Positions 1 to 50,198 of a DNA stretch of 50,198 nucleotides are shown piece after piece. Where the stretch lies: positions 1-50,198 of IMG/VR virus record IMGVR_UViG_3300042386_000133; one strand, 5' to 3'. Position numbers and translations under genes: made by a program. Origin of the DNA: a virus. A model generated the notes under the pieces. The model was not told the DNA's origin. It did not search any database and was given only the letters and a program-made list of their open reading frames with translations. How positions within the stretch are numbered: the stretch's first letter is position 1; each line of letters opens with the position of its first letter.

Positions 1-261
1 TATGATCAGAAGAAGGATAAGCCACGTATGCGCTTGATGAATGAAGTTATGCGCACAGCACAGATGTATTTGGATCTCGAAGAAGTAATTGGTTGTCGAG
101 ACGTTCAGATCCATCTGGACATCAACCCTGACGAGAAGCATGGTTCTTCATGCGTAATCTCAGAGGCAGTTGGCTATATTAAGGGATTTTGTAACGTAGT
201 ACCTTTCGTAAAGCCCAACGCTTTCGCCGCCAGTATAGCAGCCGATCGTTTATTGGCGTAA
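1..261 (+). CDS. RNase H-like DUF458/YkuK-type protein (3' part)
   Basis: The frame is open from the first base of the window, so this is the C-terminal part of a longer gene; the ATG at 28 is internal. The residues HLDINPDEKHGSS followed by a Gly-rich turn and a KPNAFAASIAADR ending resemble the C-terminal half of YkuK/DUF458 proteins, a predicted RNase H-fold family also found in T4-like phages. Catalytic activity is not shown. A tRNA gene follows after 9 bases. Family assignment is from motif memory only. Confidence 0.6.
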   Translation, partial: YDQKKDKPRMRLMNEVMRTAQMYLDLEEVIGCRDVQIHLDINPDEKHGSSCVISEAVGYIKGFCNVVPFVKPNAFAASIAADRLLA

Positions 262-270
262 ATTAAAAGA

Positions 271-346
271 GGGGGTAGAGCCAGCTGGGACGGCCATCTG
301 CTCATAACAGATTTATGACCAGGTTCGATTCCTGGTGCCCCTACCA
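271..346 (+). tRNA. tRNA-Met (CAT)
   Basis: Complete cloverleaf with 7 bp acceptor (G1-U72 pair), 3 bp D stem, anticodon stem ATCTG/CAGAT with loop CTCATAA, T arm CCAGG-TTCGATT-CCTGG and encoded CCA. It is the only tRNA on the plus strand. A lysidine-modified Ile decoder cannot be excluded because the anticodon is CAT. Confidence 0.9.
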
Positions 347-367
347 TTTATCATGAAAGGAAATTAC

Positions 368-796
368 GTGAATCGTTTGTTGTCTGTTGTTTTAATTTCA
401 ACGGCGTATGCTGTTACATGTACGCCTGTGCAGGCCAATTTTTTGGAGGATCTATTCCGGCCATTTTCTGCACAGCCTTCCCAGCATACCCATAACACTA
501 AGCATTCCAAGCATATAAATAATTATTCCACTGGTGGCGGACACAACGCCTCGTGGTATAACGACCGGAGCGGACGGACAGCATCCGGTATGCGTCACCA
601 TTATGGTGTTGCGCATAGAACCTTACCATTTGGAACAACGGTTTGTATCCACAACCCGTCAAATGGTAGGCAAGTAGAAGCCGTTGTAACCGATAGAGGG
701 CCATTCGTCAGAGGAAGAACAATTGACGTTAATCAAAACGTGGCTCGTGCTCTAGGTTTCTCAGGAACCGCACATTTAAATTACCATCCGTGTTAA
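368..796 (+). CDS. Exported RlpA-like double-psi beta-barrel protein
   Basis: The C-terminal half (from about residue 55) has ASWYNDRSGRTASG, a TLPFGT turn, TDRGPF and RTIDVNQNVAR, the signature of the RlpA double-psi beta-barrel, a domain of septal peptidoglycan-binding lytic transglycosylases and related endolysins. The N terminus is a signal-like hydrophobic stretch ending near VQA. I chose GTG at 368 because AAAGGA lies 6 bases upstream; an ATG at 353 has no ribosome site. It is next to another exported cell-wall-type protein, so a role in the envelope (lysis, or remodelling during infection) is likely. Whether the Asp needed for glycosidase activity is functional cannot be judged. Confidence 0.75.
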   Translation: MNRLLSVVLISTAYAVTCTPVQANFLEDLFRPFSAQPSQHTHNTKHSKHINNYSTGGGHNASWYNDRSGRTASGMRHHYGVAHRTLPFGTTVCIHNPSNGRQVEAVVTDRGPFVRGRTIDVNQNVARALGFSGTAHLNYHPC

Positions 797-832
797 GAGT
801 CGGTTGCACACAACAGAAAGGTAAATCCCAAA

Positions 833-1378
833 ATGAAGAAGATTATTCTAGCTGCGATGACCGCAGTGGCTATGTTTGCATTCGCTGACGTAGCATCTGC
901 ACGTCCTCACGGCAAACATAGTCAGTATTCAGCAAACTACGAAGTTGAAGAACCAAATCTCCTAGATCAAATTCTAGGTGGATCTGACGCCAACTGGAGC
1001 GTGTCTCCTGTTATCAAGTTTAAAAACAAGAAGCAGGCTCGCTCGTATTACAAGCAAAGAGAAGCAACTTATCGTTTCGATCAGGCTGATGAATCATACA
1101 CAGGTGGTTCAATCGTAGCACTTGGTCGTGAGTTGCAGCATGCTGGATTCCGTGTTTCTGAACACCCAGCATTCGGAGGCGTTCATCACGTTCACGCACA
1201 TCATTCTGCGCATTACTCTGGTAATGCTATTGACATTAACGTAGGACGTGGTGTGTATGAAGCCCGCTCAGGATATGCAGGTCGTTTTGATCGTTTAGCA
1301 TCTAACCTAAGAGCAGAAGGTTATACTGTTCTATGGCGAACTGCTGGTCATTACAACCATATGCACGTACAGAGATAA
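833..1378 (+). CDS. Exported M15-like (DD-peptidase fold) protein
   Basis: 181 residues with a classical signal peptide (MKKIILAAMTAVAMFAF, cleavage near ASA). The C-terminal 70 residues carry HHSAHYSGNAIDINVG and HYNHMHVQ, the His/Asp/His metal-binding pattern of M15 D-Ala-D-Ala carboxypeptidases and related Hedgehog-type peptidases. This suggests a periplasmic zinc peptidase acting on peptidoglycan cross-links. A strong terminator follows at 1388, so it ends a unit with the RlpA-like gene. Alternative: a non-catalytic muramyl-binding relative. Confidence 0.7.
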   Translation: MKKIILAAMTAVAMFAFADVASARPHGKHSQYSANYEVEEPNLLDQILGGSDANWSVSPVIKFKNKKQARSYYKQREATYRFDQADESYTGGSIVALGRELQHAGFRVSEHPAFGGVHHVHAHHSAHYSGNAIDINVGRGVYEARSGYAGRFDRLASNLRAEGYTVLWRTAGHYNHMHVQR

Positions 1379-1387
1379 TATAAGTAT

Positions 1388-1417
1388 AAGGGAGGCAATG
1401 TCCGTGCCTCCCTTTTT
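1388..1417 (+). terminator. Rho-independent terminator
   Basis: Perfect 8 bp stem GGGAGGCA/TGCCTCCC with a 7-base loop, A residues before and a T run after. It closes the two-gene exported-protein unit and lies just upstream of the ClpP-like gene. Confidence 0.85.
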
Positions 1418-1432
1418 ATCATGGAGGCAAAC

Positions 1433-1999
1433 TTGAACATAGAAAAAGAGGATAAGAACATAGATATCCCCAATATTGAAGATCATCACTACTATCTATT
1501 CAACTCAACTTTTGATGCGAGTTCTACCGGAGATGCGTTAAGATTTATTCTTGCTCGTAACCTAATGAAAAAAGATCGCCCCAAGTTTATGAAGTTTATC
1601 ATTAACTCTCCTGGCGGCGAAGTTCCCTCAGCCTTTGCTCTTATTGATACAATCAAAGGTTCTAAAATCCCGGTGTATATGTATGGACTTGGTGAAATTG
1701 CTTCTTGTGGTCTACTTACGTTTATGGCGGGACAAAAAGGACATCGTTACGTTACCCGAAACACTGCAATCTTATCTCATCAGTTTTCGTGGGGAACGAT
1801 TGGTAAAGAGCATGAACTGCATGCATCAGTAAAAGAATTTAATAATACGAGCCAGCGCATTATAGACCATTATAAAAAATGTACTGGCCAAACAGAAGCA
1901 GTTATTAAAAAGTATTTGCTACCACCAGAAGATGTTTGGTTGACGCCCAAGGAGGCAGTGAAGTATGGCATCGCAGACCAGATTGTGGATTTTTATTGA
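1433..1999 (+). CDS. ClpP-like serine protease
   Basis: The protein follows the ClpP fold: IINSPGGEV, catalytic Ser in GEIASCGLL, catalytic His in ILSHQFSWG, and a C-terminal Asp in PPEDVWLTPKEAVKYGIAD. Size (about 188 residues) fits ClpP. TTG at 1433 is the likely start since GGAGG lies 5 bases upstream, whereas the in-frame ATG at 1421 overlaps that site and has none of its own. ClpP-like proteins occur in many phages, sometimes as head maturation proteases, but here a separate gene 21 protease is present, so this one may act on host or phage proteins. No Clp ATPase is seen in the window. Confidence 0.85.
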   Translation: MNIEKEDKNIDIPNIEDHHYYLFNSTFDASSTGDALRFILARNLMKKDRPKFMKFIINSPGGEVPSAFALIDTIKGSKIPVYMYGLGEIASCGLLTFMAGQKGHRYVTRNTAILSHQFSWGTIGKEHELHASVKEFNNTSQRIIDHYKKCTGQTEAVIKKYLLPPEDVWLTPKEAVKYGIADQIVDFY

Positions 2000-2204
2000 G
2001 TGGGCTGCAACAATAACATTAATTGTTGCTGTTGCGCTTACATCATGGAACGTTTATCCAGCTAACATATATATGAGTGCAGTTGGTAATTTCCTTTGGT
2101 TGCTTATGGCATTGCATTGGAAGAAACTTTCCTTAATCATCATCCAGGCTTTTATATTAATACTATACCTTGCTGGTGTGGTTAATTTTTTCATGGGAGT
2201 ATAA
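1965..2204 (+). CDS. Small membrane protein
   Basis: 79 residues, almost entirely hydrophobic, with two or three predicted membrane segments (about residues 8-28, 38-50 and 55-75). It overlaps the end of the ClpP-like gene by 35 bases and has GGAGG 9 bases before the ATG, so translation is probably coupled. The pairing of a ClpP-like protease with a membrane protein could target proteolysis to the envelope, but this is inference. No family recognised. Confidence 0.65.
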   Translation: MASQTRLWIFIEWAATITLIVAVALTSWNVYPANIYMSAVGNFLWLLMALHWKKLSLIIIQAFILILYLAGVVNFFMGV

Positions 2205-2205
2205 T

Positions 2206-2907
2206 ATGGCAATTATTCGTTTTTCTACCGAGGAAGTTTTCGGTACAGATTCACAAGAATATGAAATTCTAACACATGCGGTATCTAAGGTTGGTAACAC
2301 ACCAGGAGCAATCGTAGAGATTGGTACTCGTCGTGGTGGTTCTGCTAAGATGATTATTGATGTGTTGGCTGAGAATGGTAACACTGATCGTTCAATGTTT
2401 TGTATTGATCCTTATGGTAATATTGAGATTGAATGCACCAACCTTAATATGACAATTCATAACCCTGACCGTGTAATCGAAGGCGATAAGCAGTCTAAGG
2501 AACTAACTTCTCCTCAGCGTTTTGATTATGATAACACAATGCGTAACCGCACTATCCCTTCGCTCTATTTCTATGCTTATAACGCTGGTCTAAACTTCTC
2601 ATTCTTTTGTCTAGAAGATCATGAGTTCTTTAAGCGTTATGGCGATGGTGTTCCTGTCTATGATGAATACAAGAAGCTAGAGAACGAATATGCTTTTGTA
2701 TTCTTTGATGGCCCTCATGACAATGAGACTTTACATGTCGAATGCGACTTCTTCGTGCAGCGTGCACCAGTTGGCGCCGTTTATGTATTTGACGATATCT
2801 GGATGTATGATCATGATGGTATCGTAGAGAACACTTACCTATTCCCTAATGGGTTTGAAGTTCTTGGGAAGAGCAACATCAAAGCGTCTTACATTAAGAC
2901 GAAGTAA
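2206..2907 (+). CDS. Class I SAM methyltransferase-like protein
   Basis: 233 residues starting at the ATG preceded by GGGAG. VEIGTRRGG near residue 37 is the SAM-binding motif I, followed by FCIDPYG (acidic end of strand 2), FVFFDGPHD and VYVFDD, as in Methyltransf_24 / macrocin O-methyltransferase-like enzymes. The substrate is unknown. It is separated from the next gene by the hairpin at 2913-2955. Confidence 0.7.
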   Translation: MAIIRFSTEEVFGTDSQEYEILTHAVSKVGNTPGAIVEIGTRRGGSAKMIIDVLAENGNTDRSMFCIDPYGNIEIECTNLNMTIHNPDRVIEGDKQSKELTSPQRFDYDNTMRNRTIPSLYFYAYNAGLNFSFFCLEDHEFFKRYGDGVPVYDEYKKLENEYAFVFFDGPHDNETLHVECDFFVQRAPVGAVYVFDDIWMYDHDGIVENTYLFPNGFEVLGKSNIKASYIKTK

Positions 2908-2912
2908 TATAC

Positions 2913-2955
2913 GTTCCTCCGGAATATAAATAATGATACAACATTCCGGAGGAAC
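2913..2955 (+). promoter_or_regulatory. RBS-sequestering hairpin with late promoter in its loop
   Basis: A perfect 13 bp inverted repeat, GTTCCTCCGGAAT (2913-2925) and ATTCCGGAGGAAC (2943-2955), with a 17-base loop. The right arm contains the GGAGG ribosome site (2948-2952) of the gene starting at 2957. The loop holds TATAAATA. Read-through transcripts would fold and hide the ribosome site; late transcripts beginning near 2938 would lack the left arm. Confidence 0.8.
2925..2932 (+). promoter_or_regulatory. T4-type late promoter
   Basis: Exact TATAAATA. By T4 spacing, transcription would start about 6 bases downstream (near 2938), giving a leader of about 19 bases that includes GGAGG before the ATG at 2957. 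Confidence 0.8.
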
Positions 2956-2956
2956 C

Positions 2957-3682
2957 ATGCTTAATTTTAACGAATATCTGTCTGAATTGAAGCTGACTCT
3001 TCAGTATCATGAAGAACTAAATCCTAAGATTTGGAAGTCACCAGATACGCTTGACCCACAAGTAAAGAAAGCTCTTATAAAGTTTGGGCATGCTTGGGCA
3101 GAATTCGCTAAGATTCCAAAGTCAATGATTCAAGATATCGTTATGACAGGTGGTAATGCCAACTACAATTACACTGGTAAGTCTGACATTGACGTTCATC
3201 TAATTGTCGATCGTAGTAAATTATTTGATGACGCTAAGTTCGTTGAAGAATATCTACAAGATAAGAAATCCCTCTGGACTTTAACTCATAATGTTGATGT
3301 GTATGGTTATCCTTTAGAGCCTTATGCTCAGGATGATGATATTAAATACCCAAAAAATCAGGGAGTCTATTCTTTATTGAAAGACGAATGGGTCAAGAAA
3401 CCTGTTAAAGTCGACTACGATTTCAAGAATGATCATCTACTAAAACAAAAAGTCTCCCATTATATGCATGCTATCGACCATATGATCAAACATCACATGG
3501 GAGAAGAGTCTTTCAATAATATGAAAGTTCGATTCAAGAACATGCGTACAGCTTCTCTACAGCAATATGGAGAATTTGGTAGAGAGAACCTTGTATTCAA
3601 AGAGCTACGTAACCGTGGATACATTGACAAGATGAATAAATACGAGGCTTCACTAAAAGATAAAGAGCTCTCCTTAAAATAA
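2957..3682 (+). CDS. Nucleotidyltransferase-fold protein
   Basis: 241 residues. TGGNANYNYTGKSDIDVHLI around residues 63-82 matches the GG/GS...DxD core of the nucleotidyltransferase (pol beta) superfamily, with a further Asp expected in VDVYGY. The remaining 130 residues look helical. Start at 2957 is set by GGAGG five bases upstream. Expression seems confined to late infection by the hairpin/late promoter at 2913-2955. Substrate is unknown; related proteins occur in T4-like phages without assigned function. Confidence 0.65.
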   Translation: MLNFNEYLSELKLTLQYHEELNPKIWKSPDTLDPQVKKALIKFGHAWAEFAKIPKSMIQDIVMTGGNANYNYTGKSDIDVHLIVDRSKLFDDAKFVEEYLQDKKSLWTLTHNVDVYGYPLEPYAQDDDIKYPKNQGVYSLLKDEWVKKPVKVDYDFKNDHLLKQKVSHYMHAIDHMIKHHMGEESFNNMKVRFKNMRTASLQQYGEFGRENLVFKELRNRGYIDKMNKYEASLKDKELSLK

Positions 3683-3685
3683 GAG

Positions 3686-3714
3686 TTTACTTTTTCCAAA
3701 AACTTTAGTATAAT
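3686..3714 (+). promoter_or_regulatory. Early sigma70-like promoter
   Basis: TTTACT, 17-base spacer, TATAAT. It lies in the gap before the small gene at 3741 and probably drives the long sugar operon that follows. Confidence 0.7.
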
Positions 3715-3740
3715 ATAATCTGTCTAAGATGGAGGTTGTT

Positions 3741-3860
3741 ATGAATATGAGTAGTGATCTAGAATTTATGGTTGAGACAGACATGATCATGCACGGATAT
3801 AATCCCTATAATCCTGTCGATGTTAATACGTATTGGGAGGAATATTTTAATGGCGATTGA
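3741..3860 (+). CDS. Small hypothetical protein (39 aa)
   Basis: ATG at 3741 preceded by GGAGG at 8 bases (ATGGAGGTTGTTATG). The peptide is acidic and ends in the Tyr/Asn-rich MHGYNPYNPVDVNTYWEEYF. Its 3' end overlaps the glutaredoxin start by 11 bases and its final codons carry the ribosome site of that gene, suggesting coupling. No family recognised. Confidence 0.6.
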   Translation: MNMSSDLEFMVETDMIMHGYNPYNPVDVNTYWEEYFNGD

Positions 3861-4125
3861 GATTTATTCAAAGGATAACTGTTCTTTCTGTGACCAGGCT
3901 AAGCAGATGCTTCGCATTCACGGTAAGGATTATATCGAGTATAAGCTCGATGAAGATTTTACCCGAGAAGTTCTTCTATCAAAATTCCCAGAAGCTAAGA
4001 CCTTTCCTATCATTGTTCTCGATGGTTTCAACATCGGTGGCTTTGATCAGCTAAAGAAGCATCTTACTGAGGAAACAACAGACAACCGAAAAATTCTACT
4101 AGAAACTGATTATTTTGGAGCTTAA
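3850..4125 (+). CDS. Glutaredoxin
   Basis: 91 residues with the thioredoxin fold order of glutaredoxins: strand EIYSKD, redox centre CSFC, a cis-Pro turn TFPIIV and the GGFDQL glutathione-binding loop. T4-like phages commonly encode glutaredoxin or thioredoxin to reduce ribonucleotide reductase. ATG at 3850 is preferred over the upstream frame because GGGAGGA lies just before it. Confidence 0.9.
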   Translation: MAIEIYSKDNCSFCDQAKQMLRIHGKDYIEYKLDEDFTREVLLSKFPEAKTFPIIVLDGFNIGGFDQLKKHLTEETTDNRKILLETDYFGA

Positions 4126-4127
4126 TT

Positions 4128-4409
4128 ATGGTTATGTATGCGAGAGATACTCTACTACAGGATCTTCGTAAGAATGTAATGTCTGTTCACTTTACTAAGG
4201 TGAACGGCGAAAAGCGAGAGATGCGTTGCACTCTCATGCCTCAGCTTCTTCCACCAAACTATGTCAATGAAGCAGCTGAAGAAAAAGATTTCCACGAAAA
4301 GAACCAAGAGGTTCTTGCAGTGTGGGATGTGATTAAAGGAGGATGGCGTTCATTCCGCATAGACTCCATAGAATATGTTGAAATGTTAGACCCGTATCAA
4401 TATATGTAA
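4128..4409 (+). CDS. DUF2693-like conserved phage protein
   Basis: 93 residues. The pattern VHFTKVNGEKREMRCTL ... VLAVWDVIKGGWRSFRIDSI matches the DUF2693 family of T4-like phages, small beta-rich proteins of unknown function. It begins two bases after the glutaredoxin stop and belongs to the same operon. Start could be 4128 or the in-frame ATG at 4134. Confidence 0.7.
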   Translation: MVMYARDTLLQDLRKNVMSVHFTKVNGEKREMRCTLMPQLLPPNYVNEAAEEKDFHEKNQEVLAVWDVIKGGWRSFRIDSIEYVEMLDPYQYM

Positions 4410-4419
4410 GGAGAATTAA

Positions 4420-4782
4420 ATGAACGAAAAGACCTACTGGGGGCATCATCTCATAATTAATGCAGGCGAATGTAACCATTCTACCATCACAGATTACAAC
4501 ACAATCTTTCAGTTTGCTAAGCAGCTAGTCAGAGAAATTGACATGGTTGCTTATGGCGAACCACAGATTGTTAAGTTTGGGCATGGAGATAAGCAGGGCT
4601 ATACTCTTGTTCAACTTATAGAGACAAGTAATATTTGTGCACACTTTGTTGATGAAACAAATGATGCCTACATTGATGTCTTTTCATGTAAACCTTTTGA
4701 TGAAAAGGTAGTGATTAATTTAGTAAAAACTTTCTTTGAAGCAAAGAAGTTCGAAACAATGTTTATTGACAGACAAGCATGA
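4420..4782 (+). CDS. S-adenosylmethionine decarboxylase-like protein
   Basis: 120 residues aligned by eye with prokaryotic SpeD/SpeH: N-terminal YWGHHLII (GRH in SpeH), IETSNICAHF where SpeH has the self-cleavage ESHLAIHT, and YIDVFSCKPFDE for the AVDIFTCG motif. The serine that becomes the pyruvoyl cofactor is kept, but its flanking Glu is Thr and the following His is Asn. SpeD makes decarboxylated AdoMet for spermidine; phage and bacterial SpeD relatives are known to have changed substrate, for example to ornithine or arginine. A polyamine-supplying role is plausible but unproven. Confidence 0.7.
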   Translation: MNEKTYWGHHLIINAGECNHSTITDYNTIFQFAKQLVREIDMVAYGEPQIVKFGHGDKQGYTLVQLIETSNICAHFVDETNDAYIDVFSCKPFDEKVVINLVKTFFEAKKFETMFIDRQA

Positions 4783-4789
4783 GGATTAA

Positions 4790-5185
4790 ATGGTTGATGT
4801 GATTTGGTCTGATTTCGATCCGGAATCAGAATATTCTTTGAAACAACGTGAAGCTAAAGCAATAAACGGTCCAGAATATTGGCCAACAATGCGGGAAGTG
4901 TTTAAGCACGATTGTGCTACACTCCCGCTAAATCGTTTTAGATTATGGGCTTCTTGCCACAACGTTCCTTTCATTACACAGTATAGAACTTCTCGTTTTC
5001 TTGGCGAGGCTTTCTATCATGCTGCTCGTGATCCTGAGATTGCAGAAGCACTAGAGGAAAATTGGATTGGCGCTCCGGAGCATATCCAAAACGCTCTAAG
5101 AGAGTTTCTTCTGACTTTAATACATCAATGCAGCGTATTCAAGATATTGCTCATCTTTGTATCACTGGTTTTGCTAAACAACTAA
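4790..5185 (+). CDS. Sugar O-methyltransferase-like, N-terminal fragment (frameshifted)
   Basis: 131 residues. The first about 105, up to GAPEHIQNALRE, look like the helical N-terminal part of putative sugar O-methyltransferases; the rest is a hydrophobic tail typical of out-of-frame reading. The SAM-binding half continues in the -1 frame (next entry). The simplest explanation is loss of one base near 5105-5112 (GAGTTTCTTCTG; restoring one T joins the frames). Whether this is a natural mutation, a sequencing error or a recoding site cannot be told. Confidence 0.6.
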   Translation: MVDVIWSDFDPESEYSLKQREAKAINGPEYWPTMREVFKHDCATLPLNRFRLWASCHNVPFITQYRTSRFLGEAFYHAARDPEIAEALEENWIGAPEHIQNALREFLLTLIHQCSVFKILLIFVSLVLLNN

Positions 5186-5625
5186 AGGAAATGGAATCAA
5201 TCGTTGAGATTGGTGCAGGATATGGAGACATGTGTTCCGTTGTTCATGCTCTTGGTTTCAAAGGTAAGTATACCATTGTTGATATTCCTGAAACTCAGCC
5301 AATTCAGGCACACTATCTTGGTAAGCAGGGTATTACTCCTAATTGGTCGTTCGAAGATGACAATGTAACTCATGCTGACCTTGTTATTGCTACATGGTCA
5401 TTGTCGGAAACTCCAGTCGAGTATCGTAATGTGTTAATGCCAAAGATTGACAAATCTAAAAATTGGCTTATACTAGCACAGTCGGAAGTTTTTGGGTTTA
5501 AGGTAAACGATGATTACTTTAATAATTTCTTCCTAGATAAGAATGTAGAAAAGATTCCATTGATCAGCAATGGTCTTGATGTTTGGGATGGAGGAAATAT
5601 GTATTATGTTGTACGGAGCGAGTAA
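5062..5625 (+). CDS. Sugar O-methyltransferase-like, SAM-binding fragment
   Basis: Frame opens at 5032 and could start at TTG 5062 (AGAGGA upstream) or ATG 5128. From residue 45 on it has IVEIGAGYGDM (SAM motif I), YTIVDIPETQ (strand 2 acidic residue) and LVIATWSLSE, typical of class I methyltransferases of the putative sugar O-methyltransferase type. Natural-looking sequence begins around SSDFNTSMQRIQ, where the upstream fragment stops looking natural. Position at the head of the heptose genes suggests a sugar substrate. Confidence 0.65.
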   Translation: MDWRSGAYPKRSKRVSSDFNTSMQRIQDIAHLCITGFAKQLKEMESIVEIGAGYGDMCSVVHALGFKGKYTIVDIPETQPIQAHYLGKQGITPNWSFEDDNVTHADLVIATWSLSETPVEYRNVLMPKIDKSKNWLILAQSEVFGFKVNDDYFNNFFLDKNVEKIPLISNGLDVWDGGNMYYVVRSE

Positions 5626-6109
5626 GTTTACAGGTTACGCAGTACCAGAACAATGTTATACTGCTAACTCTACTGAAAAGTGGAGACCAAACATTGGTAT
5701 TACGTTCGGCACGTTTGATCTATTTCATGCTGGGCATACGACTATGCTTCAGCATTGTAAGACACAGTGCGATCAGCTGATCGTAGGGTTACAATCTGAT
5801 CCTACGATTGATCGTCCGGATAGTAAGAACAAACCAATTCAATCATTGTTTGAAAGATATGCACAACTCGATGCTTGTCGTTGGGTTGATGCAATTATTC
5901 CTTATGACACTGAAGATGACCTACTCAACATACTAAGTATTGGTGAGTTCAGGAAACGATTTATCGGCGAGGAATATAAAGGTCATTATATCCACGGCGA
6001 AGATATATGTAAGTCAAGAAATATAGAAATTGTTTTCATTGAACGTAAGCATTTTTATTCATCTAGTGAATTGAGACAGAGGGTTTCATATAATGAGTCA
6101 CACAGATAA
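5606..6109 (+). CDS. HxGH cytidylyltransferase-like nucleotidyltransferase
   Basis: 167 residues. GITFGTFDLFHAGH near residue 29 is the nucleotide-binding HxGH motif of the cytidylyltransferase-like family (TagD, and the C-terminal domain of HldE/RfaE). Among GmhA, GmhB and HddA homologues it is best read as the enzyme that activates heptose 1-phosphate to a nucleotide-diphosphate heptose. The nucleotide (ADP versus CDP) is not decided by sequence. ATG 5606 lies 11 bases after GGAGG and overlaps the upstream fragment by 20 bases. Confidence 0.75.
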   Translation: MLYGASKFTGYAVPEQCYTANSTEKWRPNIGITFGTFDLFHAGHTTMLQHCKTQCDQLIVGLQSDPTIDRPDSKNKPIQSLFERYAQLDACRWVDAIIPYDTEDDLLNILSIGEFRKRFIGEEYKGHYIHGEDICKSRNIEIVFIERKHFYSSSELRQRVSYNESHR

Positions 6110-6677
6110 TTATTTCAATGAAGTTGTTACGATTGCTCAGACTATCGATACAGTCAAGATCGACATACTGGCGCAGAAACTTAAAGACGTTCGGGAAAGT
6201 GGTGGCCGTGTATTTGTGCTTGGCGTTGGTGGTTCTGCTGGTAACGCTTCCCATATGGTTAACGATCTTCGAAAGCTATGCGGTATCCAATCATATTGTC
6301 CTACCGACAACGTTCCGGAACTCACAGCGAGAACAAATGATGAAGGATTCGATACAGTCTTCGAAGAGTATCTCCGAGTAAGCAGACTTAGTCCTTTTGA
6401 TGCTATCTTTGTTCTATCCGTTGGTGGTGGTAACAAAGCAAAGAATGTTTCAGTAGGTCTATGTAATGCTATTGATCTTGCTGACGAAGTTGGAGCTCAG
6501 GTGTTTGGTATTGTTGGTAAGAATGATGGATATACTTACAAGATGGGCAACTGTGTTGTTTGTATTCCTGCTGTTGACAATACAAGAATCACTCCTCACT
6601 CAGAAGCATTCCAAGGCGTAGTCTGGCATTGCTTAGTTTCTAATCCAATCCTACAGAAGAATGCAACCAAATGGTAA
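6093..6677 (+). CDS. gmhA: GmhA-like phosphoheptose isomerase (SIS domain)
   Basis: 194 residues with the SIS fold: VFVLGVGGSAGNASHMVND, ELTARTNDEGFD, and LSVGGGNKAKN closely follow GmhA, which isomerises sedoheptulose 7-phosphate to D-glycero-D-manno-heptose 7-phosphate. The C-terminal region has ITPHSEAFQGVVWHCLV, carrying the conserved Glu and His positions. It overlaps its neighbours by a few bases in a tightly packed operon. Confidence 0.85.
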   Translation: MSHTDNYFNEVVTIAQTIDTVKIDILAQKLKDVRESGGRVFVLGVGGSAGNASHMVNDLRKLCGIQSYCPTDNVPELTARTNDEGFDTVFEEYLRVSRLSPFDAIFVLSVGGGNKAKNVSVGLCNAIDLADEVGAQVFGIVGKNDGYTYKMGNCVVCIPAVDNTRITPHSEAFQGVVWHCLVSNPILQKNATKW

Positions 6678-7213
6678 AAGCGATTTTCCTTGATCGTGAT
6701 GGCACGCTCAATGAGCTAGTCCATGGCAGAGATAATCCAAAGCATGTTTGTCCTTGGTATTTCTCAGAGTTTAATTACATTGATGGTGTAGAGGAAGCTA
6801 TTAAAGGTTTAAGATCTCTTGGGTTTTCTCTACACGTTGTAACTAATCAGCCAGACGTTGATGATGGATATACAACCGAAGATACAATGAATGTTATTCA
6901 TCAGTGTCTTAAGAATGATTTAAAGGTTGATACAATTCAGGCAGCAAGAACACGTGGAACTGAAGAGTATAAACCTAATCCTGGTATGTTGAATAAGATC
7001 ATCAAAGAATGGCACGTTACTAAGGAACGTAGCTGGATGATTGGTGATACATGGCGTGACGTTGTTGCTGGCAACCGTGCCGGAGTAAAGACTATATACC
7101 TTGGTGATATATATTCCGCTCCTTCCGAATGGCAACAAATCAAGCCAGACTTTTATGCAAAGAATCTTTTGGAAGCAGTTAACATTATTCAACAGAATGT
7201 AGGTGGCGAATGA
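6671..7213 (+). CDS. gmhB: GmhB-like heptose bisphosphate phosphatase (HAD)
   Basis: 180 residues of the HAD superfamily: FLDRDGTLNE (Asp8 nucleophile and Asp10), VVTNQPDVDDG, KPNPGML and MIGDTWRDVVAG. This is the order of histidinol-phosphatase/GmhB enzymes; GmhB removes the 7-phosphate from heptose 1,7-bisphosphate. The Cys4 zinc loop of many GmhB proteins is not obvious. Starts inside the end of gmhA. Confidence 0.8.
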   Translation: MVKAIFLDRDGTLNELVHGRDNPKHVCPWYFSEFNYIDGVEEAIKGLRSLGFSLHVVTNQPDVDDGYTTEDTMNVIHQCLKNDLKVDTIQAARTRGTEEYKPNPGMLNKIIKEWHVTKERSWMIGDTWRDVVAGNRAGVKTIYLGDIYSAPSEWQQIKPDFYAKNLLEAVNIIQQNVGGE

Positions 7214-7968
7214 TTGAAGTATATGCAGATGGTGCAGACTTTGAAGGTATTATGAAGGCTGCAGAGAATCCAAGAGTTACTGGGTTCACAACCAACCCAA
7301 CCCTAATGCGGCAAGCTGGTATTGATAACTACGAATTGTTCGCTAAGAACACGATTCGTTCTCTTGCTGAGAAACGTCCAGGAACTAATATCTCTCTAGA
7401 AGTATTTGCTGATGATACAGATAACATGTATCTTCAGGCAAAGAAGATTGCTTCATGGGGAACAGAATGTAACTACGACGTATTCGTAAAGATCCCTGTT
7501 ACAAATACAAAGGGCGAAGACAATTACGGTTTGATTCGTTTGCTTAATGAAGAAGGCGTAAAGGTAAATGTTACTGCTGTCTTTACTCCCAAGCAGACGC
7601 AGAATATTCTAGAGAACATTACCAACCCAGATGTTCCTGTTATAATTTCTATCTTTGCTGGTCGTATTGCTGATACTCTACGTGATCCAGTTGTATGGAC
7701 AAAGCAGTGTATCGGCGAAGCAATGGATAAGCCGGAAGAGTTTAATAAGATCAAGTTCCTTTGGGCTTCTTGTCGTGAGATCTATCATCTACATATGGCA
7801 GAGTCTGCTGGTTGTCATATTATTACTATGCTCCACGATCAGATTAAGAAACTGAATCTAGAAGGTAAGGATCTAGAAGAATTTTCTAGAGAAACTGTTC
7901 AAATGTTTTATAATGATGCCCAGGCATCTGGGTATAGGATTGAGGTAGGTTATAATGAAGGGTTTTGA
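7210..7968 (+). CDS. Transaldolase
   Basis: 252 residues. VTGFTTNPTLMRQAG (substrate loop), ISLEVFADD, VFVKIPVTNT with Schiff-base Lys94, NVTAVFTPKQ and ISIFAGRIAD match the transaldolase family. Transaldolase interconverts fructose 6-phosphate plus erythrose 4-phosphate with sedoheptulose 7-phosphate plus glyceraldehyde 3-phosphate, so here it could feed GmhA with sedoheptulose 7-phosphate. Cyanophages carry the related talC, usually linked to the pentose phosphate pathway; the neighbours here argue for heptose supply. Confidence 0.85.
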   Translation: MIEVYADGADFEGIMKAAENPRVTGFTTNPTLMRQAGIDNYELFAKNTIRSLAEKRPGTNISLEVFADDTDNMYLQAKKIASWGTECNYDVFVKIPVTNTKGEDNYGLIRLLNEEGVKVNVTAVFTPKQTQNILENITNPDVPVIISIFAGRIADTLRDPVVWTKQCIGEAMDKPEEFNKIKFLWASCREIYHLHMAESAGCHIITMLHDQIKKLNLEGKDLEEFSRETVQMFYNDAQASGYRIEVGYNEGF

Positions 7969-8959
7969 AGAAAACGAAATTTCTGCTAAGGCTCAGGGTG
8001 GTACTGAGATTGCCAAGCGTAAGCTGGCAGAAATTCTAGATCAAGATTTACTTGAACAGTGTCAGATCATTTGTTCACGTGAAAGAAATCTAGACGAATC
8101 TAAGATTCGAATCTTTTGGTGTCATGATATGCCAGAAGATCCGGAGTCTGCTAAGTTTAGAGACACAGATTGGCGTGATAAGTTTCATAAGTTTGTATTC
8201 ATTTCTAACTGGCAGTTCCAGCGTTACCAGGGAATGCATGGTATTCCTATGGACAGCAAGTGTATAATTCTAGAGTCAGGTATTGAACCAGCGCCAGAAA
8301 CTTGCTTAGAGAAATCATATGATGATAAGATCAGACTAGTATATACTTCTACACCACAACGTGGTCTAGAAATTCTAGTTCCTGTGTTTGAATTTCTAAA
8401 TGAAAATCAGGATGACATTCATCTAGATGTATTCTCTTCATTCAAGATCTATGGTTGGGATGATTACGATAAGCAGTTTGAACCGTTGTATGATCAAATT
8501 CGCAACAACCCAAATATGACGTATCATGGTTTCGTTCCTAATACTGAATTGAAGGAATATCTTAACAAAGCTCATATCTTTGCTTATCCTTCTATTTGGC
8601 CAGAGACTTCTTGTCGTGCTATGCTAGAAGCAATGTCAGCTGGATTGGTTTGCGTTCATCCTAACCTTGGCGCTCTTCCAGAAACTTCTGGTGCTTTGAA
8701 TGTTATGTATCAGTTTGATATGGACAAGAACATGCATGGAAGCATTTTTGCTGGTAATCTTAATGCAGCAATTGAGCTTGTTCGCCAGAAGAAGCAGGAT
8801 AATATGATTAGATTCAACAAGACTTATGTTGACTCTCGTTATAATATTGATTTCATTAAGAGCAAATGGGACTTTATGTTAAGGGATCTAGTTAAGAAAT
8901 ATCCTGACGCAGAGTCAAGAAAGTTCCCAGAAGCAATGTTTACCTACAAGACGAGCTAA
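7955..8959 (+). CDS. GT4-family glycosyltransferase
   Basis: 334 residues. VYTSTPQRGLEILVPVFEFL opens the C-terminal Rossmann domain and PSIWPETSCRAMLEAMSAG with the following ALPET loop is the EX7E-type signature of GT4/GT-B enzymes. N-terminal half has RIFWCHDMPED. It is placed between the transaldolase and the heptose kinase, so a heptose or related sugar donor is likely. The acceptor (host surface glycan, virion protein or DNA) is unknown. Overlaps the transaldolase end by 14 bases. Confidence 0.8.
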   Translation: MKGFEENEISAKAQGGTEIAKRKLAEILDQDLLEQCQIICSRERNLDESKIRIFWCHDMPEDPESAKFRDTDWRDKFHKFVFISNWQFQRYQGMHGIPMDSKCIILESGIEPAPETCLEKSYDDKIRLVYTSTPQRGLEILVPVFEFLNENQDDIHLDVFSSFKIYGWDDYDKQFEPLYDQIRNNPNMTYHGFVPNTELKEYLNKAHIFAYPSIWPETSCRAMLEAMSAGLVCVHPNLGALPETSGALNVMYQFDMDKNMHGSIFAGNLNAAIELVRQKKQDNMIRFNKTYVDSRYNIDFIKSKWDFMLRDLVKKYPDAESRKFPEAMFTYKTS

Positions 8960-8962
8960 ACA

Positions 8963-9952
8963 ATGATTGTTACAAAAACTCCACTACGTGTTTCGTTTTT
9001 TAGTGGCGGTAGCGATATGCCATCCTTCTATGAACAGGAGGATGGCGCCGCCCTTTCTGTTACTATCAATAAGTTCATTTATGTATTTGCGCACAAGGTT
9101 CCGCATATGGGCGTGCGTTGTATGTATGATGATGTTGAAGAACAACATGACATTGAACAAATGCAGCATGCAATTACTCGTGAGACTCTAAAGTATTATA
9201 ACATTACAAAGGAGATTACGGTTGCGTCCATTTCAGATATTGTTTCTAAGGGTTCTGGGCTCGGTAGTTCTTCTGCTTTTACTGTGGGTCTTGTCAAAGC
9301 TCTATCCACTACAAAGTATGATAACAGCACTCGTAAGTATGTAGCAGATATTGCTTGTCAAATCGAAATGGAAAAGTGCGGCTATCCTGTTGGTAAGCAG
9401 GATCAGTATGCTGCAGCGTTTGGTGGCATGAATCTATTTCGTTTCAAAAGAAATGGCGAAGTTGAAATAGAAGAAATGAGACTAACCAACCCGCATGTTA
9501 GTGCTCTCGAAAAGAATCTATTGCTTGTATATTCTGGCCGTGGTAGAGATGCTAATAACATTCTACAGAAGCAACAGAAGGCAATGCTCGATATTGATAA
9601 GTTTAATAAAGTTAAACGGTCAAGAGATAAGGCGTTCGAAGCAGTAGATCTAATTCATAAAGGAAAGATCGACGACTTCGGTAGACTACTTCACGAATCT
9701 TGGTTGGACAAGAAAGGCGTTTGCGAAGAGATTACACAGGACTACTTTGATAAGATCTATGAGACTGCTATGGAGGGCGGAGCTCTCGGCGGTAAACTAC
9801 TAGGCGCTGGTGGTGGAGGATTCTTTATCTTCTACGTTCCGGAAAAAGATCGTGCCTCTGTCGAATGGGGTATCATGAATCTTCATAAAGAATGTCGTAT
9901 CTATGACTTCGAATTCTATGGCTCGGGTTCTCATATGGTCTACCAGAACTAA
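8963..9952 (+). CDS. hddA: GHMP kinase, D-glycero-D-manno-heptose 7-phosphate kinase-like
   Basis: 329 residues with the three GHMP motifs: KTPLRVSFFSGGSDMP (motif 1), GSGLGSSSAFTVG (ATP loop) and KLLGAGGGGFFIFY (motif 3). The opening and the GKQDQYAAAFGG segment are typical of HddA, which phosphorylates heptose 7-phosphate at C1. Together with GmhA, GmhB and the nucleotidyltransferase it completes a heptose-activation route. Confidence 0.8.
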   Translation: MIVTKTPLRVSFFSGGSDMPSFYEQEDGAALSVTINKFIYVFAHKVPHMGVRCMYDDVEEQHDIEQMQHAITRETLKYYNITKEITVASISDIVSKGSGLGSSSAFTVGLVKALSTTKYDNSTRKYVADIACQIEMEKCGYPVGKQDQYAAAFGGMNLFRFKRNGEVEIEEMRLTNPHVSALEKNLLLVYSGRGRDANNILQKQQKAMLDIDKFNKVKRSRDKAFEAVDLIHKGKIDDFGRLLHESWLDKKGVCEEITQDYFDKIYETAMEGGALGGKLLGAGGGGFFIFYVPEKDRASVEWGIMNLHKECRIYDFEFYGSGSHMVYQN

Positions 9953-9958
9953 ATACTA

Positions 9959-9987
9959 TTGACTTTTTTGAAATTATAAGGTAATAT
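9959..9987 (+). promoter_or_regulatory. Early sigma70-like promoter
   Basis: TTGACT, 17-base spacer, TAATAT, in the 41-base gap before the gene at 9994. It would drive the RNase H-PhoH unit. Confidence 0.65.
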
Positions 9988-9993
9988 AATAAT

Positions 9994-10383
9994 ATGAGTT
10001 CTAATAATATCGTGAGTTTTCCCAAAGGGAAAACAGCAAATAGAGACATTACTATCGAAGATATCCAGCACAATATGGATATGATGAGGCATTATCATAT
10101 CCAAGAAACAATCCAAAACCTTGTTCCAATGATTTTTAATCAGTTAGATATCGCTGGTTTTGGATTGATCGAAGATGATGTTGATCTAGATGTTAAGGAT
10201 GGCGCATTAATAGTCGAAGCATTACGTTCGTTGATGTTAAAGCACTATGACATGCATCATCCTTTTCAGCAGGTAGCAGAAGCAATCTTTATTCCGCACC
10301 CAAAAGAAGAAGGGGCGTTTAAGATTGTTGATAAGTTGGAATTAGAACTAGATCCAATTGGCGAAACCGAAGAAACCGAATAG
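9994..10383 (+). CDS. Conserved hypothetical protein, acidic
   Basis: 129 residues; helical N-terminal part with IEDIQHNMDMMRHYHIQETI and an acidic C-terminal end (GETEETE). No recognised domain. It leads an operon with RNase H and other replication-linked genes, so an accessory role in nucleic acid metabolism is possible. Confidence 0.6.
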   Translation: MSSNNIVSFPKGKTANRDITIEDIQHNMDMMRHYHIQETIQNLVPMIFNQLDIAGFGLIEDDVDLDVKDGALIVEALRSLMLKHYDMHHPFQQVAEAIFIPHPKEEGAFKIVDKLELELDPIGETEETE

Positions 10384-10391
10384 GTGAAATT

Positions 10392-11249
10392 GTGATTATT
10401 GTTGACTTGAATCAGGTCATGTTGTCTAATCTTCTCATGCAACTTGGCAACCATACCAATGCACAGCTTGAAGAAAATATGGTTCGCCATATGATCCTAA
10501 ACTCTCTCCGTTCATATAAAGTAAAGTTCGGAGATGAATTTGGCGAAATGATTATTGCCTGTGATAATACTAATTACTGGCGTAAACAAATCTTCCCTTA
10601 TTATAAAGCCAACCGTAAGAAGAATCTTGAATCTTCTGAATTGGATTGGAAAGCACTGTTCGAATGTCTTAATAAGATTCGTGCAGAACTCAAAGAGTAT
10701 TTTCCCTACCGAGTTATCGACGTTGAGTCAGCAGAAGCTGATGATGTTATTTCTACGCTTGTCTCTAAGTTCGGCTCAGAACTAAATACTGGTGAGAAAA
10801 TCCTAATTCTATCAGGCGATAAAGATTTCATTCAGTTGCACGTATATTCTAACGTAAAACAGTATGATCCCACCCGTAAGAAATGGGTCTCGCACGAAGA
10901 TCCGGAAAGATATCTTCACGAACATATCCTAAAGGGAGATGCTGGCGATGGCGTTCCTAATGTTCTTTCTCCTGATAATGTTTTTGTTGTGGGTGATCGC
11001 CAAAGACCCCTAACAGCAAAGAAGATGGAAAAGATTATGGGCACTGATCTGGAAGAAATGGATACAATTACTGCCCGTAACTATTCTCGTAACGCACGGT
11101 TGATTGATCTTAGTTTCACGCCAGATACTATTCGTGAAAAGGTTATGGAACAATTCGATTCACAAACAAACCGTGATCGTAGCAAACTACTTAATTACTT
11201 TATAGCAAACAAACTCAAAAACCTTACTGATCATTTGAGTGAATTTTAG
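10392..11249 (+). CDS. rnh: RNase H (T4 Rnh-like 5'-nuclease)
   Basis: 285 residues of the FEN-1/5'-3' exonuclease family: N-terminal MIIVDLNQ with a metal-binding Asp, ESAEADDVISTL, LSGDKDFIQL and the GDAGDGVPNV helix-hairpin-helix entry. T4 RNase H removes RNA primers from lagging strands. Start is GTG at 10392 with AGGTGA upstream; no ATG fits. Confidence 0.88.
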   Translation: MIIVDLNQVMLSNLLMQLGNHTNAQLEENMVRHMILNSLRSYKVKFGDEFGEMIIACDNTNYWRKQIFPYYKANRKKNLESSELDWKALFECLNKIRAELKEYFPYRVIDVESAEADDVISTLVSKFGSELNTGEKILILSGDKDFIQLHVYSNVKQYDPTRKKWVSHEDPERYLHEHILKGDAGDGVPNVLSPDNVFVVGDRQRPLTAKKMEKIMGTDLEEMDTITARNYSRNARLIDLSFTPDTIREKVMEQFDSQTNRDRSKLLNYFIANKLKNLTDHLSEF

Positions 11250-11258
11250 GAGATAATA

Positions 11259-11678
11259 ATGGCTGTCCTTGGAATGTATGAATTTCTGCTCAAGGTTTCA
11301 AAACTAAAAAAGACGCAAGAAAAGGTAGACAATCTAGCTGGTAATGATACCTTTGCTCTAAGAACTATTCTTCAGGGTGTGTTTGATCCAACTGTTAAGT
11401 TTGCCCTACCAGAAGGCGAACCACCATACAGACCAAATGAAATTGTAGATCAACAGCACATTCTACATAGAGAAGCTGACAAGATTAGATATTTCGTCGA
11501 AGGATTTTATCCTAATCTCAATCAATCAAAACGAGAAATGATGTTCGTTGAGTTTCTTGAGAGATTAGATCCAGACGATGCCAAACTTATCTTAGCAATG
11601 AAAGATAAGAAGATGCCATTCCCAGGCATTACTATTCAACACGTTAAAGAAGCACTACCAGGGTTAATTCAAGAATGA
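11259..11678 (+). CDS. Conserved T4-like phage hypothetical protein
   Basis: 139 residues, mainly helical; MGMYEFLLKVSKLKKTQEKV-type N terminus and an ending KKMPFPGITIQHVKEALPGLI resemble a family (DUF6433, recalled from memory) widespread in T4-like phages, unknown function. AGGAGATAATA precedes the ATG. Confidence 0.65.
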   Translation: MAVLGMYEFLLKVSKLKKTQEKVDNLAGNDTFALRTILQGVFDPTVKFALPEGEPPYRPNEIVDQQHILHREADKIRYFVEGFYPNLNQSKREMMFVEFLERLDPDDAKLILAMKDKKMPFPGITIQHVKEALPGLIQE

Positions 11679-11878
11679 GTAAGTCAGCACTAAAGAAGTT
11701 TAAGAAGAACGATTATTCAGATCACGAAGAATTTCACGATGATCCTCGCGAACGTGAGAACAAGCGTAAGGCCAAACGGGTTGAACGTGCCTTGCGCACA
11801 AAGGATATCTCTGCTTTACTAGAAGATGAAGAGCAAGATATTTCTGATGATATTATTGATAACAATTGGAAATATTAA
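11675..11878 (+). CDS. Small charged hypothetical protein
   Basis: 67 residues, strongly charged: basic RENKRKAKRVERALR middle and acidic EDEEQDISDD end. Starts within the last codons of the previous gene (ATGA overlap). Similar small charged proteins occur at this place in T4-like phages, function unknown. Confidence 0.6.
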   Translation: MSKSALKKFKKNDYSDHEEFHDDPRERENKRKAKRVERALRTKDISALLEDEEQDISDDIIDNNWKY

Positions 11879-12066
11879 TGCCTATCTATAAGCTACGTAA
11901 TACACAGACTGGCGAAGAGTGGGAAGAACTAATGTCTATCTCCGAGATGGAACAGAAGATCGAAGAACATCCTCACGTTGAGCTACTTATTAACGGAGCG
12001 CCCATGGTCACTGGCACCATGGGCAAGAATTCCTACATGGGAAAGAGCAAAGATGCCAACGTATAA
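11878..12066 (+). CDS. Small FmdB-like protein, paralogue 1
   Basis: 62 residues beginning MPIYKLRNTQTGEEWEELMS, which resembles the first strand pair of FmdB-type proteins but without their Cys pairs. The next gene is a tandem paralogue (same opening, same VELLINGAPM/VTQLVNGAPM core). Function unknown. Confidence 0.6.
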   Translation: MPIYKLRNTQTGEEWEELMSISEMEQKIEEHPHVELLINGAPMVTGTMGKNSYMGKSKDANV

Positions 12067-12295
12067 GTTCTTAAACAATGAAACTGGCGAAGAGTATGAA
12101 GACTTCATGAGCATCTCTGCTCTTGAAGTTTATCTTGAAGAAAACCCACATGTAACTCAACTCGTAAATGGCGCTCCTATGATCCATTCTGGCAGAGGCA
12201 TGGCTAAACCTGACCAGGGTTTCCGTGATCTGTTAAAGCATATCAAGAAGGGAAATAATAAAGGTATTACGAGGAGCACTATCAACACATTCTAA
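12053..12295 (+). CDS. Small FmdB-like protein, paralogue 2
   Basis: 80 residues beginning MPTYKFLNNETGEEYEDFMS, about half identical to paralogue 1 over its first 45 residues, with a basic C-terminal extension (KHIKKGNNKGITRST). ATG 12053 overlaps paralogue 1 by 14 bases. No Cys residues, so it cannot be a zinc ribbon. Confidence 0.6.
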   Translation: MPTYKFLNNETGEEYEDFMSISALEVYLEENPHVTQLVNGAPMIHSGRGMAKPDQGFRDLLKHIKKGNNKGITRSTINTF

Positions 12296-12303
12296 GGGGT
12301 AAA

Positions 12304-13065
12304 ATGGAAGAAGAAACAAGAACACGTCGTTTGACTCGTAAAGAAAAAAGACTTCTTCGTCAACAAGGTAAAGAACCAAAGGAAAATTACCAAGAGAAAA
12401 TAAACTTTAATCTAAAGCATTTCCATCCTCTCACAGAGAATCAGAAACTAGCATTTGATTCTTTTGACGATGACAAAAATCTAATGCTTCATGGTATTGC
12501 TGGTACAGGTAAATCCTTTATGGCATTGTATCTTTCTTTGAAACAGATCCTTGCTGATCCTGAATGTGTTTATAAGAAAGTTGTTATTGTAAGATCAGTA
12601 GTTCCTACCAGAGATATGGGATTCCTTCCTGGTAGCGACAGAGAAAAGACTAAAGTATACGAAGCGCCTTATTATGCCATTTGTACCGAGTTGTTTGGCA
12701 GAGGCGATGCGTATGAGTATCTAAAGAAGAGAAACGTTGTTGAGTTTATCTCTACTTCTTTTATCAGAGGTATTACACTTAACGATTGTATTGTTATTGT
12801 TGATGAAATGCAGAACGCTACTCTTCACGAGTTGGATTCTGTTATTACTCGTATTGGTCACAACTGTAAGGTAGTATTCTGCGGAGACTTCAGACAGTCA
12901 GACTTTACAAGAGAGCATGAGAAGAGCGGTCTAACAGATTTTATGAGAGTGGTCCGTAGTATGAAATCTTTTGACCTAATCGAATTCGAAGCAAAAGATA
13001 TTGTAAGATCTGCTCTCGTTAAAGAATACATTATCCTTAAAGATAAGATGAGGATCATAACATGA
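12304..13065 (+). CDS. phoH: PhoH-like ATPase
   Basis: 253 residues: LTENQKLAF, Walker A GIAGTGKSFMA, VVIVRSVVPTRDMGFLPG, Walker B IVIVDEMQNAT and CGDFRQSD follow PhoH exactly. PhoH proteins are common in T4-like phages of marine and soil bacteria; they bind ATP and are linked to RNA metabolism, with no settled role in phages. The basic N-terminal 35 residues are an extension. Confidence 0.9.
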   Translation: MEEETRTRRLTRKEKRLLRQQGKEPKENYQEKINFNLKHFHPLTENQKLAFDSFDDDKNLMLHGIAGTGKSFMALYLSLKQILADPECVYKKVVIVRSVVPTRDMGFLPGSDREKTKVYEAPYYAICTELFGRGDAYEYLKKRNVVEFISTSFIRGITLNDCIVIVDEMQNATLHELDSVITRIGHNCKVVFCGDFRQSDFTREHEKSGLTDFMRVVRSMKSFDLIEFEAKDIVRSALVKEYIILKDKMRIIT

Positions 13066-13772
13066 CAGAAGCAAAAGATATAATACGAGCCTGGGATTAT
13101 TGGCCAGCGCCACCGTTAGGTAGAATTGCTAAGTTCCATTACGTTGATGCTGATGCAGAACCAGATACAAACATACCTGCCAAGATGCCAGATATACATT
13201 CGTGGTTTGTTTGGGACGAAGATTCTCAATCTATATTATATGTTGATTACGACAAAGATATGAAGTGGAAAGACACTTGGTATCTACGTTACAAGTTAAA
13301 CTATGGTATCGCTGAATGGCGAGATGATAATATTATCGAGAAAGAAAGTATCTCTACCAAAATTTTTGGAAACAGAAATAAAATTGTTTTCCAAGACAAG
13401 AAGCCTATTTGGTGGGGCGACTACTGTGAGATTGGTAAGAAGTATGAGAACAATCCTAAGTCAGACTTCTTTGCTTGTTCTCCGCCACAATTACTAAATG
13501 GCACTCAATCTTTTGTTTATGAAAGAAAGATTGATAAGTGGACTAATATATTCGGAGTTACATATAAGGATGTTGTTACATTAGTGTATCAACAGGCATG
13601 GGGTAGCAAAATTGGTGGAGCTAGATATTGGATGGCAAGAGGCATTGGCCCAGTAGCTGTTCAATGGATATCAACAGTTAAAGAAGCGTCCGGCAATAAG
13701 ATATATATAACTAATAGAATGGATGCGAAATATACAATGGAAAACGGATTTGCGAAAGATATTCAAAAATAA
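13062..13772 (+). CDS. Hypothetical protein (Trp/Tyr-rich)
   Basis: 236 residues, rich in aromatic residues (many W and Y), start overlaps the PhoH stop by 4 bases (ATGA). No signal peptide or recognised domain. It ends 50 bases inside the following nuclease gene. Position suggests early or middle expression. Confidence 0.6.
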   Translation: MTEAKDIIRAWDYWPAPPLGRIAKFHYVDADAEPDTNIPAKMPDIHSWFVWDEDSQSILYVDYDKDMKWKDTWYLRYKLNYGIAEWRDDNIIEKESISTKIFGNRNKIVFQDKKPIWWGDYCEIGKKYENNPKSDFFACSPPQLLNGTQSFVYERKIDKWTNIFGVTYKDVVTLVYQQAWGSKIGGARYWMARGIGPVAVQWISTVKEASGNKIYITNRMDAKYTMENGFAKDIQK

Positions 13773-14403
13773 TTTAGTACCAGAAGTAGCAATTGATACT
13801 CAAACTATTGATGGTAAAAGATACTATGTGTTACCGAGCGGAGAAAAGTTTCGCTCGGTAACAACCGTATTAGACAGGGCGATGGACAAGACAGCTCTAA
13901 ACGAATGGAGAAAACGTGTCGGTCACGAAGAAGCTCAGAAGATTACTGTTCAGGCTGCTCGCCGTGGAACCGCCGTACATTCCATCGCAGAGCGTTATGT
14001 CCTCAATGAAGAGAACCATCTTCGGGGTGCTATGCCTTCTGGAATTGATGCTTTCAAAGGTATTCAATCGCTCTTAGACAAACACGTTGATAACATTCTC
14101 GGCGTAGAGTTGCCCTTATATTCTGTTGCTCTTAGAACTGCTGGTCGTTGTGATCTTATTGCAGAGTTTAACGGAACACCTTCTATCATTGATTTCAAAA
14201 CAAGTCGTAAGCTAAAGAAAGAAGAATGGATTGAATCCTACTTCTTACAAGCAACAACGTATTCTCTGATGTTCGAACGTATGTATAAGATACATGTTCC
14301 CCAGATCGCAATACTAATAGCTGTGGACAACGAGCAGCCACAGCTATTCTTAAAGGATCGTGGAGATTATGTTAATAGAGTGTTAGAGATATTTACAAAA
14401 TAA
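13723..14403 (+). CDS. PD-(D/E)XK (RecB/Cas4-like) exonuclease
   Basis: 226 residues. RRGTAVHSIAERYV is the HxxxE helix, TAGRCDLIAEFNGTPSIIDFKTS gives the GxxD ... hxDhK catalytic core, and YFLQATTYSLMFE is the QxxxY helix, all diagnostic of RecB-family exonucleases such as Cas4 and MGME1-like phage nucleases. A role in DNA processing or host DNA degradation is likely. It overlaps the previous gene by 50 bases and ends tail-to-tail with the leftward gene at 14393. Confidence 0.85.
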   Translation: MRNIQWKTDLRKIFKNNLVPEVAIDTQTIDGKRYYVLPSGEKFRSVTTVLDRAMDKTALNEWRKRVGHEEAQKITVQAARRGTAVHSIAERYVLNEENHLRGAMPSGIDAFKGIQSLLDKHVDNILGVELPLYSVALRTAGRCDLIAEFNGTPSIIDFKTSRKLKKEEWIESYFLQATTYSLMFERMYKIHVPQIAILIAVDNEQPQLFLKDRGDYVNRVLEIFTK

Positions 14404-14707
14404 AAGCGATAATAACGCCTATAATAACTACTGCCCAGAATAAATCTGAAAGACTGCCTTTAGGTTTTCTGCCTCTTTTTTGACGAAACCCACCAGTAGT
14501 TTTGCTAGTTACATACCATGAATTTGGCCCAACCTTTTGAGATTGAGTCACACGTGTTCTGCCTGTTTTCTGATTGGTTGAATATGTTATACGGGAACCT
14601 TTATTCCCATACGATGTAGAATTGGTTATACCTCTTTTGCCACCCCATGAAGTTGTGGTTCTAACAGGACCAGTTTTCTTTGTGATTCTAGTTCTTACAT
14701 TTCCCAT
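14393..14707 (-). CDS. Basic low-complexity protein with C-terminal membrane anchor
   Basis: 104 residues, Thr/Ser/Arg/Lys-rich, then FWAVVIIGVIIAFIL as a single C-terminal membrane segment. The late promoter TATAAATA ends only 5 bases before the ATG, so a late transcript would start at or near the A of the ATG: an apparent leaderless mRNA. No ribosome site is visible upstream. Function unknown; a late membrane or virion-associated role is possible. Confidence 0.55.
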   Translation of the reverse strand: MGNVRTRITKKTGPVRTTTSWGGKRGITNSTSYGNKGSRITYSTNQKTGRTRVTQSQKVGPNSWYVTSKTTGGFRQKRGRKPKGSLSDLFWAVVIIGVIIAFIL

Positions 14708-14712
14708 ACGCC

Positions 14713-14720
14713 TATTTATA
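14713..14720 (-). promoter_or_regulatory. T4-type late promoter
   Basis: Exact TATAAATA on the minus strand, flanked by CC and GG, 5 bases before the ATG of the gene at 14393-14707. Confidence 0.7.
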
Positions 14721-15129
14721 GGTGACAGAAACCAATCAAACCTTCTTGATCGGTAGAGTATACAGTTCTTTTAATACCGAAATGTTCTATAGCTTTCTGA
14801 CATCCACAACAAGGTTCTGCCATTCCAGTAACCCAATTAGCGTCTCCCTTATTCATCTTTTTAACACGATGAACATACAGAGTTGCATCTTTTAGATCCT
14901 CTTCGTCGACGACCTTCAATGCTTTAATAATACAATCTACCTCTGCATGTTTAAAGATCGCATCGGTGTTCTTTGCGAACCTTTTCTGCAGAGGATGGGA
15001 TTTGTCTGAATTGAAACCGACAGAGATAATCTCGTTACGAATAACGAGACACGCTGCCAGTTTCATTTTCATGTTATTGGAGGTAGCTAGTCTACGGACA
15101 AAGTCCATATATTTTTTATCACGAGACAT
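14716..15129 (-). CDS. Deoxycytidylate deaminase-like protein
   Basis: 137 residues from ATG 15129; the longer open frame upstream runs into the tRNA-Gly gene and is not coding. FKHAEVDCIIKAL supplies the zinc-binding His and catalytic Glu, and EPCCGCQKAI the two Cys ligands of the cytidine/dCMP deaminase fold. dCMP deaminases produce dUMP for thymidylate synthesis; T4 gene cd is the model. It is more divergent than typical cd proteins, so another deaminase substrate is possible. Confidence 0.75.
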   Translation of the reverse strand: MSRDKKYMDFVRRLATSNNMKMKLAACLVIRNEIISVGFNSDKSHPLQKRFAKNTDAIFKHAEVDCIIKALKVVDEEDLKDATLYVHRVKKMNKGDANWVTGMAEPCCGCQKAIEHFGIKRTVYSTDQEGLIGFCHL

Positions 15130-15145
15130 TACATACCATAAGAAT

Positions 15146-15220
15146 TGGAGCGGGCGACCAGATTCGAACTGGCGACGAACAGCTTGGAAGGCTGACACTC
15201 TACCCCTGAGTTACACCCGC
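15146..15220 (-). tRNA. tRNA-Gly (TCC)
   Basis: Acceptor GCGGGTG, anticodon loop CTTCCAA, T arm with TTCGAAT, encoded CCA. Confidence 0.92.
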
Positions 15221-15221
15221 A

Positions 15222-15326
15222 TTAATTACTAGAAAGCATATGAATATCGGAAATTATAAAACCTATCATGATTGTTATTCCAAAGAAACAAACAATCTTT
15301 ATGATGGCGCTAGTCTTATGATCCAT
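15222..15326 (-). CDS. Small membrane peptide (34 aa)
   Basis: Short leftward frame between tRNA-Gln and tRNA-Gly: ATG 15326 with AAAGGA 9 bases upstream, stop at 15222 two bases before the tRNA. The peptide has a central segment IVCFFGITIMIGFIIS long enough for one membrane span. No family recognised. Confidence 0.45.
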   Translation of the reverse strand: MDHKTSAIIKIVCFFGITIMIGFIISDIHMLSSN

Positions 15327-15343
15327 AATATATATCCTTTAGA

Positions 15344-15418
15344 TGGCTGGGAAACCTGGACTCGAACCAAGATTAACGGAGTCAGAGTCCGTGGTTTTAC
15401 CGATTAAACTATTTCCCA
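15344..15418 (-). tRNA. tRNA-Gln (CTG)
   Basis: TGGGAAA acceptor, anticodon loop CTCTGAC, T loop TTCGAGT, encoded CCA. One of two Gln tRNAs. Confidence 0.9.
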
Positions 15419-15419
15419 A

Positions 15420-15495
15420 TGGTGCTGGCAGAAGGAATCGAACCCTCGACCTGATGCTTACAAGGCAACTGCTCTACCGTCTGAGCTATACCAGC
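15420..15495 (-). tRNA. tRNA-Thr (TGT)
   Basis: GCTGGTA acceptor, anticodon loop CTTGTAA, T loop TTCGATT, encoded CCA. Confidence 0.92.
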
Positions 15496-15502
15496 ATTAA
15501 TC

Positions 15503-15922
15503 TTAATACGCAGGAACTAAACAACTCTGAACCAGATCTGCTCCGCCAAATAACTGACCAAACAAATCATAAGGATCAACATACATTGCACAGTTTCCAG
15601 CAGCGGCCACAGGAACATTAGTTGGATATCCCGGAGGCGAATAGATGTTAGATGCTTCTGGAGTTGGAACGTAGTTATAAACAGGAACCAACGGTGCAGG
15701 CTGAACAGGAACTGCTACAGGAACTGCAATCGTAGAACTAATTGGTCCTGGACCAGCTGGAACATACTCAACTGCAACAGGAACTTGAACAGTCTTTACT
15801 ACCTTCTTAACAACTGGCTTCTGAACATTGATGTTACAGTTGTTACAATAATCAATGTTATAATTGCCAGCAAAAGCAGGAGTTGCAAAAACAAGAGCCA
15901 ACGCTAATGCTAACTTTTTCAT
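15503..15922 (-). CDS. Exported Pro/Val-rich protein
   Basis: 139 residues from ATG 15922: signal peptide MKKLALALALVFATPAFA, then a mature part with CNNC and long Pro/Val-rich stretches (VPVAVPVQPAPLVPVY) and a C-terminal pair of Cys. It follows the Gly/Tyr-rich exported protein by one base and should share its late promoter at 16258. Likely periplasmic or outer-membrane-associated during late infection; no family recognised. Confidence 0.6.
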   Translation of the reverse strand: MKKLALALALVFATPAFAGNYNIDYCNNCNINVQKPVVKKVVKTVQVPVAVEYVPAGPGPISSTIAVPVAVPVQPAPLVPVYNYVPTPEASNIYSPPGYPTNVPVAAAGNCAMYVDPYDLFGQLFGGADLVQSCLVPAY

Positions 15923-15923
15923 C

Positions 15924-16211
15924 TTAGTATCCGTAGTAATAATAACGAGGACGATTGTAGTAGTAAGCCGGAGGAGCATATGGTGCGTAATAACCACCAC
16001 CATAAGGATATCCGTAACCACCGTAACCATAACCCTGCGAAGCAATTGCTCCACCAATTACACCACCAAGAATAGCAGCACCAGCCATGGCACCATACGC
16101 TGCGCCATAACCGTATCCGTAACCACCATAGCCATAACCCCATGCATTGGCTGGCTGAGAAGCAGTAGTAATACCAAGAACTAACAGTAATGCAACAGCG
16201 AACTTTTTCAT
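15924..16211 (-). CDS. Exported Gly/Tyr-rich protein
   Basis: 95 residues from ATG 16211 (TATGGAGATCGAA gives the ribosome site): signal peptide MKKFAVALLLVLGITTASQP with ANA, then repeated GYGYGGYG units, a glycine-zipper-like core AAILGGVIGGAIAS and a Tyr-rich end. Glycine zippers occur in outer membrane proteins and pore formers. A late promoter lies 47 bases upstream. Role unknown; envelope modification or lysis are guesses. Confidence 0.65.
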   Translation of the reverse strand: MKKFAVALLLVLGITTASQPANAWGYGYGGYGYGYGAAYGAMAGAAILGGVIGGAIASQGYGYGGYGYPYGGGYYAPYAPPAYYYNRPRYYYYGY

Positions 16212-16257
16212 TTCGATCTCCATAAAGGAGCGGACTAACCTTAGATCCGCACGAGTC

Positions 16258-16265
16258 TATTTATA
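16258..16265 (-). promoter_or_regulatory. T4-type late promoter
   Basis: Exact TATAAATA on the minus strand, 47 bases upstream of the Gly/Tyr-rich exported protein. The leader can form a 5 bp hairpin GCGGA/TCCGC before the ribosome site. Confidence 0.8.
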
Positions 16266-16281
16266 GCGACCAACCTAATTC

Positions 16282-16356
16282 TGGCTGGAATGGCAGGATT
16301 CGAACCTGCGACCAAGTGATTAACAGTCACCTGCGCTACCGCTGCGCCACATTCCA
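16282..16356 (-). tRNA. tRNA-Asn (GTT)
   Basis: TGGAATG acceptor, anticodon loop CTGTTAA, T loop TTCGAAT, encoded CCA. Confidence 0.92.
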
Positions 16357-16533
16357 ATATAAGAATATAAATCCACCGATAGTCAAGACAAAAAAGATAA
16401 TACTCCAACATATATCGTTGATAATATCTTTCTTTACTTGACACATAACTCGATCGCATCCAATAGGATAACTACGAGTCACTCTCGAACATTCTTTACA
16501 TACATAGTAGTTGGGGAAGTTCATATCATTCAT
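16336..16533 (-). CDS. Possible small Cys/membrane protein
   Basis: 65 residues: N-terminal CKEC and CDRVMC possible zinc ligands, then a membrane segment WSIIFFVLTIGGFIFLYW. It starts 2 bases after a late promoter and has no ribosome site, and its last six codons lie inside tRNA-Asn. Coding is doubtful; a leaderless late mRNA is the only way I see for it to be translated. Confidence 0.3.
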   Translation of the reverse strand: MNDMNFPNYYVCKECSRVTRSYPIGCDRVMCQVKKDIINDICWSIIFFVLTIGGFIFLYWNVAQR

Positions 16534-16535
16534 CG

Positions 16536-16543
16536 TATTTATA
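16536..16543 (-). promoter_or_regulatory. T4-type late promoter
   Basis: Exact TATAAATA, overlapping by one base the -10 box of an early promoter. It would transcribe tRNA-Asn and the exported protein genes. Confidence 0.6.
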
Positions 16544-16570
16544 TTCTACCCTAAACCTACCAAAAGTCAA
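16543..16570 (-). promoter_or_regulatory. Early sigma70-like promoter in tRNA cluster
   Basis: TTGACT, 16-base spacer, TAGAAT on the minus strand, in the gap between tRNA-Thr (AGT) and tRNA-Asn. Confidence 0.65.
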
Positions 16571-16578
16571 GTTATTTA

Positions 16579-16654
16579 TGGTGCTGTCGGAGAGAGTCGA
16601 ACTCCCGACCTGATGATTACTAATCAACTGCTCTACCAACTGAGCTACGACAGC
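16579..16654 (-). tRNA. tRNA-Thr (AGT)
   Basis: GCTGTCG acceptor, D stem GCTC/GAGC, anticodon loop TTAGTAA with a T-T mismatch in the stem, T loop TTCGACT, encoded CCA. A at position 34 is unusual for a bacterial Thr tRNA. Confidence 0.85.
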
Positions 16655-16660
16655 ATTAAA

Positions 16661-16734
16661 TGGTACTGGGACTAGGTATCGATCCTAGGCTCCGAGCTCC
16701 ACAAACTCGGGTGCTTCCATTACACTACCCCAGC
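16661..16734 (-). tRNA. tRNA-His (GTG)
   Basis: GCTGGGG acceptor pairing with TCCCAGT, anticodon loop TTGTGGA, encoded ACCA end. No G at -1 and A73, as in one alphaproteobacterial clade. Confidence 0.88.
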
Positions 16735-16737
16735 ATA

Positions 16738-16811
16738 TGGATCGGGGACCTGGACTCGAACCAAGAACGACGGAGCCAAAACCCGTAGTTTTACCATTAA
16801 ACTATCCCCGA
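16738..16811 (-). tRNA. tRNA-Gln (TTG)
   Basis: TCGGGGA/TCCCCGA acceptor, anticodon loop TTTTGGC, T loop TTCGAGT, encoded CCA. Confidence 0.9.
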
Positions 16812-16818
16812 ATAAATT

Positions 16819-16902
16819 TGGTGCCGAGAGTAGGGTTCGAACCTACCGTGCTATAAGCGTCTGATTTACAGTCAGGTGCCCGTCCACTCAGGCGTCCTCG
16901 GC
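16819..16902 (-). tRNA. tRNA-Tyr (GTA)
   Basis: GCCGAGG acceptor, anticodon loop CTGTAAA, long class II variable arm, T loop TTCGAAC, encoded CCA. Confidence 0.92.
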
Positions 16903-16907
16903 ATTAA

Positions 16908-16984
16908 TGGAGCTCCCGGAGAGATTTGAACTCCCAACCCTCGGTTCCGTAGACCGATGCTCTATCCTGTTGAGCTACAGAAGC
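16908..16984 (-). tRNA. tRNA-Arg (ACG)
   Basis: GCTTCTG acceptor, anticodon loop CTACGGA, T loop TTCAAAT, encoded CCA. A34 presumably becomes inosine by host TadA. Only Arg tRNA seen. Confidence 0.9.
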
Positions 16985-16988
16985 ATAT

Positions 16989-17065
16989 TGGTGCCCTTGG
17001 TCAGATTCGAACTGACACTTTGTTGATTTTGAGTCAACTGCCTCTGCCGATTGGGCTACAAGGGC
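16989..17065 (-). tRNA. tRNA-Leu (CAA) with short variable loop
   Basis: GCCCTTG acceptor, anticodon stem GTTGA/TCAAC with loop CTCAAAA, variable loop of only 5 bases, T loop TTCGAAT, encoded CCA. Leu tRNAs normally carry a long variable arm. Confidence 0.85.
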
Positions 17066-17071
17066 ATTATA

Positions 17072-17147
17072 TGGTGCTTCACCTTTGAATCAAACAAAGT
17101 CCTTCTGTTCTTCAGACAGACGTGCGGATCACCTACACCAGCGAAGC
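17072..17147 (-). tRNA. tRNA-Phe (GAA)
   Basis: GCTTCGC acceptor, anticodon loop CTGAAGA, T arm CTTTG-TTTGATT-CAAAG, encoded CCA. Confidence 0.9.
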
Positions 17148-17153
17148 ATTATA

Positions 17154-17249
17154 TGGTTGGTCAGGTAGGAGTTGCACCTACACGTCATCGTTTCAACTAG
17201 TATGCGACGACAGCTGTTACGCCACGGTTACTATTACGTCACTGACCAA
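17154..17249 (-). tRNA. Aberrant tRNA-like gene (96 nt)
   Basis: An 8 bp acceptor TTGGTCAG/CTGACCAA followed by CCA and a T arm GTAGG-TGCAACT-CCTAC are clear. Between them no standard cloverleaf forms: a 3 bp D-like stem ACG/CGT with a loop lacking GG, and a 7 bp hairpin GTCGTCG/CGATGAC with a 14-base loop. No convincing anticodon; an AAC triplet in a weak 6-base loop is one option. It occupies a normal slot in the tRNA array. Confidence 0.5.
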
Positions 17250-17252
17250 TAA

Positions 17253-17329
17253 TGGTGCCCCAGGAGAGATTCGAACTCCCAACCTTTGGTTCCTAAGACC
17301 AACGCCTCTGCCAATTGGGCTAATGGGGC
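17253..17329 (-). tRNA. tRNA-Leu (TAG) with short variable loop
   Basis: GCCCCAT acceptor, anticodon loop CTTAGGA, 5-base variable loop, T loop TTCGAAT, encoded CCA. Like the CAA tRNA it lacks the long arm expected for Leu. Confidence 0.85.
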
Positions 17330-17334
17330 ATAAA

Positions 17335-17410
17335 TGGTAGACGATGACAGGTTCGAACTGCCGACCTTCGCTGTGTAAAAGCGTTGCTCTCCCAACTGAG
17401 CTAATCGTCC
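17335..17410 (-). tRNA. tRNA-Val (TAC)
   Basis: GGACGAT acceptor, anticodon loop TTTACAC, T loop TTCGAAC, encoded CCA. Confidence 0.92.
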
Positions 17411-17414
17411 ATAA

Positions 17415-17493
17415 TGGTCGGGGTAGCAGGATTCGAACCTGCGACCTACTGGTTCCAAACCAGCCACGCTAACCAGACTGCGCTACACCCCGA
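17415..17493 (-). tRNA. tRNA-Pro (TGG)
   Basis: TCGGGGT acceptor, anticodon loop TTTGGAA, T loop TTCGAAT, encoded CCA. Confidence 0.92.
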
Positions 17494-17499
17494 ATATAT

Positions 17500-17575
17500 T
17501 GGATGCGAAGCGTTGGAATTGCACCAACTTCTACTGGTTTATGAGACCAGCGAGATACTATACCTCCCGCCCGCA
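17500..17575 (-). tRNA. tRNA-Met (CAT), atypical D and T loops
   Basis: Anticodon arm CTGGT-CTCATAA-ACCAG is perfect and CCA is encoded, but the D loop GTATAGTAT lacks GG, the T loop is TGCAATT, and the acceptor needs a bulge near its base. These features are shared with the aberrant gene at 17154. Confidence 0.75.
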
Positions 17576-17582
17576 AAACTCT

Positions 17583-17657
17583 TGGTGCTGATAGTTGGAA
17601 TCAAACCAACCTGAAACGCCTTATGAGAGCGCCTCGACATCTTGCCGACCTATCAGC
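17583..17657 (-). tRNA. tRNA-Met or tRNA-Ile2 (CAT)
   Basis: GCTGATA/TATCAGC acceptor, anticodon loop CTCATAA, T arm GTTGG-TTTGATT-CCAAC, encoded CCA. Third CAT tRNA of the window; one may be a lysidine-modified Ile tRNA or the initiator. Confidence 0.85.
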
Positions 17658-17661
17658 GAAA

Positions 17662-17739
17662 TGGCATGGGAGGTAGGATTTGAACCCACGATCATGGTTT
17701 TGGAGACCACTGCTTTAGACCAGACTAAGCTACACCCAT
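17662..17739 (-). tRNA. tRNA-Trp (CCA)
   Basis: ATGGGTG/CTCCCAT acceptor, anticodon loop CTCCAAA, T loop TTCAAAT, encoded CCA. Confidence 0.9.
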
Positions 17740-17741
17740 AT

Positions 17742-17825
17742 TGGCGGAGGATGAAGGAATCGAACCATCAACTTTTCAGTGGCGCTGTTTTCAAGACAGT
17801 GTGTCGCCCAGCGACGCCATCCTCC
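17742..17825 (-). tRNA. tRNA-Ser (TGA)
   Basis: GGAGGAT acceptor, anticodon loop CTTGAAA, class II variable arm, T loop TTCGATT, encoded CCA. Confidence 0.92.
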
Positions 17826-17830
17826 AATTT

Positions 17831-17906
17831 TGGTGGACCAGAGAAGAATCGAACTCCCGACCCTCTGAATGCAAATCAGATGCTCTCCCAACTGAGCTAC
17901 TGGCCC
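17831..17906 (-). tRNA. tRNA-Ala (TGC)
   Basis: GGGCCAG acceptor, anticodon loop TTTGCAT, T loop TTCGATT, encoded CCA. Confidence 0.92.
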
Positions 17907-17910
17907 AAAA

Positions 17911-18073
17911 TGATAATACGCCAACACACTAACATAATGATCGGAGTTTTACCGGAACCTGGATCCCATCGCTTACGCCAGTTTATTAACGTCCGACCCG
18001 TTCACCTTTGCTACTTTACAACACATTACTGTCCACGTTTCGAACCGCAGTCTAGTGTGTTGGCGTATTATCA
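17911..18073 (-). ncRNA. Structured RNA A in the tRNA cluster
   Basis: A 163-base segment closed by a perfect 21 bp stem (17911-17931 with 18053-18073). Inside, on the minus strand, a further helix GGTCGGA/TCCGATC and small hairpins such as CTGG...CCAG can form. It has no convincing open frame and no tRNA shape. It sits between tRNA-Ala and tRNA-Ser where another gene would be expected, so it is probably a processed stable RNA, comparable in place and size to the stable non-tRNA RNAs of T4. Homology to them is not claimed. Confidence 0.65.
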
Positions 18074-18128
18074 AGTATTCTATTTAGTAATATTACCATA
18101 ATTTAACGAACAATTCAACAACTTTTTT

Positions 18129-18219
18129 TGGCGGAGAGTGAGAGATTCGAACTCTCGGTAGACTTTCGCCCACGCTTCGTTAGCAGTGAAGTGCCTTAGA
18201 CCAACTCGGCCAACTCTCC
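18129..18219 (-). tRNA. tRNA-Ser (GCT)
   Basis: GGAGAGT acceptor, anticodon loop CTGCTAA, long variable arm, T loop TTCGAAT, encoded CCA. Confidence 0.92.
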
Positions 18220-18222
18220 AAT

Positions 18223-18315
18223 TGGTAGTCCCAGTAGGATTCGAACCTACACTACTCGGTAATCTGCCGATGCGACCTTATAAGGATCGTGTGCTAACCA
18301 TTACACTATGGGACC
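18223..18315 (-). tRNA. tRNA-Leu (TAA)
   Basis: GGTCCCA acceptor, anticodon stem CGATC/GGTCG with loop CTTATAA, long variable arm containing CGG/CCG, T loop TTCGAAT, encoded CCA. The only Leu tRNA here with a normal long arm. Confidence 0.9.
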
Positions 18316-18316
18316 A

Positions 18317-18478
18317 TTACTCTTCAATACATTTAAAAGCATTACGGATCTCTTTCTTGTGACGAATGTCTCGTTCCTTGTCAAGAAAGTTGAATGCTGT
18401 GCAACATCCACAACGTAGTCTTTTGGTCTTCTTACCTTTTAGGTTTGCCTGACCAACTCTATATGCTGGAGACTTCAT
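18317..18478 (-). CDS. Small Cys-containing basic protein (53 aa)
   Basis: ATG 18478 with AAGGAG 6-7 bases upstream; stop lies one base before tRNA-Leu (TAA). The middle has RLRCGCCTAFNFLDKERDIR and a further Cys near the end, a possible zinc knuckle. It fills the only long gap between tRNAs in this part of the array. No family recognised. Confidence 0.6.
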   Translation of the reverse strand: MKSPAYRVGQANLKGKKTKRLRCGCCTAFNFLDKERDIRHKKEIRNAFKCIEE

Positions 18479-18493
18479 TTGTTTCTCCTTGAA

Positions 18494-18569
18494 TGGCGAC
18501 CCTGATCGGTTTCGATCCGACTACCTCCAACGTGACAGGCTGGCGCTCTCCCGATTGAGCTACAGGGCC
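18494..18569 (-). tRNA. tRNA-Asp (GTC)
   Basis: GGCCCTG acceptor, anticodon loop CTGTCAC, T arm with ATCGAAA, encoded CCA. Confidence 0.9.
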
Positions 18570-18575
18570 AAAACT

Positions 18576-18651
18576 TGGAGGATCCTCAGGGACTCGAACC
18601 CTGAACCTTGAGATTAAAAGTCTCTTGCTCTACCTATTGAGCTAAGGATCC
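18576..18651 (-). tRNA. tRNA-Lys (TTT)
   Basis: GGATCCT acceptor, anticodon loop CTTTTAA, T loop TTCGAGT, encoded CCA. Confidence 0.92.
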
Positions 18652-18658
18652 ATTATAC

Positions 18659-18736
18659 TGGTAGGGCGGATGGGACTCGAACCCACATTGCACAGATTGA
18701 AAGTCTGTTTTCCTAGGCCAATTAGAAGACCGCCCC
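18659..18736 (-). tRNA. tRNA-Glu (TTC)
   Basis: GGGGCGG acceptor, anticodon loop CTTTCAA, T loop TTCGAGT, encoded CCA. Confidence 0.92.
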
Positions 18737-18751
18737 GTAACTTACACACTT

Positions 18752-18780
18752 AATATACCCTGAAAGAGTGACAAAGTCAA
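18752..18780 (-). promoter_or_regulatory. Early sigma70-like promoter for tRNAs
   Basis: TTGACT, 17-base spacer ending GGG, TATATT on the minus strand, placed between tRNA-Lys (CTT) and tRNA-Glu and pointing into the main tRNA array. Confidence 0.75.
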
Positions 18781-18792
18781 CCTCTTTCTGAA

Positions 18793-18868
18793 TGGTAGAC
18801 CGAGAGGGATTCGAACCCACGACAAAGGGATTAAGAGTCCCCTGCTCTACCAACTGAGCTATCGGTCC
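18793..18868 (-). tRNA. tRNA-Lys (CTT)
   Basis: GGACCGA acceptor, anticodon loop CTCTTAA, T loop TTCGAAT, encoded CCA. Confidence 0.92.
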
Positions 18869-18874
18869 ATAAAC

Positions 18875-18948
18875 TGGTGCTTCCTGATGGTATCGATCCA
18901 ACGTCTCTCGATTATCAGTCGAGTGCTCTACCTTTGAGCTAAGGAAGC
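18875..18948 (-). tRNA. tRNA-Ile (GAT)
   Basis: GCTTCCT acceptor, anticodon arm CTCGA-CTGATAA-TCGAG, T loop ATCGATA, encoded CCA. Confidence 0.9.
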
Positions 18949-19089
18949 ATAACACTTAGAAAGATACAGGTTTACTATATCTCGGACGGAGATGGTTGCA
19001 ACCAGAGCCCACGGATAAAGATACAAGGTTTGAGCATCAGTATTTACTGGCGCCTTGCTCGCACGAGCCTGTACCTATCTAAGTGTTAT
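18949..19089 (-). ncRNA. Structured RNA B in the tRNA cluster
   Basis: 141 bases closed by a 22-position stem (18949-18970 with 19068-19089) that on the minus strand has 20 Watson-Crick pairs, one G-U and one U-U. Enclosed are several small hairpins: GCTC-GTGC-GAGC, CAGT-AAAT-ACTG, GGTTGCAACC and ATCTC-CGTCC-GAGAT, giving a multibranched fold. It directly abuts tRNA-Ile and tRNA-Cys, so it is likely cut out of the same precursor. Same architecture as RNA A but little sequence similarity. Confidence 0.65.
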
Positions 19090-19168
19090 TGGAGGGAGTG
19101 ATGGGACTCGAACCCACATAAAAAGGTTTTGCAGACCTTGCCGTAACCAATTCCGGACACACACTCCC
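19090..19168 (-). tRNA. tRNA-Cys (GCA)
   Basis: GGGAGTG/CACTCCC acceptor, anticodon arm AAGGT-CTGCAAA-ACCTT, T loop TTCGAGT, encoded CCA. Confidence 0.92.
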
Positions 19169-19170
19169 AT

Positions 19171-19200
19171 AAAAAAGGCGGCCACTAGGACCGCCCTTTT
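19171..19200 (-). terminator. Rho-independent terminator
   Basis: Minus-strand stem GGCGG/CCGCC (extendable) with a 9-base loop followed by TTTTTT. It ends the gene at 19217 just before the tRNA array begins. Confidence 0.75.
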
Positions 19201-19216
19201 AGTTAGAGATCATTAC

Positions 19217-19969
19217 TCATGATCCAAAAGGGCATTCAGATTTTCGTTCTTCGTTTCTTTTTTTAAGAGAAACCATTTTCCTCCAACCAAACAAAGAACT
19301 TTGCGAATGACTAATTATCTTATCTAATTCATCAGAAGTAACAAGATGATTTTTATGTTCTAATGTTTTATCGCTTAATGGAATAATATGCATCAAAGGC
19401 AATCCTACTGGTATTACATATTCTGCATCTTTTTTAGGAAGCATTATATTTATATTTGTTCCTGTATTCCATGTAAAATTTACCACTCCTGGTACTATTT
19501 TAAAATCATAATCTTCTAAAGACCAAGAAGATTCTACAAATAAAAATTGAACACCAGTTTTTTCTTTAAAATGCCAAGGACTAGCCAATTTAATATGATG
19601 GTAATTTTTAAAACCTTTACCATATTGTTCTCTATTATGTTCTGCTGGGCGTTCACCTGTGGTGCAATAATATTTATAATTGTCTTTTGTTATTTTTATA
19701 GCCAGATCTGTCCAATTTTCTATTACTAATCCTTTTTTATAAAACTCAAGAAACCCATAACAGTTTCTCATATTAGAGATTGTTTTATGATTAGGTACAT
19801 ACAATTGATCAGGTGTTTCAACAAAATCTATTTTTGATCTTGGTAATTGCTTCCACCAATCTGGTAAAGTTTTTGAAGACTTGACAACAGGTGTGTTCTC
19901 AAATACCATAGATTGTTTTGTGAAACAATCTATGTGAATTCTAGGAGTTCTGTGAAAAAAAGAAAACAT
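19217..19969 (-). CDS. Hypothetical protein (250 aa)
   Basis: From ATG 19969, preceded by GAGGA at 7 bases; the frame extends upstream to a GTG at 20011 inside a hairpin, which is unlikely to be used. Contains TLPDWWKQLP near the N terminus, PAEHNREQYG and GLPLMHIIPL, and a basic C-terminal tail ending in CPFGS. I believe related proteins occur in T4-like phages of non-enteric hosts but cannot name a family. The leader carries two mutually exclusive hairpins (19992-20047). Confidence 0.65.
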   Translation of the reverse strand: MFSFFHRTPRIHIDCFTKQSMVFENTPVVKSSKTLPDWWKQLPRSKIDFVETPDQLYVPNHKTISNMRNCYGFLEFYKKGLVIENWTDLAIKITKDNYKYYCTTGERPAEHNREQYGKGFKNYHHIKLASPWHFKEKTGVQFLFVESSWSLEDYDFKIVPGVVNFTWNTGTNINIMLPKKDAEYVIPVGLPLMHIIPLSDKTLEHKNHLVTSDELDKIISHSQSSLFGWRKMVSLKKRNEERKSECPFGS

Positions 19970-19991
19970 AACCAAATCCTCGTCGCAATAA

Positions 19992-20047
19992 TTGTCTCTT
20001 GATAAGAACACTCAATGCACTTATCAAGAGACAACCGAAGTTGTCTC
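19992..20047 (-). promoter_or_regulatory. Two mutually exclusive hairpins in a leader
   Basis: Minus-strand order: GAGACAAC (20047-20040), TTCG loop, GTTGTCTC (20035-20028), then CTTGATAAG-type sequence, and a second GAGACAA copy (19998-19992). The middle TTGTCTC can pair with the upstream copy, giving an 8 bp C(UUCG)G hairpin, or with the downstream copy within a perfect 15 bp stem (20020-20034 with 19992-20006). No T run follows, so neither is a plain terminator. Confidence 0.6.
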
Positions 20048-20054
20048 AAGATTT

Positions 20055-20318
20055 TTATAGACCAGCGGCCAGTGCTCGATAACCTGCAGCAATTAGCTTG
20101 CGGCTTGGTTTACCGGCACGATAACGTGCAACAGTTTCGCCCTTTGAATTCTTGCGCTCGTTTAGATAGATTGCATAACCCATCTGACGGATCTGATAAA
20201 CAGCGTCATGCGGATTAGCAACACCGTAGCGAGTCTTAATCTGCGAAGCAGTTAGTTCCTCGCCACGACCAACGAGAGCCTCAAATACCTTCTCAACCTT
20301 ACTAATGCTAGCAACCAT
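20055..20318 (-). CDS. Small helix-turn-helix-like protein
   Basis: 87 residues from ATG 20318, set by GGAGAAG upstream. VFEALVGRGEELTASQIKTR ... YQIRQMGYAIYLNER has the shape of a winged helix-turn-helix, with a basic C-terminal tail (GKPSRKLIAAGYRAL). Could be a DNA-binding regulator. No named family. Confidence 0.6.
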   Translation of the reverse strand: MVASISKVEKVFEALVGRGEELTASQIKTRYGVANPHDAVYQIRQMGYAIYLNERKNSKGETVARYRAGKPSRKLIAAGYRALAAGL

Positions 20319-20334
20319 TATATACTTCTCCATT

Positions 20335-20508
20335 TTAAAAGATGTCGATTACTCGACCGTTCGAATCGACAGTGCGAATACGGGCATTAGGGAACTGCCA
20401 CTGCAACTGTCGCATATTATCCCGATACAATAACGGGATATTCTGCGTATACGAATACGTACGCCAATTACCAGATTCATCCTGAAGCTGAACTTGAACC
20501 ATGTCCAT
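20335..20508 (-). CDS. Small hypothetical protein (57 aa)
   Basis: From ATG 20508 with GGGAG 8 bases upstream. Begins MDMVQVQLQDESGNWRTYSY and ends IRTVDSNGRVIDIF, suggesting a small beta-sandwich. An early promoter lies just upstream at 20539-20567. Confidence 0.55.
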   Translation of the reverse strand: MDMVQVQLQDESGNWRTYSYTQNIPLLYRDNMRQLQWQFPNARIRTVDSNGRVIDIF

Positions 20509-20525
20509 ATCCGTAACTCCCTGTC

Positions 20526-20723
20526 TCAATTTAACTTAATCTTACTATATTCTTCGAGGAAAGTAAAGACATTTTTTAGATCAGCGAAGATAAACTTTTT
20601 GTTCTGCCAGCTATCTTCTTGATCGTTACCACTAACCTCGACCATCCAACCGTTCTCGTAACGGTTGACTGTAACGCTATCCGAAACATTCATAAATGTG
20701 TCACTTAGCTTAACCGTAGCCAT
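20526..20723 (-). CDS. Small hypothetical protein (65 aa)
   Basis: 65 residues, MATVKLSDTFMNVSDSVTV then a WMVEVSG strand and a helical end TFLEEYSKIKLN. No family recognised. It follows the gene at 20725 by one base. Confidence 0.55.
   Translation of the reverse strand: MATVKLSDTFMNVSDSVTVNRYENGWMVEVSGNDQEDSWQNKKFIFADLKNVFTFLEEYSKIKLN
20539..20567 (-). promoter_or_regulatory. Early sigma70-like promoter
   Basis: TTTACT, 17-base spacer, TAAGAT on the minus strand, inside the 3' end of the upstream gene and 31 bases before the gene starting at 20508. Confidence 0.5.
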
Positions 20724-20724
20724 A

Positions 20725-21153
20725 TCATCCTCTTCTAGATTTGGTTCCTACTGTCGTCAAATCGACATCGGGACCAGCATATTGTAATCCGCCTTTGTTA
20801 TATAGCGGCATAACCAGACTCGCTTTCTTCAGGATCTCCTTCTGAACGTGCTCTGGTTCTTTGTGAAGGTTAGTCATAATATCTCGCTTCGAACAATCAC
20901 CAGCTACTAGCGCCTTGTCGTCGTAATGGCGAGTAGAACGATCAACCATCATAGACTCATTATACCCTTTCCGGAACGATAAGTCAAGCGATTTTTTGTC
21001 TTTTTTAGATTTTATTTGATCCGGGTGAAGACCCTTTGATAACAACCATCTATCATGATCAGAGACTAGCTTAGACTTAGCCTTACTCTTACGGCTCTGC
21101 TTACGTTTACTAACAGTCGTCGTATAATAGGCTGGAAGGATACGCATAGACAT
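20725..21153 (-). CDS. Basic hypothetical protein
   Basis: 142 residues with a lysine/arginine/serine-rich N terminus (SKRKQSRKSKAKSK) and a polar remainder. A strong early promoter lies in its leader at 21175-21203 and a second inside it at 20959-20987. Likely an early host-takeover type protein; no family recognised. Confidence 0.55.
   Translation of the reverse strand: MSMRILPAYYTTTVSKRKQSRKSKAKSKLVSDHDRWLLSKGLHPDQIKSKKDKKSLDLSFRKGYNESMMVDRSTRHYDDKALVAGDCSKRDIMTNLHKEPEHVQKEILKKASLVMPLYNKGGLQYAGPDVDLTTVGTKSRRG
20959..20987 (-). promoter_or_regulatory. Early sigma70-like promoter
   Basis: TTGACT, 17-base spacer ending GGG, TATAAT on the minus strand. Same pattern as the promoters at 18752 and 21175, and would drive the downstream small genes. 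Confidence 0.65.
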
Positions 21154-21174
21154 AGATTTCTCCTATCTATGCTG

Positions 21175-21203
21175 ATAATACCCTATTCGAAGAAAAAAGT
21201 CAA
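21175..21203 (-). promoter_or_regulatory. Early sigma70-like promoter
   Basis: TTGACT, 17-base spacer ending GGG, TATTAT on the minus strand, 22 bases before the gene starting at 21153, which has AGGAGA as its ribosome site. Confidence 0.75.
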
Positions 21204-21391
21204 GCGATAATTTCTAGTATCTGTTCGAGCTTTTCTACTGCAGGTTTATACTCTTGTTCTAGTATTTGCCTTGCATGACTATGATTTTCGTATTCTAATT
21301 CTTTCAAATACTTAAATCTAGAATCTATAACTGCTTCTAATACTATTGGTAATATCTTTGAATACTTGATATACAGTTTATCGTCATTCAT
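21200..21391 (-). CDS. Small helical hypothetical protein (63 aa)
   Basis: 63 residues, Glu/Lys/Tyr-rich and helical throughout (KELEYENHSHARQILEQEY). Overlaps the end of the upstream gene by 8 bases. No family recognised. Confidence 0.55.
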   Translation of the reverse strand: MNDDKLYIKYSKILPIVLEAVIDSRFKYLKELEYENHSHARQILEQEYKPAVEKLEQILEIIA

Positions 21392-21722
21392 CGACCTCTT
21401 CCTTCAAGTTCTCAACAACTATATACTCAGCTTCTTTACTTATCTGCATATGTTCTTCAAGAACATCTCTAACCCTAATAAGGCGATCTTCAATATCTAT
21501 AATAGTATTATGAACAGCTTTGTCATTATGACCTTCTTGAAGATCGATCAATGCTGCGTTCAAATTCATATCAGCAGAATAATCAACTTGCCATTTATGG
21601 AACTGCCCACCTTCATCCATATCTTCCATCAACTTAGGTTGAGGAAACAAAATGTTTTTAATAATTTCTAACTTTTCTTCTGCCGGAGTATTTGGTCTTT
21701 TCTCAATTTTAAATGGCCACAT
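21384..21722 (-). CDS. Hypothetical protein downstream of regA
   Basis: 112 residues from ATG 21722 (MWPFKIEKRP), with GAAGGGAT upstream. Helical, acidic C terminus (ENLKEEVDE). It directly follows regA and so belongs to the replication operon; in T4 the polymerase gene 43 comes next, but it is not here. Confidence 0.55.
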   Translation of the reverse strand: MWPFKIEKRPNTPAEEKLEIIKNILFPQPKLMEDMDEGGQFHKWQVDYSADMNLNAALIDLQEGHNDKAVHNTIIDIEDRLIRVRDVLEEHMQISKEAEYIVVENLKEEVDE

Positions 21723-21737
21723 AATATATCCCTTCAA

Positions 21738-22139
21738 TTATTTTTTCTTACGACCCATATTATATTTAGCTTCTAATGTCCATTCATCTTTTTCTTTATG
21801 ATTGATGATTTTAATTTGACTCATCGATGCTAATGGATCAGCAATCTTTTCTGGTTCTACTACTTTTAGTAGATTCCATTCCTGAAGTAATTGAATTATT
21901 TTATTACGACGACCTTTATCTTCTTCTGAGAAATTAGAAGGCTTACCGTCAATAGTAAACATTTCCTTAAAGTGAACAATATAATACTTGCCTTGCTTAT
22001 GGAAAATATGACAAGACTGATATAGTTTTCTTTCTTTACGAGAAGCGACACCGATACGTGTAAGTGTTTCTTTAATTTTAAGAAAGTCTTCTTCTTCGGC
22101 GATTTTCACCTCAACTAGAGAATCCAAAAGTTCATTCAT
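21738..22139 (-). CDS. regA: Translational repressor RegA
   Basis: 133 residues. EDFLKIKETLTRIGVASRKERKLYQSCHIFHKQGKYYIVHFKEMF is nearly the T4 RegA core (same order, split here by reading: EDFLKIKETLTRIG, then LYQSCHIF, then YYIVHFKEM). RegA binds AU-rich start regions of early mRNAs and blocks translation, including its own operon. Gene order 45-44-62-regA matches T4. Confidence 0.93.
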   Translation of the reverse strand: MNELLDSLVEVKIAEEEDFLKIKETLTRIGVASRKERKLYQSCHIFHKQGKYYIVHFKEMFTIDGKPSNFSEEDKGRRNKIIQLLQEWNLLKVVEPEKIADPLASMSQIKIINHKEKDEWTLEAKYNMGRKKK

Positions 22140-22636
22140 TTTACTCCACCTTTATTATTTTTATTTCTTATAATTTCAATCTGTTCTGCCGTAAGAATCT
22201 TTAACACTTCTTTGGTGCGAACATTATTATATTTATAATAGTTTGAAATTAGGTTTATGAGTTCTTCTTGCTTCTTACGATCCTTCTTTTCTTTATCAGT
22301 TTCTGCTTTTGCTCTTTCATAACTCTGCTTTCTAACAGAACCATAAAGATAATCGTAATGCATTTGATCTGTTATACCATAGCGAATATTAACCTCATTG
22401 ACAATCTTAGTTAAACCTCTATATCCTGCAATGACGTTATTAGTTCGCCACTGAGAATAGTCACCATCAATTATTTGCTTCTTACCCTTAGTGATGCTAT
22501 TCTCATAACGCCAGTCATACCTCTCCTTTTGCTTTTGTTCAATTGAATGCTTTGCCCAATTACCAAAGAAACCAACTGCCTCTTTCTCTGGATCTCTTTC
22601 CTCTAGTAATACGTTTAGGAATTTAGCTTTAGCCAT
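22136..22636 (-). CDS. 62: Clamp loader small subunit gp62
   Basis: 166 residues from ATG 22636, which overlaps the stop of gene 44 (TGATG), so translation is coupled as in T4. The sequence is helical with WRTNNVIAGYRGLTKIVNEV and a charged middle; identification rests on size, weak resemblance to T4 gp62 and position between 44 and regA. Confidence 0.85.
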   Translation of the reverse strand: MAKAKFLNVLLEERDPEKEAVGFFGNWAKHSIEQKQKERYDWRYENSITKGKKQIIDGDYSQWRTNNVIAGYRGLTKIVNEVNIRYGITDQMHYDYLYGSVRKQSYERAKAETDKEKKDRKKQEELINLISNYYKYNNVRTKEVLKILTAEQIEIIRNKNNKGGVK

Positions 22637-23574
22637 CAATTAAACTCGCACTCTTTCATAACTTCGACAAGGAAAGCCATGAAATTGATTTCCGGATTAG
22701 CAGAGAATGCATTTTGATATTGATACTGTGCTAGAATCAATACAAGCTGAGCAGCATTTATTGGAGTCATTGCTTCTGCAGAAATATCATAGAACTGATT
22801 ATAAAGATAATTGACGTCAGTATCTAGGTTATTCTTTACCCACTTACGAACTTCTAGAAAATTCTTATCCTTCATTAGTTTGATAAGATCCTTGATTGAA
22901 GCCTCTGTCATGTTTGCCAGAATGCCAGAGTCAATCTTACCAGTTGCTGAATAACGCTGAAGCTCATTAAGAACTCGGCGCCAATCTGGGAAGTGCTTAT
23001 TGATTACTTCTGCAACAACAGCCTTATCAAACTCAACACCCTCTGCTTCTAGAATAAAAGTAACACGCTTAAAGAACTGTGTAGCAAGTTTGGCCATGGC
23101 CTTCTTACTAATCTTAAAATCAATTACCGAACATCTTGAGTGCAGAGGCTCGATGATACGATTCTTGAAGTTGCACGTGAGAATGAAGCCGCAATTCCTG
23201 GAAAATTCTTCCATAAAATTACGAAGTGCGGGTTGAGTAGAATTGGCATTAAGATAATCCGCTTCGTCGAGGATGACATATTTCCTTCCACCTGATAATG
23301 AAACGGATGACGCAAAGTTGAGTATTTCGTTACGAAGTGTGTCGATATTTCCATTCATAGATCCATTAATGACGATATAATCACAACCAAGCTGTTCTAG
23401 CATAGCACGTGCTACGGTCGTCTTACCGACACCTGCTGTTCCTGCTAGGATTAAATTAGGGATATTCTTTTGATCAACAAACTGTTGGAATGTTGCTTTA
23501 AGATCACAAGGAAGAATAGTTTCTTCAATAGTTTTTGGGCGATACTTCTCAGTCCAAAGGAATTCTTCATTCAT
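22636..23574 (-). CDS. 44: Clamp loader large subunit gp44
   Basis: 312 residues of the AAA+ family: WTEKYRPKTIEE opening, Walker A AGTAGVGKTTVA, Walker B YVILDEADYLN, sensor 1 LTCNFKNRI and the SRC arginine finger in LHSRCSVIDF. gp44/62 loads the gp45 sliding clamp. The ATG overlaps the stop of the small gene upstream. Confidence 0.95.
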   Translation of the reverse strand: MNEEFLWTEKYRPKTIEETILPCDLKATFQQFVDQKNIPNLILAGTAGVGKTTVARAMLEQLGCDYIVINGSMNGNIDTLRNEILNFASSVSLSGGRKYVILDEADYLNANSTQPALRNFMEEFSRNCGFILTCNFKNRIIEPLHSRCSVIDFKISKKAMAKLATQFFKRVTFILEAEGVEFDKAVVAEVINKHFPDWRRVLNELQRYSATGKIDSGILANMTEASIKDLIKLMKDKNFLEVRKWVKNNLDTDVNYLYNQFYDISAEAMTPINAAQLVLILAQYQYQNAFSANPEINFMAFLVEVMKECEFN

Positions 23575-23816
23575 TATGCATTCTCCAACGCTTCACATTC
23601 CAAAACACGACGACCCCATCCGGCATCGCCTTTAAACCTATCCCAACATTCTATGCATTGATTTCTTACTTGTTCTGCGTTTCTTCTTTTGGAAACAGAT
23701 TCAATATAAAACTCATGTTTATATTTTACCTCGTAACAAGTATTACATTTCTTAGTGGCAACTTCATCACCGAACAAGGTTGAGATAATCAATCCACCAG
23801 GGATTTGCCTAAACAT
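23574..23816 (-). CDS. Small zinc-binding protein between 44 and 45
   Basis: 80 residues from ATG 23816 (MFRQIPGG). CNTCYEVKYKHEFY and RNQCIECWDRF give two CxxC pairs, a zinc ribbon of the type found at the front of HNH nucleases, but no HNH core follows. It may be a remnant or a stand-alone zinc protein. It breaks the T4 order by separating 45 from 44. Confidence 0.6.
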   Translation of the reverse strand: MFRQIPGGLIISTLFGDEVATKKCNTCYEVKYKHEFYIESVSKRRNAEQVRNQCIECWDRFKGDAGWGRRVLECEALENA

Positions 23817-23832
23817 AATATATCTCCATAGC

Positions 23833-23857
23833 AAAAAGAGGGGGACCGAAGTCCCCC
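23833..23857 (-). terminator. Terminator with C(UUCG)G loop
   Basis: Minus-strand 7 bp stem GGGGGAC/GTCCCCC around TTCG, then TCTTTTT. It lies just after the gp45 stop and limits read-through into 44. Confidence 0.9.
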
Positions 23858-23864
23858 ATTCAAG

Positions 23865-24518
23865 TTAGAAAGTTGAGCTTGACTCAACTGCAATATAATA
23901 TTCTACATCATCATGAACAAAGTGGGAAATGCCCTTTGATGAAATATTAACATCATAATCGCCAGGAATGATCTTAATATTCTCAGCCTTAAAGATTGCC
24001 TTAAATGCCTTATCAGTGTCGCCAATCTGAATAGAATAAACGTCACCGGAAGGATTCTTGGAATCAGCTGCCTGAAGGTAAAGGTTCTTACCATCGCCCA
24101 TAACAACAATCTCTGGAAGAGCAAGAATGCCAGCAGCCTTCTCGACATCCTTTAGAGTGTCATTAGTCAAACGGAAAGTAACATCAACCGAAGGAAGATT
24201 AATTTCCTTTTCTGGAGCCTTTGTAACAGTTGACTCGTCAGCATAAACATAATGCGTCTTACGAGTGTTGTCACAAATGTCAACTGACTTATCGCCAAAC
24301 TTTAGTTCTGGATCAGTAAACAAACTTAGAGTTGAAATAAAGCGATCAAGATTATAAATCGCAAAACGCTGGCCGAAGTCAGTCTTGACCTTTGCCTTGG
24401 CCATGATTGTCTTGGTTGGTGAAATGGTCTTTAGAACATTACCTTCCTGAACAACAATGGATGGATTAATCTTGGCGAAGTTCTTCAAAACATTAACTGT
24501 ATCTACATCAATCTTCAT
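23865..24518 (-). CDS. 45: Sliding clamp gp45
   Basis: 217 residues; pattern follows T4 gp45 (KNFAKINPSIVV, LDRFISTLSLF, PEIVVMGDGKNLYLQAAD and the C-terminal YYIAVESSSTF). The trimeric clamp tethers the polymerase and, with gp55, activates late transcription. GAAGGAG precedes the ATG; a terminator follows. Confidence 0.93.
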   Translation of the reverse strand: MKIDVDTVNVLKNFAKINPSIVVQEGNVLKTISPTKTIMAKAKVKTDFGQRFAIYNLDRFISTLSLFTDPELKFGDKSVDICDNTRKTHYVYADESTVTKAPEKEINLPSVDVTFRLTNDTLKDVEKAAGILALPEIVVMGDGKNLYLQAADSKNPSGDVYSIQIGDTDKAFKAIFKAENIKIIPGDYDVNISSKGISHFVHDDVEYYIAVESSSTF

Positions 24519-24534
24519 TATATATTTCTCCTTC

Positions 24535-25407
24535 TCACTTATTCTTTGACTTCATCATTTTCTTTGACTTCAATGCGCCTGGATCAGCAGTAGCCGAAGC
24601 ACCAATAGAAGCAAGATCAGCAAGCGAACCACCGAAGATGTAAGTTCCAACATGCTGCATCTTCATCCATGGACAGAACCAAGTTGTTAGACCAATTGCA
24701 TGAGCCTTCTGACAGAACCAATAATCTTCTGAGAGGTAACGCTTAGAAACTGGATCGATTTCTGCCTGGAAGAACTGAAGGATCTCACGGCTACCATCGA
24801 AGTGCTCAGTACGGACATGATCTGGCTTATAAGAATACTGATCCTTATAGGAATCATAGAACTTAGTCATAGCCTTCTTAGAAACCATCATAAATCCAGT
24901 TCCGATTTCTAGAACTTCAACTGGCTCTGAGATTGGAATCGAACTCTGATTGCCCTTTGGATTGAAGACGTAATCGCCAACGAAACGCTCAAGAACGTTT
25001 GGATCATCATCAGCAACACCCTTATCAACGGCGTGCTTAATCTTTTCCCAAGAGATACACTTCTTAGGATATGGACCACCAATGATATCATACTTCTCTT
25101 CTTCAAGAGCCTGTAGTGACATTAGTGCAATAACATCCTGAGGATTAAAACCGATGTCCGAGTCAATAAACATCATATGCTGTGCTTCTGAACGCATGAA
25201 CTCATCGCAACAATAATTACGTGCACGAGTAACTAACGACTCATTGAACAGATAATAAAACTGAAGAGGAATACCATACTGCGTACACAGAGCGGACAAA
25301 TCCGCACATGAACGAGCAAACATACCAGCGCACTGACCACCATACATTGGCGTGGCCACAAACAACTTACGCTCTCTTAGTTTTTCAATTGGGATCTTAA
25401 TTTCCAT
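24535..25407 (-). CDS. GT-A glycosyltransferase-like protein
   Basis: 290 residues. KLFVATPMYGG starts the nucleotide-binding half, FIDSDIGF (Asp82, Asp84) is the metal-binding DxD, GPYPKK and LSEDYWFCQKA (acceptor-side acidic pair) follow, and the C terminus is Ala/Lys-rich. Similar proteins occur in T4-like phages next to replication genes. Given the modification genes downstream, transfer of a sugar onto modified DNA is possible; a surface acceptor is the alternative. Confidence 0.7.
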   Translation of the reverse strand: MEIKIPIEKLRERKLFVATPMYGGQCAGMFARSCADLSALCTQYGIPLQFYYLFNESLVTRARNYCCDEFMRSEAQHMMFIDSDIGFNPQDVIALMSLQALEEEKYDIIGGPYPKKCISWEKIKHAVDKGVADDDPNVLERFVGDYVFNPKGNQSSIPISEPVEVLEIGTGFMMVSKKAMTKFYDSYKDQYSYKPDHVRTEHFDGSREILQFFQAEIDPVSKRYLSEDYWFCQKAHAIGLTTWFCPWMKMQHVGTYIFGGSLADLASIGASATADPGALKSKKMMKSKNK

Positions 25408-25419
25408 AATATACCTTTC

Positions 25420-25608
25420 TTATGCTGTAATAGTATTATGATATTTACAAGTTGGACAATGAACTGCTTTACGAGGAGGATAAGTTGTTAAGATCATACC
25501 AGGATTAGAAACAACTAACTCATCACCACAAGCTGGGCACTGAATACCAGTGCCATGTTCAAATCTTAGCTTTCTTTTCTCTTCTTCATATTCCTCTAAA
25601 GTCTTCAT
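25420..25608 (-). CDS. Small zinc-ribbon protein
   Basis: 62 residues with CPACG and CPTCK separated by about 28 residues, a C4 zinc ribbon after a charged helical N terminus. Overlaps the upstream gene by 4 bases. Function unknown. Confidence 0.65.
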   Translation of the reverse strand: MKTLEEYEEEKRKLRFEHGTGIQCPACGDELVVSNPGMILTTYPPRKAVHCPTCKYHNTITA

Positions 25609-25976
25609 TTCTTGTCCTTATAATGATCGGCGTACAACATCATTATAACGTAATGAAGGACTTTAAGCAAGTCATCTTTATTGCTGCCATGCTTTTTGCC
25701 ATAGCGCCAAAGATATTTGATAGCAGTGTTTCGGAAGGTAGGCATAGAATCACCAAGAGCAAGCCACACATCGAAACATTCTATATTCTCTTCTTCAGTC
25801 ATATAATGCTGCCCATATGTCTTATCTATATAGGCGTGGAAGTCACGAATGATTTCGTCTTCCTTATACTTGTATTTAGGCGGCCAAGTTGAAGCAGTTG
25901 CGCCAGAAATATCACCCGACGCAGAAAGCGGCTGACCATAATAGTCACCATTCTCAAATCTATATGTCTTAGTCAT
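25605..25976 (-). CDS. DUF3310-like protein
   Basis: 123 residues. The C-terminal half, IECFDVWLALGDSM then NTAIKYLWRYGKKHG and LLKVLHYVIMML, matches the DUF3310 helical domain often found fused to or near phage nucleotide kinases. It overlaps the P-loop kinase-like gene upstream by 4 bases, which supports a joint role in nucleotide metabolism. Confidence 0.7.
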   Translation of the reverse strand: MTKTYRFENGDYYGQPLSASGDISGATASTWPPKYKYKEDEIIRDFHAYIDKTYGQHYMTEEENIECFDVWLALGDSMPTFRNTAIKYLWRYGKKHGSNKDDLLKVLHYVIMMLYADHYKDKK

Positions 25977-26512
25977 TTCACCTCCGCAAAATTCACAATG
26001 TGTTCTAGAATAGCCTTTTGTTCTTCCTTGTTATTATTTTTCATTTTAACTGTATTAAACATAAGAGTCATGTTAGAAAGAATATTAGCAATCTTAGTTT
26101 CACGACCCTGCAACCAAGTTTCGTTCTGATTACTACCACGCTCTTTATAACGCTCTTGTCGTACAGCCTTATCAGTTTCTAGATAAACGATCTCAGTTTC
26201 ATAGTTCTCAACACAATGTTCAAGGAACGATGATGTGAAAAGACGGTCGCCCTCGAAAAGAACAACCGCATCTTTATCTAAACTTGCTAGAAATTTAATT
26301 GCTTCTGGCTGAACAGCCATTGACATACGGTCAGTGCCAGAAAAGGTTTCACCCTCTTCATACTTACCGAGAATATAAGCAAGACCTGCCTGATGATAGG
26401 GAACTAACTTTACTTGATCAAACTTGGGAATGAAACCATACTTATTGAGAATTTCTTTCATCAACGTAGACTTACCAGCACCTGGTTCGCCACCTATTGC
26501 AATCACACGCAT
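25973..26512 (-). CDS. P-loop kinase-like NTPase
   Basis: 179 residues: Walker A GGEPGAGKSTLMKE at the N terminus, then SGTDRMSMAVQPEA and VVLFEGDRLF. The layout is that of small nucleotide or base kinases. Phage families that phosphorylate 5-hydroxymethyluracil in DNA are P-loop kinases of this size, and the neighbours (TET/JBP-type oxygenase, transferase-like protein) fit that role; an ordinary nucleotide kinase remains possible. GGGAG precedes the ATG. Confidence 0.65.
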   Translation of the reverse strand: MRVIAIGGEPGAGKSTLMKEILNKYGFIPKFDQVKLVPYHQAGLAYILGKYEEGETFSGTDRMSMAVQPEAIKFLASLDKDAVVLFEGDRLFTSSFLEHCVENYETEIVYLETDKAVRQERYKERGSNQNETWLQGRETKIANILSNMTLMFNTVKMKNNNKEEQKAILEHIVNFAEVK

Positions 26513-26528
26513 ATAAAATCTCCCATAT

Positions 26529-26536
26529 TATAAATA
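26529..26536 (+). promoter_or_regulatory. T4-type late promoter
   Basis: Exact TATAAATA on the plus strand, about 34 bases before the homing endonuclease ATG at 26570, in the gap between divergent genes. Confidence 0.8.
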
Positions 26537-26569
26537 CTTCTTATAAGTTCACAAGCATTAGGTCTAATT

Positions 26570-27244
26570 ATGTATTATTTAGTATACCGTATTACGCACA
26601 AAAAGTCAAACCAATTTTATATTGGAAGGCATGTTACTGAAAACATAGAAGATGGATACCTGGGATCCGGATCAGCTGATATGCTGAAAGACAAGAAAAA
26701 TTTAATAAAAGAAATTCTGCAGATTTGCGAAACCCCTGAAACCATGTTGACAAAAGAAATAGAATATATTTCTGATAACATAAGCAATCCTTTATGTGTT
26801 AATATGATTATAGGAGATCCCTCTCACGGAGTAATTCAACATTCTCAAAAATCAAAAACAAAAATTTCAAAAGGAATGAAAGTATATAAAGAGAATAACC
26901 CAGACAAATTTTTAGAACATATGTCAAAGGCAGGAAAATCTTTAAAAGGGCATAAACAATCTGAAAAACACAAATTTGCTCTTTCATTAAAAAGAAAGGG
27001 AGTTCCTAAGTCAGAAGAGTTTAAAAATAAAGTTTCCAATAAATTAAAAGACGTTTCAAATCGTCCACGTGAATCATTGTGTAAGAAATGGAAAATTACC
27101 AATATCATTACAAAAGAAGTCTTCATAGTAGAAGATAGGGTAAAATTCTGCGAACAGAATAATGTATCTTACCCTTCCTTCAACGTAGGGACTAGAAATA
27201 ACAAAGTTTATAAGAAAATTTGGTTATGTGAAAAACTTCTCTAA
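26570..27244 (+). CDS. GIY-YIG homing endonuclease (Seg-like)
   Basis: 224 residues, the only rightward gene in this half. YLVYRITHKKSNQFYIGRH is the GIY-YIG core and DGYLGSG the following loop; the middle is Lys-rich with NUMOD-like repeats (KISKGMKVYKENNP, SEKHKFALSLKRKG), and the C terminus has an IENR-type helix-turn-helix (VEDRVKFCEQNNVSYPSF). AT-rich, with its own late promoter, as in T4 seg genes. Its end overlaps the opposing gene by 21 bases. Confidence 0.85.
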   Translation: MYYLVYRITHKKSNQFYIGRHVTENIEDGYLGSGSADMLKDKKNLIKEILQICETPETMLTKEIEYISDNISNPLCVNMIIGDPSHGVIQHSQKSKTKISKGMKVYKENNPDKFLEHMSKAGKSLKGHKQSEKHKFALSLKRKGVPKSEEFKNKVSNKLKDVSNRPRESLCKKWKITNIITKEVFIVEDRVKFCEQNNVSYPSFNVGTRNNKVYKKIWLCEKLL

Positions 27245-28204
27245 ACCAACTTCACAGTTTTCCCAAGGCAATAAGATTTCCCTTGTAGCAAGATATTGAG
27301 AGTTAGATTTATTTTCTTTTGTGAGTTGTAAATCGAGCAATCTTTTGTCTAGTGTTTCTATTCTTGCATCCCATAATGGTTGCCAATCAATTCCATTCCA
27401 ACCATCTTTTTCAACAGTTTCTATTTCTTCTCGCTGTCTAGCAATATAATAACCTAAGAATCTCGTATGATGATTTCTGAAAATTTTACGGTAGCTACAA
27501 AGACATGTTTCCATATCAAAGTAATCAGTGTCAGGAAATTCTCGTTGGACTTCTTCTAATATTTCTTTCGCAGAACCATCTAGATAATTTAGTTCTTTTG
27601 AAGATAGTTTTACGTCATACCATTCAGGTTTATCGACAGCCATACAAAGGCCATTACGATGAGAACGAGAACCAGAATAATCTTCTAGCATTAAACTTCC
27701 AGGTTCTATTGGAAGTCCGCAACACTGCTTTAATGTTTGTAGATAAAACCAAGTTGAATATCTACCAAATTTATGGAACTTAGTTTTGATTTCATTCCAA
27801 ACATTATTGAAGTTTTCGTCAGGGTGTTGATCGAGGAACGGACGAAATGCTTCTGTCTGAGAACGATCGCCAACCCAGTTCTTGTAAGATTCAAACTGTG
27901 CAGGTAGATGACCCTTATTCCATTTTGTATCGATTTGATAACGTAGTCTTTTATAATTAGTATTATTCCAATCTTTGAGACGATCTAAACCAACAAGTTC
28001 CATATCAGGAAACTCGTTCCAGATAACCCAAGTAGTTGGAAAATAATACGTTGTGCCGTAGATCCAAGCAATCCAAAGTTTTTGTTCTTTGTTATGCTCG
28101 AACCTACGGAACAAGTAATTGGTCATGAAGATAGCGGGGTCGCAATCCTTAATGGAAAGTGACCACCGATACCAGTTTATGAAGTCTTTTAATGTTTTTT
28201 CCAA
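27224..28204 (-). CDS. Amino acid:DNA transferase / thymine pyrophosphorylase-like protein
   Basis: 326 residues. N-terminal helical part FINWYRWSLS ... DPAIFMTNYLFRRFE, then FGRYSTWFYLQTLKQ, LEDYSGSRSHRNGLCMAV and a long C-terminal helical region. This order recalls the alpha-glutamyl/putrescinyl thymine pyrophosphorylase (amino acid:DNA transferase) families, which replace the pyrophosphate on modified thymine in phage DNA by an amine. The match is from memory of motifs, not an alignment. Its neighbours strongly favour a DNA modification role. Confidence 0.55.
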   Translation of the reverse strand: MEKTLKDFINWYRWSLSIKDCDPAIFMTNYLFRRFEHNKEQKLWIAWIYGTTYYFPTTWVIWNEFPDMELVGLDRLKDWNNTNYKRLRYQIDTKWNKGHLPAQFESYKNWVGDRSQTEAFRPFLDQHPDENFNNVWNEIKTKFHKFGRYSTWFYLQTLKQCCGLPIEPGSLMLEDYSGSRSHRNGLCMAVDKPEWYDVKLSSKELNYLDGSAKEILEEVQREFPDTDYFDMETCLCSYRKIFRNHHTRFLGYYIARQREEIETVEKDGWNGIDWQPLWDARIETLDKRLLDLQLTKENKSNSQYLATREILLPWENCEVGLEKFFT

Positions 28205-29667
28205 AAGTTTTTATACTCGTCCATAATCTTAGAACGAGCAGATTTTTGAATCCGCATACGCTCTGCATAACTAACATTAGCATCATCAAAGGTTTCACCA
28301 ATAACATCAAGAAGAATATCTTCTTGCATGGTTTCGCCCTTCAAATACTTATCGAAACAATATGCGATCCAACCACAATACATTTCTCTGTCTCGAATGT
28401 TTTTTGTAGTTTTTGTTGCCTCTTCTGAGATAATTCTTCTAGAGGTAACTTGCATATCTTTAATATGAGGATTAAATTTAAGAGTTGAACCCATAGAATC
28501 CGGAGTCTGTAATTCATCCATCATAATAAAAAGATTATTTAAAGAATCATCAAACCTCGGGCGAGTCCATGGTCTATAACCATTATTCGCATAGATTATA
28601 ATAGTATATATACCATCTTTTACTTTTTCTGATTTATTAACCATCATATATCGAACTAACATACCAATCAATGGAGCAGTTAGTTCTTTGCGAATATTTT
28701 GTTGGCCAATCATTCGTCCAAACTCTACCAATTCTGGCATGAAATAATCTAATACTTCAGCTGTTTTAGCAGCACGCTCTCCATCGCTTTTTACATTCTC
28801 GATAGAGATAGTTTCTGTTTCGTTTGCAGGAATATAACCATCTAGAACAGTAACTGCAATATCATAAACAGCTTCGCCCTTTTTCCACTTAACTGGTAAT
28901 TCAGCTTCATGATACCCAAACGCTCTCATATATCCGCTTAATTTTTCATTGAAAGTTTCTGCAGTTATATTAGAATCAATAGAGTGATAAATTTGTTCTG
29001 CTTCTTCTTCGTTTTCTACTTCAAAAAAAGTAACAAACCATTCGCTTGGAACTTGATATCCAGGAAAATGTAAATTATTTTTGAAAATATAAGAACGTGT
29101 ATTACCATCCAATCTTTCAATTTTACCATCTGGATATACAGCACAAGCCATAAGTCTATGTGTTTCTAAAAATTTAGTTCCGAGTGCACGTTTTGTTTTT
29201 TCCCAGCGTAATGTCTCATTTCGTTGACACCAAACAGGCTGAAAACTAAAAGCTATTTCGGAAGATAATATCATACTAGTAAGTTTACTGTTTGTATTTT
29301 TAAATCTTTCTTTAAGTTGTTTCCAAAGAGTTTTAATAGAAACATTATATTCTGTTTCTTCTCCAATAAGACTATCGATAATAGAATTATCATACCATTC
29401 TTTTAGAATTCTTTTACCTTCTTCTGTAAGAGTATTACCTTTTTCTAAGTTTTCTTGTTTCTCAATCCAAGAAAGATTTTCTGGGCGAGCTAAAACATCA
29501 GGTAAAATTTTATGTTTAAATCCAAAATCTATTGGAACAATATGATCTAATTGTGGTTGTTCTAAATGAGAAGGCGCTTTAAAACTTTTCTTAAAAAGAT
29601 CTGTAAGATATCTTACTTTTTCTTCATACTGTTTTTTATTCTTAAAACTAGTATTTGCATTTGTCAT
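28189..29667 (-). CDS. HNH-like plus ParB-like protein
   Basis: 492 residues from ATG 29667 (AAGGAG upstream). Residues about 35-85 (QLDHIVPIDFG ... NLSWIEKQENLEKGN) look like an HNH domain with its Asn and His; around residues 170-190 VYPDGKIERLDGNTRSYIF has the DGNxR motif of ParB/sulfiredoxin-fold proteins. ParB-like proteins recur in predicted DNA hypermodification operons. An early promoter (29748-29776) lies upstream. Overlaps the next gene by 16 bases. Confidence 0.6.
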   Translation of the reverse strand: MTNANTSFKNKKQYEEKVRYLTDLFKKSFKAPSHLEQPQLDHIVPIDFGFKHKILPDVLARPENLSWIEKQENLEKGNTLTEEGKRILKEWYDNSIIDSLIGEETEYNVSIKTLWKQLKERFKNTNSKLTSMILSSEIAFSFQPVWCQRNETLRWEKTKRALGTKFLETHRLMACAVYPDGKIERLDGNTRSYIFKNNLHFPGYQVPSEWFVTFFEVENEEEAEQIYHSIDSNITAETFNEKLSGYMRAFGYHEAELPVKWKKGEAVYDIAVTVLDGYIPANETETISIENVKSDGERAAKTAEVLDYFMPELVEFGRMIGQQNIRKELTAPLIGMLVRYMMVNKSEKVKDGIYTIIIYANNGYRPWTRPRFDDSLNNLFIMMDELQTPDSMGSTLKFNPHIKDMQVTSRRIISEEATKTTKNIRDREMYCGWIAYCFDKYLKGETMQEDILLDVIGETFDDANVSYAERMRIQKSARSKIMDEYKNFWKKH

Positions 29668-29747
29668 GTTCAATCTCCTTGTTTATGACATATAAAAACC
29701 ACAAATTTGCGTGTCTCCGAATGGGTCATCAAATTCATAGTTTCAAT

Positions 29748-29776
29748 ACTATACTATATTTCTTCAAAATTTTCAA
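29748..29776 (-). promoter_or_regulatory. Early sigma70-like promoter
   Basis: TTGAAA, 17-base spacer, TATAGT on the minus strand, at the end of the GNAT gene and ahead of the HNH/ParB-like gene. Confidence 0.6.
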
Positions 29777-30332
29777 GCCCTTTATATTCTTTAAAGAGTT
29801 CTACACAACCCCCTTTACCTTTAAATGTAGCAGCTTTGTAAATAACTGAATCAACAGAATAATCTATATCTTCATATCGGTGAGCGTTCAATTTAAACAT
29901 AGCTAATAAACAACCACTTTTCTGTTTACCAACAAATTGTATTCCAAGTTTTTTATAGAAGGGTATTGCTGGTATTTCAGAAGAAACTCTCATATAATCA
30001 GCGCCTTTTCTGAGATAAACATCTATCAAACTATACTGACATAATAATTTCGCGACACCTTTTTTACGATGTTTATGGAAAGTATGAAGCAATTGAAGGT
30101 TAGCCGTATAAGGTTTACGTTTCGAAATAGTTGTGAGAATGGCTCCGGCAAGGTCATCGCCTTCCCAGAGCCCAACAACTTCATCCCATTTGTCTAGCAT
30201 ATCACATTTAGCGACAAATGTTTTAGCAAAATTATCTTCTTTGTTTTTGGAAATAAATTTTACAAATTGTTCTTTCGAAACTGCATCAAACCTCGATGAA
30301 TTCTCTTGCCTTTTTTCCTCGCTCTTTTCCAT
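29754..30332 (-). CDS. GNAT acetyltransferase-like protein
   Basis: 192 residues from ATG 30332. QLLHTFHKHRKKGVAKLL is the acetyl-CoA binding loop region and YMRVSSEIPAIPFYKKLGIQFVG the C-terminal GNAT motif B with the FY-K-LGI signature. The acyl acceptor is unknown. Starts inside the amidoligase gene (46-base overlap), suggesting coupled expression. Confidence 0.7.
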   Translation of the reverse strand: MEKSEEKRQENSSRFDAVSKEQFVKFISKNKEDNFAKTFVAKCDMLDKWDEVVGLWEGDDLAGAILTTISKRKPYTANLQLLHTFHKHRKKGVAKLLCQYSLIDVYLRKGADYMRVSSEIPAIPFYKKLGIQFVGKQKSGCLLAMFKLNAHRYEDIDYSVDSVIYKAATFKGKGGCVELFKEYKGLENFEEI

Positions 30333-31158
30333 ACTTTGTTTTCTCCCACGAGGTATAAATTTCATGATCGTATTTTAATTCTGGAAATTTATAATCACCC
30401 TCTAATAAAATCTGTTGAACATCTGGACCATCATTAAGAGCAGCATCCATAAACTTTTCTACGAATTTAAATGAATCTTCAAGCTCTCTACGGTCAAGAG
30501 AATTACGAAAACATCTGAACTCAATAGTTCCTGTGTGTTTCATACAATACGTATTGATAGCGTAACGAAAAGGACGACCCATTGATTTACCGTCTTTACC
30601 AGCTGCATGTAATTTAATAAAGTGTTCAAAGTCGGTTGTAAGATTGATAATGTTAGCAGACATATAGTCAGGCATCAACCTACCACAATCCAGCTTCAAA
30701 TAACTCTTAGCTGTCTTTGTAGAAGACATATCCGGATGCAATCTAAACGCATGAACACGATCAACTACTACATGCTGATTGTCTCTGATGTAAGCAATCA
30801 AACGCTTTAGTGCATCAACATCTTCTTTTAGACCGGGAACAAATACGTGAATATGATTATGAGAAATACAATTGCTAGTAGGGTTGTTACCATTCGACCT
30901 ATAAAAATCAAGAATCTCAAAAATTCTATCAACTTGTTCCTTCCAAGTTTTTGTTGGTCTTACGTTAATCTCACCACCAAACGGCGGTTCAATACCAAGT
31001 GGATCACAAGCAATACCACGATAAGGAGGGTTTAAATTAACAACATCAGTTTCTGAAAACTCCCATTTACCTAAATGTTCTGGAAGCGGAAGGCGACGGT
31101 CCGCATCTCCCACTTCCATCTCAAACCCCCAAGTAAAACTCTTTGGGTCATATGTCAT
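30286..31158 (-). CDS. Amidoligase (COOH-NH2 ligase, glutamine synthetase fold)
   Basis: 290 residues. FTWGFEMEVGD, FGGEINVRPT, CISHNHIHVFVPG, INTYCMKHTGTIEFRCFRNS follow the Amidoligase_2 family, ATP-dependent enzymes joining a carboxyl to an amine. Such genes are known next to class-II glutamine amidotransferase and acetyltransferase genes, as here. It could build an amino-acid adduct on a metabolite or modified base; a cell-surface substrate is the alternative. ATG overlaps the next gene by 4 bases. Confidence 0.8.
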   Translation of the reverse strand: MTYDPKSFTWGFEMEVGDADRRLPLPEHLGKWEFSETDVVNLNPPYRGIACDPLGIEPPFGGEINVRPTKTWKEQVDRIFEILDFYRSNGNNPTSNCISHNHIHVFVPGLKEDVDALKRLIAYIRDNQHVVVDRVHAFRLHPDMSSTKTAKSYLKLDCGRLMPDYMSANIINLTTDFEHFIKLHAAGKDGKSMGRPFRYAINTYCMKHTGTIEFRCFRNSLDRRELEDSFKFVEKFMDAALNDGPDVQQILLEGDYKFPELKYDHEIYTSWEKTKYGKERGKKAREFIEV

Positions 31159-31838
31159 TGCAAATCCTCGATCGTTGGAAATTCATACTTATTATAGCTT
31201 ATTACTTTGAAATTTTCAACTATAAAAACTTCGAACATAGGAGCAGAAACTTGAAAACTCAACCCGCTTCTTTTTAGAATATCAGCAGTTGATGCAAAGA
31301 TAATACCGTTTGCAGCATAAGAATAATGCAATGGTCTAGCTTCGTTACGAAAGGCAGTAATTACTTTATCTTTATCAAGAGTACAAACTGACATACTGGA
31401 AGGATGAAACTTATGCAAAGGAACTTCGCCAGTTTCCAAACAGCGTAAAATTAATTCACTATCGTTCTTTGTAATAACATCGTAACCAAAAGTTCCTTTC
31501 CACTGTTCTGGATTCTCTTGAGAAATAACCCCATTGTGAACAATAGAAAGTTCTTCTGTTGCCATTGGCTGATTGTATGCAAGATCGCTAGTTGAGTATC
31601 GAACATGACCAATACAATAAAGATTGCCATCTTCGTTTACCCAACTAGAAATGTCTTGGCTGTTTATGAATGTGCAGGCATTGACAGGTTCTTTGATAGT
31701 ATGAACCTTGCCATTCTTAACATATGATACACCAGTGGCATGTTTACCACGAATCATTGATTCAACAAAAAGACGGCGAACAAGTTCGAATTCTTTTTCA
31801 CCGGGATTTTTGATAGCTATGCCTAATACTCCGCACAT
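31155..31838 (-). CDS. Class-II glutamine amidotransferase
   Basis: 227 residues beginning MCGVLGIAI, so the N-terminal Cys2 nucleophile is exposed after Met removal; GKHATGVSY, IGHVRYST and SIVHNGVISQ are the glutaminase substrate loops; TKNDSELILRCLE follows. Only the ammonia-producing domain is present, so the partner is probably the amidoligase encoded immediately downstream. Confidence 0.88.
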   Translation of the reverse strand: MCGVLGIAIKNPGEKEFELVRRLFVESMIRGKHATGVSYVKNGKVHTIKEPVNACTFINSQDISSWVNEDGNLYCIGHVRYSTSDLAYNQPMATEELSIVHNGVISQENPEQWKGTFGYDVITKNDSELILRCLETGEVPLHKFHPSSMSVCTLDKDKVITAFRNEARPLHYSYAANGIIFASTADILKRSGLSFQVSAPMFEVFIVENFKVISYNKYEFPTIEDLQ

Positions 31839-33256
31839 TAGAAAAATGCCTCTAGACTTGCTTCTTCTGCCTTACCATAAGGATCCTTCATTCCATGAGC
31901 ATGAAGATAATCATACCACTCTTTGCAAGGAATAACACCTGCGTGTTTTCCTTCTTTGATTGGTGTCCAATCATCCCACATTCCAGGAGATATACCGTTC
32001 CACAATGGTCGCTGGAAAGGATGATTTTTATTCATTCGGCGTTCTTCAACAAACTGTTTACGTAACGCTTCATACTCATATGACTTTAGCTCGAGCATCT
32101 TTTCACGGAAATAACAAACTACAGAAATACGCTCAGAAGTAGCGCTATCAGGATTGTTAAGAACAATAGGGGTATTTCCATGGATAACTTCATGGTTATT
32201 GACAAGCAAAAGGTCACCAGGACGCACATTAACAGCAACTCTATACTCCGGAAAAACAAGGTATCCTCCTGTATATTCTCCTGTGCCTAGCACCAGTAGA
32301 TTACTTAGGCCAGTGTCTAAGTCACCAGCGTCACGGTGACAAGCAGTGCGGAATGTCTTGTTTACTGTTATAGTAGTAAATACTGTTTCTGGAACAAGGA
32401 ATCTTGGATCCATTTTATCAGCGGCTGCTTTTTGATTGCCCCAACGCCATGGAAGTAATTCCTTAAACCCTTTATTCAAAGTTTGTAGGAATGGATATGC
32501 TAGTTTGAAAAGTTCTGGATGCTTTTCAGTGTATGACGTTGCACGGCCATAAGGGATGCGAGGGTAACGATCATACCAACCAGCAACACCTGAGAATACT
32601 GACTTTGCATAATTAGTAGTTGATGCCCACTTTTCGGCAACCATTGTTGCTTCTGCACGAACTTCCTCCGGTGGTTTATTACTAAGACCATCTACCCACT
32701 TATCAAACCAACCATGATATTCTGGGTACACCTTCATAACTTCAGAACGCAACCAAACAGTACCACGTGTTTCTTCAACGCCCTTTGGCCCGCCGTTCTT
32801 ATACTTCTCACGAATAGAAGCAACTGATACATCATTAAAAAGCGAAGCACCATCATCCATAAGAAAGTCAAGAATTTCCTGCTGATATGGAGTAACCCAA
32901 TCCCTACCACCACGACCTTCAGTCGCAAGCATATCGCCACGAGGTCCAGCAGCAAGTCCACGGTTCTGACTTTCTACCGCAGCTTCTCTCAAGCCACGAT
33001 ATGCCATATCCTGTTCTTCTTGACTGAAGTAATTTTTACGGAACTTGAATGCGATACGTAATTCGTCATTACCTTTGCCACAATCGTCACAATCTGACAT
33101 ACCGCACATAGCTTTGGTAGCAACATCGCAAAGCGGTGGCATATAACAATCAGTATCTTCTTCGATTAGAATATCGTAATTACTTTCGTCAACAAACTGC
33201 CCAAGCAAATGTTCGCAATCATGTTTAGTCTTAGCAACAATACGTCTAACCATCAT
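31838..33256 (-). CDS. TET/JBP-type 2-oxoglutarate dioxygenase
   Basis: 472 residues. The C-terminal domain has TACHRDAGD (Fe ligands His307 and Asp309), LVLGTGEYTGGYLVFPEY, NVRPGDLLLVNNHEVIHGN (His359) and SERISVVCYFRE (2-oxoglutarate Arg376), which matches the phage TET/JBP family that oxidises methyl groups of 5-methylcytosine or thymine in DNA. N-terminal 60 residues hold a Cys cluster (CGMSDCDDC) that may bind zinc or an Fe-S centre. Residues 100-270 are an unassigned helical region. ATG 33256 or 33253 overlaps the MazG-like gene. Confidence 0.8.
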   Translation of the reverse strand: MMVRRIVAKTKHDCEHLLGQFVDESNYDILIEEDTDCYMPPLCDVATKAMCGMSDCDDCGKGNDELRIAFKFRKNYFSQEEQDMAYRGLREAAVESQNRGLAAGPRGDMLATEGRGGRDWVTPYQQEILDFLMDDGASLFNDVSVASIREKYKNGGPKGVEETRGTVWLRSEVMKVYPEYHGWFDKWVDGLSNKPPEEVRAEATMVAEKWASTTNYAKSVFSGVAGWYDRYPRIPYGRATSYTEKHPELFKLAYPFLQTLNKGFKELLPWRWGNQKAAADKMDPRFLVPETVFTTITVNKTFRTACHRDAGDLDTGLSNLLVLGTGEYTGGYLVFPEYRVAVNVRPGDLLLVNNHEVIHGNTPIVLNNPDSATSERISVVCYFREKMLELKSYEYEALRKQFVEERRMNKNHPFQRPLWNGISPGMWDDWTPIKEGKHAGVIPCKEWYDYLHAHGMKDPYGKAEEASLEAFF

Positions 33257-33633
33257 TCAACCTCATACAAAATCTTTTTAATATCTGGAGGAGTCCAGCC
33301 TTCTGGCTTTAGTATTTTACCATCTTCACGACGAATTGGCTTACCGTCTACTAACTTTGCCATGTTGCTTGAATGGACTGCCTCGAATACTCGGTCGAGG
33401 GGAATCCCATAAGATGCAGCAGTACCACACACAATGTAAATAATATCAGCAAGCTCTTTGGCGACATTCTCTAGATCATCCTTATCTTCACCGTCAAAGT
33501 ATTCTTCTACTTCTTCTTTTAGAAGTTTACGGCGCAATACACGTTCATTCTCATCAGGAAACTCTGGCACTTCGCTGACATTCTGCCCAACTGCTGTCTG
33601 GAATTCTTTTACATCTTTATAAAAATTAGTCAT
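33253..33633 (-). CDS. MazG-like NTP pyrophosphohydrolase
   Basis: 126 residues. LLKEEVEEYFDGEDKDDLENVAKELADIIYI contains the ExxE ... ExxD metal-binding helices (EEVEE and ELAD), and a tail KPIRREDGKILKPEGW typical of phage phosphoribosyl-ATP pyrophosphohydrolase/MazG-like dNTPases. Such enzymes can remove unwanted dNTPs, which would suit DNA base replacement. Overlaps the TET gene by 4 bases. Confidence 0.8.
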   Translation of the reverse strand: MTNFYKDVKEFQTAVGQNVSEVPEFPDENERVLRRKLLKEEVEEYFDGEDKDDLENVAKELADIIYIVCGTAASYGIPLDRVFEAVHSSNMAKLVDGKPIRREDGKILKPEGWTPPDIKKILYEVE

Positions 33634-34189
33634 TTATCCACCATGGTCTTTCTCGTTTTTTCCAACTATGAAGATGAGTCTTACCCACCTTATAATAATT
33701 ACGATAGTTTCTAACAGGATCAGAACAAATAATATATTCTGGCGCCATACAAGAAGGCATCGTCGTCATATCATATTCTTCTAAATTTTTCGGAGGAGAA
33801 GCCAACGTTGCTGAGATCTCGCCGTAACATTTATGAGTTTTCTCATAACGATATGTATATTCCTGCATAAGTGCAAAGAAATGATCTACCAGCCAATTGT
33901 AATTCTCGATGCTACTGCGAGCCCATACAGCAGATGGGTGATTGATGTGCGTAGCTGAATATATAACATCTTCACGTGCGTCATTTAACAACCACCATTT
34001 TTTCTTACGAGTTTTAATTTTACCATCTTCTTGTTCGACCTGCACTTCGAGTTGAATCTCACGACCGTCAAGTAGACGGTGTGCAGTCGAAAGCAACTGA
34101 GCAGATTCGAGAATCATCTTGACAACATGACGATCTACCATCCACTCGGCGGCGATTACAGGATTCTCGTCAAGATAAAAGATATTCAT
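33626..34189 (-). CDS. Conserved phage hypothetical protein
   Basis: 187 residues beginning MNIFYLDENPVIAAEWMVDRHVVKMILESAQLLS, here cited in parts: MNIFYLDENP, then DRHVVKMILESAQ; later HPSAVWARSS and a C-terminal KKRERPWW. Proteins with this opening are common in T4-like phages of non-enteric hosts; a link to pyrimidine-dimer glycosylases has been suggested in some annotations but I cannot support it here. Function unknown. Confidence 0.6.
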   Translation of the reverse strand: MNIFYLDENPVIAAEWMVDRHVVKMILESAQLLSTAHRLLDGREIQLEVQVEQEDGKIKTRKKKWWLLNDAREDVIYSATHINHPSAVWARSSIENYNWLVDHFFALMQEYTYRYEKTHKCYGEISATLASPPKNLEEYDMTTMPSCMAPEYIICSDPVRNYRNYYKVGKTHLHSWKKRERPWWIND

Positions 34190-34299
34190 TTTTTATTATA
34201 CCAATAAAGAACTAGAAAGATAACTGATAATAGTATAGCCCATTCTTCGGCATTAATCAACTGTTCTTTTAGACCTACGAAGTCAAAATAATGATTCAT
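34186..34299 (-). CDS. Small membrane protein (37 aa)
   Basis: A short frame between the peptide deformylase and the next gene: its ATG overlaps the deformylase stop and its TGA overlaps the following ATG, both as ATGA, so it looks translationally coupled on both sides. Residues 20-34 (WAILLSVIFLVLYWY) form one membrane segment. No family recognised. Confidence 0.6.
   Translation of the reverse strand: MNHYFDFVGLKEQLINAEEWAILLSVIFLVLYWYNKK
34232..34260 (-). promoter_or_regulatory. Early sigma70-like promoter
   Basis: TTGATT, 17-base spacer, TATACT on the minus strand, inside the 37-codon gene; would drive the MazG-TET-amidoligase operon. Confidence 0.5.
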
Positions 34300-34763
34300 T
34301 GTTTCCACTTTCTCAATGCTTGTTCACGATGAAACTTATTCGCTCTGTTGTAGAATACAATTCCATCGAGATGGTCCATTTCGTGTTGGAACACTCTGGC
34401 GGACATACCGATGAATTGTTTAGTAAGAGTCTCGCCGTTTGGCGTTTGGAATCTTACTCGAATAAATTCCGAGCGTTTTATTTTAACTAATAGTCCCGGA
34501 TAAGTCAAGCATCCTTCTTCGAGAACGACAGTCTGTTCGCTATATTGAACAATCTTTGGATTAAAACAAACAAAATTTTCTGGAGCACCACGCATAGCGA
34601 AGATACGATATGGCGTTCCAACTTGGTTAGCGGCTATACCTAGTCCGTTGTTATCATACATAAACTTTACTAAGTTCTGCGAAAACTGAACAGGGTCGAA
34701 CGGAGGATCTTTAAAATCAAATTCTTCGCATTCAGTTGTGATATATCTATCGTCTAATTCCAT
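34296..34763 (-). CDS. def: Peptide deformylase
   Basis: 155 residues from ATG 34763 (CAGGAAT upstream). GLGIAANQVG (motif 1), EEGCLTYPG (motif 2, Cys metal ligand) and FQHEMDHLDGIVF (motif 3, HExxH) are complete. It removes the formyl group from nascent proteins; phage copies are known from cyanophages and others, thought to favour translation or turnover of specific proteins. The longer frame upstream overlaps the EndoVII-like gene. Confidence 0.93.
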   Translation of the reverse strand: MELDDRYITTECEEFDFKDPPFDPVQFSQNLVKFMYDNNGLGIAANQVGTPYRIFAMRGAPENFVCFNPKIVQYSEQTVVLEEGCLTYPGLLVKIKRSEFIRVRFQTPNGETLTKQFIGMSARVFQHEMDHLDGIVFYNRANKFHREQALRKWKQ

Positions 34764-34767
34764 AATT

Positions 34768-35211
34768 TTATTCCTGTAAATATTTTTCAAATTTACTTTT
34801 CATTTTCTCATATATCCCTAAACCATTATTGCAAGCAACGCATAATAATCCTCTATATTTTCCTGTATTATGGTCATGATCTACATGAGGTAGTTGCATT
34901 TCTTTATCACAAATTTTACATCTTCTTTGTTGGGTTTCAAGTTCATGTAAATACTTGTTGTAAGTCATATCTACTATGCCTTTGGATAGCCAATGTTTTT
35001 CCATAAGTATGGCTTTATTTTCTTCTCTGTATTTTCGGGCTTTTTCTTTATCGTATCTTTTTGACCAATATTCAGGATCTTCTTCTTTTTTCTTTTCTCT
35101 ATATTTTTTATAATACTTTTTATATTCTCCGCTTTCTTTAAGTTTTTCTCTATAAAGCCTATCATAATTAGGATCTGATCTTTTTGGTAAATCATGGTGT
35201 TTATATGACAT
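34768..35211 (-). CDS. Endonuclease VII-like HNH nuclease
   Basis: 147 residues. The C-terminal half, CKICDKEM, HVDHDHNTGKYRGLLCVACN, is the His-Me-finger and zinc pattern of recombination endonuclease VII (T4 gp49). The N-terminal half is a charged Lys/Glu/Tyr helix. AT-rich, placed between def and gene 46, so a free-standing homing nuclease of this fold is as likely as a true gp49. AGGAG precedes the ATG. Confidence 0.75.
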   Translation of the reverse strand: MSYKHHDLPKRSDPNYDRLYREKLKESGEYKKYYKKYREKKKEEDPEYWSKRYDKEKARKYREENKAILMEKHWLSKGIVDMTYNKYLHELETQQRRCKICDKEMQLPHVDHDHNTGKYRGLLCVACNNGLGIYEKMKSKFEKYLQE

Positions 35212-35262
35212 ATTTTCTCCTAAAATTCTTATATTTTTTATTTAGTAGAAAAATAATAATTT

Positions 35263-36960
35263 TCACTCTATAGTAGAAAAATTTTTTACTTTCTTAAACC
35301 GAATTGTGTTATTGAACTTTTCATTCATATGTTCTTTGTGTGAAATGATTACAATATTATTATCTTTGGCTACGTCTCTAATAATATTCATTAGATAATC
35401 CGTAGCGTTTTGGTCAAGAGAAGAATCAAACACTTCGTCCATGATTAACAAATTGGTGCTTACAGAGTTACGAAGTTTAGCAATAGCTCTCCAAGTAAAC
35501 AATAGTGCTAGATCAATCTTCTGCTTCTCCCCTTCAGAGAATGAAGCGTAAGTAAAGTTGTCTCTATAACGAGACTTAATTGTTTCGTTGAAATTCTCAT
35601 CAAGCTCAAACGAAACAAAGAAGTCCATAGAAGAAAGATACTTATTGATCAGCTTATTAATCACAGGAATATATTGTCTAATGATCTTAGATTTAATGCC
35701 TGTGTCTTTCAATAAAATAGTCGCTGCGGCCAATACATCTTTTTCTTCGCTCAATTGGTTGTATTTGGTTTCCAACCCATCTAGTTCTTTTTGATAATCT
35801 ACAATCTTATCGTCTACGACAACATTATCTTTCAGGTCTTCAATTTCTTGTTTTATTTGTTCAATGTATTTTGTTAATGAAGTAATAGTTGTTTTGTATT
35901 CAACTCTTTCCATTTCATACTTTTGAATATCTCTATTCATATTCATGATTTGCTTCAAACGATTATTAGCCGTATCATACTCCAATGATAATAGCTTTAA
36001 CCCTTCTTCGGTTTCTTTAATCTGTGAAGTTTTTTCTTCAATAGTTTTGTTTCTAAAATCTTCATTAATATGTTGTTTACAAGTAGGGCAGTTTTCATGA
36101 TTGTTAAAGAAATTAACATCTTGATTTAAGATAGCCATTTTGGCTTCTATTTGATGACGCAACTTTGATAGCTTTTCTAGCTTCTTAGATACGCTTTCAT
36201 TATCGCCTATATCCTTACGGCAATCTTCTATCTGAGTATCAATCTTTTCAATTTTAGATACAAGTTCTTTGATCTTTTTGTTGGTTTCTTTTATAGATTT
36301 TTCTTTTTCTACAACTACTTTTTTATTGTTGTTTTGTAATTCCTGTAGATGACTCTTAGTCAACTCAATCTTAGAATTGATTAGCTTTTTGTTAGAATTA
36401 ACTTCATAGATATTCTCGCTGTTTATAAGAACCTTATCTTTCAAGATAGAATTCATAACAGTGAATATTTGCAAATCTAGAAGATCTTCAATAATCTCTC
36501 TGCGCTGACTAGATGATAGCTGCATGAACGGCTGAAAAGTAGCTGAACCTAATACAACTACTTGACTAAAAGATTTTTGATTTACTTTAATGATTTGTTT
36601 TTCGAGTAGCTCTTGATAATCTTTCATCTCAGCATTTTGATTTAAAAGATTATCGTTCTGGTATACTTCGAAGACGTTCGGCTTTATACCACGAACGATC
36701 TTATATTCTTTAGAACCTATTGAGAATTCTATTTCTACTACGCAGTTCTTTTGAGTGATCGTGTTCACAAGCTGCGGCTTGTTTATCTTTCGGAACGGTT
36801 TCCCAAAAAGACCAAAAGTCAAAGCATCCAGAATCGTGGATTTTCCAGCCCCGTTCTGACCAACTATGAGCGTAGTGTCCTTGCTCGCTAGATCGATCTC
36901 TGTGAATACGTTTCCGGTTGAAAGGAAGTTCTTCCATCGTAGCTTCTTAAAATAAATCAT
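35263..36960 (-). CDS. 46: Recombination nuclease subunit gp46 (Rad50-like)
   Basis: 565 residues: Walker A VGQNGAGKSTILDAL, long coiled coil with CPTC zinc hook near residue 290, ABC signature SFSEGEKQKIDLALLF and Walker B LLIMDEVFDSSLD. gp46/47 resects DNA ends for T4 recombination-dependent replication and host DNA breakdown. Its ATG overlaps the gene 47 stop. Confidence 0.95.
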   Translation of the reverse strand: MIYFKKLRWKNFLSTGNVFTEIDLASKDTTLIVGQNGAGKSTILDALTFGLFGKPFRKINKPQLVNTITQKNCVVEIEFSIGSKEYKIVRGIKPNVFEVYQNDNLLNQNAEMKDYQELLEKQIIKVNQKSFSQVVVLGSATFQPFMQLSSSQRREIIEDLLDLQIFTVMNSILKDKVLINSENIYEVNSNKKLINSKIELTKSHLQELQNNNKKVVVEKEKSIKETNKKIKELVSKIEKIDTQIEDCRKDIGDNESVSKKLEKLSKLRHQIEAKMAILNQDVNFFNNHENCPTCKQHINEDFRNKTIEEKTSQIKETEEGLKLLSLEYDTANNRLKQIMNMNRDIQKYEMERVEYKTTITSLTKYIEQIKQEIEDLKDNVVVDDKIVDYQKELDGLETKYNQLSEEKDVLAAATILLKDTGIKSKIIRQYIPVINKLINKYLSSMDFFVSFELDENFNETIKSRYRDNFTYASFSEGEKQKIDLALLFTWRAIAKLRNSVSTNLLIMDEVFDSSLDQNATDYLMNIIRDVAKDNNIVIISHKEHMNEKFNNTIRFKKVKNFSTIE

Positions 36961-38015
36961 TCAATCGTCAATGCCTCATGATATAATTCAACAATCTTAT
37001 TTTCTAACTTAATCTTATCCACGCCCTTTACTTCAGCGCCAGTAATATACTTTTTGAAAATTTCAATTGTTGACTCAGCTTCGTCAATAATCTCATCATC
37101 TTCTTCAAGATTGAGATTAAGATGATCTTCTACTATTTGAATGTCGATGGGATTTTGTTTTTCAATATTCTCAATAAACTTTTCAAACCAATAAGGATTA
37201 TTCTTTTCAGTAATAATAATTTTAATTATTTTATTCGCAAACTGTTTGTAGTCAACATTGCTATCCACAAACTTTGGATCTCCGTCATTATACCAAAACT
37301 TATGAAACATCTTATATGGGTTTTCAATAAATGTCAGTTCTCTCGTTTCTGTGTCAAATATGTGAAACCCTCGAGGATCATTATAATCAGACCAAGTATA
37401 CTCTGCAGGGCTACCAAGATAATAAATGTTACCACGGTTTGACCGATGATGAAAATGCCCAGAGCAGACAATATCAAAACGTCCAAACAAACTTGGATCG
37501 TCTCCGTGAGAAACGATAGAGCCTTTAAACATTTCAAATCCTTCCAGTTCCAAATGACCGAAAGCAATTTGTGCATCTGTATTCCTTATTAAGTTGAAGG
37601 AATGTTCCTTGTTGTCATCGCAAATCCAAGGAATTAACAGAATCTTGGTATCACCGAACATTACTTCGGTTGTTTTATCATAGATATTTATCTCATACTT
37701 ACGAAAAAGTTCGTTAAAAGATGAAACTTCATTAGTATTTTTATGATACGTGTCATGATTACCTAGACACTGATGCCAGGTAATACCACGAGCAATGGCT
37801 GGTTCGATTAAATCTTTTCGTAAACGATAAGCAGTATTAATGTTAATATACTTACGGCGATCAACAATATCCCCACAATGAACGACAGTGCTAATATTGT
37901 TGTCGTCGAGGTACCTAAAAAACACGTCATCATAAAACCTTTTCATATAATCATGAAAAGCAAGAGAATCGTTACGAACCCCTGCGTGTGAATCTGTTAG
38001 AAGTGCTATTTTCAT
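36957..38015 (-). CDS. 47: Recombination nuclease subunit gp47 (Mre11-like)
   Basis: 352 residues of the calcineurin-like phosphoesterase family: LLTDSHAGVR, VVHCGDIVDRR, CLGNHDTYH, and VCSGHFHHRS supply the two-metal ligands. Works with gp46. A 44-base overlap with the small gene upstream. Confidence 0.95.
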   Translation of the reverse strand: MKIALLTDSHAGVRNDSLAFHDYMKRFYDDVFFRYLDDNNISTVVHCGDIVDRRKYININTAYRLRKDLIEPAIARGITWHQCLGNHDTYHKNTNEVSSFNELFRKYEINIYDKTTEVMFGDTKILLIPWICDDNKEHSFNLIRNTDAQIAFGHLELEGFEMFKGSIVSHGDDPSLFGRFDIVCSGHFHHRSNRGNIYYLGSPAEYTWSDYNDPRGFHIFDTETRELTFIENPYKMFHKFWYNDGDPKFVDSNVDYKQFANKIIKIIITEKNNPYWFEKFIENIEKQNPIDIQIVEDHLNLNLEEDDEIIDEAESTIEIFKKYITGAEVKGVDKIKLENKIVELYHEALTIE

Positions 38016-38163
38016 TTGCTCTCACTACTGCTGCAGTTACATAATCACGGATAGCATCTAGACGTAGTAGCAAATTTGCTCTCTCGTTTTCGCCGACGCT
38101 CTTATCCTTTAATCTATTAACAATATCCTGAATATTAACAGGTACAAGATGTTCATTCTTCAT
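37972..38163 (-). CDS. Small conserved protein between 55 and 47
   Basis: 63 residues, helical (IQDIVNRLKDKSVGENERANLLLRL cited in parts: DIVNRLKDKS, ERANLLLRLDAIRDYV). Overlaps the gene 55 stop by 11 bases and gene 47 start by 44. Small genes occupy this place in T4 too. No function known. Confidence 0.55.
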   Translation of the reverse strand: MKNEHLVPVNIQDIVNRLKDKSVGENERANLLLRLDAIRDYVTAAVVRANENSTSNRFTRRGS

Positions 38164-38692
38164 TTTCTTCTACCTCTGAAAATTTCTCTACTCCAGTAAG
38201 TTTACTCGCTTTTTTTGTTTTAGTCAACTTATCTTCAAATGAACGTACGATATCGGATGAATACTCGTTTGCTTTCAAATGCATAGCATGATTCGAGTCC
38301 TCGACTATCTCGCTGAACAAATGAGAATTTTCGAAGTTCTTGTGTTTAATGTAAGTCTGTTTCTTTTCTTTTTGTATTCTTCGGAGAAAGGCATTCCAAG
38401 CAATTTGTGTAAAATAGGCAAACGGGTTGTTTGTTTTATCTGGATTGAAATTATCTACTGCTGAAATACAATCCATAATACCGTCGCTGATCATATCCTG
38501 TTTGTAGGTGTAACCAGAGAAGTTCGGTTTCTTTGCTAGATTATTACAAATTAAAAGAATAGACTCGCCAATATATTTTGGAACGATTGGCCTTTCAACT
38601 CCTTTTGTATCAGCTTCCTTAACGTCGTTTTTGTAATGGATCATGGCTCCATATAGCGTCTTATTGTTAATATAATTTTTTACTTTAGCCAT
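38153..38692 (-). CDS. 55: Late transcription sigma factor gp55
   Basis: 179 residues; PNKTNNP-like DKTNNPFAYFTQIAWNAFLRRIQKE and ISDGIMDC upstream correspond to the sigma region 2 core of T4 gp55. It directs host RNA polymerase to TATAAATA late promoters, which are present in the window. Its own promoter is a near-perfect early type. GAGGAAC precedes the ATG. Confidence 0.92.
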   Translation of the reverse strand: MAKVKNYINNKTLYGAMIHYKNDVKEADTKGVERPIVPKYIGESILLICNNLAKKPNFSGYTYKQDMISDGIMDCISAVDNFNPDKTNNPFAYFTQIAWNAFLRRIQKEKKQTYIKHKNFENSHLFSEIVEDSNHAMHLKANEYSSDIVRSFEDKLTKTKKASKLTGVEKFSEVEENEE

Positions 38693-38724
38693 TGTTCCTC
38701 GCTTAAATTCATTAAATAAGTATT

Positions 38725-38753
38725 ATTATAATATAGATTTATTGAAAAGTCAA
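38725..38753 (-). promoter_or_regulatory. Early sigma70-like promoter for gene 55
   Basis: TTGACT, 17-base spacer, TATAAT on the minus strand, 33 bases before the gp55 ATG. Confidence 0.8.
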
Positions 38754-38833
38754 TAGAATAATTCGTAATTCTCTAAAAAATATATTGCCTTTTTTCCCAA
38801 CACCCAGTATAATCATTTATGCGCTAATTGAAA

Positions 38834-40279
38834 TTAATTCTCTAAATTCACTTTATATATCTTGTATTCAAACTTCTCTTCATTGTATATCTTAACTCTT
38901 TCCATAAAGTGTAACAAAGTATAGTTCTTCTTTGTTTTCCAACTCAAGTTGTCGGCGATGTCATAAAGTGTCGAAGAAGTCTTAGTGTTCGATTTACGTA
39001 GTCCTCGACCAATTGACTGAAGGTTTCTAATTCTTGATTTGGAAGGAGAAGCAAATATAATATTATGCAGGTTCTTAATATTGACTCCGGTGCTAAAAGT
39101 TCCAAAAGAAGCTACAATAATGGCGTTAGATTCTTTCTCAACAACCTTTCTGATTTCTTCTCTTTGTTCGCCGGAAACTTCTCCTGAAACCCAGTATACT
39201 GATCTATCGTTATTCTGTAACATATTCGCTAGATGAATACCATGCTTCTCAACGAATTGATATAGTATCAAAGTATTACCTTCCAGAGAAAGAGCAAGGT
39301 TCTTAATGAATTTATTTCTTGCTTCTAACTTGACAATATAATCCATTTCTGCTTGGTAATCATTGGCTCGAGCAATCATCTTTTTAGCTTCGTCCGGATG
39401 ATTTAATACGATCGCTTTAATTCTAAAATCAGCAAGATGCTTTTGATCGATAAGCTCTTTTGTTGTGATTACTTTTCTGACTGCTCCGAAGAGACCTTCA
39501 AGGACGAGGCGGTGGGTTTCAGTACCATCCAATGTTCCGGTAAATCCAAAACGGTAGCGGCATCCGGATAGTTTAGTAAGTATAGAAGTAAGAGATTTTG
39601 CTTTGAAGAGATGAGCTTCGTCTCCGATGACAACATCAAACTGATCAAAGAATTCTTTAGGTAGCTTGTATACGCTTTGCCAAGTGCTGATTGTGATTGG
39701 TTTTGTTGATCCCTTATCCTGTCCAGCGAACACACGATGAACAAAAGTATCAGAGTCGAAGCCATAGTCAGCAAAATCACTGGCAAGCTGACTAACAAGA
39801 GAAGTAGTTGGTACAATAATAAGAGTTCTTTTCGCATAATACCTCACAAGTAAATAGATAATAAATGATTTACCAGATGCAGTTGGCGAGAGTAATAGAG
39901 CTCTGCGTTCTCTAACAGCATGAACAAATGCATCAATCTGATAATCTCTTGGTTGCATAGTTGGTTTCAACTTAGCAATAAAATCGTTTGCTTCTTTGAT
40001 AGAAAAGTTTTCAGAAGAAAAATCTGTAAGATATTCTATTTCATAATCTCTTGATTTACAGAATTCTTCAACGTATTTGGTCAGACCAGCATACAATAGG
40101 CCAGTCATTACATTAAGTAATCTAATCTTACCGTCCCAGAACTTAGAACGATAAGCGGGCATAAACTTAGCGCCAGGAACCATGAACGTGAAATACTCGC
40201 TCATCTCCATCATAACACTTGGTTCGGCTTTTACTTTAATGTAAACTTCATCGAACTTTTCAATCTGAACTAAATCCAT
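38834..40279 (-). CDS. uvsW: RNA-DNA and DNA helicase UvsW
   Basis: 481 residues from ATG 40279, which overlaps the uvsY stop (TAATG). Helicase motifs of SF2: LSPTASGKSFI (I), LIIVPTTSLV (Ia), VIGDEAHLF (II), FGFTGTLDG (III) and SIGRGLRKS (VI). UvsW unwinds R-loops and branched DNA and switches T4 from origin- to recombination-dependent replication. Confidence 0.93.
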   Translation of the reverse strand: MDLVQIEKFDEVYIKVKAEPSVMMEMSEYFTFMVPGAKFMPAYRSKFWDGKIRLLNVMTGLLYAGLTKYVEEFCKSRDYEIEYLTDFSSENFSIKEANDFIAKLKPTMQPRDYQIDAFVHAVRERRALLLSPTASGKSFIIYLLVRYYAKRTLIIVPTTSLVSQLASDFADYGFDSDTFVHRVFAGQDKGSTKPITISTWQSVYKLPKEFFDQFDVVIGDEAHLFKAKSLTSILTKLSGCRYRFGFTGTLDGTETHRLVLEGLFGAVRKVITTKELIDQKHLADFRIKAIVLNHPDEAKKMIARANDYQAEMDYIVKLEARNKFIKNLALSLEGNTLILYQFVEKHGIHLANMLQNNDRSVYWVSGEVSGEQREEIRKVVEKESNAIIVASFGTFSTGVNIKNLHNIIFASPSKSRIRNLQSIGRGLRKSNTKTSSTLYDIADNLSWKTKKNYTLLHFMERVKIYNEEKFEYKIYKVNLEN

Positions 40280-40713
40280 TAAGCACCCATAGTGAATTTC
40301 TGCCAATCAATCGCATTCTTAATTATAAAGTTTCTATTCATTACACTTTTAATAATTGAATCTAATAATTCTAACTTCTCTTGTTGATAACCAATTTTAA
40401 GAGAAAGATTAATTATATCATGATCGGCTTCTAGATACATTGGAATATCGCCTTTAAGAACCATTCCCTTTGGCGGTAACTTCCAACCCTTATCTTTGGT
40501 TTCTTCGTTTGGACCCTGAGTCAAGAACTCATACTTATCTAGTTTGAGTTGTTTCATATCAGCTTCGTGTTTACGAAGAAGCATCTTTTCTTTAACGTAT
40601 ATCTGATAGTATTTATGGTGGAGTTTAGGGATATTAAGAGCTTCATCGCCTAACTCTGTTTTGTCAATTTTAGTGTCGGCTTGCCAGTTTTCTAAGATTT
40701 CATCAATGTTCAT
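40279..40713 (-). CDS. uvsY: Recombination mediator UvsY
   Basis: 144 residues, close to T4 UvsY in length, with the pattern LHHKYYQIYVKEKMLL, KLDKYEFLTQG, PMYLEADHDI and the helical C terminus IIKSVMNRNFIIKNAIDWQKF. It loads UvsX on gp32-covered DNA. Placement next to uvsW agrees with T4-type organisation. Confidence 0.85.
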   Translation of the reverse strand: MNIDEILENWQADTKIDKTELGDEALNIPKLHHKYYQIYVKEKMLLRKHEADMKQLKLDKYEFLTQGPNEETKDKGWKLPPKGMVLKGDIPMYLEADHDIINLSLKIGYQQEKLELLDSIIKSVMNRNFIIKNAIDWQKFTMGA

Positions 40714-40736
40714 AACAATCTCACAGGTTAAATGAT

Positions 40737-41258
40737 TTAGATTTTATTAATATTATAATATGTATATTTGAAAGTTGCAGTGGCGGTTACGTAATTAACA
40801 TCGCTATCAACGGTGTTAAATTCTAGTCCAGAAAGCGATACAGGATAACCATCAACGTAAACAATTTCATAGTTTGCTGACTTAGTGCTTGACAATACCA
40901 TAACAGAAATGTCTGAGTAAATACCTTCACCAGTCCATTCTTTTTTATCAGCAATTGCTTTGTATTGAGCGAAATCTTCTGGCTTACCTAGGCCAGTTAT
41001 CCAATTATGTATTTCTAGATAATTTTGTAAATCCTCATCAACTTTAAATGTAATATCTAATTCACCATAAGTTAAATGCTCACCAGGAAGTGGGATATTA
41101 ACAAATGGGTTTGATGCTATTGCTGGTGATAGGTTGATCGATGGTATATTTACTTTTTGAATAAAGAAATTTACGTGCGGAGCTTTTTTAATCTGAAACT
41201 TAAAATTCAGAGGCGAAAGAAAGTTTCTATTAGATGGTGTGTTATCTATTGCTGACAT
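40737..41258 (-). CDS. gp19-like virion protein (second tail-tube-type protein)
   Basis: 173 residues. FLSPLNFKFQIKKAPHVNFF (strand pair), NIPLPGEHLTYGELDITFKV and NYEIVYVDGYPVSLSGLEF give the tail-tube fold of gp19-type proteins, but it is clearly different from the main tube protein at 48380. Such a protein accompanies the capsid gene in T4-like phages outside the T-even group. A late promoter and terminator lie upstream. Perhaps a tail completion or minor tube component. Confidence 0.7.
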   Translation of the reverse strand: MSAIDNTPSNRNFLSPLNFKFQIKKAPHVNFFIQKVNIPSINLSPAIASNPFVNIPLPGEHLTYGELDITFKVDEDLQNYLEIHNWITGLGKPEDFAQYKAIADKKEWTGEGIYSDISVMVLSSTKSANYEIVYVDGYPVSLSGLEFNTVDSDVNYVTATATFKYTYYNINKI

Positions 41259-41274
41259 CATAACTCCTTTCTAC

Positions 41275-41282
41275 TATTTATA
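41275..41282 (-). promoter_or_regulatory. T4-type late promoter
   Basis: Exact TATAAATA on the minus strand, just after the gene 23 terminator and 17 bases before the gp19-like gene start. Confidence 0.85.
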
Positions 41283-41286
41283 TATG

Positions 41287-41311
41287 AAAAAAGGGAGCCG
41301 AAGCCCCCTTT
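41287..41311 (-). terminator. Terminator after gene 23, C(UUCG)G loop
   Basis: Minus-strand stem GGGGGC/GCTCCC (one G-U) around TTCG, followed by six T residues. Ends the major capsid transcript immediately before a late promoter. Confidence 0.9.
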
Positions 41312-41338
41312 AGTCTTTGCCACTTATGTGGTTCTTGA

Positions 41339-42715
41339 TTACATAAGGTTATTGATGATAACTCTACGATAATACTTGTTAGTATTGATAGTGTTAGCAG
41401 CACCAAAGCCCTGAGTTAGACCCTGAGCGAATGGGTTTGCAACCATGCCGTAACGAGTCTTGAAGCCGATCTTTGGCTGGAATGATGACTGGTCAACTGC
41501 ACGAACCATCTGTAGTGGAACGTATGGGCAATAGAATAGACCAGCGTCGAAAGCTGATGAACCCTTATAGCCAACAGTTAGGTAGTTACCACCTAGTGCG
41601 TATGGATCGATGTAAACCTTTAGGCGACCATTTAGAATACCAGCGAAGGTATTACCAGTATCATCAACCTGTAGGTTGTTTGAGTTAAGAGCAGGAGCGT
41701 AGTCAAGTACACCAGCCATCTGTAGAGCAGAAGCAACGTCTGAAGAACAGATAACGATGTTACCCTTACCACGACGAGTCTGCTTGGCGATCTGGTTAGC
41801 TTCACGCTCTAGCTGGAACATTAGACCCTTGAACTTTTCAACTGACCAACGACCGTTAGAATCAGTATCAAGATCGAAGACACCAGCTGTAGTTGTATTT
41901 TCCTGAGCGCCAGCTTCAGCAGTGAAGTTAATAGTACGAACTACTTCACGGTTGATTTCGGCTAGGATTTCAGCTGATAGAATGTTAGCTAGTTCTGTTT
42001 CAGCGTCTAGACCATGGATTGCCTTAAGATCCTGGGCAAGTTCCATAGTATACTCTGCCTTTAGAGCACGAGTGTTAGCAGTAACAGTAACCTTCTCAAT
42101 TGAGAATGCCATCTGTGGGAAAGCAGTGTTTGAGTCAGTTCCAAGAGCTTCAGCCTGGAAAGTTGACATACCAGCACCAGTGTTATAGGTGTTGACTGCT
42201 GTTAGTGGTGAAGTGTTAGTTGCACCTGGAATAGTTCCAACGAACTTCTGACCGAAGGTGTTAGCACCTGAAGTTACAGAAGAGAATGCAGTGTTAACTT
42301 CGTTATAGAAAGTTTCTGCGCCAGCGTTGTTATAGCTAGTTGTGTTAGCATAACGTGAACGCATTGCGAAGATGAGGCCAGTTGGGCCAGTCATTGGCTG
42401 AACGCCGCAGATGTCGTAAGCAATTAGGTTTGGCATTGCACGACGAACTAGTGAAATAAGAACTGGATCGAAAGTATCGATACCGCCAGTACCCTGAGTT
42501 GAGCTTGAAGCGCCCATTAGGTTAGCTGGAACTAGTGAACTTGTTTCAGTTAGTGTCTGGTAATCACCGTGTGCTGCTGATTCACGGAGAGCCTTCTCTG
42601 TGTTCTCAAGCATAACTGCAGTGACTGAACGGCGGTGCTGGTCCTTAATGGCGCCAAGAGCGTCATGGTCTAGGACTGGAGCCCACTTATTTTGAATTTC
42701 CTCAGCTAGATACAT
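41339..42715 (-). CDS. 23: Major capsid protein gp23
   Basis: 458 residues. MGASSSTQGTGGIDTFDPV, LISLVRRAMPNLIAYDICGVQPM, and TGLIFAMRSRY (each cited in short) are hallmark gp23 sequences, as are FSIEKVTVTANTRALKAEYT and RRGKGNIVICSSDVASAL. Forms the HK97-fold prohead lattice, cleaved by gp21 near its N terminus. Own late promoter at 42750 and own terminator. Confidence 0.97.
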   Translation of the reverse strand: MYLAEEIQNKWAPVLDHDALGAIKDQHRRSVTAVMLENTEKALRESAAHGDYQTLTETSSLVPANLMGASSSTQGTGGIDTFDPVLISLVRRAMPNLIAYDICGVQPMTGPTGLIFAMRSRYANTTSYNNAGAETFYNEVNTAFSSVTSGANTFGQKFVGTIPGATNTSPLTAVNTYNTGAGMSTFQAEALGTDSNTAFPQMAFSIEKVTVTANTRALKAEYTMELAQDLKAIHGLDAETELANILSAEILAEINREVVRTINFTAEAGAQENTTTAGVFDLDTDSNGRWSVEKFKGLMFQLEREANQIAKQTRRGKGNIVICSSDVASALQMAGVLDYAPALNSNNLQVDDTGNTFAGILNGRLKVYIDPYALGGNYLTVGYKGSSAFDAGLFYCPYVPLQMVRAVDQSSFQPKIGFKTRYGMVANPFAQGLTQGFGAANTINTNKYYRRVIINNLM

Positions 42716-42749
42716 TTAGGTTTTCCTTTCTTAGAAATACACTTTATCT

Positions 42750-42757
42750 TATTTATA
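42750..42757 (-). promoter_or_regulatory. T4-type late promoter of gene 23
   Basis: Exact TATAAATA, giving a leader of about 29 bases with AAAGGA before the ATG at 42715. Confidence 0.9.
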
Positions 42758-42762
42758 ATATA

Positions 42763-43914
42763 TTACTTTTTAACTGTTCTGGAGATAGCTTCTAGATAGC
42801 GTCCAACTGTTGGATCGACATTCTTAGATACTGCTACTTCTCCTTCAAACGTTTCTTCTTCAATTGAAGAACTTGAAGTTGCTTCATTCTTAAAGTAGTT
42901 TTCCTTGACAATCATTAGTTTCTTTGCATAAACGTCTAGATCGCCGTCGAATTCAATTCCTTCAACTAGGGCAGAAAACTTTTCCTGCTGTGTCAATGCT
43001 AGATCGGAAGCAAGGCTTTCAACAATGCCCTGTCTTTCGTTCTCAACAACAAAGTTTTTTAGCTCAACGTTTTCGGAAATTGCTTCGTCAAGTTTAGATT
43101 CTAGAGCCTCAACCTTTTCAGCCATTGCTTCTAGAACATCAACCTTCTCCTCTGGAACACTAATATAGTGCTCAGCGAATAGGTTCTTCAATCCTTCCAT
43201 GAACTCTTCTGCAAGTTCATTGCGTAGGGTTGATTCGATTGCTACTTCGTTTTCCTTCATCCAGTTCTCAACAACATAATCAAGATAAGTGTCGAGCTTT
43301 GATGTTAGTTCTTCATTGAATAGAGAAATTTCTTCCTGTAGCTTTGTTTCATATTCTTCTTCTAGACGAGCCTGTTCAGCAATTAGTCTAGCAGAAACAG
43401 CTGCTTCGAATAGTGTAGCAACGTTGTCTTTGAATTCTTCTGATAGATCCTGACCATTGAACATTTCTTCAATGTCTTCCTTGACGTTTAGCTTTGGCAT
43501 AGCATCACGTGTCTTTGGAGCTGACTTGCCAGTAGCATCAGATGGCTTCATATCTAGTGAAGACTGATTGTGGCCAGACTTATCACCAACGCCCCAATCC
43601 TTACCAGGACCGAACTGTGACTGAACTTGATTGAAAAAGTTAACAAGGTCAGACTTGCCCATGCCAGCCATTACATTCATAACGCCATGCATAGCGCCGA
43701 GCTTTGACATTGGATCTGAATGACGTGCTGCTGGATGAAGTGATGAACCAGCTAGAGTTTCCTCATCAACTGTTTCTTCTTCCATCTTCTTACAAGAAGA
43801 TTCTTTATCTTCTTCCTCGTCCTTATCTTCTTCCTCTTCATGCTTCTTCTTGCCCTTTACCTTGGCTTCTTCTAAAGCATTCTGAGCTTCAAGATCGAAT
43901 TCTTCGTTTGCCAT
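42763..43914 (-). CDS. 22: Prohead scaffold gp22
   Basis: 383 residues, very acidic and helical: EEEDKDEEEDKESSCKK near the N terminus, long Glu/Leu coiled coil in the middle (ENWMKENEVAIESTL, VDVLEAMAEKVEAL). Length exceeds T4 gp22 by a third, with a linker rich in Gly/Ser/Asp. Position between 21 and 23 confirms the call. It should be degraded by gp21 after assembly. Confidence 0.9.
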   Translation of the reverse strand: MANEEFDLEAQNALEEAKVKGKKKHEEEEDKDEEEDKESSCKKMEEETVDEETLAGSSLHPAARHSDPMSKLGAMHGVMNVMAGMGKSDLVNFFNQVQSQFGPGKDWGVGDKSGHNQSSLDMKPSDATGKSAPKTRDAMPKLNVKEDIEEMFNGQDLSEEFKDNVATLFEAAVSARLIAEQARLEEEYETKLQEEISLFNEELTSKLDTYLDYVVENWMKENEVAIESTLRNELAEEFMEGLKNLFAEHYISVPEEKVDVLEAMAEKVEALESKLDEAISENVELKNFVVENERQGIVESLASDLALTQQEKFSALVEGIEFDGDLDVYAKKLMIVKENYFKNEATSSSSIEEETFEGEVAVSKNVDPTVGRYLEAISRTVKK

Positions 43915-43945
43915 TGAATAGTCTCCTATTAAGTGAAATTTAATG

Positions 43946-43953
43946 TATTTATA
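43946..43953 (-). promoter_or_regulatory. T4-type late promoter of gene 22
   Basis: Exact TATAAATA, 31 bases before the gp22 ATG. Confidence 0.88.
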
Positions 43954-43957
43954 ATAA

Positions 43958-44620
43958 TTACGATTTTAGTGTTAGAGAAGAAAGATATGCTTCAAATATG
44001 GCAAGTTTCTTTTCTTCTAGTTGTGCTTTTGATAGCTTATGAACAGTCTTTTTAATTTCATGAAGTTTTTCTTCATGCCATGTGTTCTTGACTGGATCGT
44101 AAATCCATTCAACGTTTTCCATGATACCGTTTACGAAACACCCAGGACCGCTTGGATCAGAAACAATATCAACGGTTGATAATTTAAAGTCGCTCTGAAC
44201 AACCATGACACCATTCTGTTCTCTCAAAGAACCCATGCCACGTGTAGAAACTCCTAACTGTCCGCCTGATTCTAGGAGACCTCTAGCAATTTCACCCATT
44301 GGTGTTGATGTAATTTTAGCCTTACCATTAACAAAATTACCATCCCATGACAATTCAGTTATAATATGAGATACACGATCAAGATTGATAGTTGGCCCAG
44401 CAGGATGATTTAACTCACCGAAAGCTCTTTTGGCGTTAACAACTTCACGAAGATATCTACTAACTTCGGTTTCTAGAATGTTCTTTTTGTACAATCTACC
44501 GTTTTTGTTTTTTTCTTCGGCTGTCATGAAGCGGCCAGTAATATAATGGCTTCTTTTACCGTCTTCATTTCTCTCAGTAATATAATGAGTATCTTCGTTT
44601 AATTCGGCGATGAGTTTCAT
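43958..44620 (-). CDS. 21: Prohead core protease gp21
   Basis: 220 residues. YITGRFMTAEEKNKNGRLY, KRAFGELNHPAGPTINLDRVSH (cited in two parts), GQLGVSTRGMGS with the catalytic Ser and STVDIVSDPSGPGCF are the gp21 family pattern. Cleaves scaffold and capsid proteins during head maturation. Confidence 0.94.
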   Translation of the reverse strand: MKLIAELNEDTHYITERNEDGKRSHYITGRFMTAEEKNKNGRLYKKNILETEVSRYLREVVNAKRAFGELNHPAGPTINLDRVSHIITELSWDGNFVNGKAKITSTPMGEIARGLLESGGQLGVSTRGMGSLREQNGVMVVQSDFKLSTVDIVSDPSGPGCFVNGIMENVEWIYDPVKNTWHEEKLHEIKKTVHKLSKAQLEEKKLAIFEAYLSSLTLKS

Positions 44621-44623
44621 CTC

Positions 44624-44869
44624 TTATCCTCTGTATGCTACTGGTGTTGCTAGCAGACCAGTGCCTTGAAGTGTGTCTGTTAAATCTTTAACAACAAAGA
44701 TTGGTGCTGTATTAGTAACAGTTGTGTTAGCATATACAGTGCCATTAGCATAAGCAATATTAAGAACAGCAGCAGTGGTTGGGTTTACAACCCTACAAAG
44801 ATTTGCTGTGTTTCCAAAATTGTTTGCTGATGAAATTGATCTTTCAGCGCCAAGTAGTTTAATAAACAT
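44624..44869 (-). CDS. Small virion-type protein between 21 and 68-like gene
   Basis: 81 residues, Asn/Thr/Ala-rich and probably all beta (NTANLCRVVNPTTAAVLNIA, DTLQGTGLLATPVAYRG). Small proteins of this kind are found at this place in T4-like phages of other hosts. A capsid decoration or core protein is possible; no family named. Confidence 0.6.
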   Translation of the reverse strand: MFIKLLGAERSISSANNFGNTANLCRVVNPTTAAVLNIAYANGTVYANTTVTNTAPIFVVKDLTDTLQGTGLLATPVAYRG

Positions 44870-45687
44870 TATAGAGTCCCCACATCTAGTCTACCAGTAG
44901 AACCTAGAGCTCCGCTAGTATATTCAGTATTAGTAGCACCACCTGATTCTGACTGACCGTGCATTTTCCATGCCTTAGCATAAAGAACCTGTGTGCCTTT
45001 TTCTTTACCATATTCTTTTACAAAACGTGCTTTGTTTGCCTTAATCCACTTTTCTAATTTTGGGCTTGATGGAGCAACTTCATTTATCTCATCTTCTTTA
45101 AGACCTTTTGCTTTACCAGCTGGTAGCTTTGTAACCTTAGCAGTTTCTGATGCTTTTGTGGCAATTGATCTTAGGTCTGACTTTGAAGGGGTTCCGGGCT
45201 GCTTGAAAGATTTAGGATATTGGTTAGAAAGACGTTTTGGTGTGTCTTTATATGCAGTATCTTTACGAGTCATTGGACGAATGCCTTCGTCAACTTCAAC
45301 TTCTTCTTTGACCTTTTTATCAAGAAGAACTTTTTTGCCTTTATATCTTGGTTCCTGATCAGATCCGGAAGGGCATGCATCTTCGCCATGAAGTTCGCAC
45401 ATCACACCTTCGTTTGTGTGATTACAAGCAGCTTCATAAACTCCGTCTTTTTGAAACTTATATTTTGAAGTCTTAGAACCGCCACCTTTCTTACCCTTAA
45501 ATGCAGCATCAGCATCATATGGGTATTCATGGGTTTCAGTGTCATGCTTCTTTACGAAAGCAACACCATCTTTGGCGCCATCCCAATTATAAAGATTCTT
45601 GTCGTCAATATCTGGCGGAGCAACTGTAGTTTTATTTACTCCGGAGAACTGGCCTTTGCCAGCAATGTCTCTAAGTTTCTTCGCCAT
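44869..45687 (-). CDS. Prohead core-region protein
   Basis: 272 residues. Basic N terminus, a four-Cys segment (CNHTNEGVMCELHGEDAC) in the middle, acidic KEEVEVDEG linker and a C-terminal module KLEKWIKANKARFVKEYGKE followed by an AKAWKMHG turn, a module I have seen in T4-like cyanophage proteins. Place corresponds to T4 gene 68 (prohead core). Function inferred from position only. Confidence 0.55.
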   Translation of the reverse strand: MAKKLRDIAGKGQFSGVNKTTVAPPDIDDKNLYNWDGAKDGVAFVKKHDTETHEYPYDADAAFKGKKGGGSKTSKYKFQKDGVYEAACNHTNEGVMCELHGEDACPSGSDQEPRYKGKKVLLDKKVKEEVEVDEGIRPMTRKDTAYKDTPKRLSNQYPKSFKQPGTPSKSDLRSIATKASETAKVTKLPAGKAKGLKEDEINEVAPSSPKLEKWIKANKARFVKEYGKEKGTQVLYAKAWKMHGQSESGGATNTEYTSGALGSTGRLDVGTL

Positions 45688-45892
45688 TATCCTCTTCCTC
45701 TGAGTTGTCTAATTCTGGTTCTTCAGCGTTGTAACCATACATCTGTTGTGCAATTGCAATCTTCTTATCTTCAATAGCTGTTGCAATTCTATTAACAATT
45801 AAATCGTTAAACGCTGCTTCAAAATCTGTTGGCTTCTGCTCTAATGCAGAAATAACTAAGTCATCTAATTCATATTTATTAGCTTCAGTCAT
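45671..45892 (-). CDS. 67: Prohead core protein gp67
   Basis: 73 residues: helical start LDDLVISALEQKPTDFEAAF, IEDKKIAIAQQMYG near the middle (compare KEEKIAIARNF of T4 gp67) and a poly-acidic tail. Position next to gene 20 agrees with T4. Confidence 0.8.
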   Translation of the reverse strand: MTEANKYELDDLVISALEQKPTDFEAAFNDLIVNRIATAIEDKKIAIAQQMYGYNAEEPELDNSEEEDNGEET

Positions 45893-45903
45893 TTACATTC
45901 ATC

Positions 45904-47709
45904 CTATTGTTGTGCTTGCGGTGCACCACCCGCTCTGACTTGAGATACCAAATCTGGATTTTTAGCGAGCACTTGAACCGCTGCTTTATACTTGGCTTCA
46001 TCTGCCATAGTTCTATTAGCCTTTGGTGTCTTTTTCATTTGATCGACAATAATCTGAGCGTTATGAACTTGTTGCATTTTTTGAGCTAGTTCTGGATCTT
46101 GACCTTGCGATCCTTCAACTCCAGGTTGTAATTGCTGATCTTGCATTTGTTGATTCATCATATCCTGCTGTTGGAGCATCTGCTCGTTCTGCAGAACCAT
46201 AGGATTGACCCATCTATATTCGCCCTTCTCAGCAAGATTATTTTCGTTAGAAATTGCCTTATCATTTTTATCAATATCATCGTCTGATTGAAGAAGAACG
46301 TTTTTACGAACCCATTCATGTGAATAATATTTACCAATCATATCCTGAATATTTCTTGCTTGGTTAATACGACCTTCAAGAATTTCAGCATCTTTGAGTT
46401 CAGTGAAGTAGTTATCCTTAGCAAAGTCAAAACGAATGTCATCGACAATAGCATTCCAGTCTTCAAGAGTTGTTACACCCTTTAAGAGTAGCTGTTTCTT
46501 TAACATCTCTAGGAATAGGTTTGAGAATCTTCCTCTCAAACGAATACAGAAACGATTAAACTTTAATTCGTCTCTTGTAATTTCTGTTGCTCTACCAACT
46601 GAGAACAGAGCATCTGAATTAAGTCTTGACACCGGAACATTAAGCGCCTGTAAAAACTTCTTTTGGAAGTATAGGACGTCGTCCATTTGTCCCAGTGTCT
46701 GGCCACCTGGTAGGGTAGTAACCTCCGTACCTCTACCACCTTCACGGCGTGGTAGCCAATAGTCTTCAAGCATCGTCATGAACTTACGATCGTCACGAAT
46801 GTCGCCAGTCTGTGCGTCGTAAATCAAACGGTTCTTATGCTTAACCATAATGTCACGAACATACTGCTCTGCCTTCATCTTAGGAAGATTACCAACGTCA
46901 ATATACCAAATACGACGTTCTGGTGCACGAGCAAGACGATAGATAACTAGAGCGTCTTCCAATGTTCTTAACTGATTAAGTGGCTTGATTGCTTTATGTA
47001 GATATGAGAGAACCATTGTTCCCTGATTGTCAGTAAGACCTGACACAATATGTAAAACTGAATCCTTAGCAATCTTTAGTCCTGTAGTAGATGGACCGAC
47101 TGCTTTATTTCCGAAGTTGAAACCTTTGTCATTGAAAATGAAATATTCATTTACTGTTTTGGTAACAACTGCATCGCCTGGATTATTGGCTTGAATTTTT
47201 TTCTTTTGAACCTCACGGACTTTACGAATCTTACGTGGGTCAACGTAACGTATTTCTTTGATACCTGCTTTTGGGTCGTTATCATCAATGATAACATGAT
47301 AATACAAACGACCGTCAATATACCAACGACGGTAAATTTCATAAGCGTATTTGTTAAACCCTAAAAGGTTCAAACAATGTTGGAACTCATCACGAATAAT
47401 CTTTTTGATATTTTCATTGACTTTTAGCTGTTCAAGATTAATCTGAACAATATGTTCCTCATCAATTGAAATTGATTCATTAACGATTTCATCAACAGCA
47501 GCATCGCATTCTGGCTGTAATGACATCTCACGGTATTTTGTAACTAGCTCTGCTTCAGAACGTACTGTACCATCAAGATCAACATAGGTGCCAAAAGCAC
47601 CACCTGCTGATACGACTACTGCACCGTCATCCGAGTCCTTTGGGGGAGCGAAAGACGGTAGCTCTGGTTCTGGTATCTTTTTTCTAAATTCGAAACCGAA
47701 TAAATCCAT
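45904..47709 (-). CDS. 20: Portal protein gp20
   Basis: 601 residues: FAPPKDSDDGAVVVSAGG, EIVNESISIDEE (EIVNEAI in T4), KEIRYVDPRKIRKVREV, RLARAPERRIWYIDVGNLPK and DVLYFQKKFLQALNVPVSRL are the gp20 core. C-terminal 100 residues are Gln/Met-rich. Forms the dodecameric DNA-entry vertex. ATG overlaps the stop of the homing endonuclease gene. Confidence 0.96.
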   Translation of the reverse strand: MDLFGFEFRKKIPEPELPSFAPPKDSDDGAVVVSAGGAFGTYVDLDGTVRSEAELVTKYREMSLQPECDAAVDEIVNESISIDEEHIVQINLEQLKVNENIKKIIRDEFQHCLNLLGFNKYAYEIYRRWYIDGRLYYHVIIDDNDPKAGIKEIRYVDPRKIRKVREVQKKKIQANNPGDAVVTKTVNEYFIFNDKGFNFGNKAVGPSTTGLKIAKDSVLHIVSGLTDNQGTMVLSYLHKAIKPLNQLRTLEDALVIYRLARAPERRIWYIDVGNLPKMKAEQYVRDIMVKHKNRLIYDAQTGDIRDDRKFMTMLEDYWLPRREGGRGTEVTTLPGGQTLGQMDDVLYFQKKFLQALNVPVSRLNSDALFSVGRATEITRDELKFNRFCIRLRGRFSNLFLEMLKKQLLLKGVTTLEDWNAIVDDIRFDFAKDNYFTELKDAEILEGRINQARNIQDMIGKYYSHEWVRKNVLLQSDDDIDKNDKAISNENNLAEKGEYRWVNPMVLQNEQMLQQQDMMNQQMQDQQLQPGVEGSQGQDPELAQKMQQVHNAQIIVDQMKKTPKANRTMADEAKYKAAVQVLAKNPDLVSQVRAGGAPQAQQ

Positions 47710-48320
47710 TATTTATGTCTCCCTTTCACCCAACCTTCTGGAACTTCATTAGGATTAAAAGCTCTGTTTATTAGACCATTATTATAAACGTTTTTACCAT
47801 ACATATTATTCAATTCGCCTTTTTGTGAAACTTTTTTAATTTCAGACATTTTCTTTTTAACGTCTTCCCTCAAAGCTGGATTTGGATTTTTGTAACCACT
47901 TTCGAATAATTTTTTACGAGCGATTTTCATATTCAATTTATGTTGTTCTGATTTTGGACCACGTAATTTTTGTTTTGTTTTTTCAGAACGTTTTTTTCCA
48001 ATATGAGTTAAAGTGCCTTTTAGTGCACATTCTGAATCGATTGATATGTTATCGGTTTTATTAATCCATTTATCATTTTTCACAACTTTCATTTTCTTTA
48101 AAACTTTTTCTTCCCAAAGACGAGCTTTATTTTCATCTCCAAAAGTTTTTCTTATTTGAATGATATCCGGATCGCCGTATAGATCAGCGAAAGTTTTTAC
48201 ATGTTTTGAAGAAGTAAAATATGTGACCCATAAATCTTCTGGACGACAGTTCTTACTAAATCGAACTCCGTAATAAAATTTATTAAATTTACTCCAGCCG
48301 ATAAGATAGGTATATGCCAT
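47709..48320 (-). CDS. GIY-YIG-type homing endonuclease
   Basis: 203 residues. YTYLIGWSKFNKFYYGVRFS is a GIY-YIG-like core, followed by a Lys-rich middle with NUMOD3-like repeats (KKRSEKTKQKLRGPKSEQHK) and a C-terminal NNGLINRAF element. AT-rich insertion between genes 19 and 20, linked by TAATG to gene 20 and GGAGA to its own start. Typical free-standing phage homing nuclease. Confidence 0.8.
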   Translation of the reverse strand: MAYTYLIGWSKFNKFYYGVRFSKNCRPEDLWVTYFTSSKHVKTFADLYGDPDIIQIRKTFGDENKARLWEEKVLKKMKVVKNDKWINKTDNISIDSECALKGTLTHIGKKRSEKTKQKLRGPKSEQHKLNMKIARKKLFESGYKNPNPALREDVKKKMSEIKKVSQKGELNNMYGKNVYNNGLINRAFNPNEVPEGWVKGRHK

Positions 48321-48329
48321 TTATTTCTC

Positions 48330-48360
48330 CAAAAGTTGGAGGGAGTTTTGACTCCCTCCA
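48330..48360 (-). terminator. Terminator-like hairpin after gene 19
   Basis: Minus-strand perfect 9 bp stem GGAGGGAGT/ACTCCCTCC with a 4-base loop, followed by AACTTTT. The T run is weak, so partial termination is likely before the endonuclease and gene 20. Confidence 0.65.
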
Positions 48361-48379
48361 TTCACATAGTTTAGTTTAT

Positions 48380-48991
48380 TTAGATTACCGGACCAATGTC
48401 GGTTTGAGCTAGATATGGTGTTACCTTACCAGCTGTCTTGACAGAAGCATCTTCAACCACTGGTAGCCAGTAGTCATAAGCAAAGTTAACAGTGAACTCT
48501 TCAATAGCATTCTGTGTATCCCATCCAAGAGTTACACCGCTAATCTGAGTTGGGAAAGCACCAACTAGCTGATAAACACGAAGAACTTCTCCGTCCTTAG
48601 CAAACTGGGTTACATCAACAGCAAATGCCTTATACTGCTCAAAAGAGGCTTCAGGTAGACGAATGTTAGTCTGCATAGTGTTGATAGCATTCTGCCATGC
48701 TTCAAACATTGAACGTACAGAGAAATCTTCATCGTTCATTACTGTGATTGACCAATCAGCAAAAGATCTTTCACCAGCAACTTTAATCTTACGACCGAAG
48801 TATGGTACTTCAATCTGAGAAATTGTTGACTCAGGAAGTTCTGCTGCTCTACAAGTGAACACTAGCTTTTTGAATGCTTCTGGGTTCAAAGGTAGAGTAG
48901 GTGGTGGTGTTACTTGGACTTGGAAGAGGGAGGGGCGTGCGCCCCCCCATGGTAGTCCGTTTACTTTAAAAGAGTTAATATTAAAAGCCAT
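48380..48991 (-). CDS. 19: Tail tube protein gp19
   Basis: 203 residues: AFNINSFKVNGLPWGGARPS, FTCRAAELPESTISQIEVPYFGRKIK (cited here as CRAAELPES and EVPYFGRKIKVAG), FADWSITVMNDEDF and a C-terminal YDYWLPVV. Longer than T4 gp19 by 40 residues. Forms the inner tail tube; sits directly after sheath gene 18. Confidence 0.92.
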   Translation of the reverse strand: MAFNINSFKVNGLPWGGARPSLFQVQVTPPPTLPLNPEAFKKLVFTCRAAELPESTISQIEVPYFGRKIKVAGERSFADWSITVMNDEDFSVRSMFEAWQNAINTMQTNIRLPEASFEQYKAFAVDVTQFAKDGEVLRVYQLVGAFPTQISGVTLGWDTQNAIEEFTVNFAYDYWLPVVEDASVKTAGKVTPYLAQTDIGPVI

Positions 48992-49023
48992 CTATTTTAC
49001 TCCTAGAATATTTTATCTATTTA

Positions 49024-50198
49024 TTAAAACTTACCGATAACTTCAGAGAACTGAACACCAGTTGGGACAGCAACGAAGTTAAGCTGGATAAAGTTAATGC
49101 TTCTAGCAGGTTTAATATAGATGTCTCCAACAAACTGATTGGTGTCAATAATTTGTGGAGTGTTATTAGTGTCGTCACATACAACATAGAAGTCCGTAAT
49201 ACCACGACGTCCCTTGATGGTGCGTAGGTATGGTGTTACAAGATTTCTAAACTGTGCTCTAGTGAAAGCATCATTGAACTCGAATAGCTGATATTTAGCA
49301 GCAGTAGCAATTGCCTTCTCAAGAACAATAAACAATCTGCGAACGTTAATACGATCGAATGCAGATGGCTTATCCTGAAGTGTCTTATCTCCATAAAGAA
49401 CAGTTCCCTGTCCTGGGAATGTTACAACAGGGTTGATGCCGTTGCTATAGAGAACGTCACGTTCAGCCTTGCGTGGGTTAAATGCTAGTTTCACAAGGTT
49501 CTTGATATGACCACGGTTGAAACCAGCTGGTGACCACCAAGCGTCATTTGTAGTATCTGTTCTTGCGCAGATACCAGCAATGTCACCATTTAGTGGGACC
49601 CAACGATAAACGTCGTTGTAACGGTCATACTGATACTTATAACCTGAATCCATGATAGCATAAGAAGAACTGTTTAGAGCGCCTCTCCATGCCTTTAGAT
49701 CCACAGCTTCATCGCCGACGTTATTAAGAACAGTTGATCTTTCTGGAGATACTAGAACAACACAATCTCTTCTAGTTTCTGCTAGATTATCAATCAAGTA
49801 ATTAGCAAGCTGATAACCTGATACAGTTCTACCTCCAACTGAAGTAGTTCCACCGACTGGCTTTCCTTGGATAACCAATGAGATGTCAATGTCTTCAGCT
49901 GACTGGAATAGGTCATATGCTGCACCTAGAATGCCAATTGTAGCTGTTGATTCATTTAAACCATCAGCACCAAGCGCAAAAGTGATATTTGCAGGGGCAG
50001 AAGAGGAGGCCGATACAACGTTTAGAGCAGTTGCCGATGGAGCGCTACTACGATCGTTTGCCCAACGGATATAATTAGAATTCTGGTTAATTATATCTTT
50101 GTAGTAGTTACCTGTACCGTCGTTGTTCTTACCATCAGTAGCACGTGATAGACCCTTATAAACTTCAAGAATTGTTCCTGGAGTTCCAGAGAATTTAC
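49024..50198 (-). CDS. 18: Tail sheath protein gp18 (C-terminal part)
   Basis: The frame runs off the right edge of the window; at least 390 residues are present. DKPSAFDRINVRRLFIVLEKAIA and FNDAFTRAQFRNLVTPYLR are the conserved C-terminal domain of contractile sheath proteins, together with YADKTLQ-like YGDKTLQDKPS and GFNRG. The ATG at 49878 is internal. The gene 19 promoter region lies just downstream. Confidence 0.94.
   Translation of the reverse strand, partial: KFSGTPGTILEVYKGLSRATDGKNNDGTGNYYKDIINQNSNYIRWANDRSSAPSATALNVVSASSSAPANITFALGADGLNESTATIGILGAAYDLFQSAEDIDISLVIQGKPVGGTTSVGGRTVSGYQLANYLIDNLAETRRDCVVLVSPERSTVLNNVGDEAVDLKAWRGALNSSSYAIMDSGYKYQYDRYNDVYRWVPLNGDIAGICARTDTTNDAWWSPAGFNRGHIKNLVKLAFNPRKAERDVLYSNGINPVVTFPGQGTVLYGDKTLQDKPSAFDRINVRRLFIVLEKAIATAAKYQLFEFNDAFTRAQFRNLVTPYLRTIKGRRGITDFYVVCDDTNNTPQIIDTNQFVGDIYIKPARSINFIQLNFVAVPTGVQFSEVIGKF

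Follow-up and report, generated by a model that had tools for sequence, protein, structure and literature searches.

A phage TET/JBP-type dioxygenase with an optional four-cysteine loop and a conserved insert in its N-terminal half

The window, which is the whole stretch of 50,198 nucleotides of viral DNA analysed here, encodes a phage TET protein of a known kind, distinguished by a conserved insert and by a Cys4 loop that is optional and clearly delimited. The N-terminal half of this protein is composed of the TET core together with two insertions, at residues 39-62 and 111-205. The preferred reading, to which a probability of roughly 0.78 is given, is that of a single TET-type dioxygenase of a T4-like phage, bearing the optional Cys4 loop and the helical insert, which would hydroxylate a 5-methylpyrimidine and whose neighbours would enlarge the modification. 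The fold, the active-site residues, the all-or-none behaviour of the cysteine loop and the recurrence of the neighbours come out of the computation; the metal and its identity, the part played by the insert, the substrate, the sequence of steps and the protection of the DNA are inferred. A false lead, that of a 270-residue specificity module, is removed, and the question is narrowed to two clearly bounded insertions.

The gene and its genomic setting

The coordinates 31838-33256 of the original prediction are exact, and the gene call places the gene on the minus strand as an open reading frame of 472 amino acids, stop codon included; the plus strand across the same interval is crowded with stop codons.

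31838..33256, minus strand: gene for a TET/JBP-type Fe(II)/2-oxoglutarate dioxygenase, assigned from the open reading frame, the PF12851 and phrog_24024 matches and the TET-fold model

The surrounding genes are of T4 type and include SbcC- and SbcD-like nuclease subunits, a clamp loader, a sliding clamp, a late sigma factor, a portal protein and a major head protein. The minus strand also carries 24 tRNA genes packed into 15146-19166, with 25 across the whole window. Genes resembling homing endonucleases (phrog_314) are found at 26570-27244 on the plus strand and at 47709-48320 on the minus strand, the former situated between the transferase and kinase genes described below and on the opposite strand to them.

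Family assignment and the extent of the TET core

The Pfam Tet_JBP family (PF12851) matches residues 239-385 with 86.8 bits, the cut-off being 34.9 (E 1.3e-24), beginning at profile position 19 of 164, and a phage family of 433 positions, phrog_24024, matches residues 2-429. The NCBIfam search gave no match for the window protein. Among PDB sequences, the best hit of a single-sequence search was NgTET1 at E 0.057, and a profile search reached TET2 at E 0.004 with no stretch significant by itself. Public records label homologues of this protein as an "SNF2 DNA repair protein" (L001:7001-8347, L003:7001-8329 and L004:3729-5165). An SNF2 helicase identity was considered and rejected, as the window protein has no SNF2 or helicase match in Pfam at E up to 1, and the label looks like a propagated misannotation.

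Relatives were collected in three scans of viral contigs, which yielded 468, 523 and 578 and from each of which the 80 best were taken. Together with six phage records, these gave 244 protein entries (some contigs occurring twice), of which 186 are distinct. Two partial sequences (L048 and L067) and one of fewer than 280 residues (L082) were left out before filtering to less than 85% identity, which retained 95 rows including the window protein: 57 long forms of 425-472 residues and 38 short forms of 288-332 residues. The three iron-binding residues H307, D309 and H359 and the 2-oxoglutarate residue R376 are each present in 95 of 95 rows, as are K74 and R99 of the N-terminal segments. In the alignment, the long form is divided as follows.

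33143..33256, minus strand: residues 1-38, first N-terminal segment of the TET core (3-38 filled in 97-100% of short relatives; pLDDT 91-98)
33071..33142, minus strand: residues 39-62, Cys4 loop, C43-x7-C51-x4-C56-x2-C59, a presumed metal site, probably for zinc (absent altogether from all 38 short relatives)
32927..33070, minus strand: residues 63-110, second N-terminal segment of the core (K74 and R99 invariant; filled in 82-100% of short relatives; pLDDT 90-98 in blocks 61-110)
32642..32926, minus strand: residues 111-205, helical insert of the long forms (R118, W120, R164, W168, F184 and W187 near-invariant)
32042..32641, minus strand: residues 206-405, jelly-roll core, holding the active-site residues and the Pfam match
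31841..32041, minus strand: residues 406-472, C-terminal tail of the long forms (445-472 aligned in none of 38 short forms, 406-429 in part)

The short forms fill residues 3-38, 63-110 and 206-405 to a mean of 99.5%, 99% and 97%, respectively; the corresponding means are 0% for residues 39-62, 22% for 111-205 and 14% for 406-472. Because these minimal enzymes keep the N-terminal segments, the segments are part of the core and not an extension of it. Within the tail, residues 430-444 (31925-31969, minus strand) form an in-frame insertion of 15 residues that is seen only in the near-identical contigs L007, L008 and L082 (3 of 244 entries), and the ten-residue block 431-440, which covers it, has a pLDDT of 56.

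Predicted structure

An AlphaFold2 model was built from 87 sequences, these being the window protein and 86 of 88 references (L097 and L147, near contig starts, were left out). The model has a pLDDT of 90.9 and a pTM of 0.88, with no segment below 50; the two ten-residue blocks that contain the cysteines stand at 85 and 76. For fold comparison, the 1000 best Foldseek chains were re-aligned with VIA, and the VIA values are given throughout, several of the Foldseek rmsd values being large. Structures of TET2, NgTET1, CMD1 and CcTet fill the top 16 rows (Z 17.8-20.6), followed by ALKBH3 at Z 13.4, and all 16 alignments begin at model residue 1. The TET2 structure 9hxv aligns over 258 residues of model positions 1..401 (Z 20.6, rmsd 3.3), NgTET1 (4lt5) over 230 of 265 residues (Z 18.8, rmsd 3.9), CMD1 (7cy8) over 295 (Z 18.5, rmsd 4.0) and CcTet (7vpn) over 221 (Z 17.8, rmsd 3.1). 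As residues 206-401 can hold only 196 of the 258 positions aligned to TET2, at least 62 must fall within residues 1-205. In a library of viral structures, the best match is an entry of 442 residues that is 45% identical.

These results redraw the boundaries that had been proposed from the sequence. The TET/JBP core is not confined to about residues 285-390: the Pfam match starts at 239, the short relatives align over 3-38, 63-110 and 206-405, and the fold match runs from residue 1. Likewise, the first 270 residues are not an unassigned accessory half, given that both the short-relative alignment and the fold match place residues 3-38, 63-110 and 206-285 in the TET core. An independent DNA-binding N-terminal domain was rejected on the same alignment, the AlphaFold2 model and the TET fold match from residue 1. 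The outcome that had been set against the original prediction, a single oxygenase domain whose N terminus is disordered, is found in its first part, as the model is one domain, and not in its second, as the N terminus is ordered.

The cysteine loop

C43, C51, C56 and C59, and the peptide quoted with them, are present in the translation. Their clustering alone is weak evidence, since four cysteines within 17 residues are reproduced in 281 of 20,000 shuffles of the window protein. As judged from the aligned sequences, the strong evidence is their conservation, in which all four come and go together. Among the 57 long rows, the loop holds four cysteines in 25, a single one in two (L057 and L201) and none in 30; two or three are never seen. 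When all distinct long sequences are considered, of which 108 of 112 could be parsed by the loop pattern, four cysteines are found in 52, five in one, one in four and none in 51. The loops with four cysteines are 23-26 residues long and the other long-form loops 1-20, and the middle spacing varies from x3 to x5 across the 25 four-cysteine loops. With the loop columns excluded from tree building, the four-cysteine state changes at least 11 times, nine of these changes being forced by starred branches (the mean for shuffled states is about 19), with gain and loss of the loop indistinguishable. The loop is acidic, with a median charge of -3.

This pattern suggests that the loop is an optional Cys4 metal staple, probably for zinc. 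The four ligands appear and vanish as a set, and they do so in the N-terminal part that is zinc-stabilised in human TET2, which argues for a metal site; the four cysteines of residues 39-62 would hold a single structural metal ion, zinc being the likeliest, and so staple the N-terminal part. The metal centre of the original prediction is accordingly retained as an inference from the all-or-none pattern among the long rows. A search of Pfam found no zinc-finger family in the window protein at E 1, a search that a loop of 24 residues could escape. PMC11040006 describes two zinc ions that stabilise the helical bundle of TET2, CcTet and NgTet1 needing neither, and this independence is a precedent for zinc stapling being optional. 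As the loop is often missing or lost, its function would be modest or replaceable. Natural relatives without the loop, such as L054, which is 80% identical to the window protein, make the loop deletable along natural lines.

A link between the loop and the type of gene downstream was also considered. Where a long-form locus extends 4 kb or more downstream, an amino acid:DNA transferase (ADDT) gene lies beside 7 of 12 four-cysteine forms and 14 of 22 others, and a TAGT gene without ADDT beside 2 of 12 and 4 of 22, respectively (tblastn, E 1e-3). This threshold is looser than the family search, such that L054 counts as ADDT-positive and its record G006 is without a PF18724 match. Both loop states are thus found beside both ADDT and TAGT genes and the link was rejected. 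That the loop is unrelated to the downstream chemistry speaks against its taking part in selecting the target.

The helical insert

R118, W120, R164, W168, F184 and W187 are each conserved in all 57 long rows or in all but one. The span 106-210, which in the short forms is a linker of 10-33 residues whose letters the aligner placed mostly at 158-179, measures 90-120 residues in the long forms. Both this span (median charge -4, range -8 to 2) and the protein as a whole (-11 in the window protein, median -12 in the 57 long rows) are acidic. Other TETs hold DNA in a positively charged cleft, according to PMC7854593. When residues 104-214 were folded alone, the pLDDT was 72, and the isolated insert had no Foldseek match to solved structures at E up to 0.001, the best VIA value being Z 2.0 for a TetR chain. 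Poor folding in isolation and the want of a convincing structural match make the insert seem dependent on the core; the lack of a match for the isolated insert does not prove a new fold.

The Trp-rich region that had been noted at residues 160-280 is real in number, holding 7 of the 12 Trp (post-hoc binomial P 0.016), but it is not one unit, as W210, W227, W270 and W272 belong to the core and only W168, W183 and W187 to the insert. With its invariant Arg and Trp, the 111-205 insert is the best remaining candidate for touching duplex DNA or a partner, which it could do while packed against the core. PMC11040006 reports that a non-conserved loop of CcTet supplies Trp204 and Arg205 for DNA binding.

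Alternative explanations

In the original prediction, the N-terminal half was an accessory module that could recognise DNA sequence or bind a metal centre and would thereby determine target specificity. Four clustered and co-varying cysteines would suit such a module, as would the near-invariant Arg and Trp of the long-form insert. However, the N-terminal segments are kept in minimal relatives of 300 residues and lie inside the TET fold match, the four-cysteine loop is absent from 32 of the 57 long rows, is acidic and is unlinked to the type of neighbouring gene, and the insert, itself acidic, shows no convincing DNA-binding fold match when taken alone. This explanation is improbable, and the idea that the cysteine cluster sets specificity is not supported.

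Other readings concern the loop itself. The cysteines might hold an iron-sulphur cofactor, or supply the Fe(II) centre with a redox or iron-delivery site, in place of structural zinc; four cysteines are compatible with this and the variable middle spacing (x3 to x5) speaks in its favour, but the absence of the loop from many close relatives, and of any Fe-S model among the Pfam and NCBIfam matches (which so short a loop could escape), leaves it unlikely. Alternatively, the loop could be disulfide-bonded or functionally neutral, retained by shared ancestry only. Neutral decay should leave some loops with two or three cysteines, and these states are absent from both the 57 long rows and the 108 parsed distinct long sequences; moreover, disulfides are unlikely in cytoplasmic phage enzymes. 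The repeated changes of loop state on the tree, at least 11, and the single cysteine left in the shortened or decayed loops of L057 and L201 count in favour of this reading, which nevertheless has little chance of being the better account.

Neighbouring modification genes

The TET gene is followed on its own strand by a cluster of putative modification genes. The locus counts below were obtained with tblastn (E 1e-4), cover 56 loci of long forms and 38 of short forms, and are uncorrected for contig ends.

31155..31838, minus strand: class II glutamine amidotransferase, likely a tailoring step (PF13522, E 3.3e-11; 26 of 56 long and 11 of 38 short)
30286..31158, minus strand: amidoligase-like protein, a weak assignment (PF12224 at E 0.038, below cut-off; phrog_2443 at E 0.0034; 15 of 56 long and 3 of 38 short)
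29754..30365, minus strand: GNAT acetyltransferase (PF13673, E 8.2e-08; 10 of 56 long and 3 of 38 short)
28189-29673, minus strand: protein of 494 residues in the modification cluster, weakly like phrog_2615 and phrog_5104 (tblastn found it in none of 94 non-redundant relatives' loci, and only in near-copies)
27224..28204, minus strand: amino acid:DNA transferase, ADDT (PF18724, E 5.7e-25; 27 of 56 long and 16 of 38 short)
25973..26512, minus strand: P-loop nucleotide kinase 3, a candidate hydroxymethyl-base kinase (PF18751, E 2e-15; 26 of 56 long and 20 of 38 short)

The kinase, ADDT and amidotransferase neighbours indicate DNA hypermodification. The enzyme would hydroxylate a pyrimidine of phage DNA at its 5-methyl group, after which the kinase, the ADDT and the amidotransferase or amidoligase would build a larger modification that may shield the phage DNA from host nucleases. 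The order of hydroxylation, phosphorylation and amino acid transfer is modelled on phage thymidine hypermodification, from which it would carry over. A different phage route, that of a Nat Commun 2025 paper on carboxymethylcytosine, employs an amide ligase of asparagine-synthetase type.

Among 23 larger records that carry the TET gene, namely those of L001-L006 and of 17 further loci, PF18724 and PF18751 are each matched in 11 and shared by 10. The TAGT glycosyltransferase (PF20691) is matched in six of the 23, five of them over the cut-off. In 14 control genomes, PF20691 was matched once over cut-off, PF18751 once below cut-off and PF18724 not at all. Two types of neighbourhood emerge: 10 of the 23 records pair the kinase with ADDT and 5 carry TAGT above its cut-off. 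The two types overlap in Cr30 only, and weakly, by family search, and in L069 and Cr30 by tblastn.

As short-form loci hold the same genes without the insertions, neither insertion is needed for the kinase and ADDT pathway. A hand-over role for the insert was likewise dropped, the kinase and transferase genes being present in short-form loci without it.

The choice of base

A C5-cytosine methylase (PF00145) was matched neither in the window record, a 50-kb fragment of a phage genome, nor in any of 49 relatives' records (0 of 23 and 0 of 26), many of which are incomplete and six of the 23 titled as complete genomes; the same search matched 10 of 14 control genomes. Since no C5-methylase was found and thymine needs none, thymine is a live option as the substrate. 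The lack of a methylase match in these records leaves the source of any other 5-methyl substrate unexplained. Thymidylate synthase (PF00303), matched among 21 records in that of Cr30 alone, is uninformative on the substrate.

The active site speaks differently. Position 312 holds Asp in 93 of 95 rows, Asn in one and Ser in one, and in the sequence alignment D312 falls at the place of Asp234 of NgTET1, within the HxDxxD motif. Asp234 contacts N4 of 5mC in NgTET1, as described in PMC7854593, and the alignment of D312 with it would favour methylcytosine as the substrate.

A fuller scenario, rather doubtful as a whole, would have these phage TETs act as thymine hydroxylases that make 5-hydroxymethyluracil in DNA, which the kinase and ADDT would then convert to an amino-acid-bearing base; the long-form insert would position duplex DNA, and the Cys4 loop would be a zinc staple gained or lost many times. 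A large phage family, from aquatic and other environmental contigs, is flagged by the combination of TET, kinase and ADDT with no detected C5-methylase, and these phages make the choice between thymine and methylcytosine as a phage TET substrate directly testable.

Comparison with known systems

Phage TET/JBP dioxygenases have reportedly been treated by Burke et al. in 2021. The members of this group (PF12851, phrog_24024) share with the window protein the oxygenase motif, the phage setting and the neighbouring modification genes. Unlike them, the long form described here adds the cysteine loop, the 111-205 insert and the C-terminal tail, and its neighbours are in many cases a kinase and ADDT in place of TAGT, with no C5-methylase in the 49 relatives' records. 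In PMC12730594, phage C5-cytosine hypermodification is described as a combination of methylase, TET and glycosyltransferases.

Homologues from Stenotrophomonas phage DLP_6, Caulobacter phage Cr30 and phage C48C1 are 45-49% identical over 97-99% of the length and carry either the "SNF2 DNA repair protein" or a hypothetical annotation. The cysteine loop is present in the Cr30 homologue and absent from those of DLP_6 and C48C1. A digest with 18 enzymes is described in the DLP6 paper.

The catalytic domain of human TET2 is the best structural match (Z 20.6) at 16-18% identity. The cysteine-rich part of TET2 wraps the jelly roll and is stabilised by zinc, as set out in PMC4224472 and PMC11040006. 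This region of TET2 is large and holds three zinc ions, whereas the window protein has one small Cys4 loop, and the two are likened by region and not residue by residue. NgTET1 of Naegleria shares the HxDxxD motif in a chain about 200 residues shorter than the window protein and, according to PMC11040006, has no need of zinc in this part.
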